Origin: Blautia wexlerae DSM 19850
GTDB lineage: Bacteria > Bacillota > Clostridia > Lachnospirales > Lachnospiraceae
Length of the DNA: 64,000 nucleotides
Reading direction: 5' to 3'
Assembly (NCBI RefSeq): GCF_025148125.1
Contig: NZ_CP102267.1
Span: forward strand, 4,288,501-4,352,500
The notes beneath the pieces were generated by a model. That model searched no databases. It was not told the DNA's origin and worked only from the letters and a program-made list of their open reading frames with translations. Both the position numbers and the translations under genes were made by a program. Below, one piece after another: positions 1 through 64,000 of this stretch (position 1 is the first letter of the stretch; each line of letters opens with the position of its first letter).

Positions 1-146
1 TTCCATGACAGACTCCTTGTTCCAAAATATATTGCATTAGAGCATTCTTTTGTTCCTCGTTAAGAAGCAGAAATAGCTTTTCGCCAATCTGATTGCCGGA
101 TTCTTCTATATTAAAAACAGCTAATGTCCCATCACATCACCATCCT
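1..146 (-). repeat. Copy 1 of a ~146-bp direct repeat (5' part of a response-regulator-like gene)
   Basis: This stretch is about 95% identical to 3551-3695. On the minus strand both copies carry the same open frame, starting CDGTLAVF and running through NEEQKNALMQY, so this is the 5' part of a gene that continues off the left edge. The few differences include both synonymous and amino-acid-changing ones. No ATG/GTG/TTG precedes the frame; an in-frame TGA lies just upstream. The unit 150-3550 (XRE regulator plus ABC exporter plus one response-regulator copy) is therefore flanked by direct repeats, which suggests tandem duplication or gene capture by recombination. Confidence 0.8.
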
Positions 147-235
147 TTTTTCCTCTTAACAACAATCAATGTAGCTAGAGTTTTCTTTTTATCTGCGAAA
201 ACAATCACAAAGCTCAAAACCATTTGTAACGATTT

Positions 236-1021
236 TTATTGCAGAAGTTTTTCATAGGTGAACCGTCCCATAGATTTTTGCAATAAGAACCAGGCAAGTA
301 TTGCACATATCACACCGAGTCCGAGAAGAATCCAGACATTCATTAAAAAGACTCCTGTAAATTGTCCCGCTATGGGCAGAATCACCGGAAGAATCAGAAA
401 AACGGCAGCCTGCTGAGATTCCTCTACGCTCTGCGCTTTGGCAGATCCCCGGACAATCAGTGTAATGGCAATTAGTGAGATTGCAGGTGAAAGCAATAGT
501 ATAACAACCAACCAGCTTACGCTTGGAATCAGCAGCCTACCTGCCAAGAAAAATAATTCTGTTTCTATAACCAGAAACATAGCCGCAAATGAGATTACAG
601 AGACAAGCATACTTAAAAGGAAAGAAGCCCATACTTTTGCTTGAAAAATCTGTTTGAGAGTAAGTGGACAATAGAGCAATGTTTCAAGCGTATGCCGTTC
701 CTTTTCTCCTACAAATGCACTGGCTGCCATGATAGAAGCAGTCATTATAGGAATTATCAGGAAAAAAATCGGAAGTATATAATTTAAGATCATGCCAGAA
801 AGCGTAAGCTCCAGGCTTTCCATCCGGGCAGTTTCAGGAAGCAGTGACAGTAACTTTGTAATATCCGGATCATCCGGTACAAAATGAATGGTAATGACAA
901 AAATAGACGGCAATACAATAGTCAGCACTAAAGGAACAATAAAAAGAGCAGGAAATAGTCTACGGTTACTTGCAATAATGCGAAAATCTTTTTTGATAAT
1001 TGCATACATAGCAGCTTTCAT
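236..1021 (-). CDS. ABC-2 type transporter permease
   Basis: A 261-residue membrane protein with an N-terminal anchor (about residues 20-45), a cluster of helices from about 80 onward (the segments around ILPIFFLIIPIMTASI, ASFLLSMLVSVISF and LVVILLLSPAISLIA) and a last helix near 225-245. The motif GEKERHTLETLL near residue 106 is typical of the cytoplasmic loop of ABC-2/NatB-type export permeases. It lies 4 nt downstream of the ATPase gene at 1026-1931, so the two should form one exporter. Substrate unknown; antimicrobial peptide or sodium export are possibilities. It is the last gene before repeat copy 1. Confidence 0.85.
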   Translation of the reverse strand: MKAAMYAIIKKDFRIIASNRRLFPALFIVPLVLTIVLPSIFVITIHFVPDDPDITKLLSLLPETARMESLELTLSGMILNYILPIFFLIIPIMTASIMAASAFVGEKERHTLETLLYCPLTLKQIFQAKVWASFLLSMLVSVISFAAMFLVIETELFFLAGRLLIPSVSWLVVILLLSPAISLIAITLIVRGSAKAQSVEESQQAAVFLILPVILPIAGQFTGVFLMNVWILLGLGVICAILAWFLLQKSMGRFTYEKLLQ

Positions 1022-1025
1022 ATCA

Positions 1026-1931
1026 TCAATCCTCCTTCCTGCCGGCAGTCAGGGTAAAATAAATATCTTCCAGAGTGGGTTCTATAAGATTTACAGAATA
1101 GATATCCTCACCGGCTTCTACAATCTTTCGTACCAAATAAGGGATTTCTTTTTTATCTTGTATTTGGGTTTCAAACTCATTGATTCCGCATTTAACAAAG
1201 TTTAGCTTGTCAGGAACCGCTGACGCACAGATACGAAGCGATTTTGAAGTAAATACCCGAGCGCGTAATTCATCTATTGTACCCGAGGCCAAAAGAATCC
1301 CCTGATCAATCAGTCCGTAGCGTGTGCAGATTTCCTGTGCATACCGAAGCTGATGGGTACAGAGAAAAACAGTAATTCCCTCTTTGCAAGCCAGATTGTG
1401 TATCATTTGATTGACATTCTGCGCACTTTCCGGATCCAAGCCAGAAGTTGGTTCGTCAAGAAACAGAACTTTCGGGTGGTGTAACAGTGCCCTTGCCAGA
1501 GATAACCTCTGTCTCATACCGGTAGAATAGGTCGCCAGTTTTTGGTCTTTCGCTTCTGTCAACTCTAATTCCTTGAGTAGTGACTCAGCACGCCATTTTC
1601 CTTTTTGTTCCATGCCAAAAGCCGCAGCATAAAACATCAGATTTTCAATACCAGTCAGATTGTCATACATCTGTGCGTGTTCAGTCACAATCCCTGCAAG
1701 GAGATGCACTTTTTCTGGCTGAATATTAGGATTGACACCCATAATTTCACATGATCCTCCAGACGGGCTCAGGACTCCGGTAAGCAATTTTACGGTTGTC
1801 GTCTTTCCGGCACCATTTGGACCGAGAAAACCAAATACCTCTCCGGTACTTAGTGTCAACGAGAGTTGTTTTAATGCTTCTTTTCCACTAGGGTATGTTT
1901 TGGATAGTTTTTGTATAGTAACAGTTTCCAT
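1026..1931 (-). CDS. ABC transporter ATP-binding protein
   Basis: A 301-residue ABC ATPase. Walker A GPNGAGKT lies at residues 37-44, the signature STGMRQ near 136-141, and Walker B plus catalytic glutamate in VLFLDEPTSG ending near 164. The C-terminal ~80 residues form an extension common in CcmA/NatA-type exporters. The gene directly abuts the regulator stop (1932) and is followed by its permease at 1021, giving a regulator-ATPase-permease operon. It probably powers export of a peptide or drug; the substrate cannot be read from sequence. Confidence 0.9.
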   Translation of the reverse strand: METVTIQKLSKTYPSGKEALKQLSLTLSTGEVFGFLGPNGAGKTTTVKLLTGVLSPSGGSCEIMGVNPNIQPEKVHLLAGIVTEHAQMYDNLTGIENLMFYAAAFGMEQKGKWRAESLLKELELTEAKDQKLATYSTGMRQRLSLARALLHHPKVLFLDEPTSGLDPESAQNVNQMIHNLACKEGITVFLCTHQLRYAQEICTRYGLIDQGILLASGTIDELRARVFTSKSLRICASAVPDKLNFVKCGINEFETQIQDKKEIPYLVRKIVEAGEDIYSVNLIEPTLEDIYFTLTAGRKED

Positions 1932-3050
1932 TTATTTTTCCTCCTCGCTTGCCTTCAGTCTATTAACCATCATCTGAAATCGTGAATCTTTAGCCAATGG
2001 CAGAAAGACAGGATTTTCATTAAGAGCTTGTGTCATACTATGACGGATCAGAGTTTCATCTCTTGGCGGAAAGGATCGTAACACAAGTTCGCTGTCCAAC
2101 CATTCATCTAGAAGATCAAAAAAATTGTCCCCATGCAAATGCAATGGATAAATATTACTGACTGCCAGTTCCGTATATTGTGAAAGGATGTCCAACGCCT
2201 GTTCGGCATTATTAAGCTTCATCCAGTCTTGAGCGATAGTAATATAAATTCCCAAAAGAATACCGGGGTGTAGCATTTTCATTTGAAAAACATCTGCTAT
2301 TTTATAAAATCGCTGACAGGTTTCTGCAAATTGCTCCGCATCATTCAGACATAAATTCAAATAGGACGGGAACAAATTAAAAAGAGTCATAATCTCCTTG
2401 TATATTCCGACCTGAAGAATTTTTTTTGCCTCTTGATCGTTACCTATTGCCCGATAGGCGGAAGCCAGAAGAGGCTCAGGAGAACCAGATTGCATATTAA
2501 CTGGTTCCAAAATATCAATTACTTCAGACGGGCGTTGGAGTTGAAGCAAACAAAACGCTTCCATTAGCAGTGCTTCTTTTTGCAGATTCGTCTCGTCCGC
2601 TTCAGTTCTTACACGATGAAACCACTCCAAGGCTTTTTCTATAATTTGTTCCACTTGTTCAGGACAGGAAGCCTGTGAAGTGTGATTGATTAAAAGTGTG
2701 CCCAATTCAAATAATAAAGGATAGCAAGCGTAAAATTTTTTTGCTATTTTAAGACATTCAGCCAGGACTTCCTCAAAGGACAACATAGAAAAATCTTTAG
2801 AAAGACGGATATACAGTTTTTTAATATCCTCTTGTTCCATTTGCGGTTGATATCCTATCAACTCGTCAATGCTTATATCAAAGTAAGATGCTAGTTGTGG
2901 CAATAGCAAAATATCTGGTAATGAAGATCCCGTTTCCCATTTTGAAACAGCCCCTTTAGAAACGCCCAAATGGGTAGCCAGTTCGTCTTGTGTAATACCT
3001 CTTTTATGACGATTTTTAATTAGGACACGGCCAATATTTATCTCTTTCAT
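1932..3050 (-). CDS. XRE-family regulator with TPR-like C-terminal domain
   Basis: The first ~65 residues form a helix-turn-helix of the Cro/XRE type (core ITQDELATHLGVSKGAVSKWE, near residues 20-40). The remaining ~300 residues are helical with repeated LLFELGTLL, ALLMEAFCLLQL and ALDILSQY segments, resembling the TPR domain of RRNPP-like or other ligand-sensing regulators. ATG at 3050 has the upstream site GAGGTG at suitable spacing. Being first in the operon with the ABC exporter, it probably controls it. Peptide sensing would fit the fold but is inference. Confidence 0.85.
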   Translation of the reverse strand: MKEINIGRVLIKNRHKRGITQDELATHLGVSKGAVSKWETGSSLPDILLLPQLASYFDISIDELIGYQPQMEQEDIKKLYIRLSKDFSMLSFEEVLAECLKIAKKFYACYPLLFELGTLLINHTSQASCPEQVEQIIEKALEWFHRVRTEADETNLQKEALLMEAFCLLQLQRPSEVIDILEPVNMQSGSPEPLLASAYRAIGNDQEAKKILQVGIYKEIMTLFNLFPSYLNLCLNDAEQFAETCQRFYKIADVFQMKMLHPGILLGIYITIAQDWMKLNNAEQALDILSQYTELAVSNIYPLHLHGDNFFDLLDEWLDSELVLRSFPPRDETLIRHSMTQALNENPVFLPLAKDSRFQMMVNRLKASEEEK

Positions 3051-3073
3051 AATTACTCACCTCATATATCATT

Positions 3074-3102
3074 ATTATAATGAAGGAAAAGAGCAAATAC
3101 AA
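3074..3102 (-). promoter_or_regulatory. Sigma-A-type promoter of the XRE-ABC operon
   Basis: On the minus strand -35 TTGTAT (3097-3102) and -10 TATAAT (3074-3079) are separated by 17 bp. The regulator start codon is about 24 nt past the -10. Confidence 0.65.
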
Positions 3103-3193
3103 TGGAGATGTGTTTCACTTTTTTTAAAAAAGTCAACTATCAGGAAACACTCAAGGCGCGCAGTACGAAAAAATACGTATTTGTGGGTTCATG

Positions 3194-3586
3194 TTATAGA
3201 TGTTCAAATTTATAGCCGATCCCGGCGACACTCTCAATGTAGTTTGGAAGATCCGGTTCAAAGCGCAACTTCTTACGCAGCTTACTTATATGATTATGAA
3301 TCGCTTTTCTCGAATAGAAATCACAATCCTCTTTCCAAACCAAATCGGTAATCAGTTCGTAAGTAAAAACACGTTTGGGATTGGCAATGAGCAATGCCAG
3401 TATATCAAACTCCTTACTTGTCAGGTTGATCATCCGTTCCCTAACCCTGACAGTGCGGTGTTCCAGGCATAGATAAAGCTCGCCTTCCTGTATTTCTGTT
3501 AGAGGATTTTTCTTTGCTGCGAAGGAAGTGTGACAGGAATTGAATACCGTTCCATGACAGGCTCCTTGTTCCAAAATATATTGCAT
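3194..3586 (-). pseudogene. Response-regulator DNA-binding domain, receiver missing, no clear start
   Basis: From the first ATG (3586) this gives 130 residues with an OmpR/PhoB winged-helix domain (INLTSKEFDILALLI, then KAIHNHISKLRKKL and GIGYKFEHL at the end). No receiver domain with a phospho-aspartate exists upstream. The same frame stays open back to about 3685 (CDGTLAVFDIEESGKQIGEKL), but an in-frame TGA and no start codon stand before it, although a good GGAGGTGATG sits there. Either translation uses an unusual start, or this is a damaged gene duplicated at 1-146. Called pseudogene with moderate confidence. Confidence 0.55.
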
Positions 3587-3695
3587 TAGAGCATTCTTTT
3601 GTTCCTCGTTAAGAAGCAGAAATAACTTTTCTCCAATCTGCTTGCCGGATTCTTCTATATCAAAAACAGCTAATGTCCCATCACATCATCACCTC
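3551..3695 (-). repeat. Copy 2 of the ~146-bp direct repeat
   Basis: Matches 1-146 with about five substitutions. It covers the N-terminal extension of the response-regulator-like gene and its ribosome-site region. Confidence 0.8.
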
Positions 3696-3717
3696 CGTAT
3701 TTTAATAAATTTATTGA

Positions 3718-3975
3718 TTAGAGTTCAATTCTTGCTTTCGATGGCTTATCTTCCCAATAGGTAACTTTAATCGTTGTTCCCTTGTCAGGAACGTTGTTTC
3801 CTGCACCAATCCATTTTCGGCAGATGTAATCTTTACCGTCTATCGTATATTTGACCTTGATAATATGCGGAAAGGCTGCGCCATCCATCGCATGAACGCG
3901 GGCAGGTTTACGATTCACTTTTAACCACCATTGTTTTATAACTGAAATTACAGTTCCCATTGTTTCTTTTTCCAT
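3718..3975 (-). CDS. Small conserved hypothetical protein (85 aa)
   Basis: An 85-residue soluble-looking protein with the core PHIIKVKYTIDGKDYICRKW and DKGTTIKVTYWEDKPSKARI, read as a small beta-strand domain. The start at 3975 has GGAGGTAT about 8 nt upstream. As I recall, relatives in gut Clostridia are often mislabelled as sugar ABC transporter permease; nothing here resembles a permease, having no membrane helix. Function unknown. Confidence 0.7.
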   Translation of the reverse strand: MEKETMGTVISVIKQWWLKVNRKPARVHAMDGAAFPHIIKVKYTIDGKDYICRKWIGAGNNVPDKGTTIKVTYWEDKPSKARIEL

Positions 3976-4023
3976 AAGTTATACCTCCAATGATATTTTT
4001 GATTGATGATACCTATTTTCTAT

Positions 4024-4215
4024 TCAGCCTTTTCTTTGTTTGTAGTAAAAGCGGAACGCTGCTGCGCCGGTGGCCGCCAACTGTACCAGAATCAGCACAG
4101 CAAACAGACCGAAGCTCTCATAGTAGAACAGTTCATCCCAAAAATATAGTCTGTTCAAATGATGCCATTTATTGTATTCTAAATTTGTAGGTAAGCTGAA
4201 CGGGTAACTTACCAA
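4024..4215 (-). CDS. Possible short membrane protein or remnant (63 aa)
   Basis: The frame opens at a TTG without a convincing ribosome site and ends in one hydrophobic helix (SFGLFAVLILVQLAATGAAAF) followed by a basic tail FRFYYKQRKG. It looks like the C-terminal end of a larger membrane protein. Not recognised; may be a fragment left by rearrangement. Confidence 0.3.
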   Translation of the reverse strand: MVSYPFSLPTNLEYNKWHHLNRLYFWDELFYYESFGLFAVLILVQLAATGAAAFRFYYKQRKG

Positions 4216-4295
4216 GGGATAGCGGCAACAGATGTCTATCTAACCATACTACCATTGAGATCGAAAAGTATGAATTGAAGAGTACAATAATAGGG

Positions 4296-4322
4296 TTGAT
4301 TGAGGATCAACTTTTATTTTTT
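4296..4322 (+). terminator. Intrinsic terminator (orphan)
   Basis: Stem GTTGAT/ATCAAC around a TGAGG loop, followed by TTTTATTTTTT. No intact plus-strand gene ends just before it. Confidence 0.65.
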
Positions 4323-4477
4323 GTACCTTCATGTTAGAAGCCGTTGTGGACTATTACCTAAAAATAATAGATATAACACAAAGAGAATTATTCAATCTGT
4401 CCAAGCATAACAGGAAGGAAAAGATTGAAATTCCATAGGTAGTGGCTTCGTTGACGCGACTAAGTTCAATACGGAAA

Positions 4478-4535
4478 AATCGGTCTGCAGGTGTGTCAAA
4501 CAGAAGACACTATTTTTTTATATCTGAGACCGATT
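4478..4535 (-). terminator. Terminator after the vanZ operon
   Basis: Perfect 9-bp inverted repeat AATCGGTCT/AGACCGATT followed on the minus strand by a T-rich run. It starts 15 nt past the vanZ stop. The loop contains a smaller stem GTGTC/GACAC. Confidence 0.6.
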
Positions 4536-4549
4536 GTTTCCGATACAAT

Positions 4550-5173
4550 TTATGGAACATTCAGCACATCATGGACAAACCAAGTCTGAGCCGTGACCAT
4601 AATGGCAAATGTGCAAATAGCAAAGAGAAGTACTTCAGCCACAGCATTGACACGGCTGGATTGAAGTTGCTTTTTCAGATTGGCAGGCAAGATTCTTGAC
4701 AGCAGACAATAAACTAAAAATCCAATACAGGCTCCAGCGGTATTTGTCATCAAGTCATTGATGTCGGAAGAACCCCAGCCAAACATCTGGACAATTTCAA
4801 CAGCCAAAGAAAACAGAAAGCCAGTCAATGCAACCGTCTTCATGTGATGATATTTCTTGTACAGCAGCGGCAGGAAAAATCCCAACGGGACAAACAGAAT
4901 AATATTCAGAATGGTATCAATTGGCCCAGTTATCATACCGATAAATGGAGTCCAAGAAATGTTCGGGCGAAAGGTCATTGTGCTTGTAAAGCCGATGCCT
5001 GTGACGGTCAAAAGTCCGAATAAATAATAACCAAAAACAAACACTGCAGCGGTATGGAGAAAACTTTGTGTTCTCCCCAATTTTTTGAGCCACAAGAAAT
5101 ACAGTACGAAGACTGGAACCATAAACACATACCCACTAATTGAGCGGATGAGAATATCAGAAATTGGTATCAT
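4550..5173 (-). CDS. VanZ-like membrane protein
   Basis: From the ATG at 5173 (AAGGAG 6 nt upstream) the protein has 207 residues with about five membrane helices. It contains the VanZ-like core: NIILFVPLGFFLPLL, then AVEIVQMFGWGSSDINDLMTN with the conserved acidic/NDLxxN signature, and a final helix. A longer frame opens at 5275 inside the KTR gene, but the ribosome site supports the shorter start. VanZ proteins modestly raise teicoplanin tolerance in some elements; here it is the last gene of the GntR-ABC operon, so a role in envelope stress is likely but not shown. Confidence 0.85.
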   Translation of the reverse strand: MIPISDILIRSISGYVFMVPVFVLYFLWLKKLGRTQSFLHTAAVFVFGYYLFGLLTVTGIGFTSTMTFRPNISWTPFIGMITGPIDTILNIILFVPLGFFLPLLYKKYHHMKTVALTGFLFSLAVEIVQMFGWGSSDINDLMTNTAGACIGFLVYCLLSRILPANLKKQLQSSRVNAVAEVLLFAICTFAIMVTAQTWFVHDVLNVP

Positions 5174-5253
5174 TATTATCTCCTTGTCAAATTCAAATTT
5201 ATTGCCCATTCCAGCATTGAGCATTTTCTCATAAAGCAAACAGAATACTGTCA

Positions 5254-5433
5254 TTAGTAACGACGGTATTCCCATAATGCTAATCGTAAGTCTAATTGTT
5301 CAATGTCGATTAGACATTCACTTTTACATTTTGGACAAAAGAGAGGAAAATTTTTAAGTACGGTATCTTCCCGAATTTTGTCGCGTGTTTTATTCCCGCA
5401 GACTGGGCAGCGGATGAACTCTGTTTTCTCCAT
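5254..5433 (-). CDS. Cysteine-rich KTR domain protein (59 aa)
   Basis: A small zinc-ribbon protein: CPVCGNKTRDK near residue 10 and CPKCKSECLIDI near 36, two CxxC knuckles, with the KTR signature after the first. ATG at 5433 has GGAG 8 nt upstream and is preferred over the GTG at 5442. It follows the 37-residue peptide gene by 5 nt. The family is common next to conjugative elements and resistance cassettes; molecular role unknown. Confidence 0.8.
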   Translation of the reverse strand: MEKTEFIRCPVCGNKTRDKIREDTVLKNFPLFCPKCKSECLIDIEQLDLRLALWEYRRY

Positions 5434-5438
5434 ATTGT

Positions 5439-5552
5439 TCACTCCGAATTGCGATCATTCTTTTTCTTATCCCGATATTTCCGTATGAGTTTATTACGGA
5501 TAGGAACGCCAACACCAATCAAAAGCACAACTGCCAAAATTGTGAAATCCAT
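5439..5552 (-). CDS. 37-residue membrane peptide
   Basis: Short gene: ATG at 5552 preceded by GAGGTGAT, stop TGA at 5439-5441. The peptide has one hydrophobic helix (FTILAVVLLIGVGVPI) and a highly basic tail (RNKLIRKYRDKKK). It lies between the permease (5562) and the KTR gene (5433) with gaps under 10 nt, so it is read with the operon. It may be a small subunit of the transporter; no family recognised. Confidence 0.65.
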   Translation of the reverse strand: MDFTILAVVLLIGVGVPIRNKLIRKYRDKKKNDRNSE

Positions 5553-5561
5553 ACAATCACC

Positions 5562-6212
5562 TCACATTTCCTTATTCTTCATAACCCGAATGGACAAGAA
5601 GATTGAAACCGCATACATCACGACAATAGCAAAAACCGCAAGGAAAACGAGAAGTATCGGAGAAGATTCAACGACTGAAATAATTGAGTTCCCGATAGCT
5701 GGCATTTTAGAGAGAAGAAGTAAAGTTACCAAAAAACCGGCCACTGGAATATACATAAATACCCGTCCTTTGATTGAGCCGTACTTGTAATATCCCGGAA
5801 TCTGGAACACGGTATAGAGTGCAAATAAGAATACTCCTGCAATAGCGGCAGTTACAATATCAAATACGCCAACTGTTTCACCCAGCACTTTCAAGACAAG
5901 CGGCTGTGCAATCAAAGAAATAATCAAGGAAAGAAGCCCCATTGCAAGGACAAAAACATAGCGTCCGATCACAAGCTCGCTTTTACGAACAGGTAAAATA
6001 CCAAACAGACGATCCATGCTGTTTTTTTCTGTGATGGAAAAGGTATATCCCGTCGTCATGGCAATAAAGCACATAGCAAATGATACCCCTGTCAGCAAAG
6101 AACGATTGATTGCGGCAAACACAATCGGCAGGAGCAGGGTAAAGCAAATCGTCTTAAAATATGGTTTTACCAATGCAATATCTAATTTTGTGGATTTCAA
6201 AATATTACTCAT
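5562..6212 (-). CDS. ABC-2 family transporter permease (YtrC/D-like)
   Basis: A 216-residue protein with about six membrane helices; the segment TGYTFSITEKNSMDRLFGIL followed by PVRKSELVIGRYVF is the hallmark of the ABC2_membrane_5 type. ATG at 6212 lies within the end of the ATPase gene (8-nt overlap) and has AAAGGTG 6 nt upstream. It pairs with the ATPase to its right to form the exporter governed by the GntR regulator at 7058-7441. Confidence 0.85.
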   Translation of the reverse strand: MSNILKSTKLDIALVKPYFKTICFTLLLPIVFAAINRSLLTGVSFAMCFIAMTTGYTFSITEKNSMDRLFGILPVRKSELVIGRYVFVLAMGLLSLIISLIAQPLVLKVLGETVGVFDIVTAAIAGVFLFALYTVFQIPGYYKYGSIKGRVFMYIPVAGFLVTLLLLSKMPAIGNSIISVVESSPILLVFLAVFAIVVMYAVSIFLSIRVMKNKEM

Positions 6213-7065
6213 AATCGTCACCTTTCTTGCTTGTAAACACTACAATTTCATCAATGGTGGCAGGATCAACGGTCAGGTTAGGGAAACCGCTAATATCTTC
6301 GGTTTTCATCAGAGCCTCAAATCCCGTAGGGAATGTACGAATACCAGCCGCCTTATTTTTCAGATCATCGGACAGTTCCTCAATTCCACCTTTTACAATG
6401 CGGAACATATCTACAAAATCATCTTTGCTGCCAGTAAAGTACAGCTCGCCATAACTGATGTAGGTAATATAATCGGCTGCACGCTCCAAATCGCCTGTGA
6501 TATGGGTGGAGAACAAAACACTATGCTCGCCATCTTCAATATACTCTGAAAGAATTTTCAAAAGTTCATCTCTGGAAACCGGATCAAGTCCACTGGTCGG
6601 CTCGTCGAGGATCAGCAGCTTGGCGTCGTATGAAAACGCACAGGCAAGCATTAACTTCATCTGCATACCTTTGGAAAGTTCTTTTACCTTTTTGGTTGGT
6701 GCAATGTGAAATTTCCGTAACATATCCGCAAATTTCTGGCTGTCCCAATTTGGATAAAATACCGAAATGGATTTTTCAACCTGCGACACTTTCCAATCAT
6801 CACTGAAATAATTTGTATCGAAAACAACGCCCAGCTCTGATTTTACTTTTTGTTCTTCTGCGATATTATCCAGCCCCATCACTTTGACTGTGCCACCGGT
6901 GCGCTTGAGCATATTCAAAATCAGTTTAATTGTCGTTGTTTTGCCAGAACCATTCGGGCCAATCAAGCCCATAATATATCCCTTTGGCAAAGTAAAGCTG
7001 ATATTGTGAAGCTGAAAAGAATCAAAAGATTTTGAAAGATTCGTTACCTCTAAATAATTAGTCAT
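6205..7065 (-). CDS. ABC transporter ATP-binding protein (YtrB-like)
   Basis: 286 residues. Walker A GPNGSGKT at 36-43, signature LSKGMQ at 130-135, Walker B/glutamate ILDEPTSG at about 152-159. The C-terminal third, after the ATPase core, is the extension seen in ABC-2 exporters. Start overlaps the regulator stop by 8 nt, so translation is coupled. Expected to drive export of an unknown, possibly cell-envelope-active, compound. Confidence 0.9.
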   Translation of the reverse strand: MTNYLEVTNLSKSFDSFQLHNISFTLPKGYIMGLIGPNGSGKTTTIKLILNMLKRTGGTVKVMGLDNIAEEQKVKSELGVVFDTNYFSDDWKVSQVEKSISVFYPNWDSQKFADMLRKFHIAPTKKVKELSKGMQMKLMLACAFSYDAKLLILDEPTSGLDPVSRDELLKILSEYIEDGEHSVLFSTHITGDLERAADYITYISYGELYFTGSKDDFVDMFRIVKGGIEELSDDLKNKAAGIRTFPTGFEALMKTEDISGFPNLTVDPATIDEIVVFTSKKGDDYE

Positions 7066-7441
7066 CTGTTTTTACCTCCGTTAAAATGTCCAAAAGGCGA
7101 TGTAATTCCTCTGTGGATAGATTTGCCATTCTTGCAGCTTTTATTGCTTCGGTGAGATTGTTTTCTACTTTGCAAATAAGCTGCTCCTTAATCAGTTCTG
7201 AACCAGACCCCATTACGAAACATCCACGCCCCTGCACATTTTTAACAAAGCCCTCTTGCTCTAATTCTGTGTATGCCTTTGTCACTGTTAAGACGCTGAT
7301 CTTTAAGTCTTTGGCAAGTGTTCTAAGGGAGGGCAAAGTTTCTTCGGCTTGAAGCTCGCCAGATAAAATAGCCGCCTTGATCTGCTGTTTAATCTGCTCG
7401 TATATGGGGACGCCAGATACATTTGAAATAATCAGTTTCAT
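7058..7441 (-). CDS. GntR-family repressor, YtrA subfamily
   Basis: 127 residues: a winged helix-turn-helix at about 10-75 (PIYEQIKQQIKAAIL, then LPSLRTLAKDLKISVLTVTKAYTELEQEG) and a short helical dimerisation tail instead of a ligand domain, which defines the YtrA type. YtrA regulators repress a linked ABC operon and respond to envelope stress. It is the first gene of this operon and its promoter carries TGTTATAC repeats likely to be its operator. Confidence 0.9.
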   Translation of the reverse strand: MKLIISNVSGVPIYEQIKQQIKAAILSGELQAEETLPSLRTLAKDLKISVLTVTKAYTELEQEGFVKNVQGRGCFVMGSGSELIKEQLICKVENNLTEAIKAARMANLSTEELHRLLDILTEVKTDD

Positions 7442-7464
7442 TGCTGCATCCTCCGTGTGTTTTA

Positions 7465-7517
7465 ACTGTTATGCTGTTGTGTATAACAGTATAACACAAG
7501 TGAGGATAAGATGTCAA
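7465..7517 (-). promoter_or_regulatory. Promoter and likely operator of the GntR-ABC operon
   Basis: On the minus strand -35 TTGACA (7512-7517), 18-bp spacer, -10 TATACT (7488-7493). Two tandem TGTTATAC units start at the -10 and an ATAACA half-site follows about 20 bp on, giving repeated and inverted TGTTAT/ATAACA sites that overlap the promoter. This placement fits autorepression by the GntR protein. Confidence 0.7.
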
Positions 7518-7527
7518 TACATGGGGC

Positions 7528-7690
7528 TAAACTACTGGTAAACTACTGGCAAGCAATGCAATCTTACGTAAGATTGCGTATTTAGCAGAAATCCCGTTCC
7601 CGGAATTCCTGCTAAATGCTTGTTGGTGACATATCCCCAAACCCCTGAGCTCATTGCCGGTGGCAATGGCTGCGCGTTCCGTTGGAACGC
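7528..7690. repeat. Cluster of direct and inverted repeats after the relaxase gene
   Basis: In order: two tandem copies of TAAACTACTGG (7528-7549); a perfect 20-bp palindrome GCAATCTTACGTAAGATTGC (7558-7577); a 38-bp imperfect inverted repeat with arms ATTTAGCAG/CTGCTAAAT (7580-7617); and two perfect 7-bp hairpins with 3-nt loops, CATTGCC/GGCAATG (7652-7668) and GCGTTCC/GGAACGC (7674-7690). The block lies between the relaxase stop and the GntR promoter, that is, at the apparent end of ICE1. It could be an origin of transfer or the element terminus with recombinase sites. Confidence 0.7.
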
Positions 7691-7712
7691 TGAAAACGAA
7701 AAGCAGACAACC

Positions 7713-9131
7713 TTATTGACGAGATTTTTCTGTGCTGCGCTGCGGTTGTGGCGGGGAAGAAATCTCCAATAGATATTCCACATTAGCCCGAACATTATGA
7801 AGTTCTTTCATATCATTTTTGGCCTGCTTATAGGCAGAATAGGCTTTCCGTTTTTGTTCCAGAAGATCGGTGTATTCCTCCCGGAGAGATTTGACAGAGG
7901 GGAGCTTTTTGATTCCCAACTCGTCAAAATGATTCTTTGCCGCCTGGTGCAGCAGAATTTCAGACTCATGTGCTGTTCGGTATTTTTTACTGTACCCGGC
8001 TTTGCGATATTCTACATAGACAGCCCTCGTTTTCGCATAGTTTACGATCTGCTTTTGCAGCTCGGCATTGGCGTTCATTCTTGACTCCAAATCTTTAATC
8101 TGAACGGATAAGGTATTGAAATTAGTGGTAGCGGCGTTGGCTTTTTCCAGAAGATCCTCATAACCCATATCGCCATGTTCTTTTAAGTAGAGCACTGCCT
8201 GGGAAAGCTGTTTTAAGTTAAACACTTTTGCCCAACGCTCATAACCGGGACCTTTGCCGGAACGGATCGCAGCTTCAATATCAACCAGCAATCCAACTTT
8301 GGAAACCGGTTTTTTTGAAGAAGCATGGCGGGATTTTACTGTCCGTGTACCGGCAATCCGTTCTTTGATGGCCTGTTCTGTATAATCGCCTTTGAGCGTA
8401 TCGCATCGGGTATAGTTTTCTTGTCCCGGAACTCGGAACCGAAGATGTTTTCTTTCACGGTTAACTTCAAGTCCAGCAGCCTCCAGCTTCTTTAGAAGTT
8501 CCTCAAAATCTTTTGGCTTTTCCTCTAATGCAGCATCAATAGCAATGCGTATCTGTTCCTGAAAGGAAGGCTGCTTTTTATTTCCCAGCCATGTGCCATA
8601 ATGCTCCCGGCTGGGTTTCGGATTTTCTACAATCGAAAGTCCATGCTCCAAACACAGCTTGTCATTTATTCGCCGAATTGCCCAGGTAGAGCCCCAGAAG
8701 TTGCGAAATTTTTTCTGACAGTCCAGTGTAGTAGAGTTGATAATGATGTGATTATGGACATGGTGCTTATCTACATGGGTGCAGACGACAAAGGCATGGT
8801 TTCCTTTTGTGAGCTTCAGTGCCAGCTCCCTGCCGATCTGATTGGCTTCTTCCGGCGTAACTTCGCCGGGCTTAAATGCCTGACGGAGATGGTAGGCAAT
8901 CACATCATCCGCACCCTGATTTCTGCCGGTTAGATTTGCATACTGTCGTTTGGACAGAAGGAACTCTGCATCAGCAAGCCGGGTATCACACTCATAGCCA
9001 TAAATGAATTTTCCAAAATCGGTTTTCTGTGGATTTTCCACATAATCAATAATGTCTGCAATCGCAGTAGAGATGTCCCGACCTTTTCCTACATGCAGAG
9101 GCATCAGTCTTGTGGTCGCTATTTTCGTCAC
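7713..9131 (-). CDS. Relaxase of a Tn1549-like ICE (MobP/VirD2-type)
   Basis: 472 residues. The relaxase three-histidine motif is in HVDKHHVHNH at 119-128; the conserved segment FLLSKRQYANLTGR is near 57-70 and the C-terminal half is coiled coil, as usual. It nicks the origin of transfer and pilots the DNA strand. The reported start is a GTG that nearly touches the GGAGG site; relatives as I recall begin MATTRLMP, which aligns here with an ATA codon 3 codons later, so the true start is uncertain. Last gene of the ICE1 remnant, after MobC and the CD1845-like protein. Confidence 0.9.
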   Translation of the reverse strand: MTKIATTRLMPLHVGKGRDISTAIADIIDYVENPQKTDFGKFIYGYECDTRLADAEFLLSKRQYANLTGRNQGADDVIAYHLRQAFKPGEVTPEEANQIGRELALKLTKGNHAFVVCTHVDKHHVHNHIIINSTTLDCQKKFRNFWGSTWAIRRINDKLCLEHGLSIVENPKPSREHYGTWLGNKKQPSFQEQIRIAIDAALEEKPKDFEELLKKLEAAGLEVNRERKHLRFRVPGQENYTRCDTLKGDYTEQAIKERIAGTRTVKSRHASSKKPVSKVGLLVDIEAAIRSGKGPGYERWAKVFNLKQLSQAVLYLKEHGDMGYEDLLEKANAATTNFNTLSVQIKDLESRMNANAELQKQIVNYAKTRAVYVEYRKAGYSKKYRTAHESEILLHQAAKNHFDELGIKKLPSVKSLREEYTDLLEQKRKAYSAYKQAKNDMKELHNVRANVEYLLEISSPPQPQRSTEKSRQ

Positions 9132-9210
9132 CTCCTTAACTTAATTCCAATCAGAGAAGTTATAATTGCAGAAAAAGAGCGGGGCTGCCTATGCGCCCCG
9201 CCAAATCTGC

Positions 9211-9501
9211 TTAACCAAATATAAAATCCTTTAAGGCACTGTTTGCCCCGCCAATGATCCCTACCAGCCATGCAGCCGCCAGAGGCAGACCGTATGGACT
9301 GATAAGAAAGGCGATCATAAGCCAGGCAAGACCCGGCAAAAATCCTGCGACAAAGAACAGCACCAATGCTGCCAAAAAGATGATCCCGGAAAGAATCCCA
9401 AGTACCGCACCGGAAAGGACCACCAAAAATTTACATACCAGATAAAGAATCCCCGTAACCAGCATAAAGGGAAGTGCCAGTAATTTACCTATCAAACGCA
9501 T
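9211..9501 (-). CDS. CD1845-family membrane protein
   Basis: 96 residues, almost all hydrophobic, with three to four helices and glycine-rich turns (VVLSGAVLGILSGIIFLAALVLF region). Matches my memory of the CD1845 family found next to relaxase genes of clostridial conjugative elements. Ribosome site GGAGG upstream of the ATG. Probably an inner-membrane accessory of transfer; biochemical role unknown. Confidence 0.8.
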   Translation of the reverse strand: MRLIGKLLALPFMLVTGILYLVCKFLVVLSGAVLGILSGIIFLAALVLFFVAGFLPGLAWLMIAFLISPYGLPLAAAWLVGIIGGANSALKDFIFG

Positions 9502-9586
9502 ACGCTTTGCCTCCTTTCAGAAGGGCATCTGCCCTTATAAAAATTTTACCGTGACGGCAAAAAGAAAGCAACGGCTTTCCGGCTGT

Positions 9587-9931
9587 TTATGAAATGTTTG
9601 CAAATCCCCGGATCAGTTTGTCCATGCCATCCCAAAGGCTGTCCAGACGGGTGCGGATGTCATCTATATCTGCGGCATAAATATTGCCGGTCTCATTGGC
9701 CCGTCTGGTATATTGGTTTAAGTTATTGGAACAAATGCGGAGAAGCCGGATCATTTCCTGAATATCTCCCATATCAAGGTGAATGATGTAACCGTCTACG
9801 GCCATCTTTCGCAGATATGCCGACAGGTTGGTAATGCCAAGTTCCGCCATGCGTTCTTTTACCAGTTCGGCCTCCGGTTCGGACATGACAAATTCGACGC
9901 GGACGGATTTTTTGTTATGCCCGCCCTTCAT
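9587..9931 (-). CDS. mobC: MobC-like relaxosome accessory protein
   Basis: 114 residues: a ribbon-helix-helix-like start (RVEFVMSEPEAELVKERMAELGITNLSAYLRKMA) and a C-terminal helix with IRLLRICSNNLNQYTRRANETG, the usual MobC signature (NNLNQ). It should bind the origin of transfer and help the relaxase. Overlaps the preceding gene stop by 4 nt. Confidence 0.85.
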   Translation of the reverse strand: MKGGHNKKSVRVEFVMSEPEAELVKERMAELGITNLSAYLRKMAVDGYIIHLDMGDIQEMIRLLRICSNNLNQYTRRANETGNIYAADIDDIRTRLDSLWDGMDKLIRGFANIS

Positions 9932-10626
9932 CGTTCCAACCCTCTTTTATGAGATGAGACCTCCTGTGTTGAAACCACCGTCTTTGCTCTTTTGAGTTTT
10001 TCCCGCAGGGTGGTCTTTTCCAGCTTATCAAGATATTCCTCCAGATTTCCGGCTGTCGCATGATAGCTGCGTTTGAAGCGTTCCCGTTTTAGAATCATCA
10101 TCAGCTCCGGCTCATTTTTCGGCAGATAAGTCATTGTTTTAGGGGCTCCATGCTCTGGCATAAACCGGTTCATAAGCTGTCTCCGTTCCTGATAGGGAAT
10201 CGTGATAACATTTCCATCCGCAAATGCAACGGCTACATTTCCGATTGGACAGGTCAGCTTTTTCATCCGTTCCACATGTTCTCTATAATTTAGCGGATAG
10301 AGATTGCCAAATATTTTTCCGTCCCTGACTTCTTTCAAAGAGATGGCATAAGCCAAAACGGGATCATTTGTCTGTTCCTGGTAAAACCGCCACACTTTAT
10401 TTTCATGGCTTCCATCCAGATAAACTTCCCGTTCGCGCAGGGTATAGGTTCCGCAAGGGCGTGACATCCAAAGAAGCTGTTTATCCTCTGAACGGTCTGA
10501 CACAGCCAGTTTTGAAATCAGTTCCTTATCCAGGTCAAAGTCCTCTTTATAATGTTGGGTATGAAGATCTACGATACGGGAAAGAGCACCCAAAAGATCT
10601 ACATCCTCAAATCTTACCCCGGCCAT
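9928..10626 (-). CDS. Conserved ICE accessory protein (232 aa), function unknown
   Basis: A soluble 232-residue protein with no motif that I can assign. The middle reads CGTYTLREREVYLDG and NDPVLAYAISLKEVRDGKIFGNLYPL and the C-terminus is basic and helical (LDKLEKTTLREKLKRAKT). It shares a one-base stop/start overlap with the gene to its right and overlaps mobC by 4 nt, so it belongs to the ICE1 transfer operon. Confidence 0.65.
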   Translation of the reverse strand: MAGVRFEDVDLLGALSRIVDLHTQHYKEDFDLDKELISKLAVSDRSEDKQLLWMSRPCGTYTLREREVYLDGSHENKVWRFYQEQTNDPVLAYAISLKEVRDGKIFGNLYPLNYREHVERMKKLTCPIGNVAVAFADGNVITIPYQERRQLMNRFMPEHGAPKTMTYLPKNEPELMMILKRERFKRSYHATAGNLEEYLDKLEKTTLREKLKRAKTVVSTQEVSSHKRGLER

Positions 10627-11546
10627 CAGCGTTCCCTTTCCGGCACCGGAGGGATCATCTGCCTTGCTTCATGCTCCGGTTTGTCTGCTTTCAAACGGTC
10701 CATCAAAGACGGCTTTGCTTCCGGCACCAGCTCCCGGATTTCTTCATCCGTCTGTCCGTCTGTCAGATCCGGGCGCACAGGAGGTTCGTTGTTCAGCCTG
10801 CCATCCAGCATATTGTAGTTGCCGGTCTGACCTTCCTCATAAAGTTCTGCATTGCGCAGATAACTCTCCGGCGCCTGAAATGGCTGTCCGGCAAACAGAA
10901 TTTCTCTTTGGGTGGTAAACTGTGCAAGGACCCCATTTTGCAGTCTTGCAAATTCTTCATACTGGCGCAGGGTAAGCCCTCGTTCCAGCATTTCCGCCTG
11001 GGTATGCGCCCAGCCTTCTCCATAGAGAAAATAGTACATGTCGGGCTGATCACAGACAAAACACAGGGAACCGTCCTGATTGTCATAGTAAGATGGCTGC
11101 ATATTCTGGTAATGGCAGCGTTCCTCACGCCCCAAATACACACGGTTGTCCGCACCCAGCATAGCGACCATACCCGCGTAATTACTATGGACCGCAGAGC
11201 GGATTTCTACCAGCGGATCTGTTTGAGAAGGAATCTGTCTGCCCGGAATCTCATTTTGTTTTTCCGCTGCATCATTTCTTGGTATCACTTCTTCATGGCT
11301 GCGTGCATCCAGCTCCGGTTGAGATGTTCCTTTCCGAACAGCACCGGGCTCCGGTTCTTTTTCTTTCACATAGTATCGGACATTTGCTGTCGTATGTTCG
11401 TTGGCTTCCTTTGCATAGTTTTCAGCAGCAGCTTTGGTATCAAACTCCAACGGTTTTCCATTTTCCTTGCACCAGCTTTGTGCCGGTCCGAAAATAGAAG
11501 TGCTGCTTCGTACTGCCCATACACCATAGGTCCGTTTCTTTTCCAT
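10626..11546 (-). CDS. Conserved ICE protein (306 aa), unknown function
   Basis: The N-terminal ~60 residues (YGVWAVRSSTSIFGPAQSW, then EFDTKAAAENYAKEANEHTTANVRYYVKE) look like a small alpha/beta domain of the kind repeated in polyvalent mobile-element proteins. A variable linker follows and a helical C-terminal region (LMDRLKADKPEHEARQM) resembling DUF4316-type tails. A long plus-strand open frame over this region is a shadow. Role not established. Confidence 0.65.
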   Translation of the reverse strand: MEKKRTYGVWAVRSSTSIFGPAQSWCKENGKPLEFDTKAAAENYAKEANEHTTANVRYYVKEKEPEPGAVRKGTSQPELDARSHEEVIPRNDAAEKQNEIPGRQIPSQTDPLVEIRSAVHSNYAGMVAMLGADNRVYLGREERCHYQNMQPSYYDNQDGSLCFVCDQPDMYYFLYGEGWAHTQAEMLERGLTLRQYEEFARLQNGVLAQFTTQREILFAGQPFQAPESYLRNAELYEEGQTGNYNMLDGRLNNEPPVRPDLTDGQTDEEIRELVPEAKPSLMDRLKADKPEHEARQMIPPVPERER

Positions 11547-11559
11547 TCCGCATCCCTCC

Positions 11560-12192
11560 TTATCGTTCCTGCTGTTTGGAAGTTTGTTGCTTTTTTACCG
11601 GGTCTGCCGGTTTTGTTGCTTTTAGCTGCTGACGGAGAGAATTCTTATGCTCCAGTTTGGAATCTGTGATGTTGACATATTCGCCAATGATACAGAGCGC
11701 TTCTCCATAACTGCCGGAAACAAATACCCGATCAGACATTTCTTTTGCCTGTTCTTTCAAACCATGCTCCCGCAAAGTACGGGAAGCAATACCCAGCAGA
11801 TTAAAAATGTTCCCATCTGCTCCGATCAGCGGACAATCCGGTTTATCTGCCAACGCTTCCGGTGTTTCTATAAATCCGCCTAAATAATTCGGCACAAAGT
11901 CCGACAGCCATGTGCCGCCATAGACTTCATGGGTCTGTAAACGCCACAGGGCAAGTTTTCCTATATCCAGTTTCACATCATCAAACGGGTAAAGCAGACA
12001 GGTCAGTTCGCCGTGCTGAAAAGCAGCCACATTCTCAAACTGACAGCCATCTTTCAATATGCCTGCTTTTGTCAGCATTTCATTGATCCCGTCCACCCAC
12101 TCTGTCAGATCCCCGCCACAGCCCTGTAAAATCAGTCCTTCCTTATCCGGCATGCGGCGAAGGTCCTCCGCGGTAATCGTGTTGATATTCAA
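11560..12192 (-). CDS. Conserved ICE protein (210 aa), unknown function
   Basis: Begins MNINTITAEDLRRMPDKEG and contains GCGGDLTEWVDGINEMLTKAG and FVPNYLGGF, a pattern that I recall from Tn1549-like elements without an assigned activity. The C-terminus is lysine/glutamine rich (LKATKPADPVKKQQ). Upstream on the minus strand lies an intrinsic terminator (12296-12319), so it may begin a new transcript. Confidence 0.65.
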   Translation of the reverse strand: MNINTITAEDLRRMPDKEGLILQGCGGDLTEWVDGINEMLTKAGILKDGCQFENVAAFQHGELTCLLYPFDDVKLDIGKLALWRLQTHEVYGGTWLSDFVPNYLGGFIETPEALADKPDCPLIGADGNIFNLLGIASRTLREHGLKEQAKEMSDRVFVSGSYGEALCIIGEYVNITDSKLEHKNSLRQQLKATKPADPVKKQQTSKQQER

Positions 12193-12295
12193 AAAATCGC
12201 CTCCTATCGTTTTTGTTAAAATATATGTTTTGTCTGCAACTTAACCTCATTTCAAAGCACCGGAGTATTCTTATACAGCTCCCTTGAAAACAGGT

Positions 12296-12319
12296 GCAAA
12301 AAGCCCTTGAAAATCAAGG
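12296..12319 (-). terminator. Intrinsic terminator after the Cys-rich VLP gene
   Basis: Stem CCTTGA/TCAAGG with a 3-nt loop, followed on the minus strand by GCTTTTTG. Splits the ICE1 operon between 12346 and 12192. Confidence 0.6.
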
Positions 12320-12345
12320 ACTTTTAAGGCTAAGTTGCGGACATA

Positions 12346-12714
12346 TCATGGTTGGTTTTGCCGCTTCCGGCGTTTGCGTTCCCGCTCGGATTTCCGTCTT
12401 GCATAGACCCGGCAGGCAGCGGAACAATATGCCTGGCTGGTTGTAGGAAGATATGCCTTTCCACACACAGGGCATATTTTCTGTCTCATGGAGGTGTCCT
12501 CGCCGGTAATGGCTGATTCCAGTGCTGCATCCACCGGCAGCACCGCTTTTTCAAAGTACCTGCAATAAGCACCGGTCCACCATTTATTCAGCATATAGCA
12601 AGGACTGTTCAAAGGAAGGCAGATCTTATCCTGAGAGTCATAGTTGGCGCAAAGCTCCGTAACCAGCTTTCGGATCGTAGCCCGCTCCGAGCGGTTCAAT
12701 TCTCTCTCCGCCAT
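12346..12714 (-). CDS. Cysteine-rich VLP domain protein
   Basis: 122 residues. Two cysteine clusters: LCANYDSQDKICLPLNSPCYML with CRYFEKAVLP (the VLP signature), and a zinc-finger-like CPVCGKAYLPTTSQAYCSAACRVYARRK at the C-terminus with a basic tail. This family is a recurring member of Tn1549-like elements between topB and the relaxase genes. It is likely to bind DNA or a partner through zinc; function unproven. Confidence 0.85.
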   Translation of the reverse strand: MAERELNRSERATIRKLVTELCANYDSQDKICLPLNSPCYMLNKWWTGAYCRYFEKAVLPVDAALESAITGEDTSMRQKICPVCGKAYLPTTSQAYCSAACRVYARRKSERERKRRKRQNQP

Positions 12715-12719
12715 AACGC

Positions 12720-13103
12720 CTACCTTTCCGGGGCTCTGCTTTGCCGACCGCTGGAAATTTCGGTTGTATCAGTAACATTCCTAGGCTGTGAAAGGGCATC
12801 GGCGATAGAGTTCCGCTTTTTCTGTTTTGGTTCATGGTAAATAAAAAGTTCATTTTTTCCTGGTACATACAACAATCCATTTTCTTCGCAGCGGAAAATA
12901 TCACATTCTTTGTCTGTTGAAACGGTATAAAAGTCTTTGTAATCATAAGGTGCTTTTTGCCGATCCTGATAGGTACACAGCCCTAAGTTGGGGTCACTTG
13001 CCAGCCGTTTCGATATGGCGAAAAAGTCGCCTTCTTTTTTGTGAAATTTTCGTATGGGCGTGAAGTGATAACCGCCATATTCAAAGGTTTTTCGATCGCT
13101 CAT
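12720..13103 (-). CDS. Conserved ICE protein (127 aa)
   Basis: Short soluble protein with YGGYHFTPIRKF near the start and LGLCTYQDRQKAPYDYKDFYTVS in the middle; no known catalytic motif. Its start overlaps the topB stop by 4 nt, so translation is coupled to the topoisomerase fragment. Function unknown. Confidence 0.65.
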   Translation of the reverse strand: MSDRKTFEYGGYHFTPIRKFHKKEGDFFAISKRLASDPNLGLCTYQDRQKAPYDYKDFYTVSTDKECDIFRCEENGLLYVPGKNELFIYHEPKQKKRNSIADALSQPRNVTDTTEISSGRQSRAPER

Positions 13104-13789
13104 TTACGCCTGCCTTTCTTTACTGGAAATTCCAGCTTGAAATTCACATATTTACCGCCGGTATCATCCAGAATCACTTCCGCATCATAGGTCCTTCCTG
13201 TTTTTTCACTGTAAAGCCCGGACATAGAAATGCGGCCCTCTTTCAAAAGAGCCGCTGCCACAGACTTTGTGATAGATTTTTTCTTGCTGGAAAAGAAACG
13301 GTTATCTTTCCAAAGAGCAAAAGAACATTCCCTGTTGCCGCAGAAAAAACCTTTCTTTCCTTCAAATACCGGGGCACCGCAGCGGGGACATACCCCCACG
13401 GCTTCGTGTGCAGTTCCTTTGGAAGAAGGAAACAGATCCGCAAAACGTTCTTCCGGGGTAGTATGTTCTTTTACCAGCGTCCGGCTCATATCTGCAATCT
13501 GATCCATAAAAGATGTTGCCGACAGTTCGCCATGTTCCACTTGTTTCAGCATGGATTCCCATTCTGCAGTTAAGATGGGAGATTTGATATTGTCCGGCAG
13601 GACTGCGATCAGGTTCTTTCCTTTTTCCGTAGGAATGAGCTGCTTTTTCTTTCGCTGTACAAATCCGGCAGAAACCAGCTTTTCCAGTGTTGCCGCACGG
13701 GTAGCCGGAGTACCCAATCCTTTACGCTCGGCATCTTCCGGCATATCTTCCGCACCGGCAGTCTCCATAGCGGACAGCAGTGTGTCCTC
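13100..13789 (-). pseudogene. topB: DNA topoisomerase III, C-terminal part only (interrupted topB)
   Basis: The frame matches the C-terminal ~230 residues of type IA topoisomerase III: EDTLLSAMETAG, GLGTPATRAATLEKL, and a zinc-ribbon-like CPRCGAPVF...FFCGNRECSF. The TOPRIM domain and active-site tyrosine are absent. Homology to the intact ICE2 topB (55486-57594) starts abruptly at the GAG codon around 13789, where Tn4451-like DNA begins. The 5' half should lie beyond the right edge of the nested insertion. An internal ATG at 13768 could still allow a short product. Confidence 0.9.
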
Positions 13790-13833
13790 TGAAAGCTTTT
13801 GTCAAGGGGGTGCGTGGATATTTTTCATATTAC

Positions 13834-14031
13834 TTACGCAGATTCTCTCTCTGCTTCTGCCTGAATAATGCGTTTCAACCTGTCCTCCGCAGTCAAACCG
13901 CTACTATGGTCAAAAAACACTTTGACTTTATAATTTGTTTTGCCTTGCTTAATCACAAAAACTCCATCCGGTTTGTTTTTCTCCGAATGGTTATTTTGGG
14001 TGGGTAGTGTACTGTTCACAATATTTGTCAT
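13834..14031 (-). CDS. tnpW: TnpW-family transposon-encoded protein
   Basis: From ATG 14031 (AAGGAGG 8 nt upstream) the product has 65 residues. The core KTNYKVKVFFDHSSGLTAEDRLKRIIQAE is the TnpW family pattern (a short strand pair, then a helix). A longer in-frame opening to 14298 runs through the iteron region and has no ribosome site, so I reject it. Last gene of the Tn4451-like element, 45 bp from the junction with topB. Function in Tn4451 is not established. Confidence 0.85.
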   Translation of the reverse strand: MTNIVNSTLPTQNNHSEKNKPDGVFVIKQGKTNYKVKVFFDHSSGLTAEDRLKRIIQAEAERESA

Positions 14032-14052
14032 ACGATATTCCTCCTTAAATGA

Positions 14053-14127
14053 AAAAAGCCCGACAAGGAAAGGTCTGACAACGAAGTTCCGACAACGGAC
14101 ATCAGAAAACCTTTTTTCTTTATCGGG
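14053..14127 (-). terminator. Large leader hairpin with T-run upstream of tnpW
   Basis: Arms 14115-14127 and 14059-14071 pair over 13 positions with two G-U pairs; on the minus strand the 3' arm is followed by TTTTTT and then AAGGAGG of tnpW. The ~43-nt loop carries two GTTGTC-type repeats. Looks like a leader attenuator. Confidence 0.6.
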
Positions 14128-14230
14128 CGATACTATCTTTTTACTATTTCCTTTTTCTTTATAATATTGGTTGTCATGGTTGTCAGAGAGGGAAAAGTGC
14201 CGCAATATCAAGGCTTTCGGGATTTTTACC

Positions 14231-14273
14231 CGACAACCAGACCGACAACCGGCTCGACAACCGAAGCGACAAC
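14231..14273. repeat. Iteron-like repeats, 4 x CGACAAC at 12-bp period
   Basis: CGACAAC occurs at 14231, 14243, 14255 and 14267, exactly 12 bp apart, in the gap between the VapE-like gene and tnpW. Further GACAA copies stand at 14061, 14076 and 14090, and more GTTGTC at 14169-14190 and in the 3' end of the helicase gene. Such spacing suggests binding of a replication initiator. Confidence 0.7.
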
Positions 14274-14279
14274 TGGCTT

Positions 14280-15656
14280 TTATTTTTGCTTCAACCATTC
14301 TTCCGGAAGCCCTAACTGTTCCATTTCCTCTGTCGGGATTTCTTGAAAACCATCCATGCTGTTGTCAGGCTCGTTGTCGTTCCTGATACGCTCCCAGCCT
14401 TTTTGTCTGCGGTAAGGCTCTGGAAAATACCTCGGATTGCTGAACGCCCTCCAGCCTGTGACAGCGTTATTCATAATGTCATTGATCTCTCGCAGTTCCC
14501 ATTGTTTCGGTTCGTCATAATCATGCCCCAGTGCTTCTTTGTAAAGCTGTTTGGAGCAGACTATGCTGCCGGAATAGCGTTCCAGATAATCTAAAATCTG
14601 TCCTGCCTTTGTGTCCTCCGGCATAAAGTCCTTTTGGTGGGCTTTCAGATAAGCGTTCATAGCCGGACTGAATCTCAGACGGAAATTGCCGCTTCTGTAA
14701 ATCTCCATAGCTTCTGCCCACATCTGATTGATATACTCTCTGGAAGCCTGTTCATCCGCCAAAATATGAACCTCAGCCCTTTCAGGATAGACCATAACCG
14801 GAACGAAGCGGCGGTTGCCTGTTCGGTCAAGGGGAAGAAAGTCAAGGGTATTAGAAGAACCTCCAAACACACATTGTCGTTTTCTGTCTGCCGGATGTGT
14901 TTCATAGGGTATCTTATAGGTTTCCTTTTGTCGGCTCAGAAAGGACTTGATTTCTTCAATGCTCTTAGCGTTGGCAGTTGCAATCATTTCCGACATTTCA
15001 ATAATCCAATGCCCCTGCATTTTGCGGTACACATTTTCATCATCCAGCTTTTTCAAATCATCAGAGAACCAGTCATCATTGACCGCAAGCAAACGGAAGA
15101 AAGAGGACTTTCCGGCTCCCTGACCGCCTACAAGACAGAGCATTACCTCAAATTTACACCCCGGCTTAAAGGCTCGTGAGATAGCACCCAACAGAAACAA
15201 CTTCAATGCTTCATAGGTGTAATCATCTGTATCAGAACCGAGAAAGCGGTGCAGACAGAAGCGTATGCGTTCCGTTCCGTCCCATTGCAAGGCATTGAGA
15301 AAATCACAGACAGGGTGGTAACGGTTTTCATTGGCAATAACCGCAACTGCGTCTATGATTTTCTTCTCTACGGTCAATCCATAGTTTTCTTCAAAATATA
15401 GGAGCAGATATTTCACATCCACATCCGTCAATGTCGGGCTGTCACGATACCAACCGAGGGGCTTCACAATGTCGATTCTTTCGGTCAGAAGATTTTTTCG
15501 GATAGCCCCTTTCAAAAGCGGGTCATATTGCAGAACACGCTTATAATTTGCGGCAGTATTATAAACCTTACCTTTCTCGCTCTGCTCTAAGCTGTTTCGG
15601 ATTTCTTCTACTGTGCATGGTTCTGTCTGCTGACAGTTCTGCAATTCGCTGTTCAA
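14280..15656 (-). CDS. VapE-like replicative helicase (virulence-associated E family)
   Basis: 458 residues, starting at a TTG with GGAGGAGG upstream. The P-loop ATPase core shows Walker A GGQGAGKSS near residue 170, then HWIIEMSEM (Walker B) and FGGSSNTLDFLPLDRTGNRRF, all typical of VapE/superfamily 3-like helicases of satellites and mobile elements. It should unwind DNA for replication of the excised circle together with the CHC2 primase. The four 12-bp iterons directly after it are a candidate origin. An IS110 element separates it from the primase. Confidence 0.85.
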   Translation of the reverse strand: MNSELQNCQQTEPCTVEEIRNSLEQSEKGKVYNTAANYKRVLQYDPLLKGAIRKNLLTERIDIVKPLGWYRDSPTLTDVDVKYLLLYFEENYGLTVEKKIIDAVAVIANENRYHPVCDFLNALQWDGTERIRFCLHRFLGSDTDDYTYEALKLFLLGAISRAFKPGCKFEVMLCLVGGQGAGKSSFFRLLAVNDDWFSDDLKKLDDENVYRKMQGHWIIEMSEMIATANAKSIEEIKSFLSRQKETYKIPYETHPADRKRQCVFGGSSNTLDFLPLDRTGNRRFVPVMVYPERAEVHILADEQASREYINQMWAEAMEIYRSGNFRLRFSPAMNAYLKAHQKDFMPEDTKAGQILDYLERYSGSIVCSKQLYKEALGHDYDEPKQWELREINDIMNNAVTGWRAFSNPRYFPEPYRRQKGWERIRNDNEPDNSMDGFQEIPTEEMEQLGLPEEWLKQK

Positions 15657-15689
15657 GTTTTAACACCTCCTCCTAATATATAAGTGTAG

Positions 15690-15943
15690 GGTTTCAGTAC
15701 CCAACAGCCAGTTGGGACTTAATCCTCTCATTGTTTAAGCTGTATAATGATTAGGCATCGGTCTGACGACACCTCCTAGGACCATTGGCGTCCGTACGAA
15801 AGCCTGTCAGCCAGCCTGTCATTGCAGCCGTTCGATTTATGCAGGTTGAACTACTACTTCACGTTCGTTTGATACCCCAGGAGATTGAATAGGCAATGAG
15901 AAATGCTGGAATCCATGCAAATTCACTTTTGGAGGTACGTAGA
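15690..15943 (+). ncRNA. Candidate IS110 bridge RNA region (left-end non-coding segment)
   Basis: About 250 non-coding bases precede the transposase. A perfect stem CCCAAC/GTTGGG with 5-nt loop lies at 15700-15716. Further on the text reads AGGACCATTGGCGTCCG and then repeated AGCCTGTCAGCCAGCCTGTCA-type segments able to form hairpins with internal loops. IS110-group elements encode their target- and donor-guiding RNA in this position. Limits and folding were judged by eye. Confidence 0.4.
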
Positions 15944-17158
15944 ATGTACAACGCAGTAGGTATTGATGTTTCAAAGGGTAAAAGCACCGTTGCAGTCCTG
16001 CAGCCTGGCGGCACTGTGATCCGCAAGCCCTTTGATGTCTCCCACACATCCCAAAACCTCAATGAACTGGCAGATTATTTGAGTTCATTAGACGGCACCA
16101 CAAAGATCGTTATGGAGTGTACGGGTAGATATCATGAGCCTATGATAAAGGCTCTATCCGAGGCGGATTGTTTATTTCCATTGTAAATCCTCACCTGATT
16201 AAAAACTTTGGCAACAACTCCCTGCGCAAGGTGAAATCGGATCCGGCGGATGCCCGCAAAATTGCCCGCTATACGCTTGACAACTGGACGGAACTGCGCC
16301 AATATTCAGGTATGGACAATACACGTACTCAGTTAAAAACTTTAAACTCTCAATTCAGCTTCTTTATGAAACAAAAGGTTGCCGCAAAAGCAAATCTGAT
16401 TGCACTGTTGGATAATACTTATCCTGGTGTAAACAAACTCTTTGACAGCCCCACCCGTGAGGACGGGAGTGAAAAATGGGTTGACTATGCTTATTCTTTC
16501 TGGCATGCGGATTGTGTCCGCAAGATTGGGTTAAAGGCATTTACAGAACGCTACATGTCTTTCTGTAAGAAGCACCACTATATCTTTCAGCAGGACAAGC
16601 CAGAAAAACTGTTTAATGCCTCGAAGGAGTTGGTTGCCGTCTTTCCAAAGGAGAAGACTTATAAGCTGTTGATCCAAAAAAGCATCCAAAGCAGTTAAAT
16701 CTTGCCTCCGAACATGTAGAACGACTCCGCAGGGAAATGAACGAACTGGCATCCACACTTCCAGAATACAGCACCGTAATGGGCATCTATGGCGTTGGGA
16801 AAACCTATGGTCCCCACTCATCGCTGAGATCGGCGATGTATCCCGGTTTACCCACAGGGAAGCACTGACCGCCTTTGCGGGCGTAGACCCCGGTGTTGAT
16901 GAATCCGGCCAGCACAAGTCAAAGAGCAACAGGGCTTCAAAGGTCGGATCCGCAAGGCTGCGCAAAACATTGTTTCAGATCATGACAACCTTGTTGCAAA
17001 ATGCTCCTGAAGCCGATCCGGTGTACCGTTTTCTTGACAAAAAACGGTCTCAGGGAAAGCCTTACTATGTCTACATGACAGCCGGAGCGAATAAGTTCTT
17101 ACGCATTTACTATGGTAAAGTCAAAGAATGTCTGCGGAACTTAGAACAGACAGAATAA
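15944..17158 (+). pseudogene. IS110-family transposase, at least four frame breaks
   Basis: Start ATG 15944 with GGAGG upstream. The RuvC-like domain is recognisable: GIDVSKGKSTVAVL, VMECTGRYHEP, KSDPADARKIARY. The Tnp20 domain with catalytic serine is near GVDESGQHKSKSNRASK (about 16890-16940). The frame breaks at about 16168 (one base missing, GCGGATTG), near 16677 and 16702 (one A extra in each A-run), and near 16812 (one base missing after CCCC). All are single-base and mostly homopolymer changes. Either an inactive copy or read errors. Confidence 0.85.
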
Positions 17159-17167
17159 CACCCTTTT

Positions 17168-17818
17168 CTATATCACCACTTTCAAAGCCGGCATTTCTGG
17201 CGGCTTAAAAGTTATGCACAAAATATCAAATCGGATTTTTGAAATTTTCTTCAAAAAAACACTTGACTTTTTATTAGCAGGCTTTCTCTGTTCTGCCACA
17301 AGTGCTTTTCGTTCCTCCAATGAACCATACAGAAGAATATCAAGCAGATATTCGATATAGTTCTTCTTATGCAGTGCTTCTGCAAACAGGGGATTCCATT
17401 CCTCATCCGGCTGTTTAGGAGCGTATTTCTTTTCCCATTCTCTAAGAAGATGAAAATAATCCGTCAGCACCTTGTAGCAATGATTTTCTCCTTTTTGATA
17501 CTTCTGTTCCGGTGTCGGCTCACGAATACGAGGGCGGACACTGGGCTTTTGTCGGCTGTCATAGTTAAGACCAAAATCTTCAGCAAGTTTGACAGCAGCT
17601 TCCCTCAGCCCGATACCGAATAGCTTCGCTGTGAGATCAACAGCGTCTCCGGTTGCTCCGCAGCCAAAACAGTAATAGCGTTCATCCAGCTTCATACTGG
17701 GGGACTTATCTGAGTGAAACGGACAGCACGCCATACCTGTGCGACCCACTTTCAAGCCACAGGCTTCTGCGGCTTGTCGGGCAGTAACATTTTCTTTTAC
17801 AACTTCAAATACATTCAT
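17168..17818 (-). CDS. CHC2 zinc-finger primase N-terminal protein
   Basis: 216 residues from ATG 17818 (AAAGGAG upstream). Zinc finger: C32-x2-H35 and C50-x2-C53 within CCPFHSDKSPSMK and YYCFGCGATGDAVD, as in DnaG-type primases. The homologous ICE2 protein (57875) shares this layout. The last ~35 residues (SSVFLKKISKIRFDILCITF onward) do not look like the family and border the IS110 element, so the C-terminus has probably been replaced. Expected to prime replication of the transposon circle. Preceded by the double-terminator leader repeat R1. Confidence 0.8.
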   Translation of the reverse strand: MNVFEVVKENVTARQAAEACGLKVGRTGMACCPFHSDKSPSMKLDERYYCFGCGATGDAVDLTAKLFGIGLREAAVKLAEDFGLNYDSRQKPSVRPRIREPTPEQKYQKGENHCYKVLTDYFHLLREWEKKYAPKQPDEEWNPLFAEALHKKNYIEYLLDILLYGSLEERKALVAEQRKPANKKSSVFLKKISKIRFDILCITFKPPEMPALKVVI

Positions 17819-17838
17819 GTGACTCCTTTCCTGAAACG

Positions 17839-17967
17839 AAAAAAGCACCTGTCATTTTCAAAACGAAAACAGCAAGTGCCTTAGAGTTCCATATTTAATT
17901 TTAGGTGCAAAAAAGCAGGAGACCTTTTCAGATTTCCTGCTTAGCAAAGCTGTGAAGATTTAATTGT
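17839..17967 (-). repeat. Leader repeat R1 (double terminator before the primase gene)
   Basis: On the minus strand it has two terminator-like hairpins in tandem: AAGCAGGA/TCCTGCTT followed by TTTT, and a stem of about 15 bp (GCACTTGCTG/...GACAGGTGC) followed by TTTTTT, just before the primase ribosome site. Near-identical copies are R2 (30163-30289) and, for the second hairpin only, R3 (30985-31041). Confidence 0.8.
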
Positions 17968-17988
17968 GGTTGGGTTGCCAGTTATACA

Positions 17989-18120
17989 AACTGGAATTTA
18001 TATAATTATCTCTCTAACTTTCCCCATTTTATAGGCTTTCCCGCCTGTCCATTAGTGAAATGATATGTAGTTTCCCTTATTTTTACCCTTATGAGATAAT
18101 CACAAGGGAAATAAGGGAAT
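17989..18120. other. Candidate left attachment region
   Basis: Core AACTGGAATTT at 17989-17999, then at 18064-18120 the inverted arms TTTCCCTTATTT and AAATAAGGGAA, next to the integrase stop. Placement beside the integrase 3' end is usual for attL/attR. Confidence 0.45.
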
Positions 18121-18124
18121 TTTT

Positions 18125-19420
18125 TTAATCATTGCCTACCACTTTATCAAGAAGCCTAACTGATTTTCGTTTAGCATCTCTTGTGGAGTGAGCATAGACA
18201 TTCATTGTGGTACTTACATCTGAGTGTCCTAACAGTTCCTGCACATCTTTTGGGGCAGCTCCATTTGCTAAAAGGTTGCTTGTATAGGTGTGACGTAACT
18301 GGTGGAAATGAAAGCCTTCAAATCCCTCTAATGTTTTTGCCACCTTTCTGCAAACAGTCCCCAAAGTAGTTGGAAGTTCCAGACAACCATCCGGTCTTAA
18401 ACAGACGAAAGAAATTTCTTTATAATCTGCCGGGACTTCCTCTGTTCTGTCTAAGCAATAATATTCGTAGTACACTCTGTTTTTCTCTTTGACCGCTTTG
18501 TAGTAGTTCGTGTGATAAAGTTCTCCGTACTGCATTCGATTTTTTAACTGCTCTTTCCGGGCATTACGGAAAATCTCTACCAGCGTATCTCCAAAATCAA
18601 CAATCCTCACTTTTTTCCGCTTGGTTGGTCCGATGATATATTTGCGCTTTGAGCCATCGTATCGGATGCTACGTCTTATGGTAAGGCATTGTTCTTCCAG
18701 ATTTACGTCCTGCCACGCCAAACCGCAGGCTTCTCCAATACGAAGCCCGGCATAATAGGCTATCTGGATTGGAAGTATTGCGGCTGGGTTCTTTTTTTTC
18801 AGATAAGCAAGCAATCTTTCATAATCTTCTCGTGAAATTGGTTGGATATTTCCGTCCATGTCCTCGTCTGAAAACAAATCAACTTCATCCGTCTGATACC
18901 GCAGTTTAATATACTGCATGGGATTAAACGTAATATACTGTTTTGGAAATACTGCAAAGCGGAAGGACTGCTGCATGACTGCGGAAAAAGAATGGATGTA
19001 ATCTTTGCTGTAACCCTTTCTCTCTTTTCCGTCGGGATGAACTCCCCCGAAGGAAAGCAAATCAAAAAAGGATTGCAAATGCTCAGAGGTTACATTTTTT
19101 AATTTCCGTTCTGCCAGCGGATGTTTCTTAATATTTCGGATTGTTCCGAGGTAATTCTCCACAGTACCATTGCTGAGCGTACCTGTTTTTAATTCCTCCT
19201 CTGCCCACACATCCAAAAGTTGTCCGACTGTGAGATTTTCCGCTTTGGCAACAAATTTCTTTTTCTCATAATCATCCATTGCCTGACGGAGCAGTTTTTC
19301 AGTTTCACTTTTGCTTTCTGTTCCAACGCATTCTTTCTGAACAAGATTGCCGCTTGCGTCCTCTACATAGAAGCGGTAGTACCATTTCTTTCCTTTTTTT
19401 CTTACAGATCCTTTTGCCAT
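18125..19420 (-). CDS. Tyrosine-type site-specific integrase
   Basis: 431 residues from ATG 19420 (AAAGGAG upstream). Contains an AP2-like arm-binding start (KGSVRKKGKKWYYRFYV), a SAM-like core-binding domain, and the catalytic domain with R227 (AGLRIGEACG), H373/R376 (HFHQLRH), H399 (LLGHSD) and nucleophile Y409 (MNVYAH). All catalytic residues are present. The Tn916-like architecture predicts integration and, with the small Xis protein at 20308, excision. It lies at the left end of the nested element. Confidence 0.92.
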   Translation of the reverse strand: MAKGSVRKKGKKWYYRFYVEDASGNLVQKECVGTESKSETEKLLRQAMDDYEKKKFVAKAENLTVGQLLDVWAEEELKTGTLSNGTVENYLGTIRNIKKHPLAERKLKNVTSEHLQSFFDLLSFGGVHPDGKERKGYSKDYIHSFSAVMQQSFRFAVFPKQYITFNPMQYIKLRYQTDEVDLFSDEDMDGNIQPISREDYERLLAYLKKKNPAAILPIQIAYYAGLRIGEACGLAWQDVNLEEQCLTIRRSIRYDGSKRKYIIGPTKRKKVRIVDFGDTLVEIFRNARKEQLKNRMQYGELYHTNYYKAVKEKNRVYYEYYCLDRTEEVPADYKEISFVCLRPDGCLELPTTLGTVCRKVAKTLEGFEGFHFHQLRHTYTSNLLANGAAPKDVQELLGHSDVSTTMNVYAHSTRDAKRKSVRLLDKVVGND

Positions 19421-19506
19421 AATCGTATGTCTCCTTTCGATATTAGACAATCGGAACTGATGAAATGCTTCGTGCGTGTAAGTATATCATAACTCCGGCT
19501 GTCTTA

Positions 19507-20136
19507 CTATACCGATTCGGAATCTTCGTATAAGACTTCTGATAAAAGATTTGCAAGCCTTTGCTCTGCTGTTTTGGGTTTCTTGGAATAGAGCCTTACG
19601 ATGTCTGCCATCTCATTAAAAGCATTGATGGTGTGAGTGATTTCCCTTAAGAACATAATCTCATTATATTCATCATTCGATTCAAACCCTATTGTTTTGG
19701 CAATATCCGTCTGACCATCATTCCCCTTAAAGTTTTTGCAGGCGAACTGAAAGGAATCCAAAAACAGACCATATTGTTTTAACATCAGCAGTAATAAATC
19801 TTTTGAAAAAGCATCTTCTTCTTTGGTAAGGGCAAGTGGTAACTGTTCCAGAATATCTCCCATCGCATCACGAATCTGTAATTCTCTCTTATCCGTAATA
19901 TCGGTTTCATATTCATCTGTTTCCCCTTTGAGCCATTCCACAGATACATGGAGTGCTTCCGAAAGACCTTCCAACACCATTTTTTTCGTATTGTCAATCG
20001 AACCATTCTCATAACGCAGGATTGTAGAAGCGGTAACACCCATCTTTTCTGCGACATAAGGCTGTGTCAGATTCAATTCCAGACGGCGCTGTTTTACTCT
20101 GCTCCCTATCAGCTTGCGTAATTCTTTATCTTTCAT
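19507..20136 (-). CDS. XRE-family repressor
   Basis: 209 residues from ATG 20136 (AAGGAGG upstream). The N-terminal HTH is clear (LELNLTQPYVAEKMGVTASTILRYENG, about 20-45). The rest is helical with an acidic middle, perhaps for ligand sensing or dimerisation. It is divergent from xis, and its own promoter and the xis promoter each carry an ATTGCAN3TGCAAT-like palindrome, so it probably works as the switch that keeps the element quiet. The longer open frame to 20316 crosses the promoter and is rejected. Confidence 0.85.
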   Translation of the reverse strand: MKDKELRKLIGSRVKQRRLELNLTQPYVAEKMGVTASTILRYENGSIDNTKKMVLEGLSEALHVSVEWLKGETDEYETDITDKRELQIRDAMGDILEQLPLALTKEEDAFSKDLLLLMLKQYGLFLDSFQFACKNFKGNDGQTDIAKTIGFESNDEYNEIMFLREITHTINAFNEMADIVRLYSKKPKTAEQRLANLLSEVLYEDSESV

Positions 20137-20166
20137 GCTGACTGCCTCCTTTTTCGGTATGTATGA

Positions 20167-20289
20167 ATTATAGCATTGTTTTTCCGAAATTGCAATATGC
20201 AATATAAAGTTTATTTTTAACATTTCGTAACGCTTGACAAAAAGATGTGAAAAGGATATACTTACATCACAAGAATTGCATAATGCAAT
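20167..20289. promoter_or_regulatory. Divergent promoters with paired operators
   Basis: Plus strand toward xis: -35 TTGACA (20234-20239), 17 bp, -10 TATACT (20257-20262). Minus strand toward the repressor: -35 TTGCAA (20190-20195), 17 bp, -10 TATAAT (20167-20172). Operators: ATTGCAATATGCAAT (20189-20203), overlapping the repressor -35, and ATTGCATAATGCAAT (20275-20289), just after the xis promoter. Confidence 0.75.
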
Positions 20290-20307
20290 TTGTAAGGAGG
20301 TGATTAT

Positions 20308-20538
20308 ATGACGCAAAGAAAAATTGCATTATCCATCGAAGAAGCTGCTGACTATACGGGAATCGGCAGAAACACCTTAAGACAGCTTGTAGAATGGAAG
20401 AAACTTCCAGTATTAAAGGTTGGTCGCAAAGTCCTGATTAAAACCGATATTCTGGAAATGTTTATGGAAGCTAATGAAGGTCGTGATTTGAGGGATAGAG
20501 GAAATGTAAAAGCTGTAACAAGAACTGTGGCAAATTAA
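20308..20538 (+). CDS. xis: Excisionase-like helix-turn-helix protein
   Basis: 76 residues with a MerR/Xis-type winged helix: SIEEAADYTGIGRNTLRQLVEWKKLPVLKVGRKVLIKTDIL. ATG 20308 has GGAGGTGAT upstream. Size, fold and position beside the repressor and integrase fit a recombination directionality factor. It may also activate downstream mobilisation genes. Confidence 0.85.
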   Translation: MTQRKIALSIEEAADYTGIGRNTLRQLVEWKKLPVLKVGRKVLIKTDILEMFMEANEGRDLRDRGNVKAVTRTVAN

Positions 20539-20678
20539 AAAGGCGGCTTCCAAAGAAACCGCCAAAGGTTCTATCAGACCAAAGCCATGATATACCTACA
20601 CGCAAGAAGATTATACCATGTGCTTCTTCTGATACGCAACCGAGAACTTATGTTTGCAAAAGAAAGGAGAATGTAATA

Positions 20679-20993
20679 ATGGCAAAATCAACAAAAAGTT
20701 ATGAAGAACGAATGCTTGAAATGGAAAAAAGGGAACAGGAAAGCCTTGAAAAAGCAAAACGATATGCAGCACAGAAGAAAGAACTTCTGAAACGAAAGAA
20801 AACCGAGGAAAGTAAAAAACGAACCCATAGGCTCTGTCAGATTGGCGGTGCGGTGGAATCCGTTCTTGGTGCTCCTATTGAGGAAAAAGACATCCCAAAG
20901 CTGATTGTTTTTCTGAAAAGGCAGGAAGCCAATGGGAGATTTTTCTCAAAAGCAATGCAGAAAGAAACCAATACCGATATGGAGGAAGTGTAA
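20679..20993 (+). CDS. DUF3847-like protein upstream of oriT
   Basis: 104 residues; the first half is a charged coiled coil (YEERMLEMEKREQESLEKAKRY), the second half contains RTHRLCQIGGAVESVLGAPIEEKDIPKLIVFLK, the pattern that I recall for DUF3847. It sits directly before oriT and mobL, the usual position, so a relaxosome accessory or MobC-like role is likely. GGAG upstream of ATG 20679. Confidence 0.8.
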   Translation: MAKSTKSYEERMLEMEKREQESLEKAKRYAAQKKELLKRKKTEESKKRTHRLCQIGGAVESVLGAPIEEKDIPKLIVFLKRQEANGRFFSKAMQKETNTDMEEV

Positions 20994-21039
20994 TGGCAGA
21001 GGGGATGAGTTTTTCATTCCCTTCATTGCTTTTTCATGA

Positions 21040-21071
21040 AGGGCGCACTTATGGACAACCAGAGGTCGTCC
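21040..21071 (-). other. oriT: MobQ-type origin of transfer (oriT)
   Basis: Read on the minus strand: an 8-bp inverted repeat with one mismatch (21064-21071 / 21053-21060, 3-nt spacer), then TAAGTGCGCCCT (21051-21040). This is the inverted repeat plus nick core known for RSF1010/R1162-type MobQ systems. It stands about 250 bp before the MobA/MobL gene. A 119-codon open frame across it is not a credible gene. Confidence 0.8.
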
Positions 21072-21321
21072 CAATAAGTTTGCCACAAGTGTCAACCGGT
21101 CTGCGCTCACGCTTGCCGGGCTCGTTCCGTCGGCGGGGCTTTCAGCCAGACCTGCTCATGCCGCAGGAGGCACTCTTCGCCAGAGAGGCGCATTCCATGC
21201 AGGCTGCTATGCGCAGGGCACTCTTACGCAGAGGGAGTTCCGGCAATGCTGCTTTTTCTAAAACTGAAAGCAATGTTGCCGGAAATCTATGCCGGATACG
21301 TCAGAAAGGAGGAATCCAGAC

Positions 21322-23043
21322 ATGGCGATTTTTCATTACACAATCAAAATAGTCGGACGAAGTAAAGGGAAATCTGTTATCTCCGCTTCCGCATATCTCA
21401 ATGGGGATGTGATGAAAAACGAGGAAACAGGGAGAATCAGTTATTACACTTCTAAAAAAGAAGTGGTCTACACCCGGCTGATGATGTGCGAAAACGCACC
21501 TCCTGAATGGCAGATAGTACCAGAAGAAAATATAAAACGCTTTCAAAAATCTGTCCGATACAAAAGGTCAGAAGATAAAGAAGCTGCTTTAAAAAAATTC
21601 AAAATCACATTTCAGAAACAGAGGTTATGGAATGAGGTATTGAAGATTGAAAAAAATGCAGATGCCCAACTTGGCAGGTCATTTGAATTTGCCCTCCCCA
21701 AAGAATGGAGCAGACAGGAACAAATTCAATATACAACCGACTATATCCAAAAAACTTTTGTAGATAGAGGAATGTGCGCTGATTGGAGTATCCACGACAA
21801 AGGGGATGGCAACCCCCATGTCCATCTGCTTCTAACTATGCGTCCTTTTAACCCGGATCATTCTTGGGGAAAGAAAGAAGTCAAGGATTGGGATTTTGTC
21901 AGAGATAAAAACGGAAATATCGTGATTGATGAATCCCATCCGAACTGGTGGCAGGATAAGAAAAACCCTGACCGTCATGGAATCCGTATCCCTGTATTAG
22001 ACGAAAACGGAATTCAGAAGATTGGAGCAAGAAACCGCCTGCAATGGAAACGGGTGCTGACCGATGCTACTGGATGGAACAATCCAAAAAATTGTGAACT
22101 GTGGCGGAGTGAATGGGCAAAGGTATGTAATGAACATCTGCCTTTGCATAATCAAGTTGATCATCGTTCTTATGAAAAGCAGGGAAAACTCCAGATTCCT
22201 ACCATCCATGAAGGAGCTGACGCAAGAAAGATTGAACAAAAGTTTTTTGCCGGGCAGGAAATAAAAGGCTCGTGGAAAGTAGCGGAAAATCAAATCATAA
22301 AACAACAAAACACGTTATTGCAAAAGATACTAAACACCTTTGGGAAAGTATCGGGTGCATTATCATTATGGAAGGAGCGATTAAATGACATTAGAAGAAA
22401 GCCGGGAAATTATACCCTTAATGGAATCCATGATTGGTCAAATCGAAGAACAGCAGAACCTAATGGCAGAAATGATTCTGGAAATGCAGAACCGGGACAC
22501 TCAACTCTCTCTTATGCAAAAACAGAATCAGAAATTACAAAAATTAAACAACGAGTTATCCGAGCTGCTCAACATTTTGCCAAATACCGAGGAACTGCTT
22601 TCCAAGATGGAAGAACAGAAAACGAAGATAGAGCTTTTGGAAAACGAAAATCAGCAATGGCAGAAATTGGCACAGAAGCTGAACAGCGAAAACAGTTTAT
22701 TACTGAAACAGAACACCGAATTGCTGAACTGGAACAGCAGATAGAGAAAGGACGTGATATAGATGAACGAATCCAGAGAATCAAAGAACGCCGAACAGTT
22801 GGAAGAACTTCTGCTCTTGACCGAGGAGATACAAGAAGAACTAGAACAGAAAGAACAGCTTATCGTGGAACTGAAGACGCAGCTCAGCGAATCTCTGACC
22901 TTGAACGAGAAATTAAACAAAGAGAACAGAGCCGGGAATATTCAAGCATTAAAGAACGACTTGAAGCTGGCAGACAGAGCATTGCGGATCGAGAAAGAGA
23001 AGTTGCGAAGCGCAAACGTCATGATAGAGGAATGTCAAGATAA
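21322..23043 (+). CDS. mobL: MobA/MobL relaxase
   Basis: 573 residues from ATG 21322 (AAAGGAGG 9 nt upstream). Relaxase domain: early tyrosines Y6 and Y25 (MAIFHYTIKI, SASAYLNGD), then HDKGDGNPHVHLL at 158-170 with the metal-binding HxH. Conserved HPNWWQDKKNPDRHGIRIP follows at about 205-225. The last 220 residues are charged coiled coil, and this DNA is read in a second frame by two other genes (22385-22744 and 22763-23728). Nicks the oriT at 21040-21071 and lets the element be mobilised by a helper ICE. Confidence 0.9.
   Translation: MAIFHYTIKIVGRSKGKSVISASAYLNGDVMKNEETGRISYYTSKKEVVYTRLMMCENAPPEWQIVPEENIKRFQKSVRYKRSEDKEAALKKFKITFQKQRLWNEVLKIEKNADAQLGRSFEFALPKEWSRQEQIQYTTDYIQKTFVDRGMCADWSIHDKGDGNPHVHLLLTMRPFNPDHSWGKKEVKDWDFVRDKNGNIVIDESHPNWWQDKKNPDRHGIRIPVLDENGIQKIGARNRLQWKRVLTDATGWNNPKNCELWRSEWAKVCNEHLPLHNQVDHRSYEKQGKLQIPTIHEGADARKIEQKFFAGQEIKGSWKVAENQIIKQQNTLLQKILNTFGKVSGALSLWKERLNDIRRKPGNYTLNGIHDWSNRRTAEPNGRNDSGNAEPGHSTLSYAKTESEITKIKQRVIRAAQHFAKYRGTAFQDGRTENEDRAFGKRKSAMAEIGTEAEQRKQFITETEHRIAELEQQIEKGRDIDERIQRIKERRTVGRTSALDRGDTRRTRTERTAYRGTEDAAQRISDLEREIKQREQSREYSSIKERLEAGRQSIADREREVAKRKRHDRGMSR
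22385..22744 (+). CDS. Coiled-coil protein overlapping mobL in +1 frame
   Basis: 119 residues, nearly all coiled coil (heptads in LMAEMILEMQNRDTQLSLMQKQNQKLQKLNNELSELL). ATG 22385 has AAGGAG 7 nt upstream, a better site than chance would give. The entire gene lies inside the mobL C-terminal coding region in another frame. It ends 18 nt before the DUF6040-like gene, with which it may once have been continuous. Function unknown. Confidence 0.65.
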   Translation: MTLEESREIIPLMESMIGQIEEQQNLMAEMILEMQNRDTQLSLMQKQNQKLQKLNNELSELLNILPNTEELLSKMEEQKTKIELLENENQQWQKLAQKLNSENSLLLKQNTELLNWNSR

Positions 23044-23728
23044 AATATGCTATTTAACACAGGAACGGGATTATGCCCGGACACATCAGAAAATCGTAGA
23101 AATACCGGTAGAAAAGCCGGTACTCTATGAAAAATGTGAAGCCTGTAACCGGACAGCCTATCAGAATGCAAAAGCAAAATACGAAACACAAAAAGAGCGA
23201 CTTGCAGGACAGTATAAAGCAAAAACGGTAATGTTCCAAACAACCTTGTTCCTTCTTGCATGGTATTCGTTGACAACCACTCTTTTTCAGGCAGTACAGT
23301 CAGATATGTTCCTTGTCGATTGTAAATCATTCTTCAATGATTTAGCATCATTCATACAAACCTTTGTCGGATGGACGATTGATGCCGGGCATTCTGCGGC
23401 ACAGATTAGTACAAAAATTCCAAATGCTTTTATAGCCGGAATGGTATATTGGTTATTGCTAATATTGATTGTAGGAATATGTATGGCAGGAACAGGGATG
23501 CTGGCGATACTGATAGAAATAAAGGTTATAGAATTATATAAGAAAAACTGTTGGGATGTTATTACTCTACTAATGATACTGACAAGTGTTGCTATTGTCA
23601 TTTATTTTGGAGAATCAATCAAAAAAGTACTGTCAGTAAATCTTCTATTGCTTTTCGTACTTTCGCAGGGCGCATATGTTGGAATTAGATGTTATCTTAA
23701 AGTTTGGTTAGAAAAAAGACCATATTAG
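22763..23728 (+). CDS. DUF6040-like membrane protein
   Basis: 321 residues; the first 280 nt overlap mobL out of frame. A coiled-coil N-terminus is followed by VEIPVEKPVLYEKCEACNRTAYQNAKAKYE (two cysteines) and about four membrane helices (TTLFLLAWYSLTTTLFQ, FIAGMVYWLLLILIVGI, VITLLMILTSVAIVIYF, VNLLLLFVLSQGAYVGI). ATG 22763 has AAAGGA upstream. Recalled as DUF6040, a partner of MobL in clostridial elements; perhaps it docks the relaxosome at the membrane. Confidence 0.8.
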   Translation: MNESRESKNAEQLEELLLLTEEIQEELEQKEQLIVELKTQLSESLTLNEKLNKENRAGNIQALKNDLKLADRALRIEKEKLRSANVMIEECQDKICYLTQERDYARTHQKIVEIPVEKPVLYEKCEACNRTAYQNAKAKYETQKERLAGQYKAKTVMFQTTLFLLAWYSLTTTLFQAVQSDMFLVDCKSFFNDLASFIQTFVGWTIDAGHSAAQISTKIPNAFIAGMVYWLLLILIVGICMAGTGMLAILIEIKVIELYKKNCWDVITLLMILTSVAIVIYFGESIKKVLSVNLLLLFVLSQGAYVGIRCYLKVWLEKRPY

Positions 23729-23835
23729 TATTTTCAACTTACTGTATAGACAGTAAAATTACTCCATACCAGCCTAGTGAAAATTTACTGTATGAAAAGA
23801 AGTATTACAGAGAAAAAAGGCTGTAAAAACAGGAA

Positions 23836-23867
23836 CAGCCAGCCCGAAAGAATTTACGGACTGGCTG
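23836..23867. terminator. Bidirectional terminator between convergent genes
   Basis: Stem CAGCCAG/CTGGCTG extended by CCG/CGG, in the 195-bp gap between the DUF6040-like gene (+) and the ABC permease (-). A smaller GGCTG/CAGCC stem precedes it. Confidence 0.6.
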
Positions 23868-23923
23868 TATCAGCAGAGTAATGTAATTGTGGAGCTGACC
23901 GAGATATGAAAAGCTTTCTATCA

Positions 23924-26251
23924 TCAATTTCGCATTATTGCAATAACAGATTGCTTCTTCCATGAATGAATAAGCAATATTGTCATCAAACTTTCAAGCA
24001 TAAACATAGCAACAGCAAAAAGAGTAAAAGCAACAACCGGAAATACAAATCCCGTAGACATGCCTGCATTTTTCAAAAATATACCGATTGCATATCCGCC
24101 GGGGATTCCAACAACAGCAGTTATAAGCAATGCAATCAAAGTAGTAAAAAGACCTTCCATCATAAATGCTTGCTTCAACTGCTTATTTGTCATACCAATA
24201 GATTTTAGTGTGCCCATTTCCTGTTTCTGTGATAAAAGATTTGTCACAGTAAGATTGATTTGATTGATGACCGCAAATATCCACAAGATGGCTGCAATCG
24301 CATAAGCTAATGTAAAACCTGCACGATTGTCTGATTGGTGTTCTACAATAAAATCTTGAAGGGTTTGTAAGCGAACATCCCTATTGTCAGAAACGAGTAA
24401 TTTGAGTTCTTGCTCGATTATCTCCTGATATTCAGCTTCTGCTTGTATTTCGATTGCGTATGTACAGTCATAACCTGCAAGTTCTTTGAGCATATTTTCC
24501 GGCATTCTGAAAATATAGCCACCCATTCCATCATTGCTGGAAGTGATTGCACCAATTTTGAATGCTTTTGTTATTGTTTTACCACTATGATTTTTGAAAT
24601 TAAAGGTCACAGTATCCCCAATTTGAGGTTTCCAATGGTAAACATCATAAATACGTTCGGGATCACTTACAACTAATTCTGTATCATCAGTAATATTTCC
24701 AGACAAAACCGCTGCATTTAGCGACGCCAAATCCTTTTCATTATAGCCGAGCATCAAGGTGCTATCTGAAATATCATTGTCTGTTGAGAAATCAACTGGT
24801 ACGGTAGCATAAGTAAATATATTGCTAACTCCCTCTATATCTCCAACACGCTTTACATAATCAGAAAAATATTCTTTCTGCAAGAGAGCATCCAAATTTT
24901 CACTTTCGTTTTCTAAATCAATGCTGATTTTGAAATCTCCGTACTTCATATCCCAATAACGAGCCATACTCTCGGCATTAAAAGAACTCTGATAACTTGC
25001 TGCAAGGAAAAATATAACTCCGCACAGTCCCAATGATAAAATGGTCAATAGAGATTTTTTTCTGTTTCTGGAAAAGCTGATTTTCGCTAAATATACAGGC
25101 GTAATACGATGTCTTTTGTGAGTGCGGTAATTTACAATTCCCACTGGATTTTTCAGGGCGGAAATTGGAGAAGTATTCGCTGCAATTTTTGCTGGTTTAC
25201 GAACACTAATATAAACAAGCAGTATTCCAAAAAGGCATGCGCCACATAGAGAAACAATAAATGCAAATACTGACCAGCCTTTTGATTGCAGACAATAGCT
25301 GATGATCGTTCCCATGATACTACCAATTAAAATCCCCGGAACTGCAAGCATATAACCCTGTTTAAGAACTATTTTATAAATTTGCTTTTTACTTGCCCCT
25401 ATTGTCCGAAGCTGTCCGAACTCAGCAACTTTTTGTCCAACCGAAATATAGAAAATGCTGTAAATTACAAGTGCGGCAGCTAAAAACAAAATGGCAGCAA
25501 CTACACCATATACCGCATAATTACTGAAGGACAAAGTTGTATTTACATAATCATAGTAACTGCTGACTGTCCAATTATTCAGTCCAGTCTCCTCTGAAAT
25601 TTGAGATAATATTTCTGTTGCTTCGTCTTTTGTAAGGGTATCTGCATTTTCAAGCCAAACATATCCATTAAGCAGGTTATTTCCACGTAATTCCCGGCAT
25701 TTTTCAAGTGAAACAAAAACAGGATAAGCGGTAGAAGTTTTATCATGATAAATACCAACAATAGTATAATTCTTCAAAGTACCATCCAGATTCAACTGAA
25801 CTATGGCGTTGATTTCCGGAGACTTATTTTCACTGGCAAAAAAGGCATCTGTAACAGCAATTTCACTTGCTTTCTCTGGATATTTTCCGTCAAAGGCAGG
25901 AATCAAACTAAGCATGTCATCATCATAATAAATCAGAGACAGTTCTTTAGAATTTTCTTTCACTGTTTTGATATTACAGGAAAGTCCTACACTTTTTACT
26001 TCTTCGTTTGCTAACAACTTTTCTTTACTGTCCTGCGTAATGTCAAAGAAAATCCCTTGATGTAATCCTTCGATTTCTTTCTGATTTTGATAAATGATAT
26101 TTTGCACTGTGAGCAACGACATCATTATCATAGCAACGGCTACAATAATTGCCGAAAGGCAAAATAAGTTTTTCTTCTTATCAAAACGCACACTTTTTCG
26201 TGCTAATTTTTTAATTACTGCACTGGTATCATTTTCAAAAGGATAATTCAT
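23924..26251 (-). CDS. FtsX/MacB-type ABC transporter permease
   Basis: 775 residues from ATG 26251 (GGAGGTGG upstream). Two FtsX-like modules: helix 1 near 38-58, an extracellular domain to about 240, three helices with GQLRTIGASKKQIYKIVLKQ (coupling loop), then a second extracellular domain (about 430-630) and three helices with MGTLKSIGMTNKQLKQAFMMEG. The repeated RTIGAS/KSIGMT coupling motif is diagnostic. Acts with the ATPase 15 nt upstream. Type VII ABC systems with a linked sensor kinase often give resistance to bacitracin, lantibiotics or host peptides; the substrate here is inferred only. Confidence 0.88.
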   Translation of the reverse strand: MNYPFENDTSAVIKKLARKSVRFDKKKNLFCLSAIIVAVAMIMMSLLTVQNIIYQNQKEIEGLHQGIFFDITQDSKEKLLANEEVKSVGLSCNIKTVKENSKELSLIYYDDDMLSLIPAFDGKYPEKASEIAVTDAFFASENKSPEINAIVQLNLDGTLKNYTIVGIYHDKTSTAYPVFVSLEKCRELRGNNLLNGYVWLENADTLTKDEATEILSQISEETGLNNWTVSSYYDYVNTTLSFSNYAVYGVVAAILFLAAALVIYSIFYISVGQKVAEFGQLRTIGASKKQIYKIVLKQGYMLAVPGILIGSIMGTIISYCLQSKGWSVFAFIVSLCGACLFGILLVYISVRKPAKIAANTSPISALKNPVGIVNYRTHKRHRITPVYLAKISFSRNRKKSLLTILSLGLCGVIFFLAASYQSSFNAESMARYWDMKYGDFKISIDLENESENLDALLQKEYFSDYVKRVGDIEGVSNIFTYATVPVDFSTDNDISDSTLMLGYNEKDLASLNAAVLSGNITDDTELVVSDPERIYDVYHWKPQIGDTVTFNFKNHSGKTITKAFKIGAITSSNDGMGGYIFRMPENMLKELAGYDCTYAIEIQAEAEYQEIIEQELKLLVSDNRDVRLQTLQDFIVEHQSDNRAGFTLAYAIAAILWIFAVINQINLTVTNLLSQKQEMGTLKSIGMTNKQLKQAFMMEGLFTTLIALLITAVVGIPGGYAIGIFLKNAGMSTGFVFPVVAFTLFAVAMFMLESLMTILLIHSWKKQSVIAIMRN

Positions 26252-26265
26252 AATTCCCACCTCCT

Positions 26266-26931
26266 TTAGCCAACAATTTTACCATCTTCAATCCGTACAA
26301 TGCGGTCTGCGAGTTGAGCGATCTCGTTGTTGTGAGTAATCATTACAATGGTCTGATTAAATTCTCCGCTGGTATGCTTCAAAAGCCCTAACACATCTGC
26401 ACTGGTCTTGCTATCAAGATTTCCGGTCGGTTCATCAGCAAGGATAATCGCAGGCTTCGTAATTAAAGCTCGTGCAATCGCTACACGTTGCTGTTGACCG
26501 CCTGAAAGATTGTTCGGCATATTTTCCAGTTTATCTTCTAAAGCCAACATATACACAACTTCGTCCATAAATTTCTGGTCTACTGTATCGCCATCCAGTT
26601 CCACAGGCAGGACGATATTTTCATATACATTCAAAATCGGAACCAGATTATAATTTTGGAAGATAAATCCGATGTTACGACGGCGGAAAATTGTCAATTC
26701 ATCATCATTCTTTTTTGCGAGTTCTTCTCCCCGTACAATCACGCTGCCGGAAGTGGGGGTATCAAGTCCTCCCATCATGTGAAGCAATGTAGACTTACCG
26801 CTGCCGGAAGTTCCAACTACGGCAACAAATTCTCCCTGTTCCACAGTAAAATTTACACCATTAAGGGCACGAGTAATATTTGGTTCTGTGCCGTAATACT
26901 TCTTTAAGTCGATTGTTTGTAAAATGCTCAT
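26266..26931 (-). CDS. ABC transporter ATP-binding protein (LolD/MacB type)
   Basis: 221 residues from ATG 26931. Walker A GTSGSGKS 40-47, signature LSGGQQQR 142-149, Walker [10 protein letters not shown] 162-170, D-loop NLDSK. Short with no extra domain, as in the MacB/BceA group. Expected to couple ATP hydrolysis to the two-module FtsX permease. About 150 bp separate it from the kinase gene upstream, enough for its own promoter, likely targeted by the linked response regulator. Confidence 0.9.
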
Positions 26932-27082
26932 ATTCAAATGCTCCTTTCAAGGCTTTCTATCTGTTGATAAAGCCATTGTAAACCACAAATGTTACACAAA
27001 TGTCCGAGATAGAAAAAATTTTTATCGAAAATCAGAGTGAAATGTTACAACGCTCGGACATTTCAAAAAAAGTGGTTATATC

Positions 27083-28114
27083 TTACCTTACAGGAAGCAT
27101 AATAGAAAATTCTGAGCCTTGCCTCAGCTCTGAAACAACCTTGATATAGCCCCCTTGCCTTGTTACAATCTCACGAGCCAAATACAAACCTATTCCCACA
27201 CCCTGTTGATCGTGTACTTCTTCCTCACGATAGAAGCGCCGGAAGATGGCAGCCTGATTGCTTTCTGAAATGCCCTTGCCGGTGTCGGTCACTTTGACCT
27301 CTACGTACATTTCCCACTGAACCACTGATACAGAAATCTTTCCACCTGACGGAGTGTATTTTACTGCATTGTCCAGCAGATTGAAAAGGGCTTCGCTTGT
27401 CCACTTGCTGTCATGGGAGATTATCAAATTTTCCGGGCAATCCACGGATACAGCAATTTCTTTTTTCTCTGCGGCATATACAATACTGCTCATGGCTTGT
27501 GCAAGCGTATGGAATAAGCTGCTGTCTTTCTTTTCTAATCGTATTGCTCCGGTTTCCAACCGGGACGTTTTAACCAGTGCTTGGAACAGAAAATCCAGTT
27601 TATCAGTCTGACTACGTATGCCTTGTAAAAAGTCCATCCGTTCTTCTTCTGAAACAGGCTTTGTTAAAAGTGTGTCCGTTACCATTTGCAAATTGCTGAC
27701 AGGCGTTTTAACTTGATGTGAAATATCAGAAATCAGCATTTGAAGCTCCTGTCGTTCCATGTCTACCTTGTGCCGGTTTTTCTGCATAATCTCATACAAC
27801 CGAATTAAGCGGTGGTTGATACGGGCAAAAAGAGTTTCACTATCATTTGACTTTTGTAATTCCTCGTTTCCATCAATCATGTTGTCCAGCGTCCGGCACA
27901 AATTAGAAGTAAAATGAGAAAGGCGTTTTCCAAAAATCAGCACCAATAGCCAAATCCAGAAAAACGCACAGAGTGTCAATGTTCCACCCACTATAAAAAT
28001 TCGTATATCCTGCATTATACCGCCGAAAATACCGGTAATTACCAGCATAGAGAAAACCATGCCAGCACTAACCAGTCTACAAATTTTCTTAGCAGAAAGG
28101 TTATTCAGATTCAT
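27083..28114 (-). CDS. Sensor histidine kinase
   Basis: 343 residues from ATG 28114 (GGAGG 9 nt upstream), overlapping the response-regulator stop by 4 nt. Two helices at about 14-34 and 39-61 with almost no extracellular loop, so stimulus sensing is probably within the membrane or through the transporter. HisKA with H133 (SDISHQVKTPVSNLQ), then HATPase motifs FNLLDNAVKYTP (N box), VTDTGKGIS and GVGIGLYLAREIV. Presumably reads drug flux or binding by the FtsX transporter. Confidence 0.9.
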   Translation of the reverse strand: MNLNNLSAKKICRLVSAGMVFSMLVITGIFGGIMQDIRIFIVGGTLTLCAFFWIWLLVLIFGKRLSHFTSNLCRTLDNMIDGNEELQKSNDSETLFARINHRLIRLYEIMQKNRHKVDMERQELQMLISDISHQVKTPVSNLQMVTDTLLTKPVSEEERMDFLQGIRSQTDKLDFLFQALVKTSRLETGAIRLEKKDSSLFHTLAQAMSSIVYAAEKKEIAVSVDCPENLIISHDSKWTSEALFNLLDNAVKYTPSGGKISVSVVQWEMYVEVKVTDTGKGISESNQAAIFRRFYREEEVHDQQGVGIGLYLAREIVTRQGGYIKVVSELRQGSEFSIMLPVR

Positions 28115-28800
28115 TTCTTTTCGCCTCCTGTCCATTGATACCCCATACCATAAACCGTTTTGATATATGTGTCGCCATCCGCTTCAATCTTACTGCGAAT
28201 ACGGCTGATAGAAGTAGTAAGGGTATGTTCATCTACATATTTTTCATCAACATCCCACAGTTTTTCTAAAAATTGTTGGCGAGTAAGTACCTGCTTCGGA
28301 TTTTTAAGAAATAGGTTCAACATTTTATATTCCATCGCAGAAAGTGCTAATGGTTTCCCGTTCAAACTTGCAAATTGTTCCGAAAAATCCAGAAACAAGC
28401 TACCATCCTCGTAAATATCCTTAGCTGGTTTGTGATGCTCCAACATAGCGAACATGGCTTTGATTTTTCGCTGCAAAGCACTAATCGAAAAAGGTTTCGT
28501 GATATAATCCACTGCACCAGCTTCATATCCCCGTATCTGATTGCTTTCCTGATCGTTGGCAGTTAGAAATATAACTACTGTATCAGGATGCTCTGGCTTG
28601 ATAAGACGGCATAGGTCATAACCATTTCCGTCTGGTAAATTTATATCCAGCAATACCAAATCAAAAATGTTTGTTTTTAATGATTCAGCGGCTGTCCTTG
28701 CATTCAGAACAGAAGTTATTGTGTAACCGTCCAATTCCAAATTATAAGTAAGCGTTTTATTCAAAAGATTATCATCTTCGACAATTAAAATATGCTTCAT
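28111..28800 (-). CDS. OmpR-family response regulator
   Basis: 229 residues from ATG 28800. Receiver with acidic pair E8-D9-D10, phospho-acceptor D52 (LVLLDINLPDGNG) and switch K near 101 (YITKPFSI); then a winged-helix DBD (ALSAMEYKMLNLFLKNPKQVLTRQQFLEKLW, TSISRIRSKIEADGDTYIKTVYGMGYQW). The longer open frame to 28908 is leader. First gene of the resistance-type module RR-HK-ATPase-permease. Confidence 0.92.
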   Translation of the reverse strand: MKHILIVEDDNLLNKTLTYNLELDGYTITSVLNARTAAESLKTNIFDLVLLDINLPDGNGYDLCRLIKPEHPDTVVIFLTANDQESNQIRGYEAGAVDYITKPFSISALQRKIKAMFAMLEHHKPAKDIYEDGSLFLDFSEQFASLNGKPLALSAMEYKMLNLFLKNPKQVLTRQQFLEKLWDVDEKYVDEHTLTTSISRIRSKIEADGDTYIKTVYGMGYQWTGGEKK

Positions 28801-28918
28801 ATTATCACTTCCTTTTCTTTTTGCAGATAGTATAACAGGCAAATGTCCGAGAATTGTTACAAGGACAAATATATTTTTCATTTTACAGCTTTTTTCTGTG
28901 TACTGCAATTTTATAAAA

Positions 28919-28951
28919 GAAAGGACAGCAGTGTCAAATTGCTGTCCTTTC
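28919..28951. terminator. Bidirectional terminator upstream of the response regulator
   Basis: Perfect 12-bp stem GAAAGGACAGCA/TGCTGTCCTTTC with a 9-nt loop and TTTTA on either side. Insulates the two-component operon from the DUF6061-like gene. Confidence 0.75.
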
Positions 28952-29049
28952 TTTTATCATAGCTGGTAGTGTAGAAGCGTGGGTTCATCATATCGGGTGT
29001 GGTATCTTTAACTACAGGAAACTCCCTACAACACTATCTCACTTCTTGC

Positions 29050-29289
29050 TTAATAAAGTTCTAATGAATCTTCTGTATCCACCCACATCTGTAAATTGCC
29101 ATCAAGATATAATCTTGCATATTCCAAAGGCTCATCCACAGCCAATGAAGTAAGCGCACATTCTGATCCATATGTGGTTTTTAAATTTTTTTCAGCTTCC
29201 CAGCAATCAATGCGAAGCATATATCCAGCACTTGTGTAAACATCAATACTATCGTGGTTTATATTATATTCTGCATAAATTGTTCTCAT
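29050..29289 (-). CDS. DUF6061-like small protein (79 aa)
   Basis: 79 residues: YAEYNINHDSIDVYTSAGYMLRIDCWEAEKNLKTTY, then ALAVDEPLEYARLYLDGNLQMWVDTE-like ending. Matches my memory of DUF6061, small acidic proteins common in gut Firmicute genomes and mobile elements. No known activity. Last gene before the right end of the nested element; the 314 bp that follow hold only att-like sequence. Confidence 0.75.
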   Translation of the reverse strand: MRTIYAEYNINHDSIDVYTSAGYMLRIDCWEAEKNLKTTYGSECALTSLAVDEPLEYARLYLDGNLQMWVDTEDSLELY

Positions 29290-29603
29290 CGTATCTTATC
29301 TCCATTTTCTTTTGATAATCAGTTACAGAGTTAAATATCGAAAACATTTCAATCAGTTCACCATGTCGTTATTGTTATATGTTATATTGTGTTATGAAAT
29401 TTTCTTTCCCTTAATTTTTCCCATATTAAGGTTCATGAAAAGCAATGGGAAAATGTAACACAAGGGAAAGAGTAAGGGAAAGTTCACTTGCTACAAACTT
29501 AGTATTTTCAAGGGTTTGCGAAGAATTTGATAATCAAATATAACAGTTATTAAATTTCCTAAAATATGTGAAATATCAACTGGAATTTTCTTTTTAGAAT
29601 GAA
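29290..29603. other. Candidate right attachment region (no gene)
   Basis: AT-rich, with arms TTTCCCTTAATTTTTCCC (29411-29428) and ACAAGGGAAAGAGTAAGGGAA (29460-29480 region) that resemble those at 18064-18120, and the 11-bp AACTGGAATTT at 29578-29588 that matches the left side. No coding frame of merit. Confidence 0.45.
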
Positions 29604-30074
29604 TTATTTAATTTCTACAATAGCACCATATTTCGTATGCGGAAGATATTGTACCTTTAAATAAGTATTTTTATCAATATACCTTGAAAATACTGTGATT
29701 TCGATTTCATCATCTTTAACTTTATCATATAGAAAAACACTTCTTCTTTCAGAAGATATATCTGCACCACCATGAGATTGTTCAGTTACATATCCTTCTG
29801 CATAACTATACTGTTTGTTTATGATGTAAGGCATATCTAAAACAAAATCTTTCAAATATAAGATTAAAAGAATAGCTACTATAACAAGAATGGTATTAGC
29901 CAATCGAAGAAATATTATATCATTTTTTCCAGTATATTCTTTTTTTATCGCTTCTTTATCAAAAAATATCGAATAGATAAGTTTTCTTTTTTTAATTAGA
30001 TAGATAATGCAAGCAATTAACGCTATAACAAATAATGAAACTCTTATAAACAATCTAAATATAGCAAAATCCAT
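29604..30074 (-). CDS. Cassette gene 1: two-helix membrane protein with exposed C-terminal domain
   Basis: 156 residues. Helix 1 at about 8-30, helix 2 at about 55-75 (NTILVIVAILLILYLKDFV), then an ~80-residue domain ending KVQYLPHTKYGAIVEIK. Clearly paralogous to 33712-34158: both have DxPYLI/DIPYLL, an EGYVTEQS/GEVTQGA turn, SSERR/NSERR and YLPHTKYG/YLPHTEYG. The gene is driven by the cassette promoter at 30111-30139 and preceded by leader repeat R2. No known family recognised; an immunity-type membrane protein is one guess. Confidence 0.75.
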   Translation of the reverse strand: MDFAIFRLFIRVSLFVIALIACIIYLIKKRKLIYSIFFDKEAIKKEYTGKNDIIFLRLANTILVIVAILLILYLKDFVLDMPYIINKQYSYAEGYVTEQSHGGADISSERRSVFLYDKVKDDEIEITVFSRYIDKNTYLKVQYLPHTKYGAIVEIK

Positions 30075-30110
30075 AATATCATCCCCTTAAACTTCAAGTT
30101 TGTTGCTTAC

Positions 30111-30139
30111 ATTATACTTCATCAACCTAAAGAATGGAA
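30111..30139 (-). promoter_or_regulatory. Cassette promoter, copy 1
   Basis: -35 TTCCAT (30134-30139), spacer TCTTTAGGTTGATGAAG, -10 TATAAT (30111-30116). Same sequence recurs at 30933, 34606 and 35509. Confidence 0.8.
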
Positions 30140-30162
30140 GATTTTTTCTTGCCTCCCAAAGC

Positions 30163-30289
30163 AAAAGCACCTGTCATTTTCAAAACGAAGACAGCAAGTG
30201 TCTTAGAGTTCCACATTCTATTTTGAGTGCAAAAAAGCAGGAGAACTTTTCAGATTTCCTGCTTAGTAAAGCTGTGAAGATTTAATTGT
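30163..30289 (-). repeat. Leader repeat R2
   Basis: About 90% identical to R1 (17839-17967), with both terminator hairpins kept. It follows cassette gene 2 and precedes the promoter of cassette gene 1, so it ends the first transcript. Confidence 0.85.
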
Positions 30290-30347
30290 AGTCAGTTTTT
30301 CTTATACCATCCGAAATTTATACTTTAATGTTCTCTCATAACAAAAA

Positions 30348-30857
30348 TCAATTTTGTCCTCCAACAAAAATACCGTTTGGGGGATTATCCCATATAAAAT
30401 TATCCTCAGCCACTTCGCTCTCCAATGCAATTTCAATTTTATATATCCCCACATTTTGGGCATTTTCATCATCCTGACTATACATATAAAAATTCATACA
30501 ATACCTTTCCTTCTCTGTCAATATGAGATACATACCATCCAATTCCGTTTTCCTTTTACCATAGTTGCTTTCACTTGATGATGCACAATCGCCCTCAAAC
30601 CTTTGGATACTGCCCTCAATATAATCGAAAAAAGCAGAGATTTCAGTGTCTAAATTCTCAATGTTCTTTTTGCTTTCTTCGGAAAATAGAGATTTTAGTT
30701 TCTCTGAATCCTGTTGCTTACATGCCTCGATAATTTGTTGACACATCTTATCCGTTTCATTTTGTTCAGAGCTAAACCAGTCATTGAAATATTTGTTAGA
30801 GCAGCCTGTTAAACCGAGTATAATAATCACACTGGAAAGCAACAATACTTTTTTCAT
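30348..30857 (-). CDS. Cassette gene 2: DUF5104-like lipoprotein
   Basis: 169 residues from ATG 30857. Signal peptide KKVLLLSSVIIILGLTGC with lipobox LTGC, so anchored to the outer membrane face. The mature domain (ADKMCQQIIEACKQQDSEKLKSLFSEESKK type, then FFDYIEGSIQRFEGD and a C-terminal VGIYKIEI strand) matches DUF5104, a NTF2-like fold in my recollection. Such lipoproteins are often found beside toxin or bacteriocin loci. Flanked by R3 and R2. Confidence 0.8.
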   Translation of the reverse strand: MKKVLLLSSVIIILGLTGCSNKYFNDWFSSEQNETDKMCQQIIEACKQQDSEKLKSLFSEESKKNIENLDTEISAFFDYIEGSIQRFEGDCASSSESNYGKRKTELDGMYLILTEKERYCMNFYMYSQDDENAQNVGIYKIEIALESEVAEDNFIWDNPPNGIFVGGQN

Positions 30858-30932
30858 ATAATTACATCCTTTACTGAATAATTGCAAAATCACTTATTGG
30901 ATTAAGGTCATTACAAAAAATTTCTTACTATC

Positions 30933-30961
30933 ATTATACTTCATCAACCTAAAGAATGGAA
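30933..30961 (-). promoter_or_regulatory. Cassette promoter, copy 2
   Basis: -35 TTCCAT (30956-30961), 17-bp spacer identical to copy 1, -10 TATAAT (30933-30938). Confidence 0.8.
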
Positions 30962-30984
30962 GATATTTTCTTACTCCCTAAAGC

Positions 30985-31041
30985 AAAAGCACCTGTCATT
31001 TTCAAAGTGAAAACAGCAAGTGCTTTAGAGTTCCATATCCT
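30985..31041 (-). repeat. Leader repeat R3 (second hairpin only)
   Basis: Copy of the 3' hairpin of R1/R2, placed over the last codons and stop of the Mob/Pre gene. Marks the point where the first cassette array entered between mob and primase. Confidence 0.8.
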
Positions 31042-32257
31042 GTTTTTTGCTTTTTGCCTGATCCGTCCGGCTGACTTCACGCTCTGCTATTTCTTTCTTT
31101 TTGCGGCTCAACTGCTCTATAATGGAACTTTTAGCTTTCTTCTTGATTTGCTCCGTTCCGGCTTTTTTGACCTCCGGTTTCATCAGCGTGGTTTGGATTT
31201 TCTGAATGGTTGATTTCATAGCGTTTGTGATTCTGGCAATCACGCCATCCAATCGTTTCACTGCATACTCAACTTCTTTCTTTGAAGCCTTACGCTCAGG
31301 GGAGAGAACCCACGCTTTAGACTGCTCCACCAGCTTAATATCCTCCTTGTGCGTTTCCAGTTTTACAGTATCAGCAACGACCTCAACCGCCTTGTCATAG
31401 GCAATATCGGCAACCTCGTCCACCAGAGCTTCCACATCTTCAATCTTCATCGTGAGTTCTTCCAACTTTTGCTCCTGTGCTGCCAGTTGCTCCTTTTGCT
31501 TGAAAAGAATATAGTCCTGTTTTTCCAGATAAGCACGACCACCATATTCGGGTTCTTCTTCCAGTTGTAAGCCATGCTTTTTCGCCACATCGAACAGCAA
31601 CACTCGGCAGGCTGAATCGAAAGTCATCTTGCGGTTATTTTTTCTTCCGACAGGCTTCTCCGGTTCCGGCAGTTCAAATCCCAGTGCTTCCAAAGCCTTT
31701 TCCTGTTGTGGGGCAATCTCCCCATATTGATTTTCACAGTCGAACACATGACGCTCGTGAATATGAGGGGTGCTTTCATCCAAGTGCAGCGCCCAATTCA
31801 GGATATGGACATGAGAGCCGAAACGCTCATTTACGATTTCCATAAATTCTGTGACAATCTCAATGAGCAGTTCCGGTGGAACATGATTATCAAGTGTTCC
31901 AATCTGATAGACCGTTTCCTCTGGACAGGTCTTTTTGCTTTTGAGCAAATCACCGGTTTCCTTATTCCTTTCAGGGTGTCGGTTCTTCACATTTCTTTCG
32001 TTCTGTCCGGTTACAAAATCACGATACCGCTGACGATAAAAAAGCTGTTCCACATCTTCAAAAGTGGCAGACAGCTCATTTTCCTTATCGGGATTTTTGA
32101 AATTGCGGAAGCCATTGTAACAGTCCCAATAGAGATTTTGTTTGGCTCGTTCTTCGTCAATGTGTTCGCTGTTGGCAATGTCAAAACTGCGGTCATTGTG
32201 CTTCGGATTATAAACGCCATTCTTTCCAGCTCGTCCATTGTGCCTTGTTAATTTCAC
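31025..32257 (-). CDS. Mob/Pre (MobV) relaxase, TnpZ-like
   Basis: 410 residues from GTG 32257 (GGAGG 7 nt upstream). N-terminal HNGRAGKNGVYNPKHNDRSFD; the relaxase histidines are in HILNWALHLDESTPHIHERHVF (about residues 148-170), the Mob_Pre signature. The C-terminal ~180 residues are coiled coil. A longer frame to 32578 runs through the leader and oriT region and is rejected. In Tn4451, TnpZ of this family allows mobilisation by a helper. Followed immediately by cassette array 1 and preceded by array 2. Confidence 0.9.
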   Translation of the reverse strand: MKLTRHNGRAGKNGVYNPKHNDRSFDIANSEHIDEERAKQNLYWDCYNGFRNFKNPDKENELSATFEDVEQLFYRQRYRDFVTGQNERNVKNRHPERNKETGDLLKSKKTCPEETVYQIGTLDNHVPPELLIEIVTEFMEIVNERFGSHVHILNWALHLDESTPHIHERHVFDCENQYGEIAPQQEKALEALGFELPEPEKPVGRKNNRKMTFDSACRVLLFDVAKKHGLQLEEEPEYGGRAYLEKQDYILFKQKEQLAAQEQKLEELTMKIEDVEALVDEVADIAYDKAVEVVADTVKLETHKEDIKLVEQSKAWVLSPERKASKKEVEYAVKRLDGVIARITNAMKSTIQKIQTTLMKPEVKKAGTEQIKKKAKSSIIEQLSRKKKEIAEREVSRTDQAKSKKQDMEL

Positions 32258-32344
32258 ATGAGTTCCTCCTTTTCTTTTTGATTTCCCCGACAGGGGAGAA
32301 GGGCAGCGAAGCTGATTCCTTGCGGCTTTCTGCGTCAAGTAATA

Positions 32345-32379
32345 CCCAGTACTAAGTGGCGAAACGCCACTTAACTGGG
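32345..32379. other. Candidate oriT of the Mob/Pre relaxase
   Basis: Inverted repeat CCCAGT-AC-TAAGTGGCG-AAA-CGCCACTTA-ACTGGG: 15 paired bases with one 2-nt bulge and a 3-nt loop, about 90 bp upstream of the relaxase start. Mob/Pre relaxases nick at hairpins just upstream of their genes. It is inside a non-coding leader of about 340 bp. Confidence 0.55.
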
Positions 32380-32544
32380 CAAGGCTGCCGCCCTTGACCT
32401 GCACAGGGATATTGCATTCCCTGTACCCATGCACAAAGGGTTGCACCCTCTGTACTCCCGCTCGAACAAACTGACTTCGCCCCGTCTCAAGCTCTGTCAG
32501 TCCCTTCGGTTTTACAAAACAGTCCACCGGACTATTTTGCAAAA

Positions 32545-32631
32545 AAGAAAAACCGACGCATGATCGCTTTACGCTCAATACATCGGTTTCTTTATCTGAC
32601 CTTGACGGTCATATTCAGTTGTGGCAGATTA
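32545..32631 (-). repeat. Mob leader repeat, part D (terminator half)
   Basis: On the minus strand it has stem AAACCGA/TCGGTTT with a long loop, then TTTTTCTTTTTT. Copies at 33576-33662 and 34755-34832 end the other cassette transcripts. Here it separates cassette gene 3 from the Mob/Pre leader. Confidence 0.8.
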
Positions 32632-32645
32632 GCCAATTTGAAAAA

Positions 32646-33395
32646 TTACTCTGGCACATCTACTGAATAACTTAGATTGTTTCCTCTCTTGTCGCTCTTT
32701 AAATCATCATAATACCATAGATACATCGTTCTGTCATATACATTGATTTCAATAACACCATCTGGCTTTTGACCTTCTACTTCTAATGAGTAAATTTCCT
32801 TATCATGTGCATAGCCAAAAACAAATCTGGTATCTGGATAATTTGGATTCAAGTCCTGTTGAAAATCACTTAATTTTAAAGATGAACGAATTAGTTCTGT
32901 AATATCAGATATAAGAATGCTATCCGCTTTAGTTGTAACCGGTGTAGCATTCATAAATGCATATTGTACACTTGCTTCCTCCACCTGTTTTTTGCAGCGT
33001 GCCATCACAAAACCTTGAACGGGATCGTTATCGCTTCCTGCCCGATAGAAAATAGTATCATACTGTTTGCCATTCCATATATGCAATATTTCATCAACAT
33101 GATTAAGAAAATCTTCTGGAACAGAAAATTCTTCATTTTCAGCATTCAAAGGAGAATTCAAAATAGCTTCTTCGACAGAACTATAATATATGAGTTCAGA
33201 ATCCTTTTTATCGTAATCACTCAAATTGAATTCGACATATGCATTGTCTTTATTGTCATCTTCCGGAACATAAGTATAACGACCATTTTCAATATGGTCA
33301 TCATAATCAACAAACAGTCCAATACATATCAGCGCTGCAAAAATCAAAAAAACTATTCCTACAATGATTAGCAATATTTTCAAAAATTTTTTCAT
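32646..33395 (-). CDS. Cassette gene 3: membrane-anchored exported protein
   Basis: 249 residues from ATG 33395. One N-terminal helix (KKFLKILLIIVGIVFLIFAAL) anchors a ~220-residue outside domain with acidic stretches (VEFNLSDYDKKDSELIYYSS) and aromatic ending MYLWYYDDL. Not recognised. It has its own promoter at 33429-33457, unlike the shared cassette promoter, but lies between two copies of the Mob leader repeat. Confidence 0.7.
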   Translation of the reverse strand: MKKFLKILLIIVGIVFLIFAALICIGLFVDYDDHIENGRYTYVPEDDNKDNAYVEFNLSDYDKKDSELIYYSSVEEAILNSPLNAENEEFSVPEDFLNHVDEILHIWNGKQYDTIFYRAGSDNDPVQGFVMARCKKQVEEASVQYAFMNATPVTTKADSILISDITELIRSSLKLSDFQQDLNPNYPDTRFVFGYAHDKEIYSLEVEGQKPDGVIEINVYDRTMYLWYYDDLKSDKRGNNLSYSVDVPE

Positions 33396-33428
33396 ACAAA
33401 AGTCCACCTTCTTGCTTCATTTCAGTAA

Positions 33429-33457
33429 ATTATATCATACCGATATGAACAATTCAA
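33429..33457 (-). promoter_or_regulatory. Promoter of cassette gene 3
   Basis: -35 TTGAAT (33452-33457), 17-bp spacer, -10 TATAAT (33429-33434). Confidence 0.6.
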
Positions 33458-33489
33458 TTCACGCTCTATCAAGTAGTTTTTTACTTACC

Positions 33490-33662
33490 TATAACGCACA
33501 TTTCCGCAAAATCCATAGTCTCCGATACTTTCCTCACAGGCGATATACAGTCGGAATTCTGTCAGCTCATGAAATAAGAAAAACCGACGCATGATCGCTT
33601 TACGCTCAATACATCGGTTTCTTTATCTGACCTTGACGGTCATATTCAGTTGTGGCAGATTA
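33490..33662 (-). repeat. Mob leader repeat, full copy A
   Basis: About 170 bp, more than 90% identical to copy B (34671-34832). The left part (CGCACATTTCCGCAAAATCC start) also matches part C (35576-35629) and the right part matches part D (32545-32631). It occupies the gap between cassette genes 3 and 4; no gene inside. Confidence 0.85.
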
Positions 33663-33711
33663 CAGGTAATCTACAAATTCCCCAAAACAAAATAGGATAT
33701 TTATTTTTATT

Positions 33712-34158
33712 CTATTCAACTACATACCCATATTCTGTGTGTGGTAAATACCTTACAGTTATCTTATCTCCTAAATCGCTACCTGTTCCCCAATATTTTA
33801 ATGAATGTTCTTCTCCAGTTTTCTCATCTCTAATATGTATTCTTCTTTCACTATTAGAGTTTTCTCCTGACATTGCACCTTGTGTAACTTCTCCGGTAAC
33901 TTCAACTAAATTGTTAGATAGTAAATAAGGTATATCCAAGCAACAAGGAACAGTTATAAATATACCGAGAATCAATAACCCAACAACTGCCATCACATTG
34001 ATTATTTTTTCCCATTTTTGATATTTTATTTTTTCTTCTTCATTGACAGCCTTTCGTTTTATAAACTTCCCATTTTTCTTTCTATGCAATACATACATAA
34101 TTAAGACTATAAATGATACTATAATCACTCCAAAAGTTCTAAACATCAATAATGCCAT
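33712..34158 (-). CDS. Cassette gene 4: paralogue of cassette gene 1
   Basis: 148 residues: two helices (about 7-27 and 55-75), then an outside domain with DIPYLLSNNLVEVTGEVTQG, NSERRIHIRDEKTGEE and the ending RYLPHTEYGYVVE. Shares the SERR and YLPHTxYG marks with 29604-30074 though overall identity is low, so they are divergent members of one family. AAAGGAG upstream. Read with cassette gene 5, 28 nt before it. Confidence 0.75.
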   Translation of the reverse strand: MALLMFRTFGVIIVSFIVLIMYVLHRKKNGKFIKRKAVNEEEKIKYQKWEKIINVMAVVGLLILGIFITVPCCLDIPYLLSNNLVEVTGEVTQGAMSGENSNSERRIHIRDEKTGEEHSLKYWGTGSDLGDKITVRYLPHTEYGYVVE

Positions 34159-34186
34159 AAATTTGTACTCCTTTCAAAGCGACACG

Positions 34187-34567
34187 CTATTTATTAACAG
34201 CTTTATCAGCTAATCTTTTATCTCCCCATGGCGTTTTCAGCATAGGCTCATTATCAATAATTCCTGCTCTTAAAATTTCAAGGGGTTTTTCTAATTGTAA
34301 GATGTTTTTATTATCTATAATAATAGCAGTTTGAAATTCCTCAAAACTTTCAAAAACTCTGTCTTGAAATATAAAAGATATATTTTCTTTACATTCCTCT
34401 GCGTTAGCAGGTAAAACACAGGAACCCATCACATATTTTTTCTCATTATAGGAAAACTCAATAAGAGTAAAAGCCATATCATTATCATAATCAGACTTGA
34501 TAATTTCCATTAGATCTTTTGCTTCAATAATGAGCGTTGGCTTTTCATTTTTCTTAAAACCAAACAT
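34187..34567 (-). CDS. Cassette gene 5: small cytoplasmic protein
   Basis: 126 residues from ATG 34567 (GGAGGTG upstream). No signal or membrane helix. Alternating strands (PTLIIEAKDLMEII, FTLIEFSYNEKKYVMGS) and a helix followed by LQLEKPLEILRAGIIDNEPML. Not recognised. First gene after the cassette promoter at 34606-34634; with gene 4 it forms the only two-gene cassette. Confidence 0.65.
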   Translation of the reverse strand: MFGFKKNEKPTLIIEAKDLMEIIKSDYDNDMAFTLIEFSYNEKKYVMGSCVLPANAEECKENISFIFQDRVFESFEEFQTAIIIDNKNILQLEKPLEILRAGIIDNEPMLKTPWGDKRLADKAVNK

Positions 34568-34605
34568 GAATAACACCTCCAAGAATTAACTTTATCTTAT
34601 TTTTC

Positions 34606-34634
34606 ATTATACTTCATCAACTTAACGAATGGAA
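34606..34634 (-). promoter_or_regulatory. Cassette promoter, copy 3
   Basis: -35 TTCCAT (34629-34634), spacer TCGTTAAGTTGATGAAG, -10 TATAAT (34606-34611). Confidence 0.8.
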
Positions 34635-34670
34635 GAAAAATTTGTGTGCAGAGTTCCTGTTCAAGCCTTG

Positions 34671-34832
34671 TAACGCGCATTTATGCAAAATCCATAGTCA
34701 CCGATACTTTCCTCACGGGTGATATACAGTCGGAATTCTGTCAGCTCATGAAATAAGAAAAACCGACGCATGATCGCTTTACGCTCAATACATCGGTTTC
34801 TTCATCTGACCTTGACGGTCATATTCAGTTGT
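34671..34832 (-). repeat. Mob leader repeat, full copy B
   Basis: Full-length copy between cassettes 5 and 6, with the AAACCGA/TCGGTTT terminator. Its outer ~20 bp (GAGTTCCTGTTCAAGCC) are shared with the sequence before part C. Confidence 0.85.
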
Positions 34833-34860
34833 CTAACATCGTACTGTTATAAAATCTATG

Positions 34861-35430
34861 TCATTTACGATTTTTCTTATGCTGATTTGCCCAGTAAGAT
34901 TTTACAGGGATTCTTCTTCTTTTTATGTCCTCCATAAATTCTTCTTTGTCAATATTACTATCAATGGTAAATAATTTTTCTCCATTTACATATACACGCA
35001 TAGAACCTTTCTTTCTCTCGCAATAGGTAATATCTTCAAAGTGAAAAGTTCTCTTTCTTCCAGAAGTTGAACGCCATGTGATTTCATCTCCGTTCACTTC
35101 CAGTTTCCACATAATCATGTTCAATGAGCCGATTAAAGAAACAATAAAGAAAATACTAAAACCAATTGGTGGCAATAAATCATCTTGTTGAATAGCACTG
35201 GCTACCGTAGCTCCCCCAAAAAGAAACACCGCCAATACAAAAAACATAGTAAGTACTTTTTCGGTTTTTATTATATAATGCGTCCTAATTATTCCCTTTT
35301 TCTGTTCTTCCTCTCGTTCTTTAGCTCTCTTTTGTTGAAGATTTACAAGATATTTCAAAAGAAGAAGTACAACTAAATAGGGACCTATTTGTGTAATTAT
35401 ATTCAAACACATTCGTAAAAAATTATTCAT
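34861..35430 (-). CDS. Cassette gene 6: DUF6560-like membrane protein
   Basis: 189 residues. Helix 1 at about 12-30, helices 2 and 3 at about 58-78 and 88-108, then a PH-like tail (KLEVNGDEITWRSTSGRKRTFHFEDITYCERK, MRVYVNGEKLFTIDSN). This matches DUF6560 as I recall it. ATG 35430 has GGAGGG upstream. Driven by the cassette promoter at 35509-35537. Confidence 0.75.
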   Translation of the reverse strand: MNNFLRMCLNIITQIGPYLVVLLLLKYLVNLQQKRAKEREEEQKKGIIRTHYIIKTEKVLTMFFVLAVFLFGGATVASAIQQDDLLPPIGFSIFFIVSLIGSLNMIMWKLEVNGDEITWRSTSGRKRTFHFEDITYCERKKGSMRVYVNGEKLFTIDSNIDKEEFMEDIKRRRIPVKSYWANQHKKNRK

Positions 35431-35508
35431 TTTTGCCCTCCATAGTTCCAGCTATATAAAAATGATTGTTTGAAATCGAGTATTAAAAACCTCAATTTTT
35501 CATATCTC

Positions 35509-35537
35509 ATTATACTTCATCAACTTAAAGAATGGAA
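35509..35537 (-). promoter_or_regulatory. Cassette promoter, copy 4
   Basis: -35 TTCCAT (35532-35537), spacer TCTTTAAGTTGATGAAG, -10 TATAAT (35509-35514). Confidence 0.8.
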
Positions 35538-35575
35538 GAAAAAATTTTGTGTACAGAGTTCCTGTTCAAGCCTTG

Positions 35576-35629
35576 TAACGCACATTTCCGCAAAATCCAT
35601 AGTCCCCGATACTTTCCTCACAGGCGATA
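35576..35629 (-). repeat. Mob leader repeat, part C (distal half)
   Basis: Matches the left half of copies A and B and then stops at CAGGCGATA. Together with part D it would rebuild one uninterrupted leader, which suggests that cassettes 3-6 were inserted or duplicated into it. Confidence 0.75.
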
Positions 35630-35694
35630 GGCAACGGTCAAAACATCAGGTCTGCACCTGACATTTTAACCGCATATCAGCCCTGATTATCACA

Positions 35695-35985
35695 TTATCC
35701 CTGCTGGCTGTTCAGCCCATGCTTTTTCGCATATTCGCTGGCTTTCTGTCTGCGTTCCTCACTGTAAGGCGGCAGGAAACGGATAGACAGACGGGACTTT
35801 GCCAGCTCATAAGAAACACCGCCTTGAACATTGGATTTTTCCAGTCGGCAAAGGTCAGGGTACTTCTTAGCAAAAGCAGCCAACCTCTTTTTCAATCCGG
35901 CGTTGTGGGTGTAGATATTTGCCTTGTCCTCGCCCTCATTAAAGAGAACGATTGTTTCTTTCTCAATCTTCGTCAGTCTCGTCAT
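35695..35985 (-). CDS. Conserved transposon protein, paralogue of ICE2 57591-57872
   Basis: 96 residues: LTKIEKETIVLFNEGEDKANIYTHNAGLKKRLAAFAKKYPD and the ending RFLPPYSEERRQKASEYAKKHG. The ICE2 protein directly after topB has the same plan (LTPIEQETILLYNQAED, VYTHDRKLMEKLTRL, VREPYSNQRRKAASERAK). Probably a small nucleic-acid-binding or regulatory protein; no activity known. Overlaps the neighbouring gene start-to-stop by 23 nt. Confidence 0.75.
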   Translation of the reverse strand: MTRLTKIEKETIVLFNEGEDKANIYTHNAGLKKRLAAFAKKYPDLCRLEKSNVQGGVSYELAKSRLSIRFLPPYSEERRQKASEYAKKHGLNSQQG

Positions 35986-36211
35986 AGCAGCCCTCCCTAT
36001 GGTTTTTCAACACACGCAGCTTGCAGTAAAAGCAGCGATACCACCTTTCAACACCCTCAGCACTCAGCTTGACGGAAAGCATATAAAACAGCTTCTTCGC
36101 CACTGGATCGGGTGCAAGGGCAGCTACCATACGCAAACGCTCGACAGTTGCTTTCAGGTTCGGACAGCCAAAGGCATAAAGGGCTTCCATTTCATTCCGG
36201 TTCATCTTCAT
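35963..36211 (-). CDS. Conserved transposon protein (82 aa)
   Basis: From ATG 36211 (AAGGAGG 8 nt upstream), 82 residues: NEMEALYAFGCPNLKATVERLRMVAALAPDPVAKKLF, then GVERWYRCFYCKLRVLKNHRE. Helical; resembles small proteins that accompany TnpV in clostridial elements. The leader holds a perfect 8-bp hairpin (36245-36279) followed by TTTT, like the other backbone genes. Confidence 0.7.
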   Translation of the reverse strand: MKMNRNEMEALYAFGCPNLKATVERLRMVAALAPDPVAKKLFYMLSVKLSAEGVERWYRCFYCKLRVLKNHREGCYDETDED

Positions 36212-36240
36212 TGTGTTTTCCTCCTTAAAGTTTGATAAAT

Positions 36241-36280
36241 GAAAAGCGACAGACACTTCATAAGGAAATACCTGTCGCTT
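36241..36280 (-). terminator. Leader hairpin before 35963-36211
   Basis: Stem AGCGACAG/CTGTCGCT, 19-nt loop, then TTTTCATTT on the minus strand and AAGGAGG a little further. Could end tnpV transcription or attenuate the next gene. Confidence 0.6.
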
Positions 36281-36320
36281 CGTTTACGATACAAATTTGT
36301 TGGTTTTGGACTTGATAAAA

Positions 36321-36704
36321 TCAGCAGTAAATCATTTCCTGTCTGATGATTTCTTCGGCTCGGTTACGGATAGAGTTCATGGACTGTACCCACAACATCT
36401 GATTGTCTGCTTTCATGGTTTCGGTCACGCCCTCGGCTTGTTTCATCTGCTCAATGATAAGGCTGCACCTTTCCGTTGCCTGTTCGTCCAGGTCAGCAAG
36501 GTAAGTATGCAGTTCGCCGGATAAACAGAGGGCAGAGAACCTTGTAGGGCGGTACTGCTCCAAATATGTCCTGTGCAGTCTGCCCCACATACCGATAGGG
36601 CGGTGTTCCTCCGGTAGCTTCAAGTCCGGCACATAGTAATCGCCCACAAGAACATAGTCCAGACCGTTGCTTTTGTCATGGATTCGTGATTTCAATTCTG
36701 TCAT
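36321..36704 (-). CDS. tnpV: TnpV-family transposon-encoded protein
   Basis: 127 residues: GLDYVLVGDYYVPDLKLPEEHRPIGMWGRLHRTYLEQYRP is the TnpV signature (YxxPDLxLPE...GxxGRxRxxYLxxHRP), followed by a helical half (ERCSLIIEQMKQAEGVTETMKADN). The start overlaps the tnpX stop by 4 nt. A second TnpV is at 61982-62338 in ICE2. Function in Tn4451 unknown. Confidence 0.88.
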   Translation of the reverse strand: MTELKSRIHDKSNGLDYVLVGDYYVPDLKLPEEHRPIGMWGRLHRTYLEQYRPTRFSALCLSGELHTYLADLDEQATERCSLIIEQMKQAEGVTETMKADNQMLWVQSMNSIRNRAEEIIRQEMIYC

Positions 36705-38221
36705 GCTATTTTTTCTCCTTTCACTTTTTGCCGATTTGATTTGCTTGTGACGTTCTGTTCAACACACACATTGCTATCAGAACTTTTTTCTTCTGCTATA
36801 CGCTCATGCTCCGCAAATTCTTTTGATTTCTCACGAATCTTTTTCATATACTTACGATTGGATTCTCGTTTTCTGCGAAGTCGTTCCGCCTCTTTTTCAG
36901 CAGCAATCCTTTCTTCCTCTGTTGGTTCATGCTGCTCCACAGGTACTTGAAATTGCCCGACATAGTTAAGATATATCTCCACCTCTGTGGTGCGGTCTGC
37001 ACCTTTTCCTTGTGGCTCGTGAACCAGAATTTTGTCGATAAATTCATTTATCATGGCAGGAGTAAGTTCTGTAATATTCTCATACTTTTTAACCAGCTTT
37101 AGAAAACGCTCCACATTATTTTGACCGCCTATAATCCGTTGCATATCAGCGGTGTCAGTCTCAATAATCTTGTTCAGCTCGTTCTGCTCATTTTCATAAT
37201 CAGTAAGCATACTCTGAAAAAGTCTGTCCGGCAATCTTCCAATCACATTATCTTCATAGATTTTCCTGATAAGCATATCCAGTTCGTGAACTCGCTTCTG
37301 ATTTCTTTCAATGCGGTTTTTTACAGTTTCAGAAACAGCAATATCTTTCATCGCCGATTCTTCTTGCAGAGAATAAACAAACTCCCGCTCATTCAAAGAA
37401 ACATAATGGCAAGTCTCCTGTATGGTTTTCAGAATGATGCTTTTAAGTGCTTTTGTTGAAATATGGTGGCAAGTACAATGCCGGTCATATCTCTGACAAC
37501 CCAGATTATATGTGGAACATTCATAACAATCTGCCGGATTGGAATGACTTGTCCTTTTTTCGCCTTTGGCAGTATAGTATATTCTTTCTCGCCCTTTCCG
37601 CTGCCTGTGATTATACATCGGCGCACCACAATCAGCACAGTAAATCTTTCCGGTCAGAACATTAGGCTCGCCCATAGGATCGGCTTTTCTTACATTCTGT
37701 CTTAACTTTTGAGCAAGCAGCCATGTTTCTTCATCGACAATAGGCTCTTGTGTATCATCAAAAACCACCCAATCTTCCTTGTCTGCCCTTTTCGTCTTTT
37801 TGTCCTTATAGGAATTTTTGAATGTCCTGAAGTTGACAGTCTTTCCAATATACTCTGGTCGGGCAATCAGAGTAGTAACCTGATTTCCTCGCCACATATA
37901 CGGATTTTCTTTGTCATAGTTGCTTGCATGATTTCCAAGTCCCTTTTTTCCAAGATAATAAGACGGTCTTTCTATTTTTTCTTCTGAAAGTTCTCTTGCT
38001 ATCTGATAAGGTCCTTTTCCCTCAATAGTCATGCGATAAATTCTGCGGACTACTTCAGCAGCTTCTTCATCAATAATCCAATGGTCGGGGTTTTCGGGGT
38101 CTTTCAAATAGCCGTATGGTGGGATATTACTTGTATGAGCGTTGCCGGAAGAACCTCTGGATTTCAGTACAGCTTTAATTTTCTTACTTGTGTCCCTGAC
38201 AAACCACTCATTGAACAGAGG
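36701..38221 (-). pseudogene. tnpX: TnpX-like large serine recombinase, catalytic domain missing
   Basis: The frame is open from 38221: LFNEWFVRDTSKKIKAVLKSR, then the Recombinase domain (PPYGYLKDPENPDHWIID), a zinc ribbon (CADCGAPMYNHRQ ... CSTYNLGCQRYDRHC) and a long coiled coil. The N-terminal resolvase domain with the catalytic serine (first ~130 residues) is absent; a TAA and ICE2 sequence begin at 38222. The missing part should lie beyond the far end of ICE2, so excision of ICE2 could restore the gene. Confidence 0.88.
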
Positions 38222-38345
38222 TTATTCGGGAAAGGGAAAGACAAACAAGCAGAAATCCAGTATTCATGCGGGTTTGTGGCGGGATGGCTCCCCAAAAGCT
38301 GAACACAAATAAGACAAGCAGCAATACAATCGCATATCGTTTCTC

Positions 38346-38384
38346 AGGGAGAATGTTGATTTACGTCACATTCTCCCTTTTTTT
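38346..38384 (+). terminator. Terminator/attenuator before parA
   Basis: Perfect 11-bp stem AGGGAGAATGT/ACATTCTCCCT followed by TTTTTTTA, 26 nt before the parA start. It lies between the element end and the first gene, so it may block read-through from flanking DNA. Confidence 0.75.
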
Positions 38385-38409
38385 ATTCCAGAAACGAGGT
38401 GATTGCAAA

Positions 38410-39231
38410 GTGAACACACAAATTATCGCCATCGCCAACCAGAAAGGCGGCGTTGGCAAGACAACGACCTGTGCCAACCTGGGGATCGGGCTGGCGCAGG
38501 CCGGACGAAAGGTGCTGCTGATCGACGGAGACCCGCAAGGCAGCCTGACCATCAGCCTGGGCCATCCCCAACCAGACAAGCTGCCCTTTACCCTGTCCGA
38601 CGCGATGGGCCGTATTCTGATGGATGAGCCGCTGCGACCCAGCGAGGGTATCCTGCACCACCCGGAGGGTGTTGACCTGATGCCTGCGGACATCCAGTTG
38701 TCTGGTATGGAGGTTTCTCTGGTGAACGCCATGAGCCGCGAGACCATCTTGCGGCAGTATCTGGACACCGTAAAGGGACAGTATTCCCATATCCTCATTG
38801 ATTGCCAGCCCTCTCTGGGGATGCTCACGGTCAATGCCCTGGCAGCCGCCAATAGGGTCATAATTCCCGTCCAGGCAGAGTATCTGCCCGCCAAGGGTTT
38901 GGAACAACTGCTCCAAACAGTAAATAAGGTGAAGCGGCAGATCAACCCAAAACTCCAGATTGACGGCATCCTGCTGACGATGGTGGACAACCGCACCAAC
39001 TTTGCCAAGGAGATCGCCGCCCTGATGCGGGAGACCTACGGCAGCAAAATCAAGGTGTTCGCCACCGAGATTCCCCATTCTGTTAGGGCAAAGGAAATCA
39101 GCGCCGAGGGCAAGAGCATTTTTGCCCATGACCCCGGCGGCAAGGTGGCTGAGAGCTACAAAAATCTGACGCAGGAGGTGACGAAACTTGAAAAGCAGCG
39201 CGAAAAAAGTAGAGCTGGCATCGGTAGATGA
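38410..39231 (+). CDS. parA: ParA/Soj-type ATPase
   Basis: 273 residues from GTG 38410. Deviant Walker A KGGVGKTT near residue 11-18, Walker A' (ILIDCQPSLGML) near 125, Walker B-like VIIPVQAEY. Partition ATPase that acts with the ParB encoded in overlap at 39188. In ICEs of this family it is thought to stabilise the excised circle. A longer frame to 38266 is leader. Confidence 0.9.
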   Translation: MNTQIIAIANQKGGVGKTTTCANLGIGLAQAGRKVLLIDGDPQGSLTISLGHPQPDKLPFTLSDAMGRILMDEPLRPSEGILHHPEGVDLMPADIQLSGMEVSLVNAMSRETILRQYLDTVKGQYSHILIDCQPSLGMLTVNALAAANRVIIPVQAEYLPAKGLEQLLQTVNKVKRQINPKLQIDGILLTMVDNRTNFAKEIAALMRETYGSKIKVFATEIPHSVRAKEISAEGKSIFAHDPGGKVAESYKNLTQEVTKLEKQREKSRAGIGR

Positions 39232-40123
39232 CCTGTTTTCTACCGAGGAAAGCCGTGCCGACGCACAGCGGGAACGGGTGTTGGAAATCCCGCTGTCTGA
39301 GCTGCACCCTTTTAAGAACCATCCGTTCAAAGTCAAGGATGATGAATCCATGATGGAAACTGCGGACAGTATCCGGCAGTATGGTGTGCTGGTTCCGGCG
39401 ATTGCAAGACCTGACCCGGATGGCGGCTATGAATTAGTAGCCGGACACAGGCGGCACAGGGCCAGTGAACTGGCGGATAAAGAAACCATGCCGGTCATTG
39501 TCCGGGATTTGGACGATGACGCTGCCACCATCATCATGGTGGACAGCAACTTGCAGCGTGAAAGCTTGCTCCCCAGCGAAAGGGCCTTTGCCTACAAGAT
39601 GAAGTTGGAGGCTATGAAACGGCAGGCTGGGAGACCTTCTAAAAATTCCGCCCAACTTGGGCGGAATTTCGATGGAAAGGAATCCAGAGAAATTTTGGCA
39701 GAACAGGTCGGCCAAAGCCGTAACCAGATTTCCCGCTATATCCGCCTAACCGAACTGATACCTGAACTGCTGGATATGGTGGATGAACGAAAAATCGCTC
39801 TCAATCCGGCCTATGAGCTGTCGTTCCTGAAAAAAGAGGAACAGGTGCAGCTTTTGGACGCGATGGACAGTGAACAAGCTACCCCTTCTCTCTCCCAGGC
39901 TCAGCGGCTCAAGAAATTCAGTCAGGAGGGGCATTTATCCATTGATGTGATGCGGGCCATCATGGGCGAGGAAAAGAAAAGCGATCTGGACAAGGTGACA
40001 TTCACCTCGGACACCCTGCGGAAGTATTTTCCCAAGAGCTACACGCCCCAGCGGATGCAGGAAACCATTATCAAGCTGCTGGAACAGTGGCAGAAAAAAC
40101 GCCAGAGAGATCAGGAACGATGA
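39188..40123 (+). CDS. parB: ParB/RepB-type partition protein
   Basis: 311 residues from TTG 39188 (GGAGG 9 nt upstream), overlapping parA by 44 nt. ParB N-terminal CTPase motifs IPLSELHPFKNHPFKV and ELVAGHRRHRASE, NLQRESLLPSERAFAYK, and an HTH with EQVGQSRNQISRYIRL. A C-terminal helical region follows. Binds parS-like sites (not identified) and may spread on DNA. Confidence 0.9.
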   Translation: MKSSAKKVELASVDDLFSTEESRADAQRERVLEIPLSELHPFKNHPFKVKDDESMMETADSIRQYGVLVPAIARPDPDGGYELVAGHRRHRASELADKETMPVIVRDLDDDAATIIMVDSNLQRESLLPSERAFAYKMKLEAMKRQAGRPSKNSAQLGRNFDGKESREILAEQVGQSRNQISRYIRLTELIPELLDMVDERKIALNPAYELSFLKKEEQVQLLDAMDSEQATPSLSQAQRLKKFSQEGHLSIDVMRAIMGEEKKSDLDKVTFTSDTLRKYFPKSYTPQRMQETIIKLLEQWQKKRQRDQER

Positions 40124-40135
40124 AAGGAGCTGCCT

Positions 40136-40411
40136 ATGAGGGATATTTCAGCCCGCGAGCTGAAAGGACACAACATTCTTGCCGTGGAGCGTTTTCAGGA
40201 TAACACCCGCCGGATGATTGAGTTTTCTGTCCTGCGTTCTTGTGCCTACGGCAGTCCCGGTGATGAAATGCGGCTGTTTCTTACGGAGGACGGCTATCAG
40301 GCCGCCCTCCTGAGCCAGCAGCGCCGGGAAATCAAAATCAAGCGTTACGCCCGTATCATCGAGGGACATATCCTCGATTTTAAGCCGGACAAGCGCCGCC
40401 GCCACTCATAA
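40136..40411 (+). CDS. Conserved ICE protein (91 aa)
   Basis: Begins MRDISARELKGHNILAVERFQDNTRRMIEFSVL and ends in a basic tail (KPDKRRRHS). GGAG lies upstream. Regularly placed after parB in Tn1549-like elements, as I recall; no function known. Confidence 0.7.
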   Translation: MRDISARELKGHNILAVERFQDNTRRMIEFSVLRSCAYGSPGDEMRLFLTEDGYQAALLSQQRREIKIKRYARIIEGHILDFKPDKRRRHS

Positions 40412-40443
40412 ACAAATCATTACTGCGAAAGGAAAGGATTGAA

Positions 40444-40629
40444 ATGTGTACTGTAAAGGAAATCCGGGAAGCAATCCGGGAGGATTGCCATTCCCAGCAT
40501 GATATGGAATCTATGGAGATTGACCGTGTTCTGCAAACTCTGCCATTCTCTCAGGGAAATGACCTGTTGGATAAACCGCCCATTCCCAAACGCCCCTACC
40601 GGCGCAGAAAAAGTGAACAAAACAGCTGA
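40444..40629 (+). CDS. Small conserved ICE protein (61 aa)
   Basis: 61 residues: VKEIREAIREDCHSQHDMESMEIDRVLQTL then a proline-rich basic tail KPPIPKRPYRRRKSEQ. AAAGGA upstream. A terminator follows at 40632. Function unknown. Confidence 0.6.
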   Translation: MCTVKEIREAIREDCHSQHDMESMEIDRVLQTLPFSQGNDLLDKPPIPKRPYRRRKSEQNS

Positions 40630-40631
40630 CT

Positions 40632-40665
40632 GCCACAATTCTTTTTACAGGATTGTGGCTTTTTT
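40632..40665 (+). terminator. Terminator after the partition operon
   Basis: Stem GCCACAAT/ATTGTGGC, 12-nt loop, then TTTTTTC. Confidence 0.8.
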
Positions 40666-40698
40666 CATACCCTGAGAAATTTGGAAGGAGTGAGGTCA

Positions 40699-41577
40699 AT
40701 GGCCGTATTTCGCATTGAACGAACCAGAGATTATACCGTAATGAGCAATCACCATTTACGCAATGGGAAGCTGTCCCTGAAAGCCAAGGGGCTGCTTTCC
40801 ATGATGCTGTCCTTACCGGAGGACTGGAACTATACCACCAGAGGGCTTGCCGCCATCTGCAAAGAGGGCGTGGACGCTATCGGCGGCGCGCTGCGGGAGC
40901 TGGAAACTGCCGGGTACATTGTCCGCCATCAGCTGCGGGACAGGCAGGGACGGATCAGTGATACCGAGTATGTCATCTACGAGCAGCCACAGCCGAAGAA
41001 CCCGGATACGCCCCAGCCGGATACGGCTTCACCAGATACGGGAAACCCGGATATGGAGAACCCGGATACGGAAAAGCCCGCAGAATTAAATATAGAGAAA
41101 TCAAATACTCAAAAATCAATTACGGATGGATCAAGTACCGATTCCATTCCCTTCCGGGAAACAGCGGCGGCAAGACCGCCGGAACGGAAAGGAAGGGATG
41201 CGATGTCTGTCTCCGAGATAGAAAATTATCGGGAATTGATTTTAGAGAACATCGAGTATGACTACCTGTGCAGGGAGTTTGCCACCTATCGGGAGGATTT
41301 GGACGAGATCGTGGAGCTGATGGTGGAAACCGTCTGTGCCAGACGCAAAACCACCCGGATTGCAGGCAGCGACTTCCCCCACGAGGTGGTGCGCTCCCGT
41401 TTTTTGAAGCTGGACAGCGAGCATATCCGGTTTGTCATGGACAGCTTGCAGAAAAACACCACCGAGGTCCGCAACATGAAGCAATACCTGCTGACAGTGC
41501 TGTTTAACGCACCCACCACCATCAGCAACCACTACACTTCACAGGTCAATCACGATATGAACGCAGGCGGCTGGTAA
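40699..41577 (+). CDS. Replication-initiator-like protein with DUF6017-type C-terminus
   Basis: 292 residues from ATG 40699 (AAGGAG upstream). N-terminal winged helix (RIERTRDYTVMSNHHLRNGKLSLKAKGLLSMMLSLP), as in RepA_N/DnaD-like initiators. A low-complexity linker repeats NPDTxxPDT five times, then a conserved C-terminal block (YDYLCREFATYREDLDEIVELMVETV). Probably replication or regulation of the circular form. Confidence 0.8.
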   Translation: MAVFRIERTRDYTVMSNHHLRNGKLSLKAKGLLSMMLSLPEDWNYTTRGLAAICKEGVDAIGGALRELETAGYIVRHQLRDRQGRISDTEYVIYEQPQPKNPDTPQPDTASPDTGNPDMENPDTEKPAELNIEKSNTQKSITDGSSTDSIPFRETAAARPPERKGRDAMSVSEIENYRELILENIEYDYLCREFATYREDLDEIVELMVETVCARRKTTRIAGSDFPHEVVRSRFLKLDSEHIRFVMDSLQKNTTEVRNMKQYLLTVLFNAPTTISNHYTSQVNHDMNAGGW

Positions 41578-41626
41578 GGCCGTCTTTTTTCATCCCACAA
41601 CAACGACTTTTACAGGAGGTTACGCT

Positions 41627-42364
41627 ATGAACCAAATGGAAATTTTCAAAAACCCGGAGTTTGGCAGTATCCGTACTTTTGAGCAGGACGGCAAAGTGCT
41701 GTTTTGCGGTTTGGATATTGCAGTTGCATTGGGATACAGCAATCCTCGTGATGCGTTACGCAGGCATTGTAAGGGTGTCGTGAAACGCGACACCCTTACG
41801 GAAGGCGGACCGCAGCAGCTTTCTTTTATTCCCGAAGGCGATGTGTACCGCCTGATCGTTCACAGCAAGCTGCCCTCTGCGGAACGATTTGAACGCTGGG
41901 TGTTTGATGAAGTGCTGCCCTCTATCCGTAAGCACGGGGCTTACATCACCAGGGAGAAGCTGTGGGAGGTTGCCACTTCCCCGGAAGCCATGATGAAACT
42001 CTGTTCCGACCTGCTGGCAGAACGGGAGGAAAATGCGGCGCTGCGAGAGGAAAACGCCATGCTGGAGGGCAAGGCAGCCTTTTATGACCTGTTTATCGAC
42101 CTCAAGCACAGCACCAACCTCCGCACCACCGCCAAAGAACTGGTTGTGCCGGAGCGTCGGTTTGTCCGCTTCCTGCTGGAACAGCGATTTGTGTACCGCG
42201 CCCCGTCCGGGAATGTACTGCCTTATGCAAAACCTGCCAACGACGGCCTGTTCACCGTCAAGGACTACTGCAACCACGGGCATACCGGCTCCTATACGCT
42301 GGTAACGCCCCAGGGCAAGCTGTATTTTGCCCAGCTGCGGGACAGCATCCTGCTGATGATATGA
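41627..42364 (+). CDS. BRO-N/KilAC phage-type antirepressor
   Basis: 245 residues. BRO-N domain at about 5-105 (FGSIRTFEQDGKVLFCGLDIAVALGYSNPRDALRRHC, SAERFERWVFDEVLPSIRKHGAYIT), a short coiled coil, then a KilAC-type DNA-binding half (TTAKELVVPERRFVRFLLEQRFVYR). A perfect 12-bp inverted repeat falls inside the BRO-N part of the gene (41769-41799). Likely a regulator that relieves repression of the ICE. Confidence 0.85.
   Translation: MNQMEIFKNPEFGSIRTFEQDGKVLFCGLDIAVALGYSNPRDALRRHCKGVVKRDTLTEGGPQQLSFIPEGDVYRLIVHSKLPSAERFERWVFDEVLPSIRKHGAYITREKLWEVATSPEAMMKLCSDLLAEREENAALREENAMLEGKAAFYDLFIDLKHSTNLRTTAKELVVPERRFVRFLLEQRFVYRAPSGNVLPYAKPANDGLFTVKDYCNHGHTGSYTLVTPQGKLYFAQLRDSILLMI
41769..41799. 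repeat. 12-bp perfect inverted repeat within the antirepressor gene
   Basis: GTAAGGGTGTCG and its complement CGACACCCTTAC around a 7-nt loop TGAAACG. Could be a DNA operator or an mRNA hairpin. Confidence 0.7.
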
Positions 42365-42451
42365 TGACCCAGTATCTTCTACGGCGGCTGGTGGTCCCGC
42401 CTTAGTTTTTGAACAATCCCTGCAAAATTCGTGGAAAGGAGGCGTTACCCC

Positions 42452-42952
42452 ATGCAGGAAGAAGTGGAAAACAGGACTTTGACGCTGGTAGTCAACGGCA
42501 CAAAGTTCACCGGGCGGCTATTTAAGGCTGCCATCACCAAGTATCTTGCCCATCGCAAGGAAAAGAAGCTGAATAAGCAGAGAAGTCGGGACGCGCCTGT
42601 GAAGCCCCAGGGTAAGCAGACGGTCAAGCAGCTCATTGGTCAGAACCAGGGCGTTTCCAATATCGAAATCACCGATCCCTCCATCAAGGAGTTTGAAAAG
42701 ATCGCCCGGAAATATGGTGTGGATTATGCGGTGAAAAAAGACCGCAGCACCTCCCCGCCCAAGTACCTGATCTTTTTCAAAGGTCGGGATGCGGATGCCC
42801 TGACCGCCGCTTTCACCGAATACACCGGCAAAAAGGTGAAAAAAGCAGAGAAAACAGAGCGTCCGTCTGTGCTGGCAAAGCTGAACCAGTTCAAAGAGCT
42901 GGTCAAAAATGCCGTGGTGGACCGCACCAGGCGAAAGGAGCTGGAACGATGA
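42452..42952 (+). CDS. PcfB-family protein
   Basis: 166 residues from ATG 42452 (GGAGG upstream). Contains LTLVVNGTKFTGRLFKAAITKYLAHR and GVSNIEITDPSIKEFEKIARKYGVDYAVKKD, the PcfB/DUF3801 pattern. PcfB assists coupling of the relaxosome to the VirD4 protein, whose gene overlaps the stop by 4 nt. Confidence 0.88.
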   Translation: MQEEVENRTLTLVVNGTKFTGRLFKAAITKYLAHRKEKKLNKQRSRDAPVKPQGKQTVKQLIGQNQGVSNIEITDPSIKEFEKIARKYGVDYAVKKDRSTSPPKYLIFFKGRDADALTAAFTEYTGKKVKKAEKTERPSVLAKLNQFKELVKNAVVDRTRRKELER

Positions 42953-43432
42953 AAAAGCAGCTTGACATCAAAAAGCTCCTGATTTTGAACCTGCCCTATA
43001 TCCTGATGGGCTTGTTTGCCACCAACTTCGGGGAGGCATGGCGCATGGCACAGGGCGCGGACGCTTCTCAAAAGGCGCTCTCCCTAATTTCTGTCTTGCC
43101 GGTGGCGCTGGCAAGCTGGTGGCCCAGCCTACACCCGTTGGACCTGTTGGTGGGAATCTGCTGCGGTGGTGGTCTGCGGCTGGCGGTATATCTGAAAAGC
43201 AAAAATGCGAAGAAATACCGCCACGGCATGGAGTATGGTTCCGCCCGCTGGGGAACACACGAGGACATCGCCCCTTATGTGGACCCGGTTTTCCAGAACA
43301 ATGTGATTCTGACGAAAACCGAGAGCCTGACCATGAACAGCCGCCCCAAAGACCCCAAGACCGCCAGAAACAAAAATGTGCTGGTCATCGGCGGCTCCGG
43401 TTCCGGTAAGACCCGCTTCTGGCTGAAACCCA
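42949..43432 (+). CDS. VirD4-type coupling protein, exon 1
   Basis: First 161 codons plus one base. Two membrane helices (about 10-30 and 45-65) and Walker A VIGGSGSGKTRFWLKP at about 144-159. The reading frame is interrupted after AAACCCA by GTGCGCCC, the 5' end of a group II intron. Joined to 45934 it restores KPNLMQMHSSYVVTDPKG, the usual sequence after the P-loop. The joined product is 625 residues. TraG/VirD4 ATPases bring the relaxase-DNA complex to the secretion channel. Confidence 0.92.
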
Positions 43433-44014
43433 GTGCGCCCGTAAGGGCGGTATAAATCCTACCTTGAGCAAGTAGTAGGTAAAAGTATCAAGCGGCACTA
43501 TGCCGCAACCTATCATTCCCCGTCTTACCCCAAAAGGGAAACCGGAGGGCGACCATAGCATGACGGAGGACACGGGGTGCCGAAACCTCAGAAGCGCCGG
43601 CGTGACGGAATGAAAATCCACGTATGAGGATGGAAGCTAAACTGCTTGAATGACAGCCTGAAATCGGGACCAAGAGCGTACCCCTGACGTAGAGAGGTTG
43701 TACTCGTCAGTACTCCTGACAGTCGCATTGTTCGGCTATGCGGCTGCTGATACTCGGAGCAGGTTCAGCCACGGGAAAGTGGAAAAAGGCGAACGTCACA
43801 TACCGACAACGTGGAGAGCTTATTTATACCGTACTAAACGGGGATTGCCTAAAGTGAAATGCCAAAAGGCTATGAAAACGCTGAAATGCGGGATTCTGAA
43901 TATTCACCACGGCAACAGAGTTCCCATAGTAGTCTGCGGACGGGAAAGCCGTCTACATGGCAAAGGGGAACAGTGAATCATTTTCAAAACAGAAAGGACG
44001 GTGTGTGAGACACT

Positions 44015-45830
44015 ATGAGAAATCCGATTCATGTCTTGAAAAGCCTTGAAGAAAAGGCAAGTGTAAGTAACTACAAATATGAAAGATTGTATCGCAACCT
44101 ATACAATCCAGAGTTCTATCTCCTTGCTTATGCGAACATTGCGAAATCGCAGGGAAGCATGACGCAGGGGGTGGACGGGCAGACACTGGACAACATGAGC
44201 CTGCCGAGAATCAACCGGATTATTGAAGCCATACGCAACAGGACGTATCAGCCAAAGCCTGCAAAAGAAAGTACATTCCCAAAAAGAACGGGAAACTCCG
44301 TCCGCGGGAATCACTTCTACTGATGATAAGTTGGTGCAGGAAGTGGTCAGAATGATTCTTGAAGCAATCTATGAGCCGACATTCAGCAATAATTCTCACG
44401 GTTTTAGACCGAAAAGAAGCTGTCACACGGCACTCACGCAAGTAAAGAAAAACTTCACAGGAGTTACGTGGATTGTAGAGGGAGACATTAAGGCGTGCTT
44501 TGATAACTTCGACCATCATGTGTTGGTTGACTTACTGCGAAAAAGGATTTCAGACGAGGCCTTTATAGGTCTCATCTGGAAATTTCTGAAAGCCGGATAT
44601 ATGGAGCAATGGCAGTATAACTGCACCTACTCCGGCGTTCCACAGGGCAGCGGTATCAGTCCGATATGTGCGAACATCTACCTCAGCGAACTGGACAACT
44701 ATATGCAGGAATACAAAGAAAAGTATGACTGTGAGCCAGCACGCAGAAAGACGACCAAAGAATACGAACGGGCGTCCCGGAGGTACAAAAAGGCACGTAA
44801 AGCGTTAATGGGTGCAGAGAAATCCAATCCTGAACTGGTAAGAGAATTTAAGGATTCCAGAAGGGAGAAGATGAATCAGCATTACTACAATCCGTTCGAG
44901 GAAGGCTTCAAGAAAATCCAGTACAACCGCTATGCCGATGATTTTGTAATAGGCGTTATCGGTTCCAAAAAGGACGCAGAAAAAATCAAGGAAGATATAA
45001 AAATCTTTCTCCAAGAGAAACTGCATTTGGAAATGTCCGAGGAAAAGACGAAAGTCACCCATTCCAGTAAGCCGGTACGCTATCTGGGGTACGATTTCAA
45101 AGTAATCCATTCCAAGAACATGAAGCGTTGTAAAAACGGCGACATGAAACGGGTGTGGTATGGAAAAGTATTCCTGTATATGCCGAAAGAAAAATGGATT
45201 AAAAAAGCGATGGAACGGGGAGCGATACAGGTGAAACGCAACAATGACACAGGCAAAGAAATGTGGCGGCCTATGCCAAGGAAAGACCTGATGAACCGCA
45301 GCGACGCAGAGATTGTGTCTACTTTCAATTCCGAAATTCGAGGGTTATATAACTTCTATCGGATAGCAGAAAACGTAGGCGCATTGCACAAGTATTACTA
45401 CATGGTGCGGTACAGCATGTTAAAAACTCTGGCAGGAAAGCACAGAACGAATGTCAGTGTTATTAAGAAGCGGCACATGGTAAACGGAGTACTGAGAATC
45501 CCATACGATACAACTAAGGGACGTAAATACTGCGAATTTTACCATGATGGATTCAGAAAGCACAGCGACGGCTATGACAATGTGGCAGACGTTATGCCGA
45601 GTTATAGGAAATATGACAGCAGGCACACGATAGTAAACCGCATAAAAGCCGGAGTATGCGAGATTTGCGGGGAACATGCAGACTATTTATGTATGCACCA
45701 CGTAAGAACGCTGAAATCGCTGAAAGGCAGGGATATATTTGAGCAGAAAATGCTGAAAATGAGAAGAAAATCTCTGGCTCTCTGCCCTGACTGCTTTGAA
45801 CTCTTACACGAAACCAAAGAATCAAGGTGA
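44015..45830 (+). pseudogene. ltrA: Group II intron reverse transcriptase/maturase, two frame breaks
   Basis: Begins NPIHVLKSLEEKASVSNYKYERLYRNLYNPEFYL (RT0), contains YADD in QYNRYADDFVIGVIG at about 44930, a maturase region and an HNH endonuclease domain (CEICGEHADYLCMHHV...LCPDCFELLH). The frame shifts at about 44261-44270 (GCAAAAGAAAG, one A short) and at about 44303-44307 (CCGCGGG, one base short). Only 45 nt lie between. Without errors the product would be about 605 residues. If the indels are real, the intron needs a maturase from elsewhere. Confidence 0.88.
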
Positions 45831-45836
45831 TTCATG

Positions 45837-45876
45837 GAAAGCCGGATACGCTGAGAGGTGTACGTCCGGTTTGGGA
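45837..45876 (+). ncRNA. Group II intron domain V
   Basis: Catalytic hairpin starting AGCCGGATACGC with the complementary CCGGTTTGGG arm; domain VI with the branch point lies between it and 45933. Confidence 0.75.
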
Positions 45877-45933
45877 GGCGGTTCCCTGAAACCTACTGAT
45901 GAAAGTCAGCAAGGCGCAGGGTGCCTACCTCAT

Positions 45934-47327
45934 ACCTGATGCAGATGCACAGCTCCTATGTGGTGACAGACCCCAAAGGCACTATCCTGGTGGAGTGCGG
46001 TAAAATGCTCCAGCGCGGTACACCGAAAATGCGTCCCAAGCTGGGCAAGGACCATCAGCCAATAAAGGACCGGCACGGCAATCCGGTCTATGAGACCGTA
46101 AAGGACAAAAACGGCAAAGTGGTCTATGAGCCTTATCGCATTAAGGTTCTCAATACCATCAACTTCAAAAAGTCCATGCACTATAACCCCTTTGCGTACA
46201 TTCACTCTGAAAAGGACATTTTGAAGCTGGTTACGACTTTAATTGCGAACACCAAGGGCGAGGGCAAAGCCGGGGATGATTTCTGGGTCAAGGCAGAAAC
46301 GCTTTTGTACTGCGCCCTCATCGGGTATATCCACTATGAAGCCCCGGTGGAAGAACAAAACTTTTCCACCCTCATTGAGTTCATCAACGCGATGGAAGTC
46401 CGGGAGGATGACGAGGAGTTCAAGAACCCGGTGGACCTGATGTTTGACGCACTGGAAGCAGAAAAGCCTAATCATTTTGCCGTCCGCCAATATAAAAAAT
46501 ACAAGCTGGCCGCTGGCAAAACAGCTAAAAGCATACTGATTAGCTGCGGTGCGCGCTTGGCTGTGTTCGATATTGCCGAGCTGCGGGAGGTCACTTCCTA
46601 CGACGAGCTGGAGCTGGACACTCTGGGAGATCGGAAAACTGCCCTGTTCCTCATTATGAGCGATACGGACGACTCCTTTAACTTCCTGATCTCCATGTGC
46701 TACACCCAGCTGTTCAATCTGCTCTGCGAAAAAGCCGACGATGTGTACGGCGGGCGGCTGCCGGTCCATGTGCGCTGCCTTATCGACGAGTGCGCCAACA
46801 TCGGCCAGATTCCCAAACTGGAAAAGCTGGTCGCCACCATCCGAAGCCGTGAGATCTCCGCCTGTCTGGTCTTGCAGGCGCAAAGCCAGCTGAAAGCCAT
46901 CTATAAGGACAACGCCGATACCATCATCGGCAATATGGATACCTCCATTTTCCTGGGCGGCAAGGAGCCAACCACTCTCAAGGAACTGGCTGCCGTGCTG
47001 GGCAAGGAAACCATTGACACCTACAACACCGGAGAGAGCCGTGGGCGGGAAACTTCCCACTCGCTCAACTATCAAAAATTGGGGAAAGAGCTGATGAGCC
47101 AGGACGAACTTGCCGTTATGGACGGCGGCAAGTGCATCCTCCAGCTGCGCGGTGTGCGGCCTTTCCTTTCGGATAAGTACGACATCACCAAGCACCCCAA
47201 TTTCAAATACACAGCCGACGCAAGCGACAAGAACACTTTTGACATTGAAGCGTTCCTGTCCACCCGGCTGAAACTCAAGCCCAATGAGGTCTGCGACGTG
47301 TACGAAGTAGATACTCAGGGCGCTTAA
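45934..47327 (+). CDS. VirD4-type coupling protein, exon 2
   Basis: The remaining 465 codons, starting in the middle of the Asn codon completed by exon 1. Shows SSYVVTDPKGTILVECG, NPFAYIHSEKDILKLVTTLI, the Walker B region PVHVRCLIDECANIGQIPKLEKLVATIRSREI and AQSQLKAIYKDNADTIIGN. All-alpha domain and NTPase core are complete. Long minus-strand open frames here are shadows. Confidence 0.92.
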
Positions 47328-47339
47328 ATCTGTTCCGCT

Positions 47340-47504
47340 ATGAAAGGAGTGGTCTTATCTATTCGCCGCAACTGCCCTTTTGGGGCCATTGGCGTACAAG
47401 GCGGACAGTCACCAAAAAATAATGAAAAAAGGAGGACAGCCGGAATCAGCCCCCGGAAACCGGGCGGCGGATTGTCCGGCTTTTGTATGCCTATGAATGA
47501 CTGA
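47340..47504 (+). CDS. Possible 54-residue peptide between virD4 and maff2
   Basis: ATG 47340 to TGA 47504; basic and glycine-rich (SIRRNCPFGAIGVQGGQSPK, PRKPGGGLSGF). No ribosome site and no hydrophobic helix. It overlaps a GC-rich hairpin (47439-47484: AGCCGG...CCGGCTTTT) that may be a terminator or leader, so the frame may be fortuitous. Confidence 0.25.
   Translation: MKGVVLSIRRNCPFGAIGVQGGQSPKNNEKRRTAGISPRKPGGGLSGFCMPMND
47439..47488 (+). terminator. GC-rich hairpin before maff2
   Basis: Outer stem AGCCGGA/TCCGGCT, inner CCCGG/CCGGG, then TTTTG. Could partly terminate or serve as a leader. Confidence 0.45.
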
Positions 47505-47539
47505 AACTTTATCAAAACGATTCCGGCTAACAATTATTT

Positions 47540-47758
47540 ATGGAATTTTTCAATGAAGCGATCAATGTGTTGCAGACCCTCGTGATTGCCCTTGGTGCTG
47601 GTCTTGGCGTATGGGGCGTTATCAACCTGCTGGAAGGTTACGGAAACGACAACCCTGGTGCAAAGAGCCAGGGTATGAAGCAGCTCATGGCGGGCGCTGG
47701 TGTGGCTGTGGTCGGCCTGATCCTCGTACCTCTGCTTTCCGGCCTGTTTGCCGTCTAA
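47540..47758 (+). CDS. Maff2-family small membrane protein
   Basis: 72 residues with two hydrophobic helices (TLVIALGAGLGVWGVINLL and QLMAGAGVAVVGLILVPLLSGLF) split by a polar turn GYGNDNPGAKSQG. This is the plan of a VirB2/TrbC-like pilin or Maff2 protein of Tn1549-like elements. ATG is near the start of the predicted translation. A strong hairpin follows (47779-47805). Confidence 0.85.
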   Translation: MEFFNEAINVLQTLVIALGAGLGVWGVINLLEGYGNDNPGAKSQGMKQLMAGAGVAVVGLILVPLLSGLFAV

Positions 47759-47778
47759 ACTGTCCCTGAAAAATCCTT

Positions 47779-47805
47779 GCCCCTCCCGTAATAATCGGGA
47801 GGGGC
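47779..47805 (+). promoter_or_regulatory. Perfect 10-bp hairpin between maff2 and virB6
   Basis: GCCCCTCCCG / CGGGAGGGGC with loop TAATAAT, no T-run, ending 5 nt before the GGAGG of the next gene. Probably an mRNA-stabilising or processing element that favours maff2 expression. Confidence 0.65.
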
Positions 47806-47824
47806 TGAAAGGAGGTCACACTGT

Positions 47825-48694
47825 ATGGATTTTCTGCTGGACGCGCTTACTGAGTGGCTCAAGGAAATGCTGGTAGGCGGCATTATGGGCAACCTGTCCG
47901 GGATGTTCGATTCTGTAAACCAGCAGGTCGGAGATATATCCGTGCAGGTTGGGCAAACGCCGCAGGGCTGGAACGGCGGCATTTTCAGCATGATCCAGAG
48001 CCTCTCCAACTCCATCATGGTTCCCATCGCCGGTGTGATTCTGGCGATTGTAATGACGCTGGAACTGATCCAGATGATTACCGACAAAAACAACCTACAT
48101 GATGTGGACACCTGGATGATTTTCAAATGGGTGTTCAAGTCAGCCGCAGCCATACTCCTTGTCACGAATACATGGAATATCGTCATGGGCGTGTTCGATA
48201 TGGCGCAGAGTGTGGTGGCACAGGCATCCGGGATTATTTCTTCGGATGCAACCATTGATATTTCCTCTGTCCTTACGGACATGGAACCTCGGCTGATGGA
48301 AATGGATTTGGGTCCGTTGTTCGGGCTTTGGTTCCAGAGTATGTTTATCGGCGTTACCATGTGGGCGCTGTATATCTGCATCTTCATCGTGATTTATGGC
48401 CGTATGATTGAAATTTACCTTGTGACATCCGTTGCGCCCATCCCTATGGCTGCCATGATGGGCAAGGAATGGGGCGGCATGGGCCAGAACTATCTGCGCT
48501 CCCTGTTGGCGCTGGGATTCCAGGCATTTCTCATCATTGTCTGTGTGGCGATTTATGCTGTACTGGTACAGGACATCGCTACCGAGGAAGATGTGATTAT
48601 GGCGATTTGGAGCTGTGTGGGCTATACGGTTTTACTGTGTTTTACCCTCTTTAAGACCGGAAGCCTTGCAAAAGCTGTATTCCAGGCTCATTAA
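47825..48694 (+). CDS. VirB6/TrbL-like transfer membrane protein
   Basis: 289 residues, six or more helices (SIMVPIAGVILAIVMTLELIQMI, AAAILLVTNTWNIVMGVF, MWALYICIFIVIYGRMIEIYL, FLIIVCVAIYAVLVQ). The P-V-A-P-I-P pattern TSVAPIPMAAMMGKEWGGMGQNYLRSLLALGFQ is the VirB6/TrbL core. Forms part of the DNA channel in the membrane. Confidence 0.85.
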   Translation: MDFLLDALTEWLKEMLVGGIMGNLSGMFDSVNQQVGDISVQVGQTPQGWNGGIFSMIQSLSNSIMVPIAGVILAIVMTLELIQMITDKNNLHDVDTWMIFKWVFKSAAAILLVTNTWNIVMGVFDMAQSVVAQASGIISSDATIDISSVLTDMEPRLMEMDLGPLFGLWFQSMFIGVTMWALYICIFIVIYGRMIEIYLVTSVAPIPMAAMMGKEWGGMGQNYLRSLLALGFQAFLIIVCVAIYAVLVQDIATEEDVIMAIWSCVGYTVLLCFTLFKTGSLAKAVFQAH

Positions 48695-48710
48695 GAAGGA
48701 GGGAGTTTCT

Positions 48711-49178
48711 ATGGCCTATGTACCTGTACCCAAAGACCTGACGAAAGTCAAAACCAAGGTTGCTTTCAACTTAACCAAGCGGCAGTTAGTCTGCTTCGGC
48801 GGAGGGGCGCTTTTGGGCGTACCGCTGTTCTTTCTGCTCCGTGGCTCTGCCGGAAACAGTACGGCAGCCCTGTGCATGATGTTCGTGATGCTGCCCTTCT
48901 TCCTGCTGGCGATGTATGAAAAGCATGGTCAGCCGTTGGAAAAGATTGTGGGCAATATCATCCGCGTCACGGTGATCCGCCCCAGGCAGCGCCCCTACCG
49001 CACCAATAACTTCTATGCCGTGTTGCAGCGGCAGGCAAATCTCGACGAGGAGGTGTCACACATTGTTTACGGCAATCAAAAACTGGCTGCACCGGCTGTT
49101 CGGAAAAAACGAGGAAAAAGCTGTGCAGCCGGTCAAAACAAAGAAAAAGCTGTCCCGCGCCGACAGAAAGCAGATTGA
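48711..49178 (+). CDS. PrgI-family transfer protein (VirB3-like)
   Basis: 155 residues from ATG 48711. MAYVPVPKDLTKVKTKVAFNLTKRQLVCFGGGALLG is the PrgI start; two helices (about 25-45 and 50-70), then a cytoplasmic tail. Last 116 nt overlap virB4 in another frame. A VirB3 equivalent docks VirB4 to the membrane. Confidence 0.88.
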   Translation: MAYVPVPKDLTKVKTKVAFNLTKRQLVCFGGGALLGVPLFFLLRGSAGNSTAALCMMFVMLPFFLLAMYEKHGQPLEKIVGNIIRVTVIRPRQRPYRTNNFYAVLQRQANLDEEVSHIVYGNQKLAAPAVRKKRGKSCAAGQNKEKAVPRRQKAD

Positions 49179-51543
49179 AGCTGCGATTGCCCGTGCCAAC
49201 CGCACGGACAAAAAGGAAAAATCGGCGCAGGACAGTATCCCTTATGAACGAATGTGGCCGGACGGTATCTGCCGGGTATCAGACGGTCACTACACAAAAA
49301 CCATTCAATTTCAGGACATCAACTATCAGCTTTCACAGAACGAGGATAAAACCGCGATTTTCGAGGGCTGGTGCGATTTCCTCAACTACTTCGACAGCTC
49401 GATTCAGTTTGAGCTGTCTTTTTTGAACCTTGCAGCATCGGAGGAAACCTTTGCCCGCGCCATCAACATCCCTCTCCAGGGGGACGATTTTGACAGCATC
49501 CGTATCGAGTACATGACCATGCTGCAAAACCAGCTGGCAAAGGGCAACAACGGCCTGATTAAAACCAAGTATCTCACCTTTGGTATTGACGCAGACAGCA
49601 TCAAGGCGGCCAAGCCCCGTTTGGAGCGCATTGAGACCGATATTCTCAACAACTTCAAGCGGCTGGGCGTGGCGGCGGAAACGCTGGACGGCAAAGCGCG
49701 GCTTGCCCAGCTGCATGGTATCTTCCACATGGACGAGCAGCTGCCGTTCCGGTTTGAGTGGGACTGGCTCCCCACCAGCGGCCTGTCCACCAAGGACTTT
49801 ATCGTCCCCAGCTCCTTTGAGTTCCGCACCGGCAAGCAGTTCCGCATGGGTAAGAAGTACGGAGCCGTCAGCTTCGTACAAATTTTGGCTCCAGAGCTGA
49901 ATGACCGGATGCTGGCCGATTTTCTGGATATGGAATCCAACCTGATTGTCAGCCTGCACATCCAGTCGGTGGATCAGATCAAGGCCATCAAGACGGTGAA
50001 GCGAAAAATCACCGATTTGGACCGCAGCAAAATCGAGGAACAGAAAAAGGCTGTCCGTGCCGGATATGACATGGACATCATCCCTTCCGACCTTGCCACT
50101 TATGGTGTCGAGGCCAAAAAGCTCTTGCAGGATTTGCAGAGCCGCAACGAGCGAATGTTCCTTGTGACCTTCCTGGTACTGAACACCGCAGATAATCCCC
50201 GCCAGCTGGACAACAATGTGTTCCAGGCCAGCTCCATCGCACAGAAGTACAACTGCCAGCTGACACGGCTGGACTTCCAGCAGGAAGAAGGGCTGATGAG
50301 CTGCCTGCCTTTGGGTCTCAATCAGATTGAGATTCAGCGGGGACTGACCACCAGTTCCACGGCGATCTTTGTGCCGTTCACCACACAGGAATTATTCCAG
50401 AACGGCAAAGAAGCTCTGTACTACGGCATTAACGCTCTGTCCAACAACCTTATCATGGTGGACCGCAAGCTGCTGAAGAACCCCAATGGCCTGATTCTCG
50501 GCACGCCGGGTTCCGGTAAATCTTTCAGCGCCAAGCGCGAGATCGCCAACTGTTTCCTGCTGACTTCCGACGAGGTGGAAATCCTGGACCCGGAAGCGGA
50601 ATATGCCCCGCTGGTGGAGCGTCTGCATGGGCAGGTCATTAAGATTTCGCCCACTTCCACCAACTATATCAATCCGATGGACCTGAACCTGGACTACTCG
50701 GATGATGAAAGCCCGCTGTCCCTCAAATCGGACTTTATCTTGTCGCTGTGTGAGCTGATCGTGGGCGGCAAGGAGGGATTGCAGCCGGTGCAGAAAACCA
50801 TCATCGACCGTTGTGTGCGGCTGGTCTATCAGGACTATCTCAACGACCCGCGCCCGGAGAATATGCCCATTCTGGAGGATTTGTATAACCTCTTGCGAGC
50901 GCAGGAGGAAAAAGAGGCACAGTACATCGCCACGGCGCTGGAAATCTATGTGACCGGCTCCCTCAATGTGTTCAATCACCGAACCAATGTGGACATCAAC
51001 AATCGTATCGTCTGCTATGACATCAAGGAGCTGGGCAAGCAGCTGAAGAAAATCGGGATGCTGGTGGTGCAGGATCAGGTATGGAACCGCGTTACCATCA
51101 ACCGTGCCGCCCATAAGTCCACCCGTTACTACATTGACGAGATGCACCTGCTGCTGAAAGAGGAACAGACCGCCGCTTATACGGTAGAAATCTGGAAGCG
51201 ATTCCGTAAATGGGGCGGTATCCCGACCGGTATCACGCAGAATGTCAAAGACCTTTTGAGCAGCCGCGAGGTGGAGAACATCTTTGAAAACTCCGACTTC
51301 GTGTATATGCTCAACCAGGCGGGCGGAGACCGGCAGATTCTTGCCAAGCAGCTGGGTATTTCCCCGCACCAGCTGTCCTATGTGACCCACTCCGGCGAGG
51401 GCGAAGGGCTTTTGTTCTACGGTTCCACTATCCTGCCGTTTGTGGACCACTTCCCCAAGAATACGGAACTGTATCGTATCATGACCACCAAACCGTTGGA
51501 TTTGCAAAAGGAGGATGAGCAGCATGACAAAGAAAGAAATTGA
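49063..51543 (+). CDS. VirB4-type conjugation ATPase
   Basis: 826 residues from TTG 49063 (AGGAGG 9 nt upstream). N-terminal VirB4/CagE-like domain, then Walker A LILGTPGSGKSFSAKRE near 477-490, Walker B STRYYIDEMHLLLKEE near 685, and GITQNVKDLL. It powers substrate transfer and pilus assembly. Several minus-strand frames over it are shadows. Confidence 0.93.
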   Translation: MFTAIKNWLHRLFGKNEEKAVQPVKTKKKLSRADRKQIEAAIARANRTDKKEKSAQDSIPYERMWPDGICRVSDGHYTKTIQFQDINYQLSQNEDKTAIFEGWCDFLNYFDSSIQFELSFLNLAASEETFARAINIPLQGDDFDSIRIEYMTMLQNQLAKGNNGLIKTKYLTFGIDADSIKAAKPRLERIETDILNNFKRLGVAAETLDGKARLAQLHGIFHMDEQLPFRFEWDWLPTSGLSTKDFIVPSSFEFRTGKQFRMGKKYGAVSFVQILAPELNDRMLADFLDMESNLIVSLHIQSVDQIKAIKTVKRKITDLDRSKIEEQKKAVRAGYDMDIIPSDLATYGVEAKKLLQDLQSRNERMFLVTFLVLNTADNPRQLDNNVFQASSIAQKYNCQLTRLDFQQEEGLMSCLPLGLNQIEIQRGLTTSSTAIFVPFTTQELFQNGKEALYYGINALSNNLIMVDRKLLKNPNGLILGTPGSGKSFSAKREIANCFLLTSDEVEILDPEAEYAPLVERLHGQVIKISPTSTNYINPMDLNLDYSDDESPLSLKSDFILSLCELIVGGKEGLQPVQKTIIDRCVRLVYQDYLNDPRPENMPILEDLYNLLRAQEEKEAQYIATALEIYVTGSLNVFNHRTNVDINNRIVCYDIKELGKQLKKIGMLVVQDQVWNRVTINRAAHKSTRYYIDEMHLLLKEEQTAAYTVEIWKRFRKWGGIPTGITQNVKDLLSSREVENIFENSDFVYMLNQAGGDRQILAKQLGISPHQLSYVTHSGEGEGLLFYGSTILPFVDHFPKNTELYRIMTTKPLDLQKEDEQHDKERN

Positions 51544-51892
51544 AAAAGGCGCAGGCCGGCTTCTGGCCGCTGTCAGCGGCTGTGAGCAGATGGTAGAACT
51601 GCTTCGGGCCGCCGTCCATTACTGCTATGAGCAGGAAAAGACAGCAAAAAATCTCACGCCCAAGGGCTATGCCGGATTTACCCGGATTCACCATATCTGG
51701 ACAGAGGGCATACCGGATGTTCCCAAGCTGTTTATGGGCAGCTCGGTTCAGGATCGGGACATGGCAAGAGGAACCCTGATGGCGCTTTTCCTGTCCACAA
51801 CGGTCTTTCCGGCAGAAACCATTCAGATTCCGGTATATGCGGAAACCTGTGTGCTGCTGGATGACCTGATGGCGGGTGGCTGGTATGCGTAA
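51524..51892 (+). CDS. Conserved ICE protein (122 aa)
   Basis: Overlaps the virB4 stop by 20 nt. 122 residues: LLAAVSGCEQMVELLRAAVHYCYEQEKTAKNL, GYAGFTRIHHIWTEGIPD. GGAGG 9 nt upstream. Function unknown; conserved position between VirB4 and the CHAP hydrolase. Confidence 0.7.
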   Translation: MTKKEIEKGAGRLLAAVSGCEQMVELLRAAVHYCYEQEKTAKNLTPKGYAGFTRIHHIWTEGIPDVPKLFMGSSVQDRDMARGTLMALFLSTTVFPAETIQIPVYAETCVLLDDLMAGGWYA

Positions 51893-53597
51893 GGAACCGC
51901 GCCTGCGTTTTACGGACGAGGAACGCGCTGACCCGGCGCTGGAAAAGCCCATCCGCAAGGCCGACCGGGCCGCCGCCAAAGCAGACAAGGCGCAGGCGAA
52001 AATCCCCAAAAAGCAGGTGCGGCAAAAAGCGGTTGACCCTAAGACCGGCAAAGTGACCACCAAACTGGTGCTGGAGGACAAGAAAAAGCCGCCCTCCAAG
52101 CTGTCCCATGCGGTGCGGGATGCTCCGGGAGACGCGGCGCTGGGGAAACTCCACAAGGAAATCCGTGAAATGGAACAGGACAATGTGGGCGTGGAGAGCG
52201 CCCACAAGTCCGAGGAAGCTGTTGAAACCGGTGTGCGGCTGTTCCGGGAAGGCTACCGCAGTCACAAGCTGAAACCATACCGCAAGGCGGCACAGGCGGA
52301 ACAAAAGCTGGAAAAGGCCAATGTAAACGCCCTGTATCAGAAGTCTTTGCGGGAAAATCCCCAGCTTTCCAGCAATCCGTTTTCACGCTGGCAGCAGAAA
52401 CAGGCCATTAAAAAGGAATACGCCGCCGCCAAACGCGCCGGTCAGACCGCCGGAGGAACTGTCAAAACTGCAAAAACCGTTAAGGAAAAGGCACAGCAGG
52501 CCGGAGCATTTATTATGCGCCATAAAAAAGGCTTCTTGCTTGTGGGCACGATTTTTCTGCTCATCTGCCTGCTGCTCAACACCATGTCCTCCTGCTCCAT
52601 GATGGCGCAGAGCATTGGTTCTGCCATTTCCGGCTCTACCTATCCGTCAGATGACCCGGAACTTGTAACGGTGGAGGCCGATTACGCCGCCAGGGAAGCG
52701 GCGCTGCAAGCCGAGATCGACAACATCGAAAGCAGCCATCCGGGATATAACGAGTACAGGTATGACCTGGACATGATCGGACATGACCCCCATGAGCTTG
52801 CGGCCTACCTGTCTGCCGTGTTGCAGGGCTATACCCGGCAGAGCGTACAGGCGGAGCTGGAGCGTGTGTTCAACGCACAGTATGAACTGACGCTCACCGA
52901 GGAAGTCGAGGTGCGCTACCGGACGGAAACCCGAACGGACAGCGAGGGCAACAGCTATACCGTTGAGGTTCCCTATAACTACTACATTTTGAATGTAACG
53001 CTCACAAGCAAACCCATTTCCTCCGTTGCCACAGAGCTTTTGACCCCGGATCAGCTGGAAATGTATCAGGTGTACCGGCAGACGCTGGGCAACAAGCCGC
53101 TGATTTTCGGCGGCGGTTCCACAAACACCAGCGATTCCGAGAGTTTGGAGGGTGTGGAGTTTATAAACGGCACACGCCCCGGCAACTCGGAACTGGTGGA
53201 ACTGGCCAAACGGCAGGTGGGCAATGTGGGCGGGCAGCCCTACTGGAGCTGGTACGGCTTCAATTCCCGCGTGGAATGGTGCGCCTGCTTTGTGTCCTGG
53301 TGCTATGGGCAGATGGGGCTGTCTGAACCACGCTTTGCAGGCTGCCAGTCCCAAGGGGTTCCCTGGTTCCAATCCCATGGACAATGGGGCGCGCGGGGCT
53401 ATGACAATCTGGCCCCCGGCGACGCCATCTTTTTCGATTGGGACCTGGACGGCAGCGCCGACCATGTGGGCATCGTCATCGGCACAGACGGCAGCCGCGT
53501 TTATACCGTGGAGGGAAACAGCGGCGATGCCTGCAAAATCAGAAGTTACGATGTGAACTACGAGTGCATCAAGGGCTACGGCCTGATGAACTGGTGA
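51885..53597 (+). CDS. CD1108-family CHAP-domain hydrolase (VirB1-like)
   Basis: 570 residues from ATG 51885. A basic, helical N-terminus (about 1-200), one helix (FLLVGTIFLLICLLLNTMSSC, about 217-237), a stalk, and a C-terminal CHAP amidase/endopeptidase: GGQPYWSWYGFNSRVEWCACFVSWCYGQ (catalytic Cys in EWCACF) and SADHVGIVIGTDG (catalytic His). Cuts peptidoglycan to let the transfer machine through the wall. Confidence 0.9.
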   Translation: MRKEPRLRFTDEERADPALEKPIRKADRAAAKADKAQAKIPKKQVRQKAVDPKTGKVTTKLVLEDKKKPPSKLSHAVRDAPGDAALGKLHKEIREMEQDNVGVESAHKSEEAVETGVRLFREGYRSHKLKPYRKAAQAEQKLEKANVNALYQKSLRENPQLSSNPFSRWQQKQAIKKEYAAAKRAGQTAGGTVKTAKTVKEKAQQAGAFIMRHKKGFLLVGTIFLLICLLLNTMSSCSMMAQSIGSAISGSTYPSDDPELVTVEADYAAREAALQAEIDNIESSHPGYNEYRYDLDMIGHDPHELAAYLSAVLQGYTRQSVQAELERVFNAQYELTLTEEVEVRYRTETRTDSEGNSYTVEVPYNYYILNVTLTSKPISSVATELLTPDQLEMYQVYRQTLGNKPLIFGGGSTNTSDSESLEGVEFINGTRPGNSELVELAKRQVGNVGGQPYWSWYGFNSRVEWCACFVSWCYGQMGLSEPRFAGCQSQGVPWFQSHGQWGARGYDNLAPGDAIFFDWDLDGSADHVGIVIGTDGSRVYTVEGNSGDACKIRSYDVNYECIKGYGLMNW

Positions 53598-53625
53598 CAA
53601 ATCTTTTGATAAGGAGTGATTGATT

Positions 53626-53868
53626 ATGGCTACGAAAATTGAACGCATTGATCGGGAAATCCAGAAAACCCGTGAGAAAATCGCAGAGTATCAGGAAAAG
53701 CTGAAAACGCTGGAAGCGCAGAAAACCGAAGTGGAAAATCTGGAGATTGTCCAGATGGTGCGCGCCCTGCGTATGACCCCTGAGCAGTTAAGCGCCATGC
53801 TGTCCGGCGGCACGCTCCCCGGTATGGCTGTCCGTGACGAACAGGAGGACACAGAACATGAAGAATAA
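53626..53868 (+). CDS. DUF4315-family protein
   Basis: 80 residues from ATG 53626: KIERIDREIQKTREKIAEYQEKLKTLEAQKTE coiled coil, then VENLEIVQMVRALRMTPEQLSAMLSGG, the DUF4315 motif. Stop overlaps the next start by 11 nt. Role unknown. Confidence 0.85.
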   Translation: MATKIERIDREIQKTREKIAEYQEKLKTLEAQKTEVENLEIVQMVRALRMTPEQLSAMLSGGTLPGMAVRDEQEDTEHEE

Positions 53869-54625
53869 AATCACAAGAACACTGACCGCTTTTGCCGCCG
53901 CCCTTATCCTCATGGGCGGCTTTTCTGTTCCCGCCTTTGCACAGGGCGCGGCCGCAGAGCAGCCCGCCCCGGACGCGACCGACGACAGCGGCGTTGTGGT
54001 GGAGGAAAGCGAGGAAGCAAAGCCCCTTACCCCGGACGGGAACGCAACCCTTGTGGACGACTTTGGAGGGAACAAGCAGCTTATCACAGTTACGACCAAA
54101 GCCGGAAACTATTTCTATATCCTCATTGACCGAGCCAACGAGGACAAAAAAACCGCCGTCCATTTCTTAAATCAGGTGGATGAAGCTGACCTGATGGCGC
54201 TGATGGAGGATGGGCAATCCACCGAGAAACCGCCCGCTGTCTGCAACTGCACGGAAAAATGCGAAGCCGGTGCGGTCAACACCAAATGCGAGGTGTGCAG
54301 TACGGATATGACCGGCTGTGCCGGCAAGGAACCAGAGCCGGAAATACCGGAGGAACCTGCGGAGCCTGAGAAAAAAGAATCCGCAGGGTTAAATCCGGCT
54401 GTCCTGCTGCTGGTGCTGGCTGTGATGGGCAGCGCTGCCTTTGCCTACTTCAAATTCATTAAGGGTAAGGCCAACCACAAAAATAGCAGCAATCCAGACG
54501 ATTATGACTATGAGGACGGCGAGGAACTGCCGGACGAGGAAGAAATCGAACTGGAGGACGAGGAATCGGACGAGCTGGACGCTGACAGGGGCGGCGGTGA
54601 GGAAAGTGAGGATGACACCCCATGA
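53858..54625 (+). CDS. CD1107-like / DUF4366 mobile-element protein
   Basis: 255 residues from ATG 53858. Signal peptide-like start (FAAALILMGGFSVPAFAQG), the DUF4366 core (DGNATLVDDFGGNKQLITVTTKAGNYFYILIDRANE, AVHFLNQVDEADLMALMED), a Cys-rich segment (CNCTEKCEAGAVNTKCEVCS), one C-terminal helix (NPAVLLLVLAVMGSAAFAYFKF) and an acidic tail. Surface-anchored adhesion or channel protein is plausible. Confidence 0.85.
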   Translation: MKNKITRTLTAFAAALILMGGFSVPAFAQGAAAEQPAPDATDDSGVVVEESEEAKPLTPDGNATLVDDFGGNKQLITVTTKAGNYFYILIDRANEDKKTAVHFLNQVDEADLMALMEDGQSTEKPPAVCNCTEKCEAGAVNTKCEVCSTDMTGCAGKEPEPEIPEEPAEPEKKESAGLNPAVLLLVLAVMGSAAFAYFKFIKGKANHKNSSNPDDYDYEDGEELPDEEEIELEDEESDELDADRGGGEESEDDTP

Positions 54626-54816
54626 CCCGGTTCACCGACAGCCCCTATGAACGCATGATGACACGCAGGCCGGAGGGCGGGAAGGACACTTCCCGTCCTC
54701 TCTCTTTACCCAAAAGCCACCCCTGCTATGGCTGCGGGAATTATGGTCAGCCCTGTGTGGGAGTCTGCCACCGTGAGATGGAACGATGGCTCAAAGAAAG
54801 GAAACGAAAAAAATGA
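54622..54816 (+). CDS. Small Cys-containing ICE protein (64 aa)
   Basis: Begins at an ATGA overlap with the gene before. HPCYGCGNYGQPCVGVCHREMERWLKERKRKK contains four to five cysteines and a basic tail. Similar small zinc-type proteins accompany DUF4366 genes. Function unknown. Confidence 0.65.
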   Translation: MTRFTDSPYERMMTRRPEGGKDTSRPLSLPKSHPCYGCGNYGQPCVGVCHREMERWLKERKRKK

Positions 54817-55499
54817 GTATTCTGATTACATTTATCAAGCTGCTTGCGGTTTTTGACCTGCTGGTGATCGCCGTGTATTTTGGCAGCGACATTCTCTCAA
54901 CTGTGTGGAGCAAATTTCGGAAAAAGCCCACACGGGAGGAACCTTTTGATTTCTCCCTGGATGCCGCAGCGGTTCCCCTGTCCATAGATTCCATCCGTCA
55001 GCTTTATTCAGGAGACGCGGCGGATTTTGTGGAAGAAAGGCTCCTGCCGGATGCTGCGCAGACAATGGCAGTTTTGACAGTTCGGGAACAGACAGCCGCC
55101 CGCCTGCTCTTATCCGCACTGGTAGGCTTTCTGGCAGAAGAAGCCCCAATGGATGAACGGAGCTTCCCTATGGTGATGGAACTTCTGAACTGCATGGAGG
55201 GTGAAAAAGAGTATGGATGTCAGGACCCGGTGGATATTTTGTTTGAGGAAACCGTCCGCCGTACCCGCCGCCATGAGGACTATTACAGCAATTATCAACG
55301 CTACCGGCTGATGCAGGTGGATAAAACCCGTGTCATTCTGGCCTGCCGTATCCTTATCAACGATTTGCTGGGGAAACTGTACCGCTATGACTACCGGTTC
55401 GGCTATGACGACCTGCTGCTGGATGAGGAAAACAGCATTGAGAAAAAACTGCACACGCCTGTGCGGGAAGAATGGGAGGATGAAGATGATGGGATATAA
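54813..55499 (+). CDS. Conserved membrane-anchored ICE protein (228 aa)
   Basis: 228 residues from ATG 54813, which overlaps the previous stop. N-terminal helix FIKLLAVFDLLVIAVYFGSDI, then a mainly helical domain (REQTAARLLLSALVGFLAEEAPMDERSF, DILFEETVRRTRRHEDYYSNYQRY). It resembles the VirD4 segment around its variable all-alpha domain (SFPMVMELLNCMEG versus FSTLIEFINAMEV), perhaps a diverged relative. Function unknown. Confidence 0.65.
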   Translation: MSILITFIKLLAVFDLLVIAVYFGSDILSTVWSKFRKKPTREEPFDFSLDAAAVPLSIDSIRQLYSGDAADFVEERLLPDAAQTMAVLTVREQTAARLLLSALVGFLAEEAPMDERSFPMVMELLNCMEGEKEYGCQDPVDILFEETVRRTRRHEDYYSNYQRYRLMQVDKTRVILACRILINDLLGKLYRYDYRFGYDDLLLDEENSIEKKLHTPVREEWEDEDDGI

Positions 55500-57594
55500 A
55501 CTGGTAATCGCTGAAAAGCCGTCCGTTGCCCAAAGTCTGGCCGCCGTGATCGGCGCGACCGTCCGCAAGGACGGCTATCTGGAGGGAAACGGCTGGCGGG
55601 TCAGCTGGTGCGTGGGCCATCTGGCTGGGCTGGCCGATGCCGATGTATATAACCCGGACTATGCCAAATGGCGCTATGACGATCTGCCCATCCTGCCGGA
55701 ACACTGGCAGATGGTGGTGGGCAAAGACAAAAAGAAACAGTTTGCTGTGCTGAAACAGCTGATGAACGCTCCGGATGTGACCGAAGTGGTAAATGCCTGC
55801 GATGCCGGACGCGAGGGCGAGCTTATTTTCCGCAGTGTCTATGAGCTGGCGGGATGCAGCAAACCCATGAAACGGCTGTGGATCTCCTCGATGGAAGATT
55901 CCGCCATCCGGGAAGGCTTTGCAAACCTGCGTCCCGGCTCGGAGTATGACGGTCTGCACCAAGCTGCTCTCTGCCGTGCCAAGGCGGACTGGCTGGTTGG
56001 TATCAACGCCACAAGACTGTTTTCGGTGTTGTACCACCGTACTTTGAATATTGGACGTGTCATGTCTCCAACGCTGGCGCTCATCGTCCAGCGGGAAGCC
56101 GAGATCGACACCTTCAAGCCGGTTCCGTTTTACACGGTAGTCCTGGAGTTGACCGACTTCTCTGTTTCCGGGGAGCGCATGGCGGACAAGGATGCTGCCG
56201 AGCAGCAGAAAGCCGCCTGCCAGGGTGCAGCTGCCACAGTGAAAAAAGTGGAGCGCAGGGACAAATCCGAGAAGCCGCCCGTCCTCTATGACCTGACTAC
56301 CCTCCAACGGGATGCTAACCGATTGTTGGGATATACGGCCCAGCAAACGCTTGATTATCTGCAAAATCTGTATGAAAAGAAGCTCTGCACCTATCCCAGA
56401 ACAGACAGCCGCTATCTGACTTCGGATATGGCGGAGGGACTGCCGGTGCTGGTCAATCTGGTTGCCAACGCCATACCATTTCGCAAAGGGATCGCCATTT
56501 CCTGTGATGCGGCTCAGGTCATCAACGATAAGAAAGTGACCGATCACCATGCGGTGATTCCTACCCGCAACCTTCAGGGCGCAGACCTGTCCGGCCTGCC
56601 GGTGGGCGAAAAGGCGGTACTGGAGCTGGTGTCACAACGCCTGCTGTGCGCTGTGGCGGAACCGCATACTTACTCAGAAACTGCTGTTACCGTGGAGTGT
56701 GCCGGTGCGGAGTTTACCGCCAAGGGCAAAACGGTGAAGCGCCTCGGCTGGCGGGCGCTGGACGCGGCCTACCATTCTGCGCTGAAAAATGCGGAACCGG
56801 ATAAAGAAACCGAGGACAAATCCCTGCCTGAACTAACCGAAGGGCAGAGCTTATCCCTTTCCGGCGCTACCGTCAAGGAGGGCAAAACCAGCCCGCCCAA
56901 GCACTTCACCGAGGATACGCTGCTTTCCGCGATGGAAACCGCCGGGAAAGACGATATGCCGGAAGATGCGGAGCGTCAGGGTTTAGGAACCCCGGCCACC
57001 CGCGCCGGGATTCTGGAAAAGCTGGTGTCCACCGGCTTTTTGGAGCGCAAAAAGAGCAAGAAAACCGTGCAGCTCATGCCCTCCCATGATGCGGTGTCCC
57101 TGATTACCGTTCTGCCGGAACAGCTGCAATCGCCCCTGCTGACCACTGAATGGGAACACCGTTTAAGCGAGATCGAACGCGGCGAACTGGCCCCGGAGGA
57201 CTTCATGGGCGGGATCGCCGCCATGCTGAAAGAACTGGTGGGAACCTATCAGGTCATCAAGGGGACTGAGTACCTGTTCACGCCGCCCCGCGAAGTGGTG
57301 GGCAAATGCCCCCGCTGCGGCGGTGATGTGGCGGAACTGCAAAAAGGGTTCTTCTGCCAGACAGAATCCTGCAAATTTGCCATCTGGAAAAACAACAAGT
57401 GGTGGGAATTGAAGCGCAAACAGCCCACCAAGGCCATTGTGACGGCGCTGCTCAAAGATGGCCGCGCCCATGTGACCGGCCTGTACTCCGAGAAAACAGG
57501 CAAGACCTACGACGCCACCGTGGTGCTGGAGGACGATGGGCGGTACGCCAACTTCAAGCTGGCGTTTGACCGGCAGAAAGGCGGTGCCAAATGA
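55486..57594 (+). CDS. topB: DNA topoisomerase III (intact)
   Basis: 702 residues from ATG 55486 (GGGAGG 6 nt upstream). TOPRIM: LVIAEKPSVAQ at the start and NACDAGREGELIF near 104; active site YPRTDSRYL with Tyr near 302; HHAVIPT; GLGTPATRAGILEKL; C-terminal zinc ribbon CPRCGGDVAELQKGFFC. Complete, unlike the ICE1 copy at 13100-13789. Resolves topological links during transfer or replication of the element. Confidence 0.92.
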   Translation: MMGYKLVIAEKPSVAQSLAAVIGATVRKDGYLEGNGWRVSWCVGHLAGLADADVYNPDYAKWRYDDLPILPEHWQMVVGKDKKKQFAVLKQLMNAPDVTEVVNACDAGREGELIFRSVYELAGCSKPMKRLWISSMEDSAIREGFANLRPGSEYDGLHQAALCRAKADWLVGINATRLFSVLYHRTLNIGRVMSPTLALIVQREAEIDTFKPVPFYTVVLELTDFSVSGERMADKDAAEQQKAACQGAAATVKKVERRDKSEKPPVLYDLTTLQRDANRLLGYTAQQTLDYLQNLYEKKLCTYPRTDSRYLTSDMAEGLPVLVNLVANAIPFRKGIAISCDAAQVINDKKVTDHHAVIPTRNLQGADLSGLPVGEKAVLELVSQRLLCAVAEPHTYSETAVTVECAGAEFTAKGKTVKRLGWRALDAAYHSALKNAEPDKETEDKSLPELTEGQSLSLSGATVKEGKTSPPKHFTEDTLLSAMETAGKDDMPEDAERQGLGTPATRAGILEKLVSTGFLERKKSKKTVQLMPSHDAVSLITVLPEQLQSPLLTTEWEHRLSEIERGELAPEDFMGGIAAMLKELVGTYQVIKGTEYLFTPPREVVGKCPRCGGDVAELQKGFFCQTESCKFAIWKNNKWWELKRKQPTKAIVTALLKDGRAHVTGLYSEKTGKTYDATVVLEDDGRYANFKLAFDRQKGGAK

Positions 57595-57872
57595 AGCTGA
57601 CCCCAATCGAACAGGAAACCATTCTGCTCTACAATCAGGCCGAGGACACCGCCGAAGTTTATACCCATGACCGAAAACTGATGGAGAAGCTGACCCGCCT
57701 TTCCCAAAAGCACCCGGAACAGGTTTGTAAAAAAGATAAGCACAATTTTACGGTTCCCAAACGCTGTGTGTCCGTCCGGGAGCCATACAGCAACCAGCGC
57801 CGCAAGGCTGCCAGTGAACGGGCCAAGGCTGCCGGGTACAGGCCGCCCATCCCTAAATCGAAATCTGATTGA
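57591..57872 (+). CDS. Conserved ICE protein, paralogue of 35695-35985
   Basis: 93 residues; ATGA overlap with topB. LTPIEQETILLYNQAEDTAEVYTH, KRCVSVREPYSNQRRKAASERAKAAGY. Shared with the Tn4451-like element, so it is a module that travels between unrelated mobile elements. No known activity. Confidence 0.75.
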   Translation: MKLTPIEQETILLYNQAEDTAEVYTHDRKLMEKLTRLSQKHPEQVCKKDKHNFTVPKRCVSVREPYSNQRRKAASERAKAAGYRPPIPKSKSD

Positions 57873-57874
57873 CG

Positions 57875-60800
57875 ATGGGCGCAAATGTATTTGAGACGGT
57901 CAAGCAGTCCGTTCCGGTCAAAGAAGCCGCAGAACGATATGGGATTGAGGTCGGACGGAACAGCATGGCCTGCTGCCCCTTTCACGATGACAAAAATCCC
58001 AGCATGAAGCTGAATGAGGAATATTTCTACTGCTTCGGCTGCGGGGCAACTGGCGATGTGATCGACCTGACCGCCCGGCTCTACAACCTGTCCCCAAAGG
58101 AAGCCGCCGAGAAGCTGGCGCAGGATTTTGGCCTTATTTATGACAGTCAGGCCCCTCCCCGGAGGAACTATGTCCGGCAGAAAACCGAGGCGCAGAAGTT
58201 TCAGGAGAGCCGGGACCATGCCTTTCGGGTTTTGGCGGACTACTTCCATCTTCTCCGCAAGTGGGAAATGGGCTACACACCCAAAACACCGGAGGAACCC
58301 ATGCACCCCCGTTTTTTGGAGGCGGTGCAGCAAAAGGATTATATCGGCTATCTGCTGGATTCTTTTCTGGAGGACAGCCCGGAGGAACAAAAGCTGTGGA
58401 TCGCTGAACATCAATCAACAATCGCCAATTTGGAAAGGAGAGTGAACATCATGGCTGATAAGCCCACCAACCGGGAACGGTTGCAGGAGATCACGGCGGG
58501 CATTGAACAGGGTATCAAGGAACTGTTTGAGAGCGAAAAGTATATGCGCTACCTGTCCGTCATGTCCAAGTTCCACCGTTATTCGGTCAACAACACCATG
58601 CTCATCTATATGCAGAAGCCAGAAGCTACCCTGGTGGCCGGGTTCAACAAGTGGAAAAACCAGTTTGCACGCCATGTGAAAAAGGGTGAGCATGGCATCA
58701 CCATCATCGCCCCCACGCCCTACAAAAAGAAAATCGAGGAAATGAAGCGGGACCCGGACACCCATGCCCCCATTCTGGATGCAGACGGCAAGGCGGTCAT
58801 GGAGGAAAAGGAAATCGAGATTCCCATGTTTCGCCCGGTCAAGGTGTTTGATGTAAGCCAGACCGATGGCAAGCCCCTGCCGGAGCTGGCCTCCAGCCTT
58901 TCGGGGACTGTACCGCACTATGAAGCGTTTCTGGAAGCCCTGCGGCGCTCTGCTCCGGTCCCCATCGAGTTTGAGGCGATGGCCGCCAACATGGACGGCT
59001 ATTTTTCCCCCGACCAGCAGCGCATCGCCATCCGGGAAGGCATGAGCGAGGTGCAGACCGTTTCCGCCACTGTCCATGAAATTGCACACAGCAAGCTCCA
59101 TAATCAAAAAGAGGTACAGCTTCCCTATGATGAGGAATATCAGGAAGTTGAGTTATTTGAGAAGCCCGCCCTGTTTTCCAACGGGCGTATTTCCCGTGAT
59201 GATCTGCCCGAAGGCGTTTATTGCTATGACCTGCGCGGTTCGGATGAAGACCCCGGAGATCCGGTTTCCGTGGAGAATCGAGTTGTTGTAAACCATGTAG
59301 GTTCTGTCATTTTAGTCACCCCATTGGAGCTGCCCGAAAGCGGATACCTGCCGCTGACAGAAGAAAACGGCTTGAATTTTAACGGCGGCTTTTCTACCCT
59401 TGCCCAATTTTTGCAGGAGCAGAAAAAAGACCGCCGCACAGAGGAAGTGGAAGCGGAAAGCATTTCCTATGCGGTCTGCCAGTATTTTGGCATCCAGACC
59501 GGGGAAAACAGCTTCGGTTACATCGCTTCCTGGTCCAAGGGCAAGGAGCTGAAAGAATTACGGGCCAGTCTGGAGACCATCAACAAGACTTCCTGTGAGC
59601 TGATTAACGACATTGAGCGCCACTATAAGGAAATCTGTAAGGATCGCGGCATTGACCTGACCGCCAAACAGGAGCCGGAACAGGCGGATATACCGCAGGA
59701 AGCCCTGTTTCTTCTGAACGATGCCACCTATCTGCACATTCAGCCGTGCGATACCGGCTGGGACTATACCCTCTATGACAAGGAAACCATGAAAGAACTG
59801 GACGGCGGCCAGCTGGATGCCCCGGAACTGTCCCGTTCCGCCGCTGTCCGGCAGATTTGCGAGGGGCTGGAACTGGAAAATCCGTCGATTCAGGATGCCC
59901 CGCTGTCTATGATTGCGACCTTGCAGGATGCAGCCTGTCAGCAGATGCAGGAACAGGTCAGCCAGCAGACCGCAGAAGCAACCGCCACCCAGCTGCCGGA
60001 TGCTCAGGAGCAGGCATTGGACGAGTACCCCATGCCCGACAGCGAGGTATCTGTTTCGGATATGCAGGAATACGGCTATCTTTCTGATGGGATGCTGCCC
60101 GTCACCAGAGAACGGGCGCTGGAACTGGACGCTGCCGGTCTGACCGTCTATGTTCTCCATGAAGATAACACGGAAAGCATGGTGTTTGACACCGAGGAAA
60201 TCATGGAGCATGGCGGGCTTTTCGGCGTGGAACACGAGGAATGGGAGCAAAGTCCACAATTCCATGAAAAGGTGCTGGAACGGCAGGACCGGCAGCTGGA
60301 ACGGGAGCAGGCGTTTTTCTCCCATGAGGGCAGCTGCTTTGCCATTTATCAGGTGAACCGGGACGATCCGCAGAATGTGCGGTTTATGAATCTGGACTGG
60401 CTGCAATCGCACAATCTGGCCGTGGATCGAAACAATTATGACTTAATCTACACCGCCCCGCTGAACGGTTCCGGCAGCACTATGGAGCAGCTGGAAACGC
60501 TGTATAAACAGTTCAACCTGCAAAAGCCGGTAGATTTTCACAGCCCTTCCCTGAGCGTCAGCGACATCGTTGCCATCAAGCAGGACGGTAAGGTATCCTG
60601 TCATTACTGCGACAGCGTTGGTTTCACCGAGATTCCCGGATTTCTGCCGGACAATCCGCTGAAAAATGCGGAAATGATGCTGGAGGATGACTACGGTATG
60701 ATCGACGGCATCATCAACAACGGCCCAAAAGAGCCGACCGTGGCGCAGCTGGAACAGCAGGCCCGCAGCGGTCAGCCTATTTCTCTTATGGATTTGGCTG

Positions 60801-60916
60801 CCGCCCATCGAGAGGAACGGGACAAGAAAAAGTCCGTCATGGAGCAGCTGAAAAGCCAGCCCCGGACGGAACACAAAAAGACAGCGCCTAAAAAGAGCGC
60901 GGAAAGGGAGCTTTGA
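57875..60916 (+). CDS. CHC2 primase fused to an ArdC-like polyvalent protein
   Basis: 1013 residues. Part 1 (about 1-190): CHC2 zinc finger (CCPFHDDKNPSMK, YFYCFGCGATGDVIDL). Part 2 begins at a Met after an AAAGGAGAG site (58451) and has the ArdC N-terminal domain (FHRYSVNNTMLIYMQKPEATLVAGFNKWK) and a metallopeptidase-like motif VHEIAHSKLH near 405. Between that motif and its partner glutamate (EVEAESISYAVCQYFG) sits an inserted domain, recalled as LPD28 (LPEGVYCYDLRGSDEDPG, VVNHVGSVI). YodL-type domains fill the rest. Likely protects or replicates the incoming DNA. Confidence 0.85.
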   Translation: MGANVFETVKQSVPVKEAAERYGIEVGRNSMACCPFHDDKNPSMKLNEEYFYCFGCGATGDVIDLTARLYNLSPKEAAEKLAQDFGLIYDSQAPPRRNYVRQKTEAQKFQESRDHAFRVLADYFHLLRKWEMGYTPKTPEEPMHPRFLEAVQQKDYIGYLLDSFLEDSPEEQKLWIAEHQSTIANLERRVNIMADKPTNRERLQEITAGIEQGIKELFESEKYMRYLSVMSKFHRYSVNNTMLIYMQKPEATLVAGFNKWKNQFARHVKKGEHGITIIAPTPYKKKIEEMKRDPDTHAPILDADGKAVMEEKEIEIPMFRPVKVFDVSQTDGKPLPELASSLSGTVPHYEAFLEALRRSAPVPIEFEAMAANMDGYFSPDQQRIAIREGMSEVQTVSATVHEIAHSKLHNQKEVQLPYDEEYQEVELFEKPALFSNGRISRDDLPEGVYCYDLRGSDEDPGDPVSVENRVVVNHVGSVILVTPLELPESGYLPLTEENGLNFNGGFSTLAQFLQEQKKDRRTEEVEAESISYAVCQYFGIQTGENSFGYIASWSKGKELKELRASLETINKTSCELINDIERHYKEICKDRGIDLTAKQEPEQADIPQEALFLLNDATYLHIQPCDTGWDYTLYDKETMKELDGGQLDAPELSRSAAVRQICEGLELENPSIQDAPLSMIATLQDAACQQMQEQVSQQTAEATATQLPDAQEQALDEYPMPDSEVSVSDMQEYGYLSDGMLPVTRERALELDAAGLTVYVLHEDNTESMVFDTEEIMEHGGLFGVEHEEWEQSPQFHEKVLERQDRQLEREQAFFSHEGSCFAIYQVNRDDPQNVRFMNLDWLQSHNLAVDRNNYDLIYTAPLNGSGSTMEQLETLYKQFNLQKPVDFHSPSLSVSDIVAIKQDGKVSCHYCDSVGFTEIPGFLPDNPLKNAEMMLEDDYGMIDGIINNGPKEPTVAQLEQQARSGQPISLMDLAAAHREERDKKKSVMEQLKSQPRTEHKKTAPKKSAEREL

Positions 60917-60917
60917 T

Positions 60918-61133
60918 ATGGGAAACTTTACTTTTGAAGAAATGAACCTGATGTGCATTTACAACACCGGCAGCCGCACCGGGCTGATGGAGGCTCTGAC
61001 CGAGATGCGCGGCGAACTTTCGCCGGAGGAAACGGAACTGCGAGAATTGACGGACAGCGCCCTGATGAAGCTCCAGGCTATGAGCGATGCCGAGTTTGCC
61101 CAGCTGGAACTGTACCCGGATTTTGATGAATAA
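60918..61133 (+). CDS. Transposon-transfer-assisting-type small protein
   Basis: 71 residues: MGNFTFEEMNLMCIYNTGSRTGLMEALTEMRGELSPEE and LRELTDSALMKLQAMSDAEFAQLELYPDFDE. Acidic helical protein with the TTRAP-like pattern found in Tn1549-like elements. One base after the preceding stop; a terminator follows. Confidence 0.8.
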   Translation: MGNFTFEEMNLMCIYNTGSRTGLMEALTEMRGELSPEETELRELTDSALMKLQAMSDAEFAQLELYPDFDE

Positions 61134-61153
61134 GCATTTCATAAACACCCAAC

Positions 61154-61176
61154 GGGGCGGCGCAAAATGCCGCCCC
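61154..61176 (+). terminator. Hairpin after the transfer-assisting gene
   Basis: Stem GGGGCGGC/GCCGCCCC with a 7-nt loop and ATTTCCATTT. May reduce read-through into the giant gene. Confidence 0.6.
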
Positions 61177-61209
61177 ATTTCCATTTAACACGAAGGGAGG
61201 ACAACAACC

Positions 61210-64000
61210 ATGCCATCCAAAACAGAATTTTACCGTCAGATGGCCGACCATGTGGCGACCCAGCTCACCGGCAGCTGGCAGGAATGGGCGGGATTTCTAA
61301 CCTCCGCTGCCCGTCTTTACAAGTATCCGTTCCATGAGCAACTGCTGATCTATGCCCAGCGCCCCGACGCTACCGCCTGTGCGGAGTATGATTTATGGAA
61401 TGATAAAATGGGCCGCTATGTGCGCCGTGGCTCCAAGGGTATCGCCCTGGTGGACGATTCCGGGGATAAACCCCGTTTGCGCTATGTGTTCGACATCACG
61501 GACACCGGGACCCGCGAACATTCCCGCACTCCCTGGCTGTGGAAGCTGGAGGAACAGCACAGAGATTCTGTGTCGGCCATGCTGGAGCGCACTTACGAGG
61601 TTGGCGGCGATGACCTTGCCCAGCAGCTGGAGGCGGTGGCCGGAAAGCTGGCGGGCGAATACTGGAACGAGCATCGTCAGGACTTTCTCTATATCGTTGA
61701 CGATTCCTTTTTAGAGGAATATGATGAATTTAACATCGAAGTACAGTTTAAGGCAGCCGCCACCGTCAGCATTTCCTACGCCCTGATGTCCCGCTGCGGA
61801 TTGGAGCCGGAACGCTATTTTACCCATGAGGACTTTATGGCGATTTTCGACTTCAACACCCCGGCCACCATCGGTGCGCTGGGAACGGCGGTCAGCCAGA
61901 TCAATCAACAGGTGCTGCGGCAGATTGGCGTTACCATCCGAAATTATGAGCGCGAACAACTCGCGGAAAGGAGCAATCACCATGAAGAATCCCATGAACT
62001 ACATCCAGAACGGAGATTATCTGATTCCCGACCTGAAGCTGAGCGAACAGCCGGAGAAGCCCCTGGGCAAGTACGGCAGGATGCGGAAAGCATACCTCAA
62101 GGAACACCGTCCCATCCTCTACAACCAGCTGCTGATGAGCGAGAAGCTGTATCCGCACCTGCTGGAAATCGACGAAACGGCGAACAGCCGTCTGGAACAG
62201 CTGATGCCCCAGCTGACGGCAGCGGCGGGCGTGACGGAGCAGCTGAAAGCCAGCGACCCGATGCGCTGGGTGGGCCTGATGAACACCTGCAAGGCCCAGG
62301 CCGAGGAGATTCTGATGGCGGAGCTTATTCACAGCTGAGTTTCTTCCTCTCCGAAAACGAACAAATCCGAATCATAGATGAAGCAGAGAATGTGAAAACA
62401 TCCTCTGCTTTTTCTTTTGCACAGGCTGACATCGACCATGTGCTGCGGCTGGGCGGCAACACGGACCGCCAAAGGGAGCGTGTGGTTGCAGCCTTTGAGA
62501 AGCAGAAATCCACCGCCGAAATTGCCGAGATACTGAAAACGCTCTATCACGGCGGCAACGGGATCGGCAGCGTCACCGCATGGTATGCCGAGGACGGCAT
62601 CCATCTTTCCCACGGCAAAACAGCCCGTTACGACAAGTCCGCCCAGGTCATTTCCTGGGATAGCGCCGCCGAGCGTATCGGCCAGCTTTTGCAGGACGGA
62701 GATTTTGCCACCAATGTGGAGCTGGCTGAGGCGGCAGGCTATGAACGCTCCCTCCTTGCGGAAAAACTTTGGCATCTGTACCACGATTTCAGCGATAAAG
62801 CCAGAGAAGCCGGGTATCTGTCCTGTCTGTCCGGTATTCAGAGGACCGGGTTCCCGGAAGAAACCGCATGGCTTGCCGAGCAGCTGAACCACCCGGAGTT
62901 CCGCCAGACCCTTGCGGAAGAATACGCCGCGTTCTGGACGGCATACCAGCAGGATCGGGAGTTGCTGCGCTTCCACTACCACAAACCGAGAGAGATTTGG
63001 GAAAACCTGAAAGACCTGTCCCTGCCCCGCACCACCTTTACCTCTCAGCTGACGGAAGTACCTGCGGCAAAGCAGTTTATCTCCGAGGATGAGATCGACG
63101 CCGCCATGACCAGAGGCAGCGGATTTGAGGGCGGCAAGGGACGGATTTTTACCTTTTTCCAAAATCCCCATACGGATAAGGAAAAGGTGGATTTTCTCAA
63201 AAATGAGTACGGCACTGGCGGCCACTCTCACGCCCTGTCCGGCGCTGGGGGCAGCTGGGAAGATCACGATGGAAAAGGTCTGCACTACAAAAAGGATGGC
63301 TGCCCGGATGTGCATTTCACATGGGAGAAAGCTGCCAAGCGGATTACCGATCTGATTCAAAAGGGTCGCTATCTCACCGAACAGGAACAGGCACAGTATG
63401 ACAAAATCCAGGCAGAAAAAGCGCTGGCCGAGGAAGATGCCCTGCAAGCCCAGCAGCCGACCCCGGAGATATGGGAATACAACGGGGTCAAGGAGCGTCA
63501 CCCGGATGATATGGTCCTGTATCAGATGGGCGATTTCTTTGAGCTGTACGGCGAGGATGCCAAAACCGCCGCTGCGGAGCTGAACTTCCATCTCACAACC
63601 CGCACTATTCCCGGCGGTGGCCGTGTGGAAATGTGCGGCTTTCCGGCAAACCGGCTGGAACAGGTTGTGGAACAGCTGCGGGATCAGCATGATGTGACCA
63701 TTTCCGCTGTCCCGGAGGGCGGCAAGGAGCGCCAGGAATATTCTATGCCCTCCATCGACCATGAGGCGGAACAGCACATCAATGCTCAGGAAGCAGAGTT
63801 TGGCGCAGATGTAATCAGAGTGTTCCGGGATACGGAGCCGGAACAGGCAGCCCCTACGATTCGGGAACTGCATGAGAAATACAAGCCCATCGTGATGGAA
63901 GCTGTTACCCAGGATACCAGATACCGCAACGCCTGCGGTCATAGTGATTATGAAAACGCCATGATCGAGTGTAATGCTGCTGTGCGCCGCGCTATTCTTG
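61210..64000 (+). CDS. Giant polyvalent ICE protein, 5' part (continues beyond window)
   Basis: ATG 61210 has GGGAGG 9 nt upstream; the frame is open for all 930 codons to the edge. N-terminal ArdC-like region (QMADHVATQLTGSWQEWAGFLTSAARLYKYPFHEQLLIYAQRPDATACAEYDLW). Residues about 258-380 are a low-complexity linker whose DNA also encodes tnpV in the +1 frame. Then SQLSFFLSENEQIRIIDEA, a helical region, and at about 752-850 a MutS domain I-like block (MVLYQMGDFFELYGEDAKTAAAELNFHLTTRTI). In relatives a DNA methylase and SNF2-type helicase follow, as I recall. Confidence 0.85.
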   Translation, partial: MPSKTEFYRQMADHVATQLTGSWQEWAGFLTSAARLYKYPFHEQLLIYAQRPDATACAEYDLWNDKMGRYVRRGSKGIALVDDSGDKPRLRYVFDITDTGTREHSRTPWLWKLEEQHRDSVSAMLERTYEVGGDDLAQQLEAVAGKLAGEYWNEHRQDFLYIVDDSFLEEYDEFNIEVQFKAAATVSISYALMSRCGLEPERYFTHEDFMAIFDFNTPATIGALGTAVSQINQQVLRQIGVTIRNYEREQLAERSNHHEESHELHPERRLSDSRPEAERTAGEAPGQVRQDAESIPQGTPSHPLQPAADEREAVSAPAGNRRNGEQPSGTADAPADGSGGRDGAAESQRPDALGGPDEHLQGPGRGDSDGGAYSQLSFFLSENEQIRIIDEAENVKTSSAFSFAQADIDHVLRLGGNTDRQRERVVAAFEKQKSTAEIAEILKTLYHGGNGIGSVTAWYAEDGIHLSHGKTARYDKSAQVISWDSAAERIGQLLQDGDFATNVELAEAAGYERSLLAEKLWHLYHDFSDKAREAGYLSCLSGIQRTGFPEETAWLAEQLNHPEFRQTLAEEYAAFWTAYQQDRELLRFHYHKPREIWENLKDLSLPRTTFTSQLTEVPAAKQFISEDEIDAAMTRGSGFEGGKGRIFTFFQNPHTDKEKVDFLKNEYGTGGHSHALSGAGGSWEDHDGKGLHYKKDGCPDVHFTWEKAAKRITDLIQKGRYLTEQEQAQYDKIQAEKALAEEDALQAQQPTPEIWEYNGVKERHPDDMVLYQMGDFFELYGEDAKTAAAELNFHLTTRTIPGGGRVEMCGFPANRLEQVVEQLRDQHDVTISAVPEGGKERQEYSMPSIDHEAEQHINAQEAEFGADVIRVFRDTEPEQAAPTIRELHEKYKPIVMEAVTQDTRYRNACGHSDYENAMIECNAAVRRAIL
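61982..62338 (+). CDS. tnpV: TnpV-family protein encoded inside the giant gene (+1 frame)
   Basis: 118 residues from ATG 61982 with AAAGGAG 8 nt upstream. NPMNYIQNGDYLIPDLKLSEQPEKPLGKYGRMRKAYLKEHRP and the helical tail ERLMPQLTAAAGVTEQLKAS match TnpV. The whole gene lies in another frame of the 61210 gene, whose own frame stays open through it. Shares the YLIPDLKL...GRMRKAYLKEHRP signature with 36321-36704. Confidence 0.85.
   Translation: MKNPMNYIQNGDYLIPDLKLSEQPEKPLGKYGRMRKAYLKEHRPILYNQLLMSEKLYPHLLEIDETANSRLEQLMPQLTAAAGVTEQLKASDPMRWVGLMNTCKAQAEEILMAELIHS

Follow-up and report, generated by a model that had tools for sequence, protein, structure and literature searches.

The window, i.e. the whole 64,000-nucleotide stretch of Blautia wexlerae DSM 19850 DNA analysed here, carries a mobilizable element with a serine recombinase, a MobV-like relaxase, a primase and a VapE-like protein. 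The following backbone features were delineated:

17168..17848, minus strand: primase gene (CHC2 zinc finger, PF01807), closing array 1 in relatives
31025..32260, minus strand: MobV/Pre-like relaxase gene mob (weak Mob_Pre match below cut-off), used as anchor for relatives
32270..32544, minus strand: mob upstream region, conserved among close relatives
35695..35985, minus strand: orf96, conserved backbone gene closing array 2
36701..38107, minus strand: large serine recombinase gene (PF07508, PF14287, PF13408), 5' part missing in the window

The mob product gave sub-threshold matches to Mob_Pre (E 0.0031) and MobV (E 0.75); in PLSDB, a 267-kb plasmid record with the same element is typed as MOBV, the responsible gene not being stated there. 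Homology to all seven relatives compared ends at 38212, whereas the relatives' sequence continues; this position was rejected as an element border and marks the point where the window's copy of the recombinase gene breaks off. Between array 1 and the primase gene lies a nested insertion of 11.6 kb (18000-29577), which carries a tyrosine integrase (18125-19450) and a MobA/MobL gene and had no long match among these seven relatives.

As originally predicted from the sequence, six small genes lie in the two gaps beside mob, all on the minus strand and each of 131-253 codons:

29604..30074, minus strand: cassette gene g156 (ORF), two-helix membrane protein with a C-terminal beta domain
30348..30857, minus strand: cassette gene for a DUF5104 lipoprotein (PF17117, E 4.3e-25)
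32646..33407, minus strand: cassette gene g253 (ORF), one-helix anchored protein (structure model pLDDT 84.8; contexts of relatives examined)
33712..34158, minus strand: cassette gene g148 (ORF), two-helix membrane protein of the g156 family
34187..34582, minus strand: cassette gene g131 (ORF), no helix predicted
34861..35430, minus strand: cassette gene for a DUF6560 membrane protein (PF20197, E 3.2e-90)

Their GC content (25.3-34.9 %) is set apart from that of the backbone genes (43.8-49.2 %), the recombinase gene excepted (40.1 %). The description of the products as mostly membrane or exported proteins also held, g131 being the one without a helix; profile searches of the g131 protein found no family. 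The g156 structure model (pLDDT 77.9) shows two long helices followed by five strands, and g156, g148 and a 141-aa protein of the related locus L008 form one family. PDB searches by sequence and by fold returned nothing useful, and the g253 and g156 models gave no informative match there. PADLOC, run on ten proteins, gave two weak matches only, an Rfam scan of 28000-38500 gave none, and the phage collection searched contained no DUF6560 relative.

Five of the six genes are preceded by one of four copies of a 30-mer, g253 being the only cassette gene without it:

30111..30140, minus strand: promoter-like 30-mer copy 1, before g156
30933..30962, minus strand: promoter-like 30-mer copy 2, before the DUF5104 gene
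34606..34635, minus strand: promoter-like 30-mer copy 3, before g131-g148
35509..35538, minus strand: promoter-like 30-mer copy 4, before the DUF6560 gene
33429..33457, minus strand: promoter-like site of g253, TTGAAT-17-TATAAT

No copy of the 30-mer arose in 100 shuffles of the window, and a 32-base version occurs four times in the 4.69-Mb genome, always at these arrays (control matches, 0). These elements had been described as four near-identical promoters serving five genes; the copies and their placement stand, the sequence itself being promoter-like only, with a perfect -10 and a poor -35, and a simple sigma-70 scan did not list it among its sites. The 30-mer likely acts as a promoter.

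The units are separated by repeats, several of which may form hairpins:

30961..31023, minus strand: R repeat copy 1, mob terminator hairpin (fold z -3.26 for 30965-31034), the single copy in empty elements
30139..30200, minus strand: R repeat copy 2, duplicated mob 3' end and hairpin, 87 % identical to copy 1 (weak fold, z -0.13)
17841..17894, minus strand: R repeat copy 3 (G000:C1:4306341-4306394), parted from array 1 by the nested insertion
30230..30275, minus strand: terminator-like hairpin ending the DUF5104 cassette (fold z -2.66)
32545..32640, minus strand: A repeat copy 1, native mob leader
33572..33657, minus strand: A repeat copy 2, terminator-like hairpin (fold z -4.85)
34752..34838, minus strand: A repeat copy 3, terminator-like hairpin (fold z -3.97)
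33465..33560, minus strand: B repeat copy, leader DNA
34636..34724, minus strand: B repeat copy
35541..35694, minus strand: native leader downstream of orf96, akin to the B repeats

At a larger scale, two 162-nt copies (33492 and 34671) share 96 % identity and two 129-nt copies (30096 and 30918) share 86 %, with further related copies at 32461, 33457, 34636 and 35541. The repeats are thus real, as had been proposed, and duplicate leader and terminator DNA; R, then read as a primase leader, consists of the last codons of mob plus its terminator hairpin, and the earlier name fits by half since the single R copy of empty elements also leads into the primase gene. The view of each unit as promoter, one or two genes and terminator agrees with the 30-mers and with hairpin folds of z -2.66 to -4.85; folding backs A copies 2 and 3 and R copy 1, R copy 2 lacking such backing, and a terminator scan listed neither the A nor the R hairpins. 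The hairpin at 30230..30275 is absent from the empty sites of L070 and L010.

The content of the two gaps was compared among 14 close relatives with both anchors (L067, L068 and L080 are repeats of L005, L006 and L021; genes of L169 and L189 were left out of the listings; a 76-aa ORF of L012 was counted as one cassette owing to its 30-mer). The mob-primase gap is empty in three, holds one unit in three, two units in seven and a larger set in one. From mob match to primase match it measures 36 bp in L010, L025 and L070, 858-859 bp in L011 and L069 (DUF5104 only) and 1592-1657 bp in L005, L006, L007, L009 and L015 (DUF5104 and g156); L208 has the same array-1 genes as L005. L069 and L070, 98-100 % identical over mob, are set apart beyond it by a single clean 823-bp insertion. 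The orf96-mob gap shows seven configurations among the same 14. L005 is 99-100 % identical to the window over DUF6560 and 100 % over mob, yet lacks the entire g131-g148 unit and has a different g253 allele, and in L008 the g131-g148 unit is doubled in tandem. Arrays of L010 and L025 contain a DUF6973 protein and a 285-aa protein. Among 11 diverged relatives with orf96 and mob anchors, nine have an orf96-mob gap of 447-508 bp without cassettes, and the gap of the diverged L077 holds a resolvase-like protein and two large proteins (1070 and 1162 aa). Gene content therefore varies while flanks and repeats stay, so that the finding named beforehand as contrary to the original prediction, i.e. the same six genes in fixed order without variation, did not occur in the relatives. 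Growth and shrinkage of the arrays at leader repeats fit the L008 tandem and the one-cassette differences.

Divergence was calculated without L012, L020, L029 and L074 (partial or diverged). The divergence of mob is 2.7 % in four carriers of g131 and g148, where these two genes diverge by 0.3 % and 0.5 %, and 1.8 % in seven carriers of g156, where g156 diverges by 0.3 %; this far greater likeness of the cassettes than of mob points to their recent lateral spread. Differences reach 7.9 % for g253 (n=9) and 8.5 % for DUF6560 (n=8). Cassette genes have dN/dS of 0.08-0.35, except g156, whose 1.04 rests on 0.3 % differences, and no positive selection was clear from these ratios. An unrelated chromosome (L085) carries a solo cassette whose match, identical at 558 of the 621 positions aligned, starts at the 30-mer and ends within the A hairpin, and in L103 the leader and 30-mer precede an acetyltransferase-like gene (labelled by eye).

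The genomic surroundings of the cassette families elsewhere bear on function. DUF5104 lipoproteins are encoded directly behind polymorphic toxins with DUF4474 tips in 4 of the 13 loci outside the window: L155 has four consecutive ones, one of them below threshold, behind an RHS-DUF4474 protein, and they follow a VWA-DUF4474 protein in both L148 and L152 and a DUF4474 fragment in L150; no toxin was seen alongside in the other nine. Conversely, in 20 chosen genomes (a non-random set, some picked for DUF5104), DUF5104 adjoins three of the five DUF4474 genes; two high-scoring ones among these five (G340, G472) adjoin metallophosphoesterase-like genes (by eye), not DUF5104. DUF4474 (PF14751) was absent from all five carrier genomes searched (G000, G458, G479, G508, G518). 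In the g253 family, one relative shares its protein with a YezG-like immunity domain (fusion, E 8.4e-18) within a row of small genes (L191), two follow toxin-tip-like remnants (by eye) at distances of 12 and 132 bp (L158), and one has no toxin neighbour (L193). A DUF6560-bearing ORF follows an RHS-like end (by eye) in L163. The toxin-tip labels of fragments in L158 and L008 and the RHS label in L163 were given by eye, and Pfam assigned no family over cut-off to the fragments tested. As 11 of the 14 DUF6560 contexts listed have no toxin, that domain by itself does not mark immunity genes. For g131, g148 and g156 the search for a toxin partner yielded none. A 181-aa ORF before a g253 relative in L194, considered WXG/LXG-like, was unsupported by Pfam and NCBIfam. 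LXG toxins (PF04740) were likewise rejected as partners: no gene in the same 20 genomes exceeded the cut-off, and the three sub-threshold matches, all in G402, were two chemoreceptor-like ORFs and one long exported protein (by eye). None of the names DUF5104, DUF6560 and DUF4474 turned up in the literature searched. The earlier guess of immunity gains support from genomic neighbourhoods outside the window, through the toxin adjacency of DUF5104 and the immunity- or toxin-like neighbours of the g253 family, and less from DUF6560.

Taken together, we consider it probable that two-site cassette arrays beside the relaxase gene are shuffled at repeats and that their products are most likely orphan immunity proteins. 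Each of the two cargo sites flanking mob is an array of largely self-contained cassettes, in which a promoter-like 30-mer is followed by one or two short genes and a terminator-like hairpin. Because the DNA between cassettes copies the element's own leader or terminator, each array offers a series of homologous stretches about 50-200 bp long. Crossing-over at these stretches, unequal or between elements and presumably of RecA type, could gain, lose, double or swap cassettes, leaving mob, orf96 and the primase gene undisturbed. The orphan immunity proteins would neutralise, at the cell envelope, polymorphic toxins of neighbouring gut Firmicutes.

It is unlikely, though worth weighing, that the repeats are simply two safe landing sites of a general cargo hot spot, with immunity one of several mixed functions. 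The DUF6973 and 285-aa proteins of L010 and L025 and the acetyltransferase-like gene behind the 30-mer in L103 are not immunity-like, and both the large L077 genes between orf96 and mob and the nested element inside array 1 would suit such a site; yet by a rough count one or more helices are predicted in 15 of the 18 distinct cassette proteins examined, the exceptions being g131 and two from L008, a lopsided outcome for a mixed cargo. Integron-like mobility, in which an enzyme, perhaps the element's serine recombinase, would use the 30-mer or the hairpins as recombination sites, appears improbable. The ends of the L085 solo cassette, the leader and 30-mer before another gene in L103, and a 30-mer perfect in 15 of 15 matches despite three mismatches allowed would all suit it, but the duplicated segments of ~54 bp and longer fit homologous recombination, and beyond the element or its mosaic relative the 30-mer occurs in only two genomes across the two samples searched.

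We likewise regard it as improbable that these are entry- or surface-exclusion arrays, whose small membrane proteins and lipoproteins block related conjugative elements. Such a role would explain the siting of cassette genes beside mob, and the DUF5104 protein weakly matches EexN (E 0.00098) and TraV (E 0.0031) lipoproteins, both below cut-off; however, no Eex family exceeded its cut-off (NF033894, 19 bits against 33 for the DUF5104 protein, and no match for the other five), exclusion has no obvious need for so many unrelated families, and the positions of DUF5104 genes behind toxins (L155, L148, L152) and of the g253 relative in a row with a YezG-like domain (L191) argue against it. The best reading of the analysis remains orphan-immunity arrays shuffled at repeats, in which immunity is a presumed role.

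Integrons exchange small gene units between mobile elements at repeated sites; in contrast to integron arrays, each promoter-like sequence here belongs to the cassettes themselves and the repeats derive from the backbone. The proposed likeness to recombinase-associated acquired interbacterial defence (rAID) clusters of Bacteroidales is partial. Those clusters comprise co-oriented genes of about 100-300 codons, below 41 % GC, with conserved intergenic motifs, and the six genes here agree in orientation, length and GC, the A, B and R repeats and the 30-mer being the motifs. The defining upstream tyrosine recombinase is absent beside the arrays, where the upstream recombinase (36701-38107) is of serine type; moreover, the units here come with a promoter-like 30-mer and hairpins of their own, the DNA between genes duplicates leaders of the element itself, and the arrays, two in number, lie on either side of a relaxase gene on an element of Firmicutes.

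Staphylococcal antitoxin islands, in the part of the source consulted, group immunity genes (orphan exiCD and other T7SS ones), some for membrane proteins, in toxin-less strains (PMC12744356). Here the cassettes are modular and belong to a mobilizable element; their candidate partner among toxins is of DUF4474 type, not LXG type. Tn4451-type elements share with this one a serine recombinase and a MobV-like relaxase (PMC5704250), the large serine recombinase being present with its 5' part missing in the window copy and the relaxase matches lying below cut-off; the consulted part of that source describes resistance and other cargo and does not mention such cassette arrays.

More tentatively, cassettes with common ends may circulate between mobilizable elements and chromosomes, the relaxase-side landing sites letting conjugation deliver and update antitoxin genes with no integrase of integron type involved. 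Should the products be immunity proteins, the rAID clusters of Bacteroidales would have a conjugative counterpart in gut Firmicutes, and the repeats would allow cassette repertoires to be catalogued from sequence data alone. Candidate toxin-immunity pairs are DUF4474 with DUF5104 and the L158-type tip with the g253 family.

The two gaps beside the MobV/Pre-like relaxase gene (mob) hold six genes in total, all on the minus strand according to the ORF and Pfam analyses of the window (cassette genes with a g prefix are named by their length in amino acids):

34861-35430, minus strand, DUF6560 gene, array 2 (orf96 to mob)
34187-34582, minus strand, g131, array 2
33712-34158, minus strand, g148, array 2
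32646-33407, minus strand, g253, array 2
31025-32260, mob, MobV/Pre-like relaxase gene, between array 1 and array 2
30348-30857, minus strand, DUF5104 lipoprotein gene, array 1 (mob towards primase)
29604-30074, minus strand, g156, array 1

A 30-bp promoter-like sequence (30-mer) with a perfect TATAAT lies ahead of the DUF6560 gene, the g131-g148 pair, the DUF5104 gene and g156. It did not occur in 100 shuffles, and its 32-base version has no extra copy elsewhere in the host genome. A simple promoter scan omitted it because its -35 is poor; the same type of scan gave g253 its own promoter-like site (TTGAAT-17-TATAAT). Folding beat shuffles at four hairpins, i.e. two copies of the A repeat (z -4.85 and -3.97), one copy of the R repeat (z -3.26) and the one that closes the DUF5104 cassette (z -2.66). 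The second R copy folded no better than shuffles (z -0.13); A copy 1 gave z -0.90, but the folded stretch was without its 3' arm.

Both the cassette arrays and their variation among relatives are established. A relaxase scan over 84,980 species genomes yielded 25 loci, and 49 of 397 host-family genomes had a relaxase match, mostly diverged. Close relatives numbered 17, including the window and one plasmid record, and for each array 14 of them had both anchors. Array 2 took seven configurations.

Gene content of the arrays in close relatives (L numbers are loci)
Array 1, empty (3/14): L010, L025, L070
Array 1, single cassette (3/14): L011 and L069 (DUF5104), L012 (76-aa ORF behind the 30-mer)
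Array 1, DUF5104 + g156 (7/14): window (followed by a nested element), L005, L006, L007 (g156 out of frame), L009, L015, L208
Array 1, different larger set (1/14): L008
Array 2, DUF6560 + g253 (6/14): L005, L006, L011, L069, L070, L208
Array 2, DUF6560 + g131-g148 + g253 (2/14): window, L007
Array 2, 158-aa gene + two g131-g148 units + g253: L008
Array 2, 215-aa gene + g131-g148: L009
Array 2, DUF6973 protein + 285-aa protein: L010, L025
Array 2, 255-aa gene: L013
Array 2, g148-like gene: L015

Array 1 of the Blautia element L008 (L008:11314-15036) comprises a g156 relative, a 155-aa protein, a 329-aa DUF6560 protein, an HTH-like gene and a 149-aa fragment that resembles a toxin tip by eye. 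In L025, an insert of about 1.36 kb in the mob upstream region (L025:8408-9768) creates a 909-aa ORF running into mob.

The original prediction that the repeats between cassettes are host leader DNA was borne out. In elements with a cassette-free array 1, mob is followed by a single R hairpin and then the primase gene, 36 bp separating the two matches; where array 1 is filled, our reading of the sequences is that the cassette starts directly after the R hairpin and ends in a fresh copy of the last mob codons plus hairpin (about 54 bp). In array 2, the A hairpin is the native mob leader, and the B repeat and the leader behind orf96 (the backbone gene closing this array) are related sequences; in close relatives, array 2 was nowhere seen empty. 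One frame of the B repeat (33465-33560, 34636-34724 and 35541-35629) resembles by eye a protein tail ending FCGNVRY, as if it were the remnant of an old gene.

Eleven diverged relatives had the orf96 and mob anchors. The gap was cassette-free (447-508 bp) in nine and filled in two, L074 with two DUF6560 genes and repeats at 93-95%, and L077 (L077:1456-8951) with a resolvase-like protein and two large ones of 1070 and 1162 aa; therefore it looks as if one lineage gained the arrays, at a site open to other cargo as well. The two large L077 proteins are restriction-modification-like by eye. The host genome carries a second, diverged mob relative (L076, G000:C1:215805-217088, 69% DNA identity), whose mob and primase matches are only about 10 bp apart, so that array 1 is missing there.

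The distribution of cassettes probably reflects exchange rather than descent. Between the window and L005, mob is 100% and DUF6560 99-100% identical; the differences are the whole g131-g148 unit and the g253 allele, and the switch falls at repeats. L069 and L070 are 98-100% identical over mob, beyond which one clean 823-bp insertion is followed by 95-100% identity. Among four carriers, g131 differs by 0.3% and g148 by 0.5%, with a mean mob difference of 2.7%; among seven carriers of g156 the values are 0.3% and 1.8% for mob. Overall divergence was 1.4% for DUF5104 (n=9), 7.9% for g253 (n=9), 8.5% for DUF6560 (n=8) and 2.7% for mob (n=14). Variation in g253 is patchy (L069 vs L070: dN 0.146 and dS 0.50 over residues 134-253, dN 0.003 and dS 0.04 before them), which is consistent with recombination importing alleles; dN/dS gave no clear signal of positive selection.

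Cassettes also occur outside the element. A search of 299 family genomes located the 30-mer 15 times, in seven genomes, against no control matches. All but one of the seven contain the element or its mosaic relative L074. The exception is G555 (L103), where leader DNA and the 30-mer stand ahead of a gene that looks acetyltransferase-like by eye and lies behind one that looks GMP-synthase-like, also by eye. Genome G119 holds a lone chromosomal copy of the 158-aa cassette of L008 (L085; 558/621 aligned positions identical), which runs from the 30-mer to a point within the A hairpin; a slightly looser pattern found no match in 103 other genomes of its order. One IMG/VR contig carries the DUF6560 cassette.

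As judged from sequence, the best-supported function of the cassettes would be orphan immunity, with the best case for DUF5104, by adjacency, a moderate one for g253 and a weak one for DUF6560; g131, g148 and g156 yielded no toxin partner. One established form of polymorphic toxin is the RHS protein with a variable tip. DUF5104 had 18 matches in 11 of 120 family genomes. Four of the 13 loci lying outside the window have DUF4474, as a gene or a fragment, directly upstream: in L155 this is a 1145-aa RHS-repeat protein carrying a DUF4474 tip, with four DUF5104 lipoproteins behind it (the first below threshold), in L148 and L152 a VWA protein with a DUF4474 tip, and in L150 a fragment near a contig start. 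The other nine had no DUF4474 directly upstream, five of them being longer proteins (315-401 aa). The reverse search, in 20 genomes hand-chosen partly as DUF5104 carriers, gave five DUF4474 matches, with DUF5104 directly after three and not after the other two. DUF4474 was absent from all five searched carriers of the element, and DUF5104 there would therefore be an orphan.

Eleven matches to the g253 family turned up in seven of 200 genomes. L158 has three relatives, two of which sit 12 and 132 bp behind related remnants resembling toxin tips (47% mutual identity over 66 residues); a remnant submitted to Pfam hit no family over the cut-off. A g253 relative in L191 forms a fusion with a YezG-like immunity domain (E 8.4e-18); the small-gene row around it also contains DUF6560 and a gene distantly related to the 184-aa cassette of L013. 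Of the two relatives in L194 one is broken, and genes for DUF6560 and ankyrin proteins are close by; the relative in L192 lies within another mobile element, and no toxin was seen beside that in L193. For DUF6560, 15 of 120 genomes gave 20 matches in all, and among 14 listed contexts three were toxin- or immunity-like clusters (L157, L158, L163) and 11 were not. The g156 family matched in five of 130 genomes, mostly weakly; in L188 it stands in a row with DUF6560-like genes.

The arrays work like the recombinase-associated acquired interbacterial defence (rAID) clusters of Bacteroidales, yet are not members because the tyrosine recombinase is missing. In the paper library searched, neither these family names nor such arrays on conjugative elements led to any description.

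The window copy of the element may be unable to move alone: its serine recombinase gene (36701-38212), adjoining a ParA gene (38266), is without its 5' part, and the sequence continues upstream in 7/7 relatives compared. Between array 1 and the primase gene lies an 11.6-kb nested insertion (18000-29577) with a tyrosine integrase (18125-19450), a MobA/MobL relaxase (21289-23043) and, by eye, ABC-transporter-like and two-component-like genes, bounded on both sides by the 11-bp direct repeat AACTGGAATTT.
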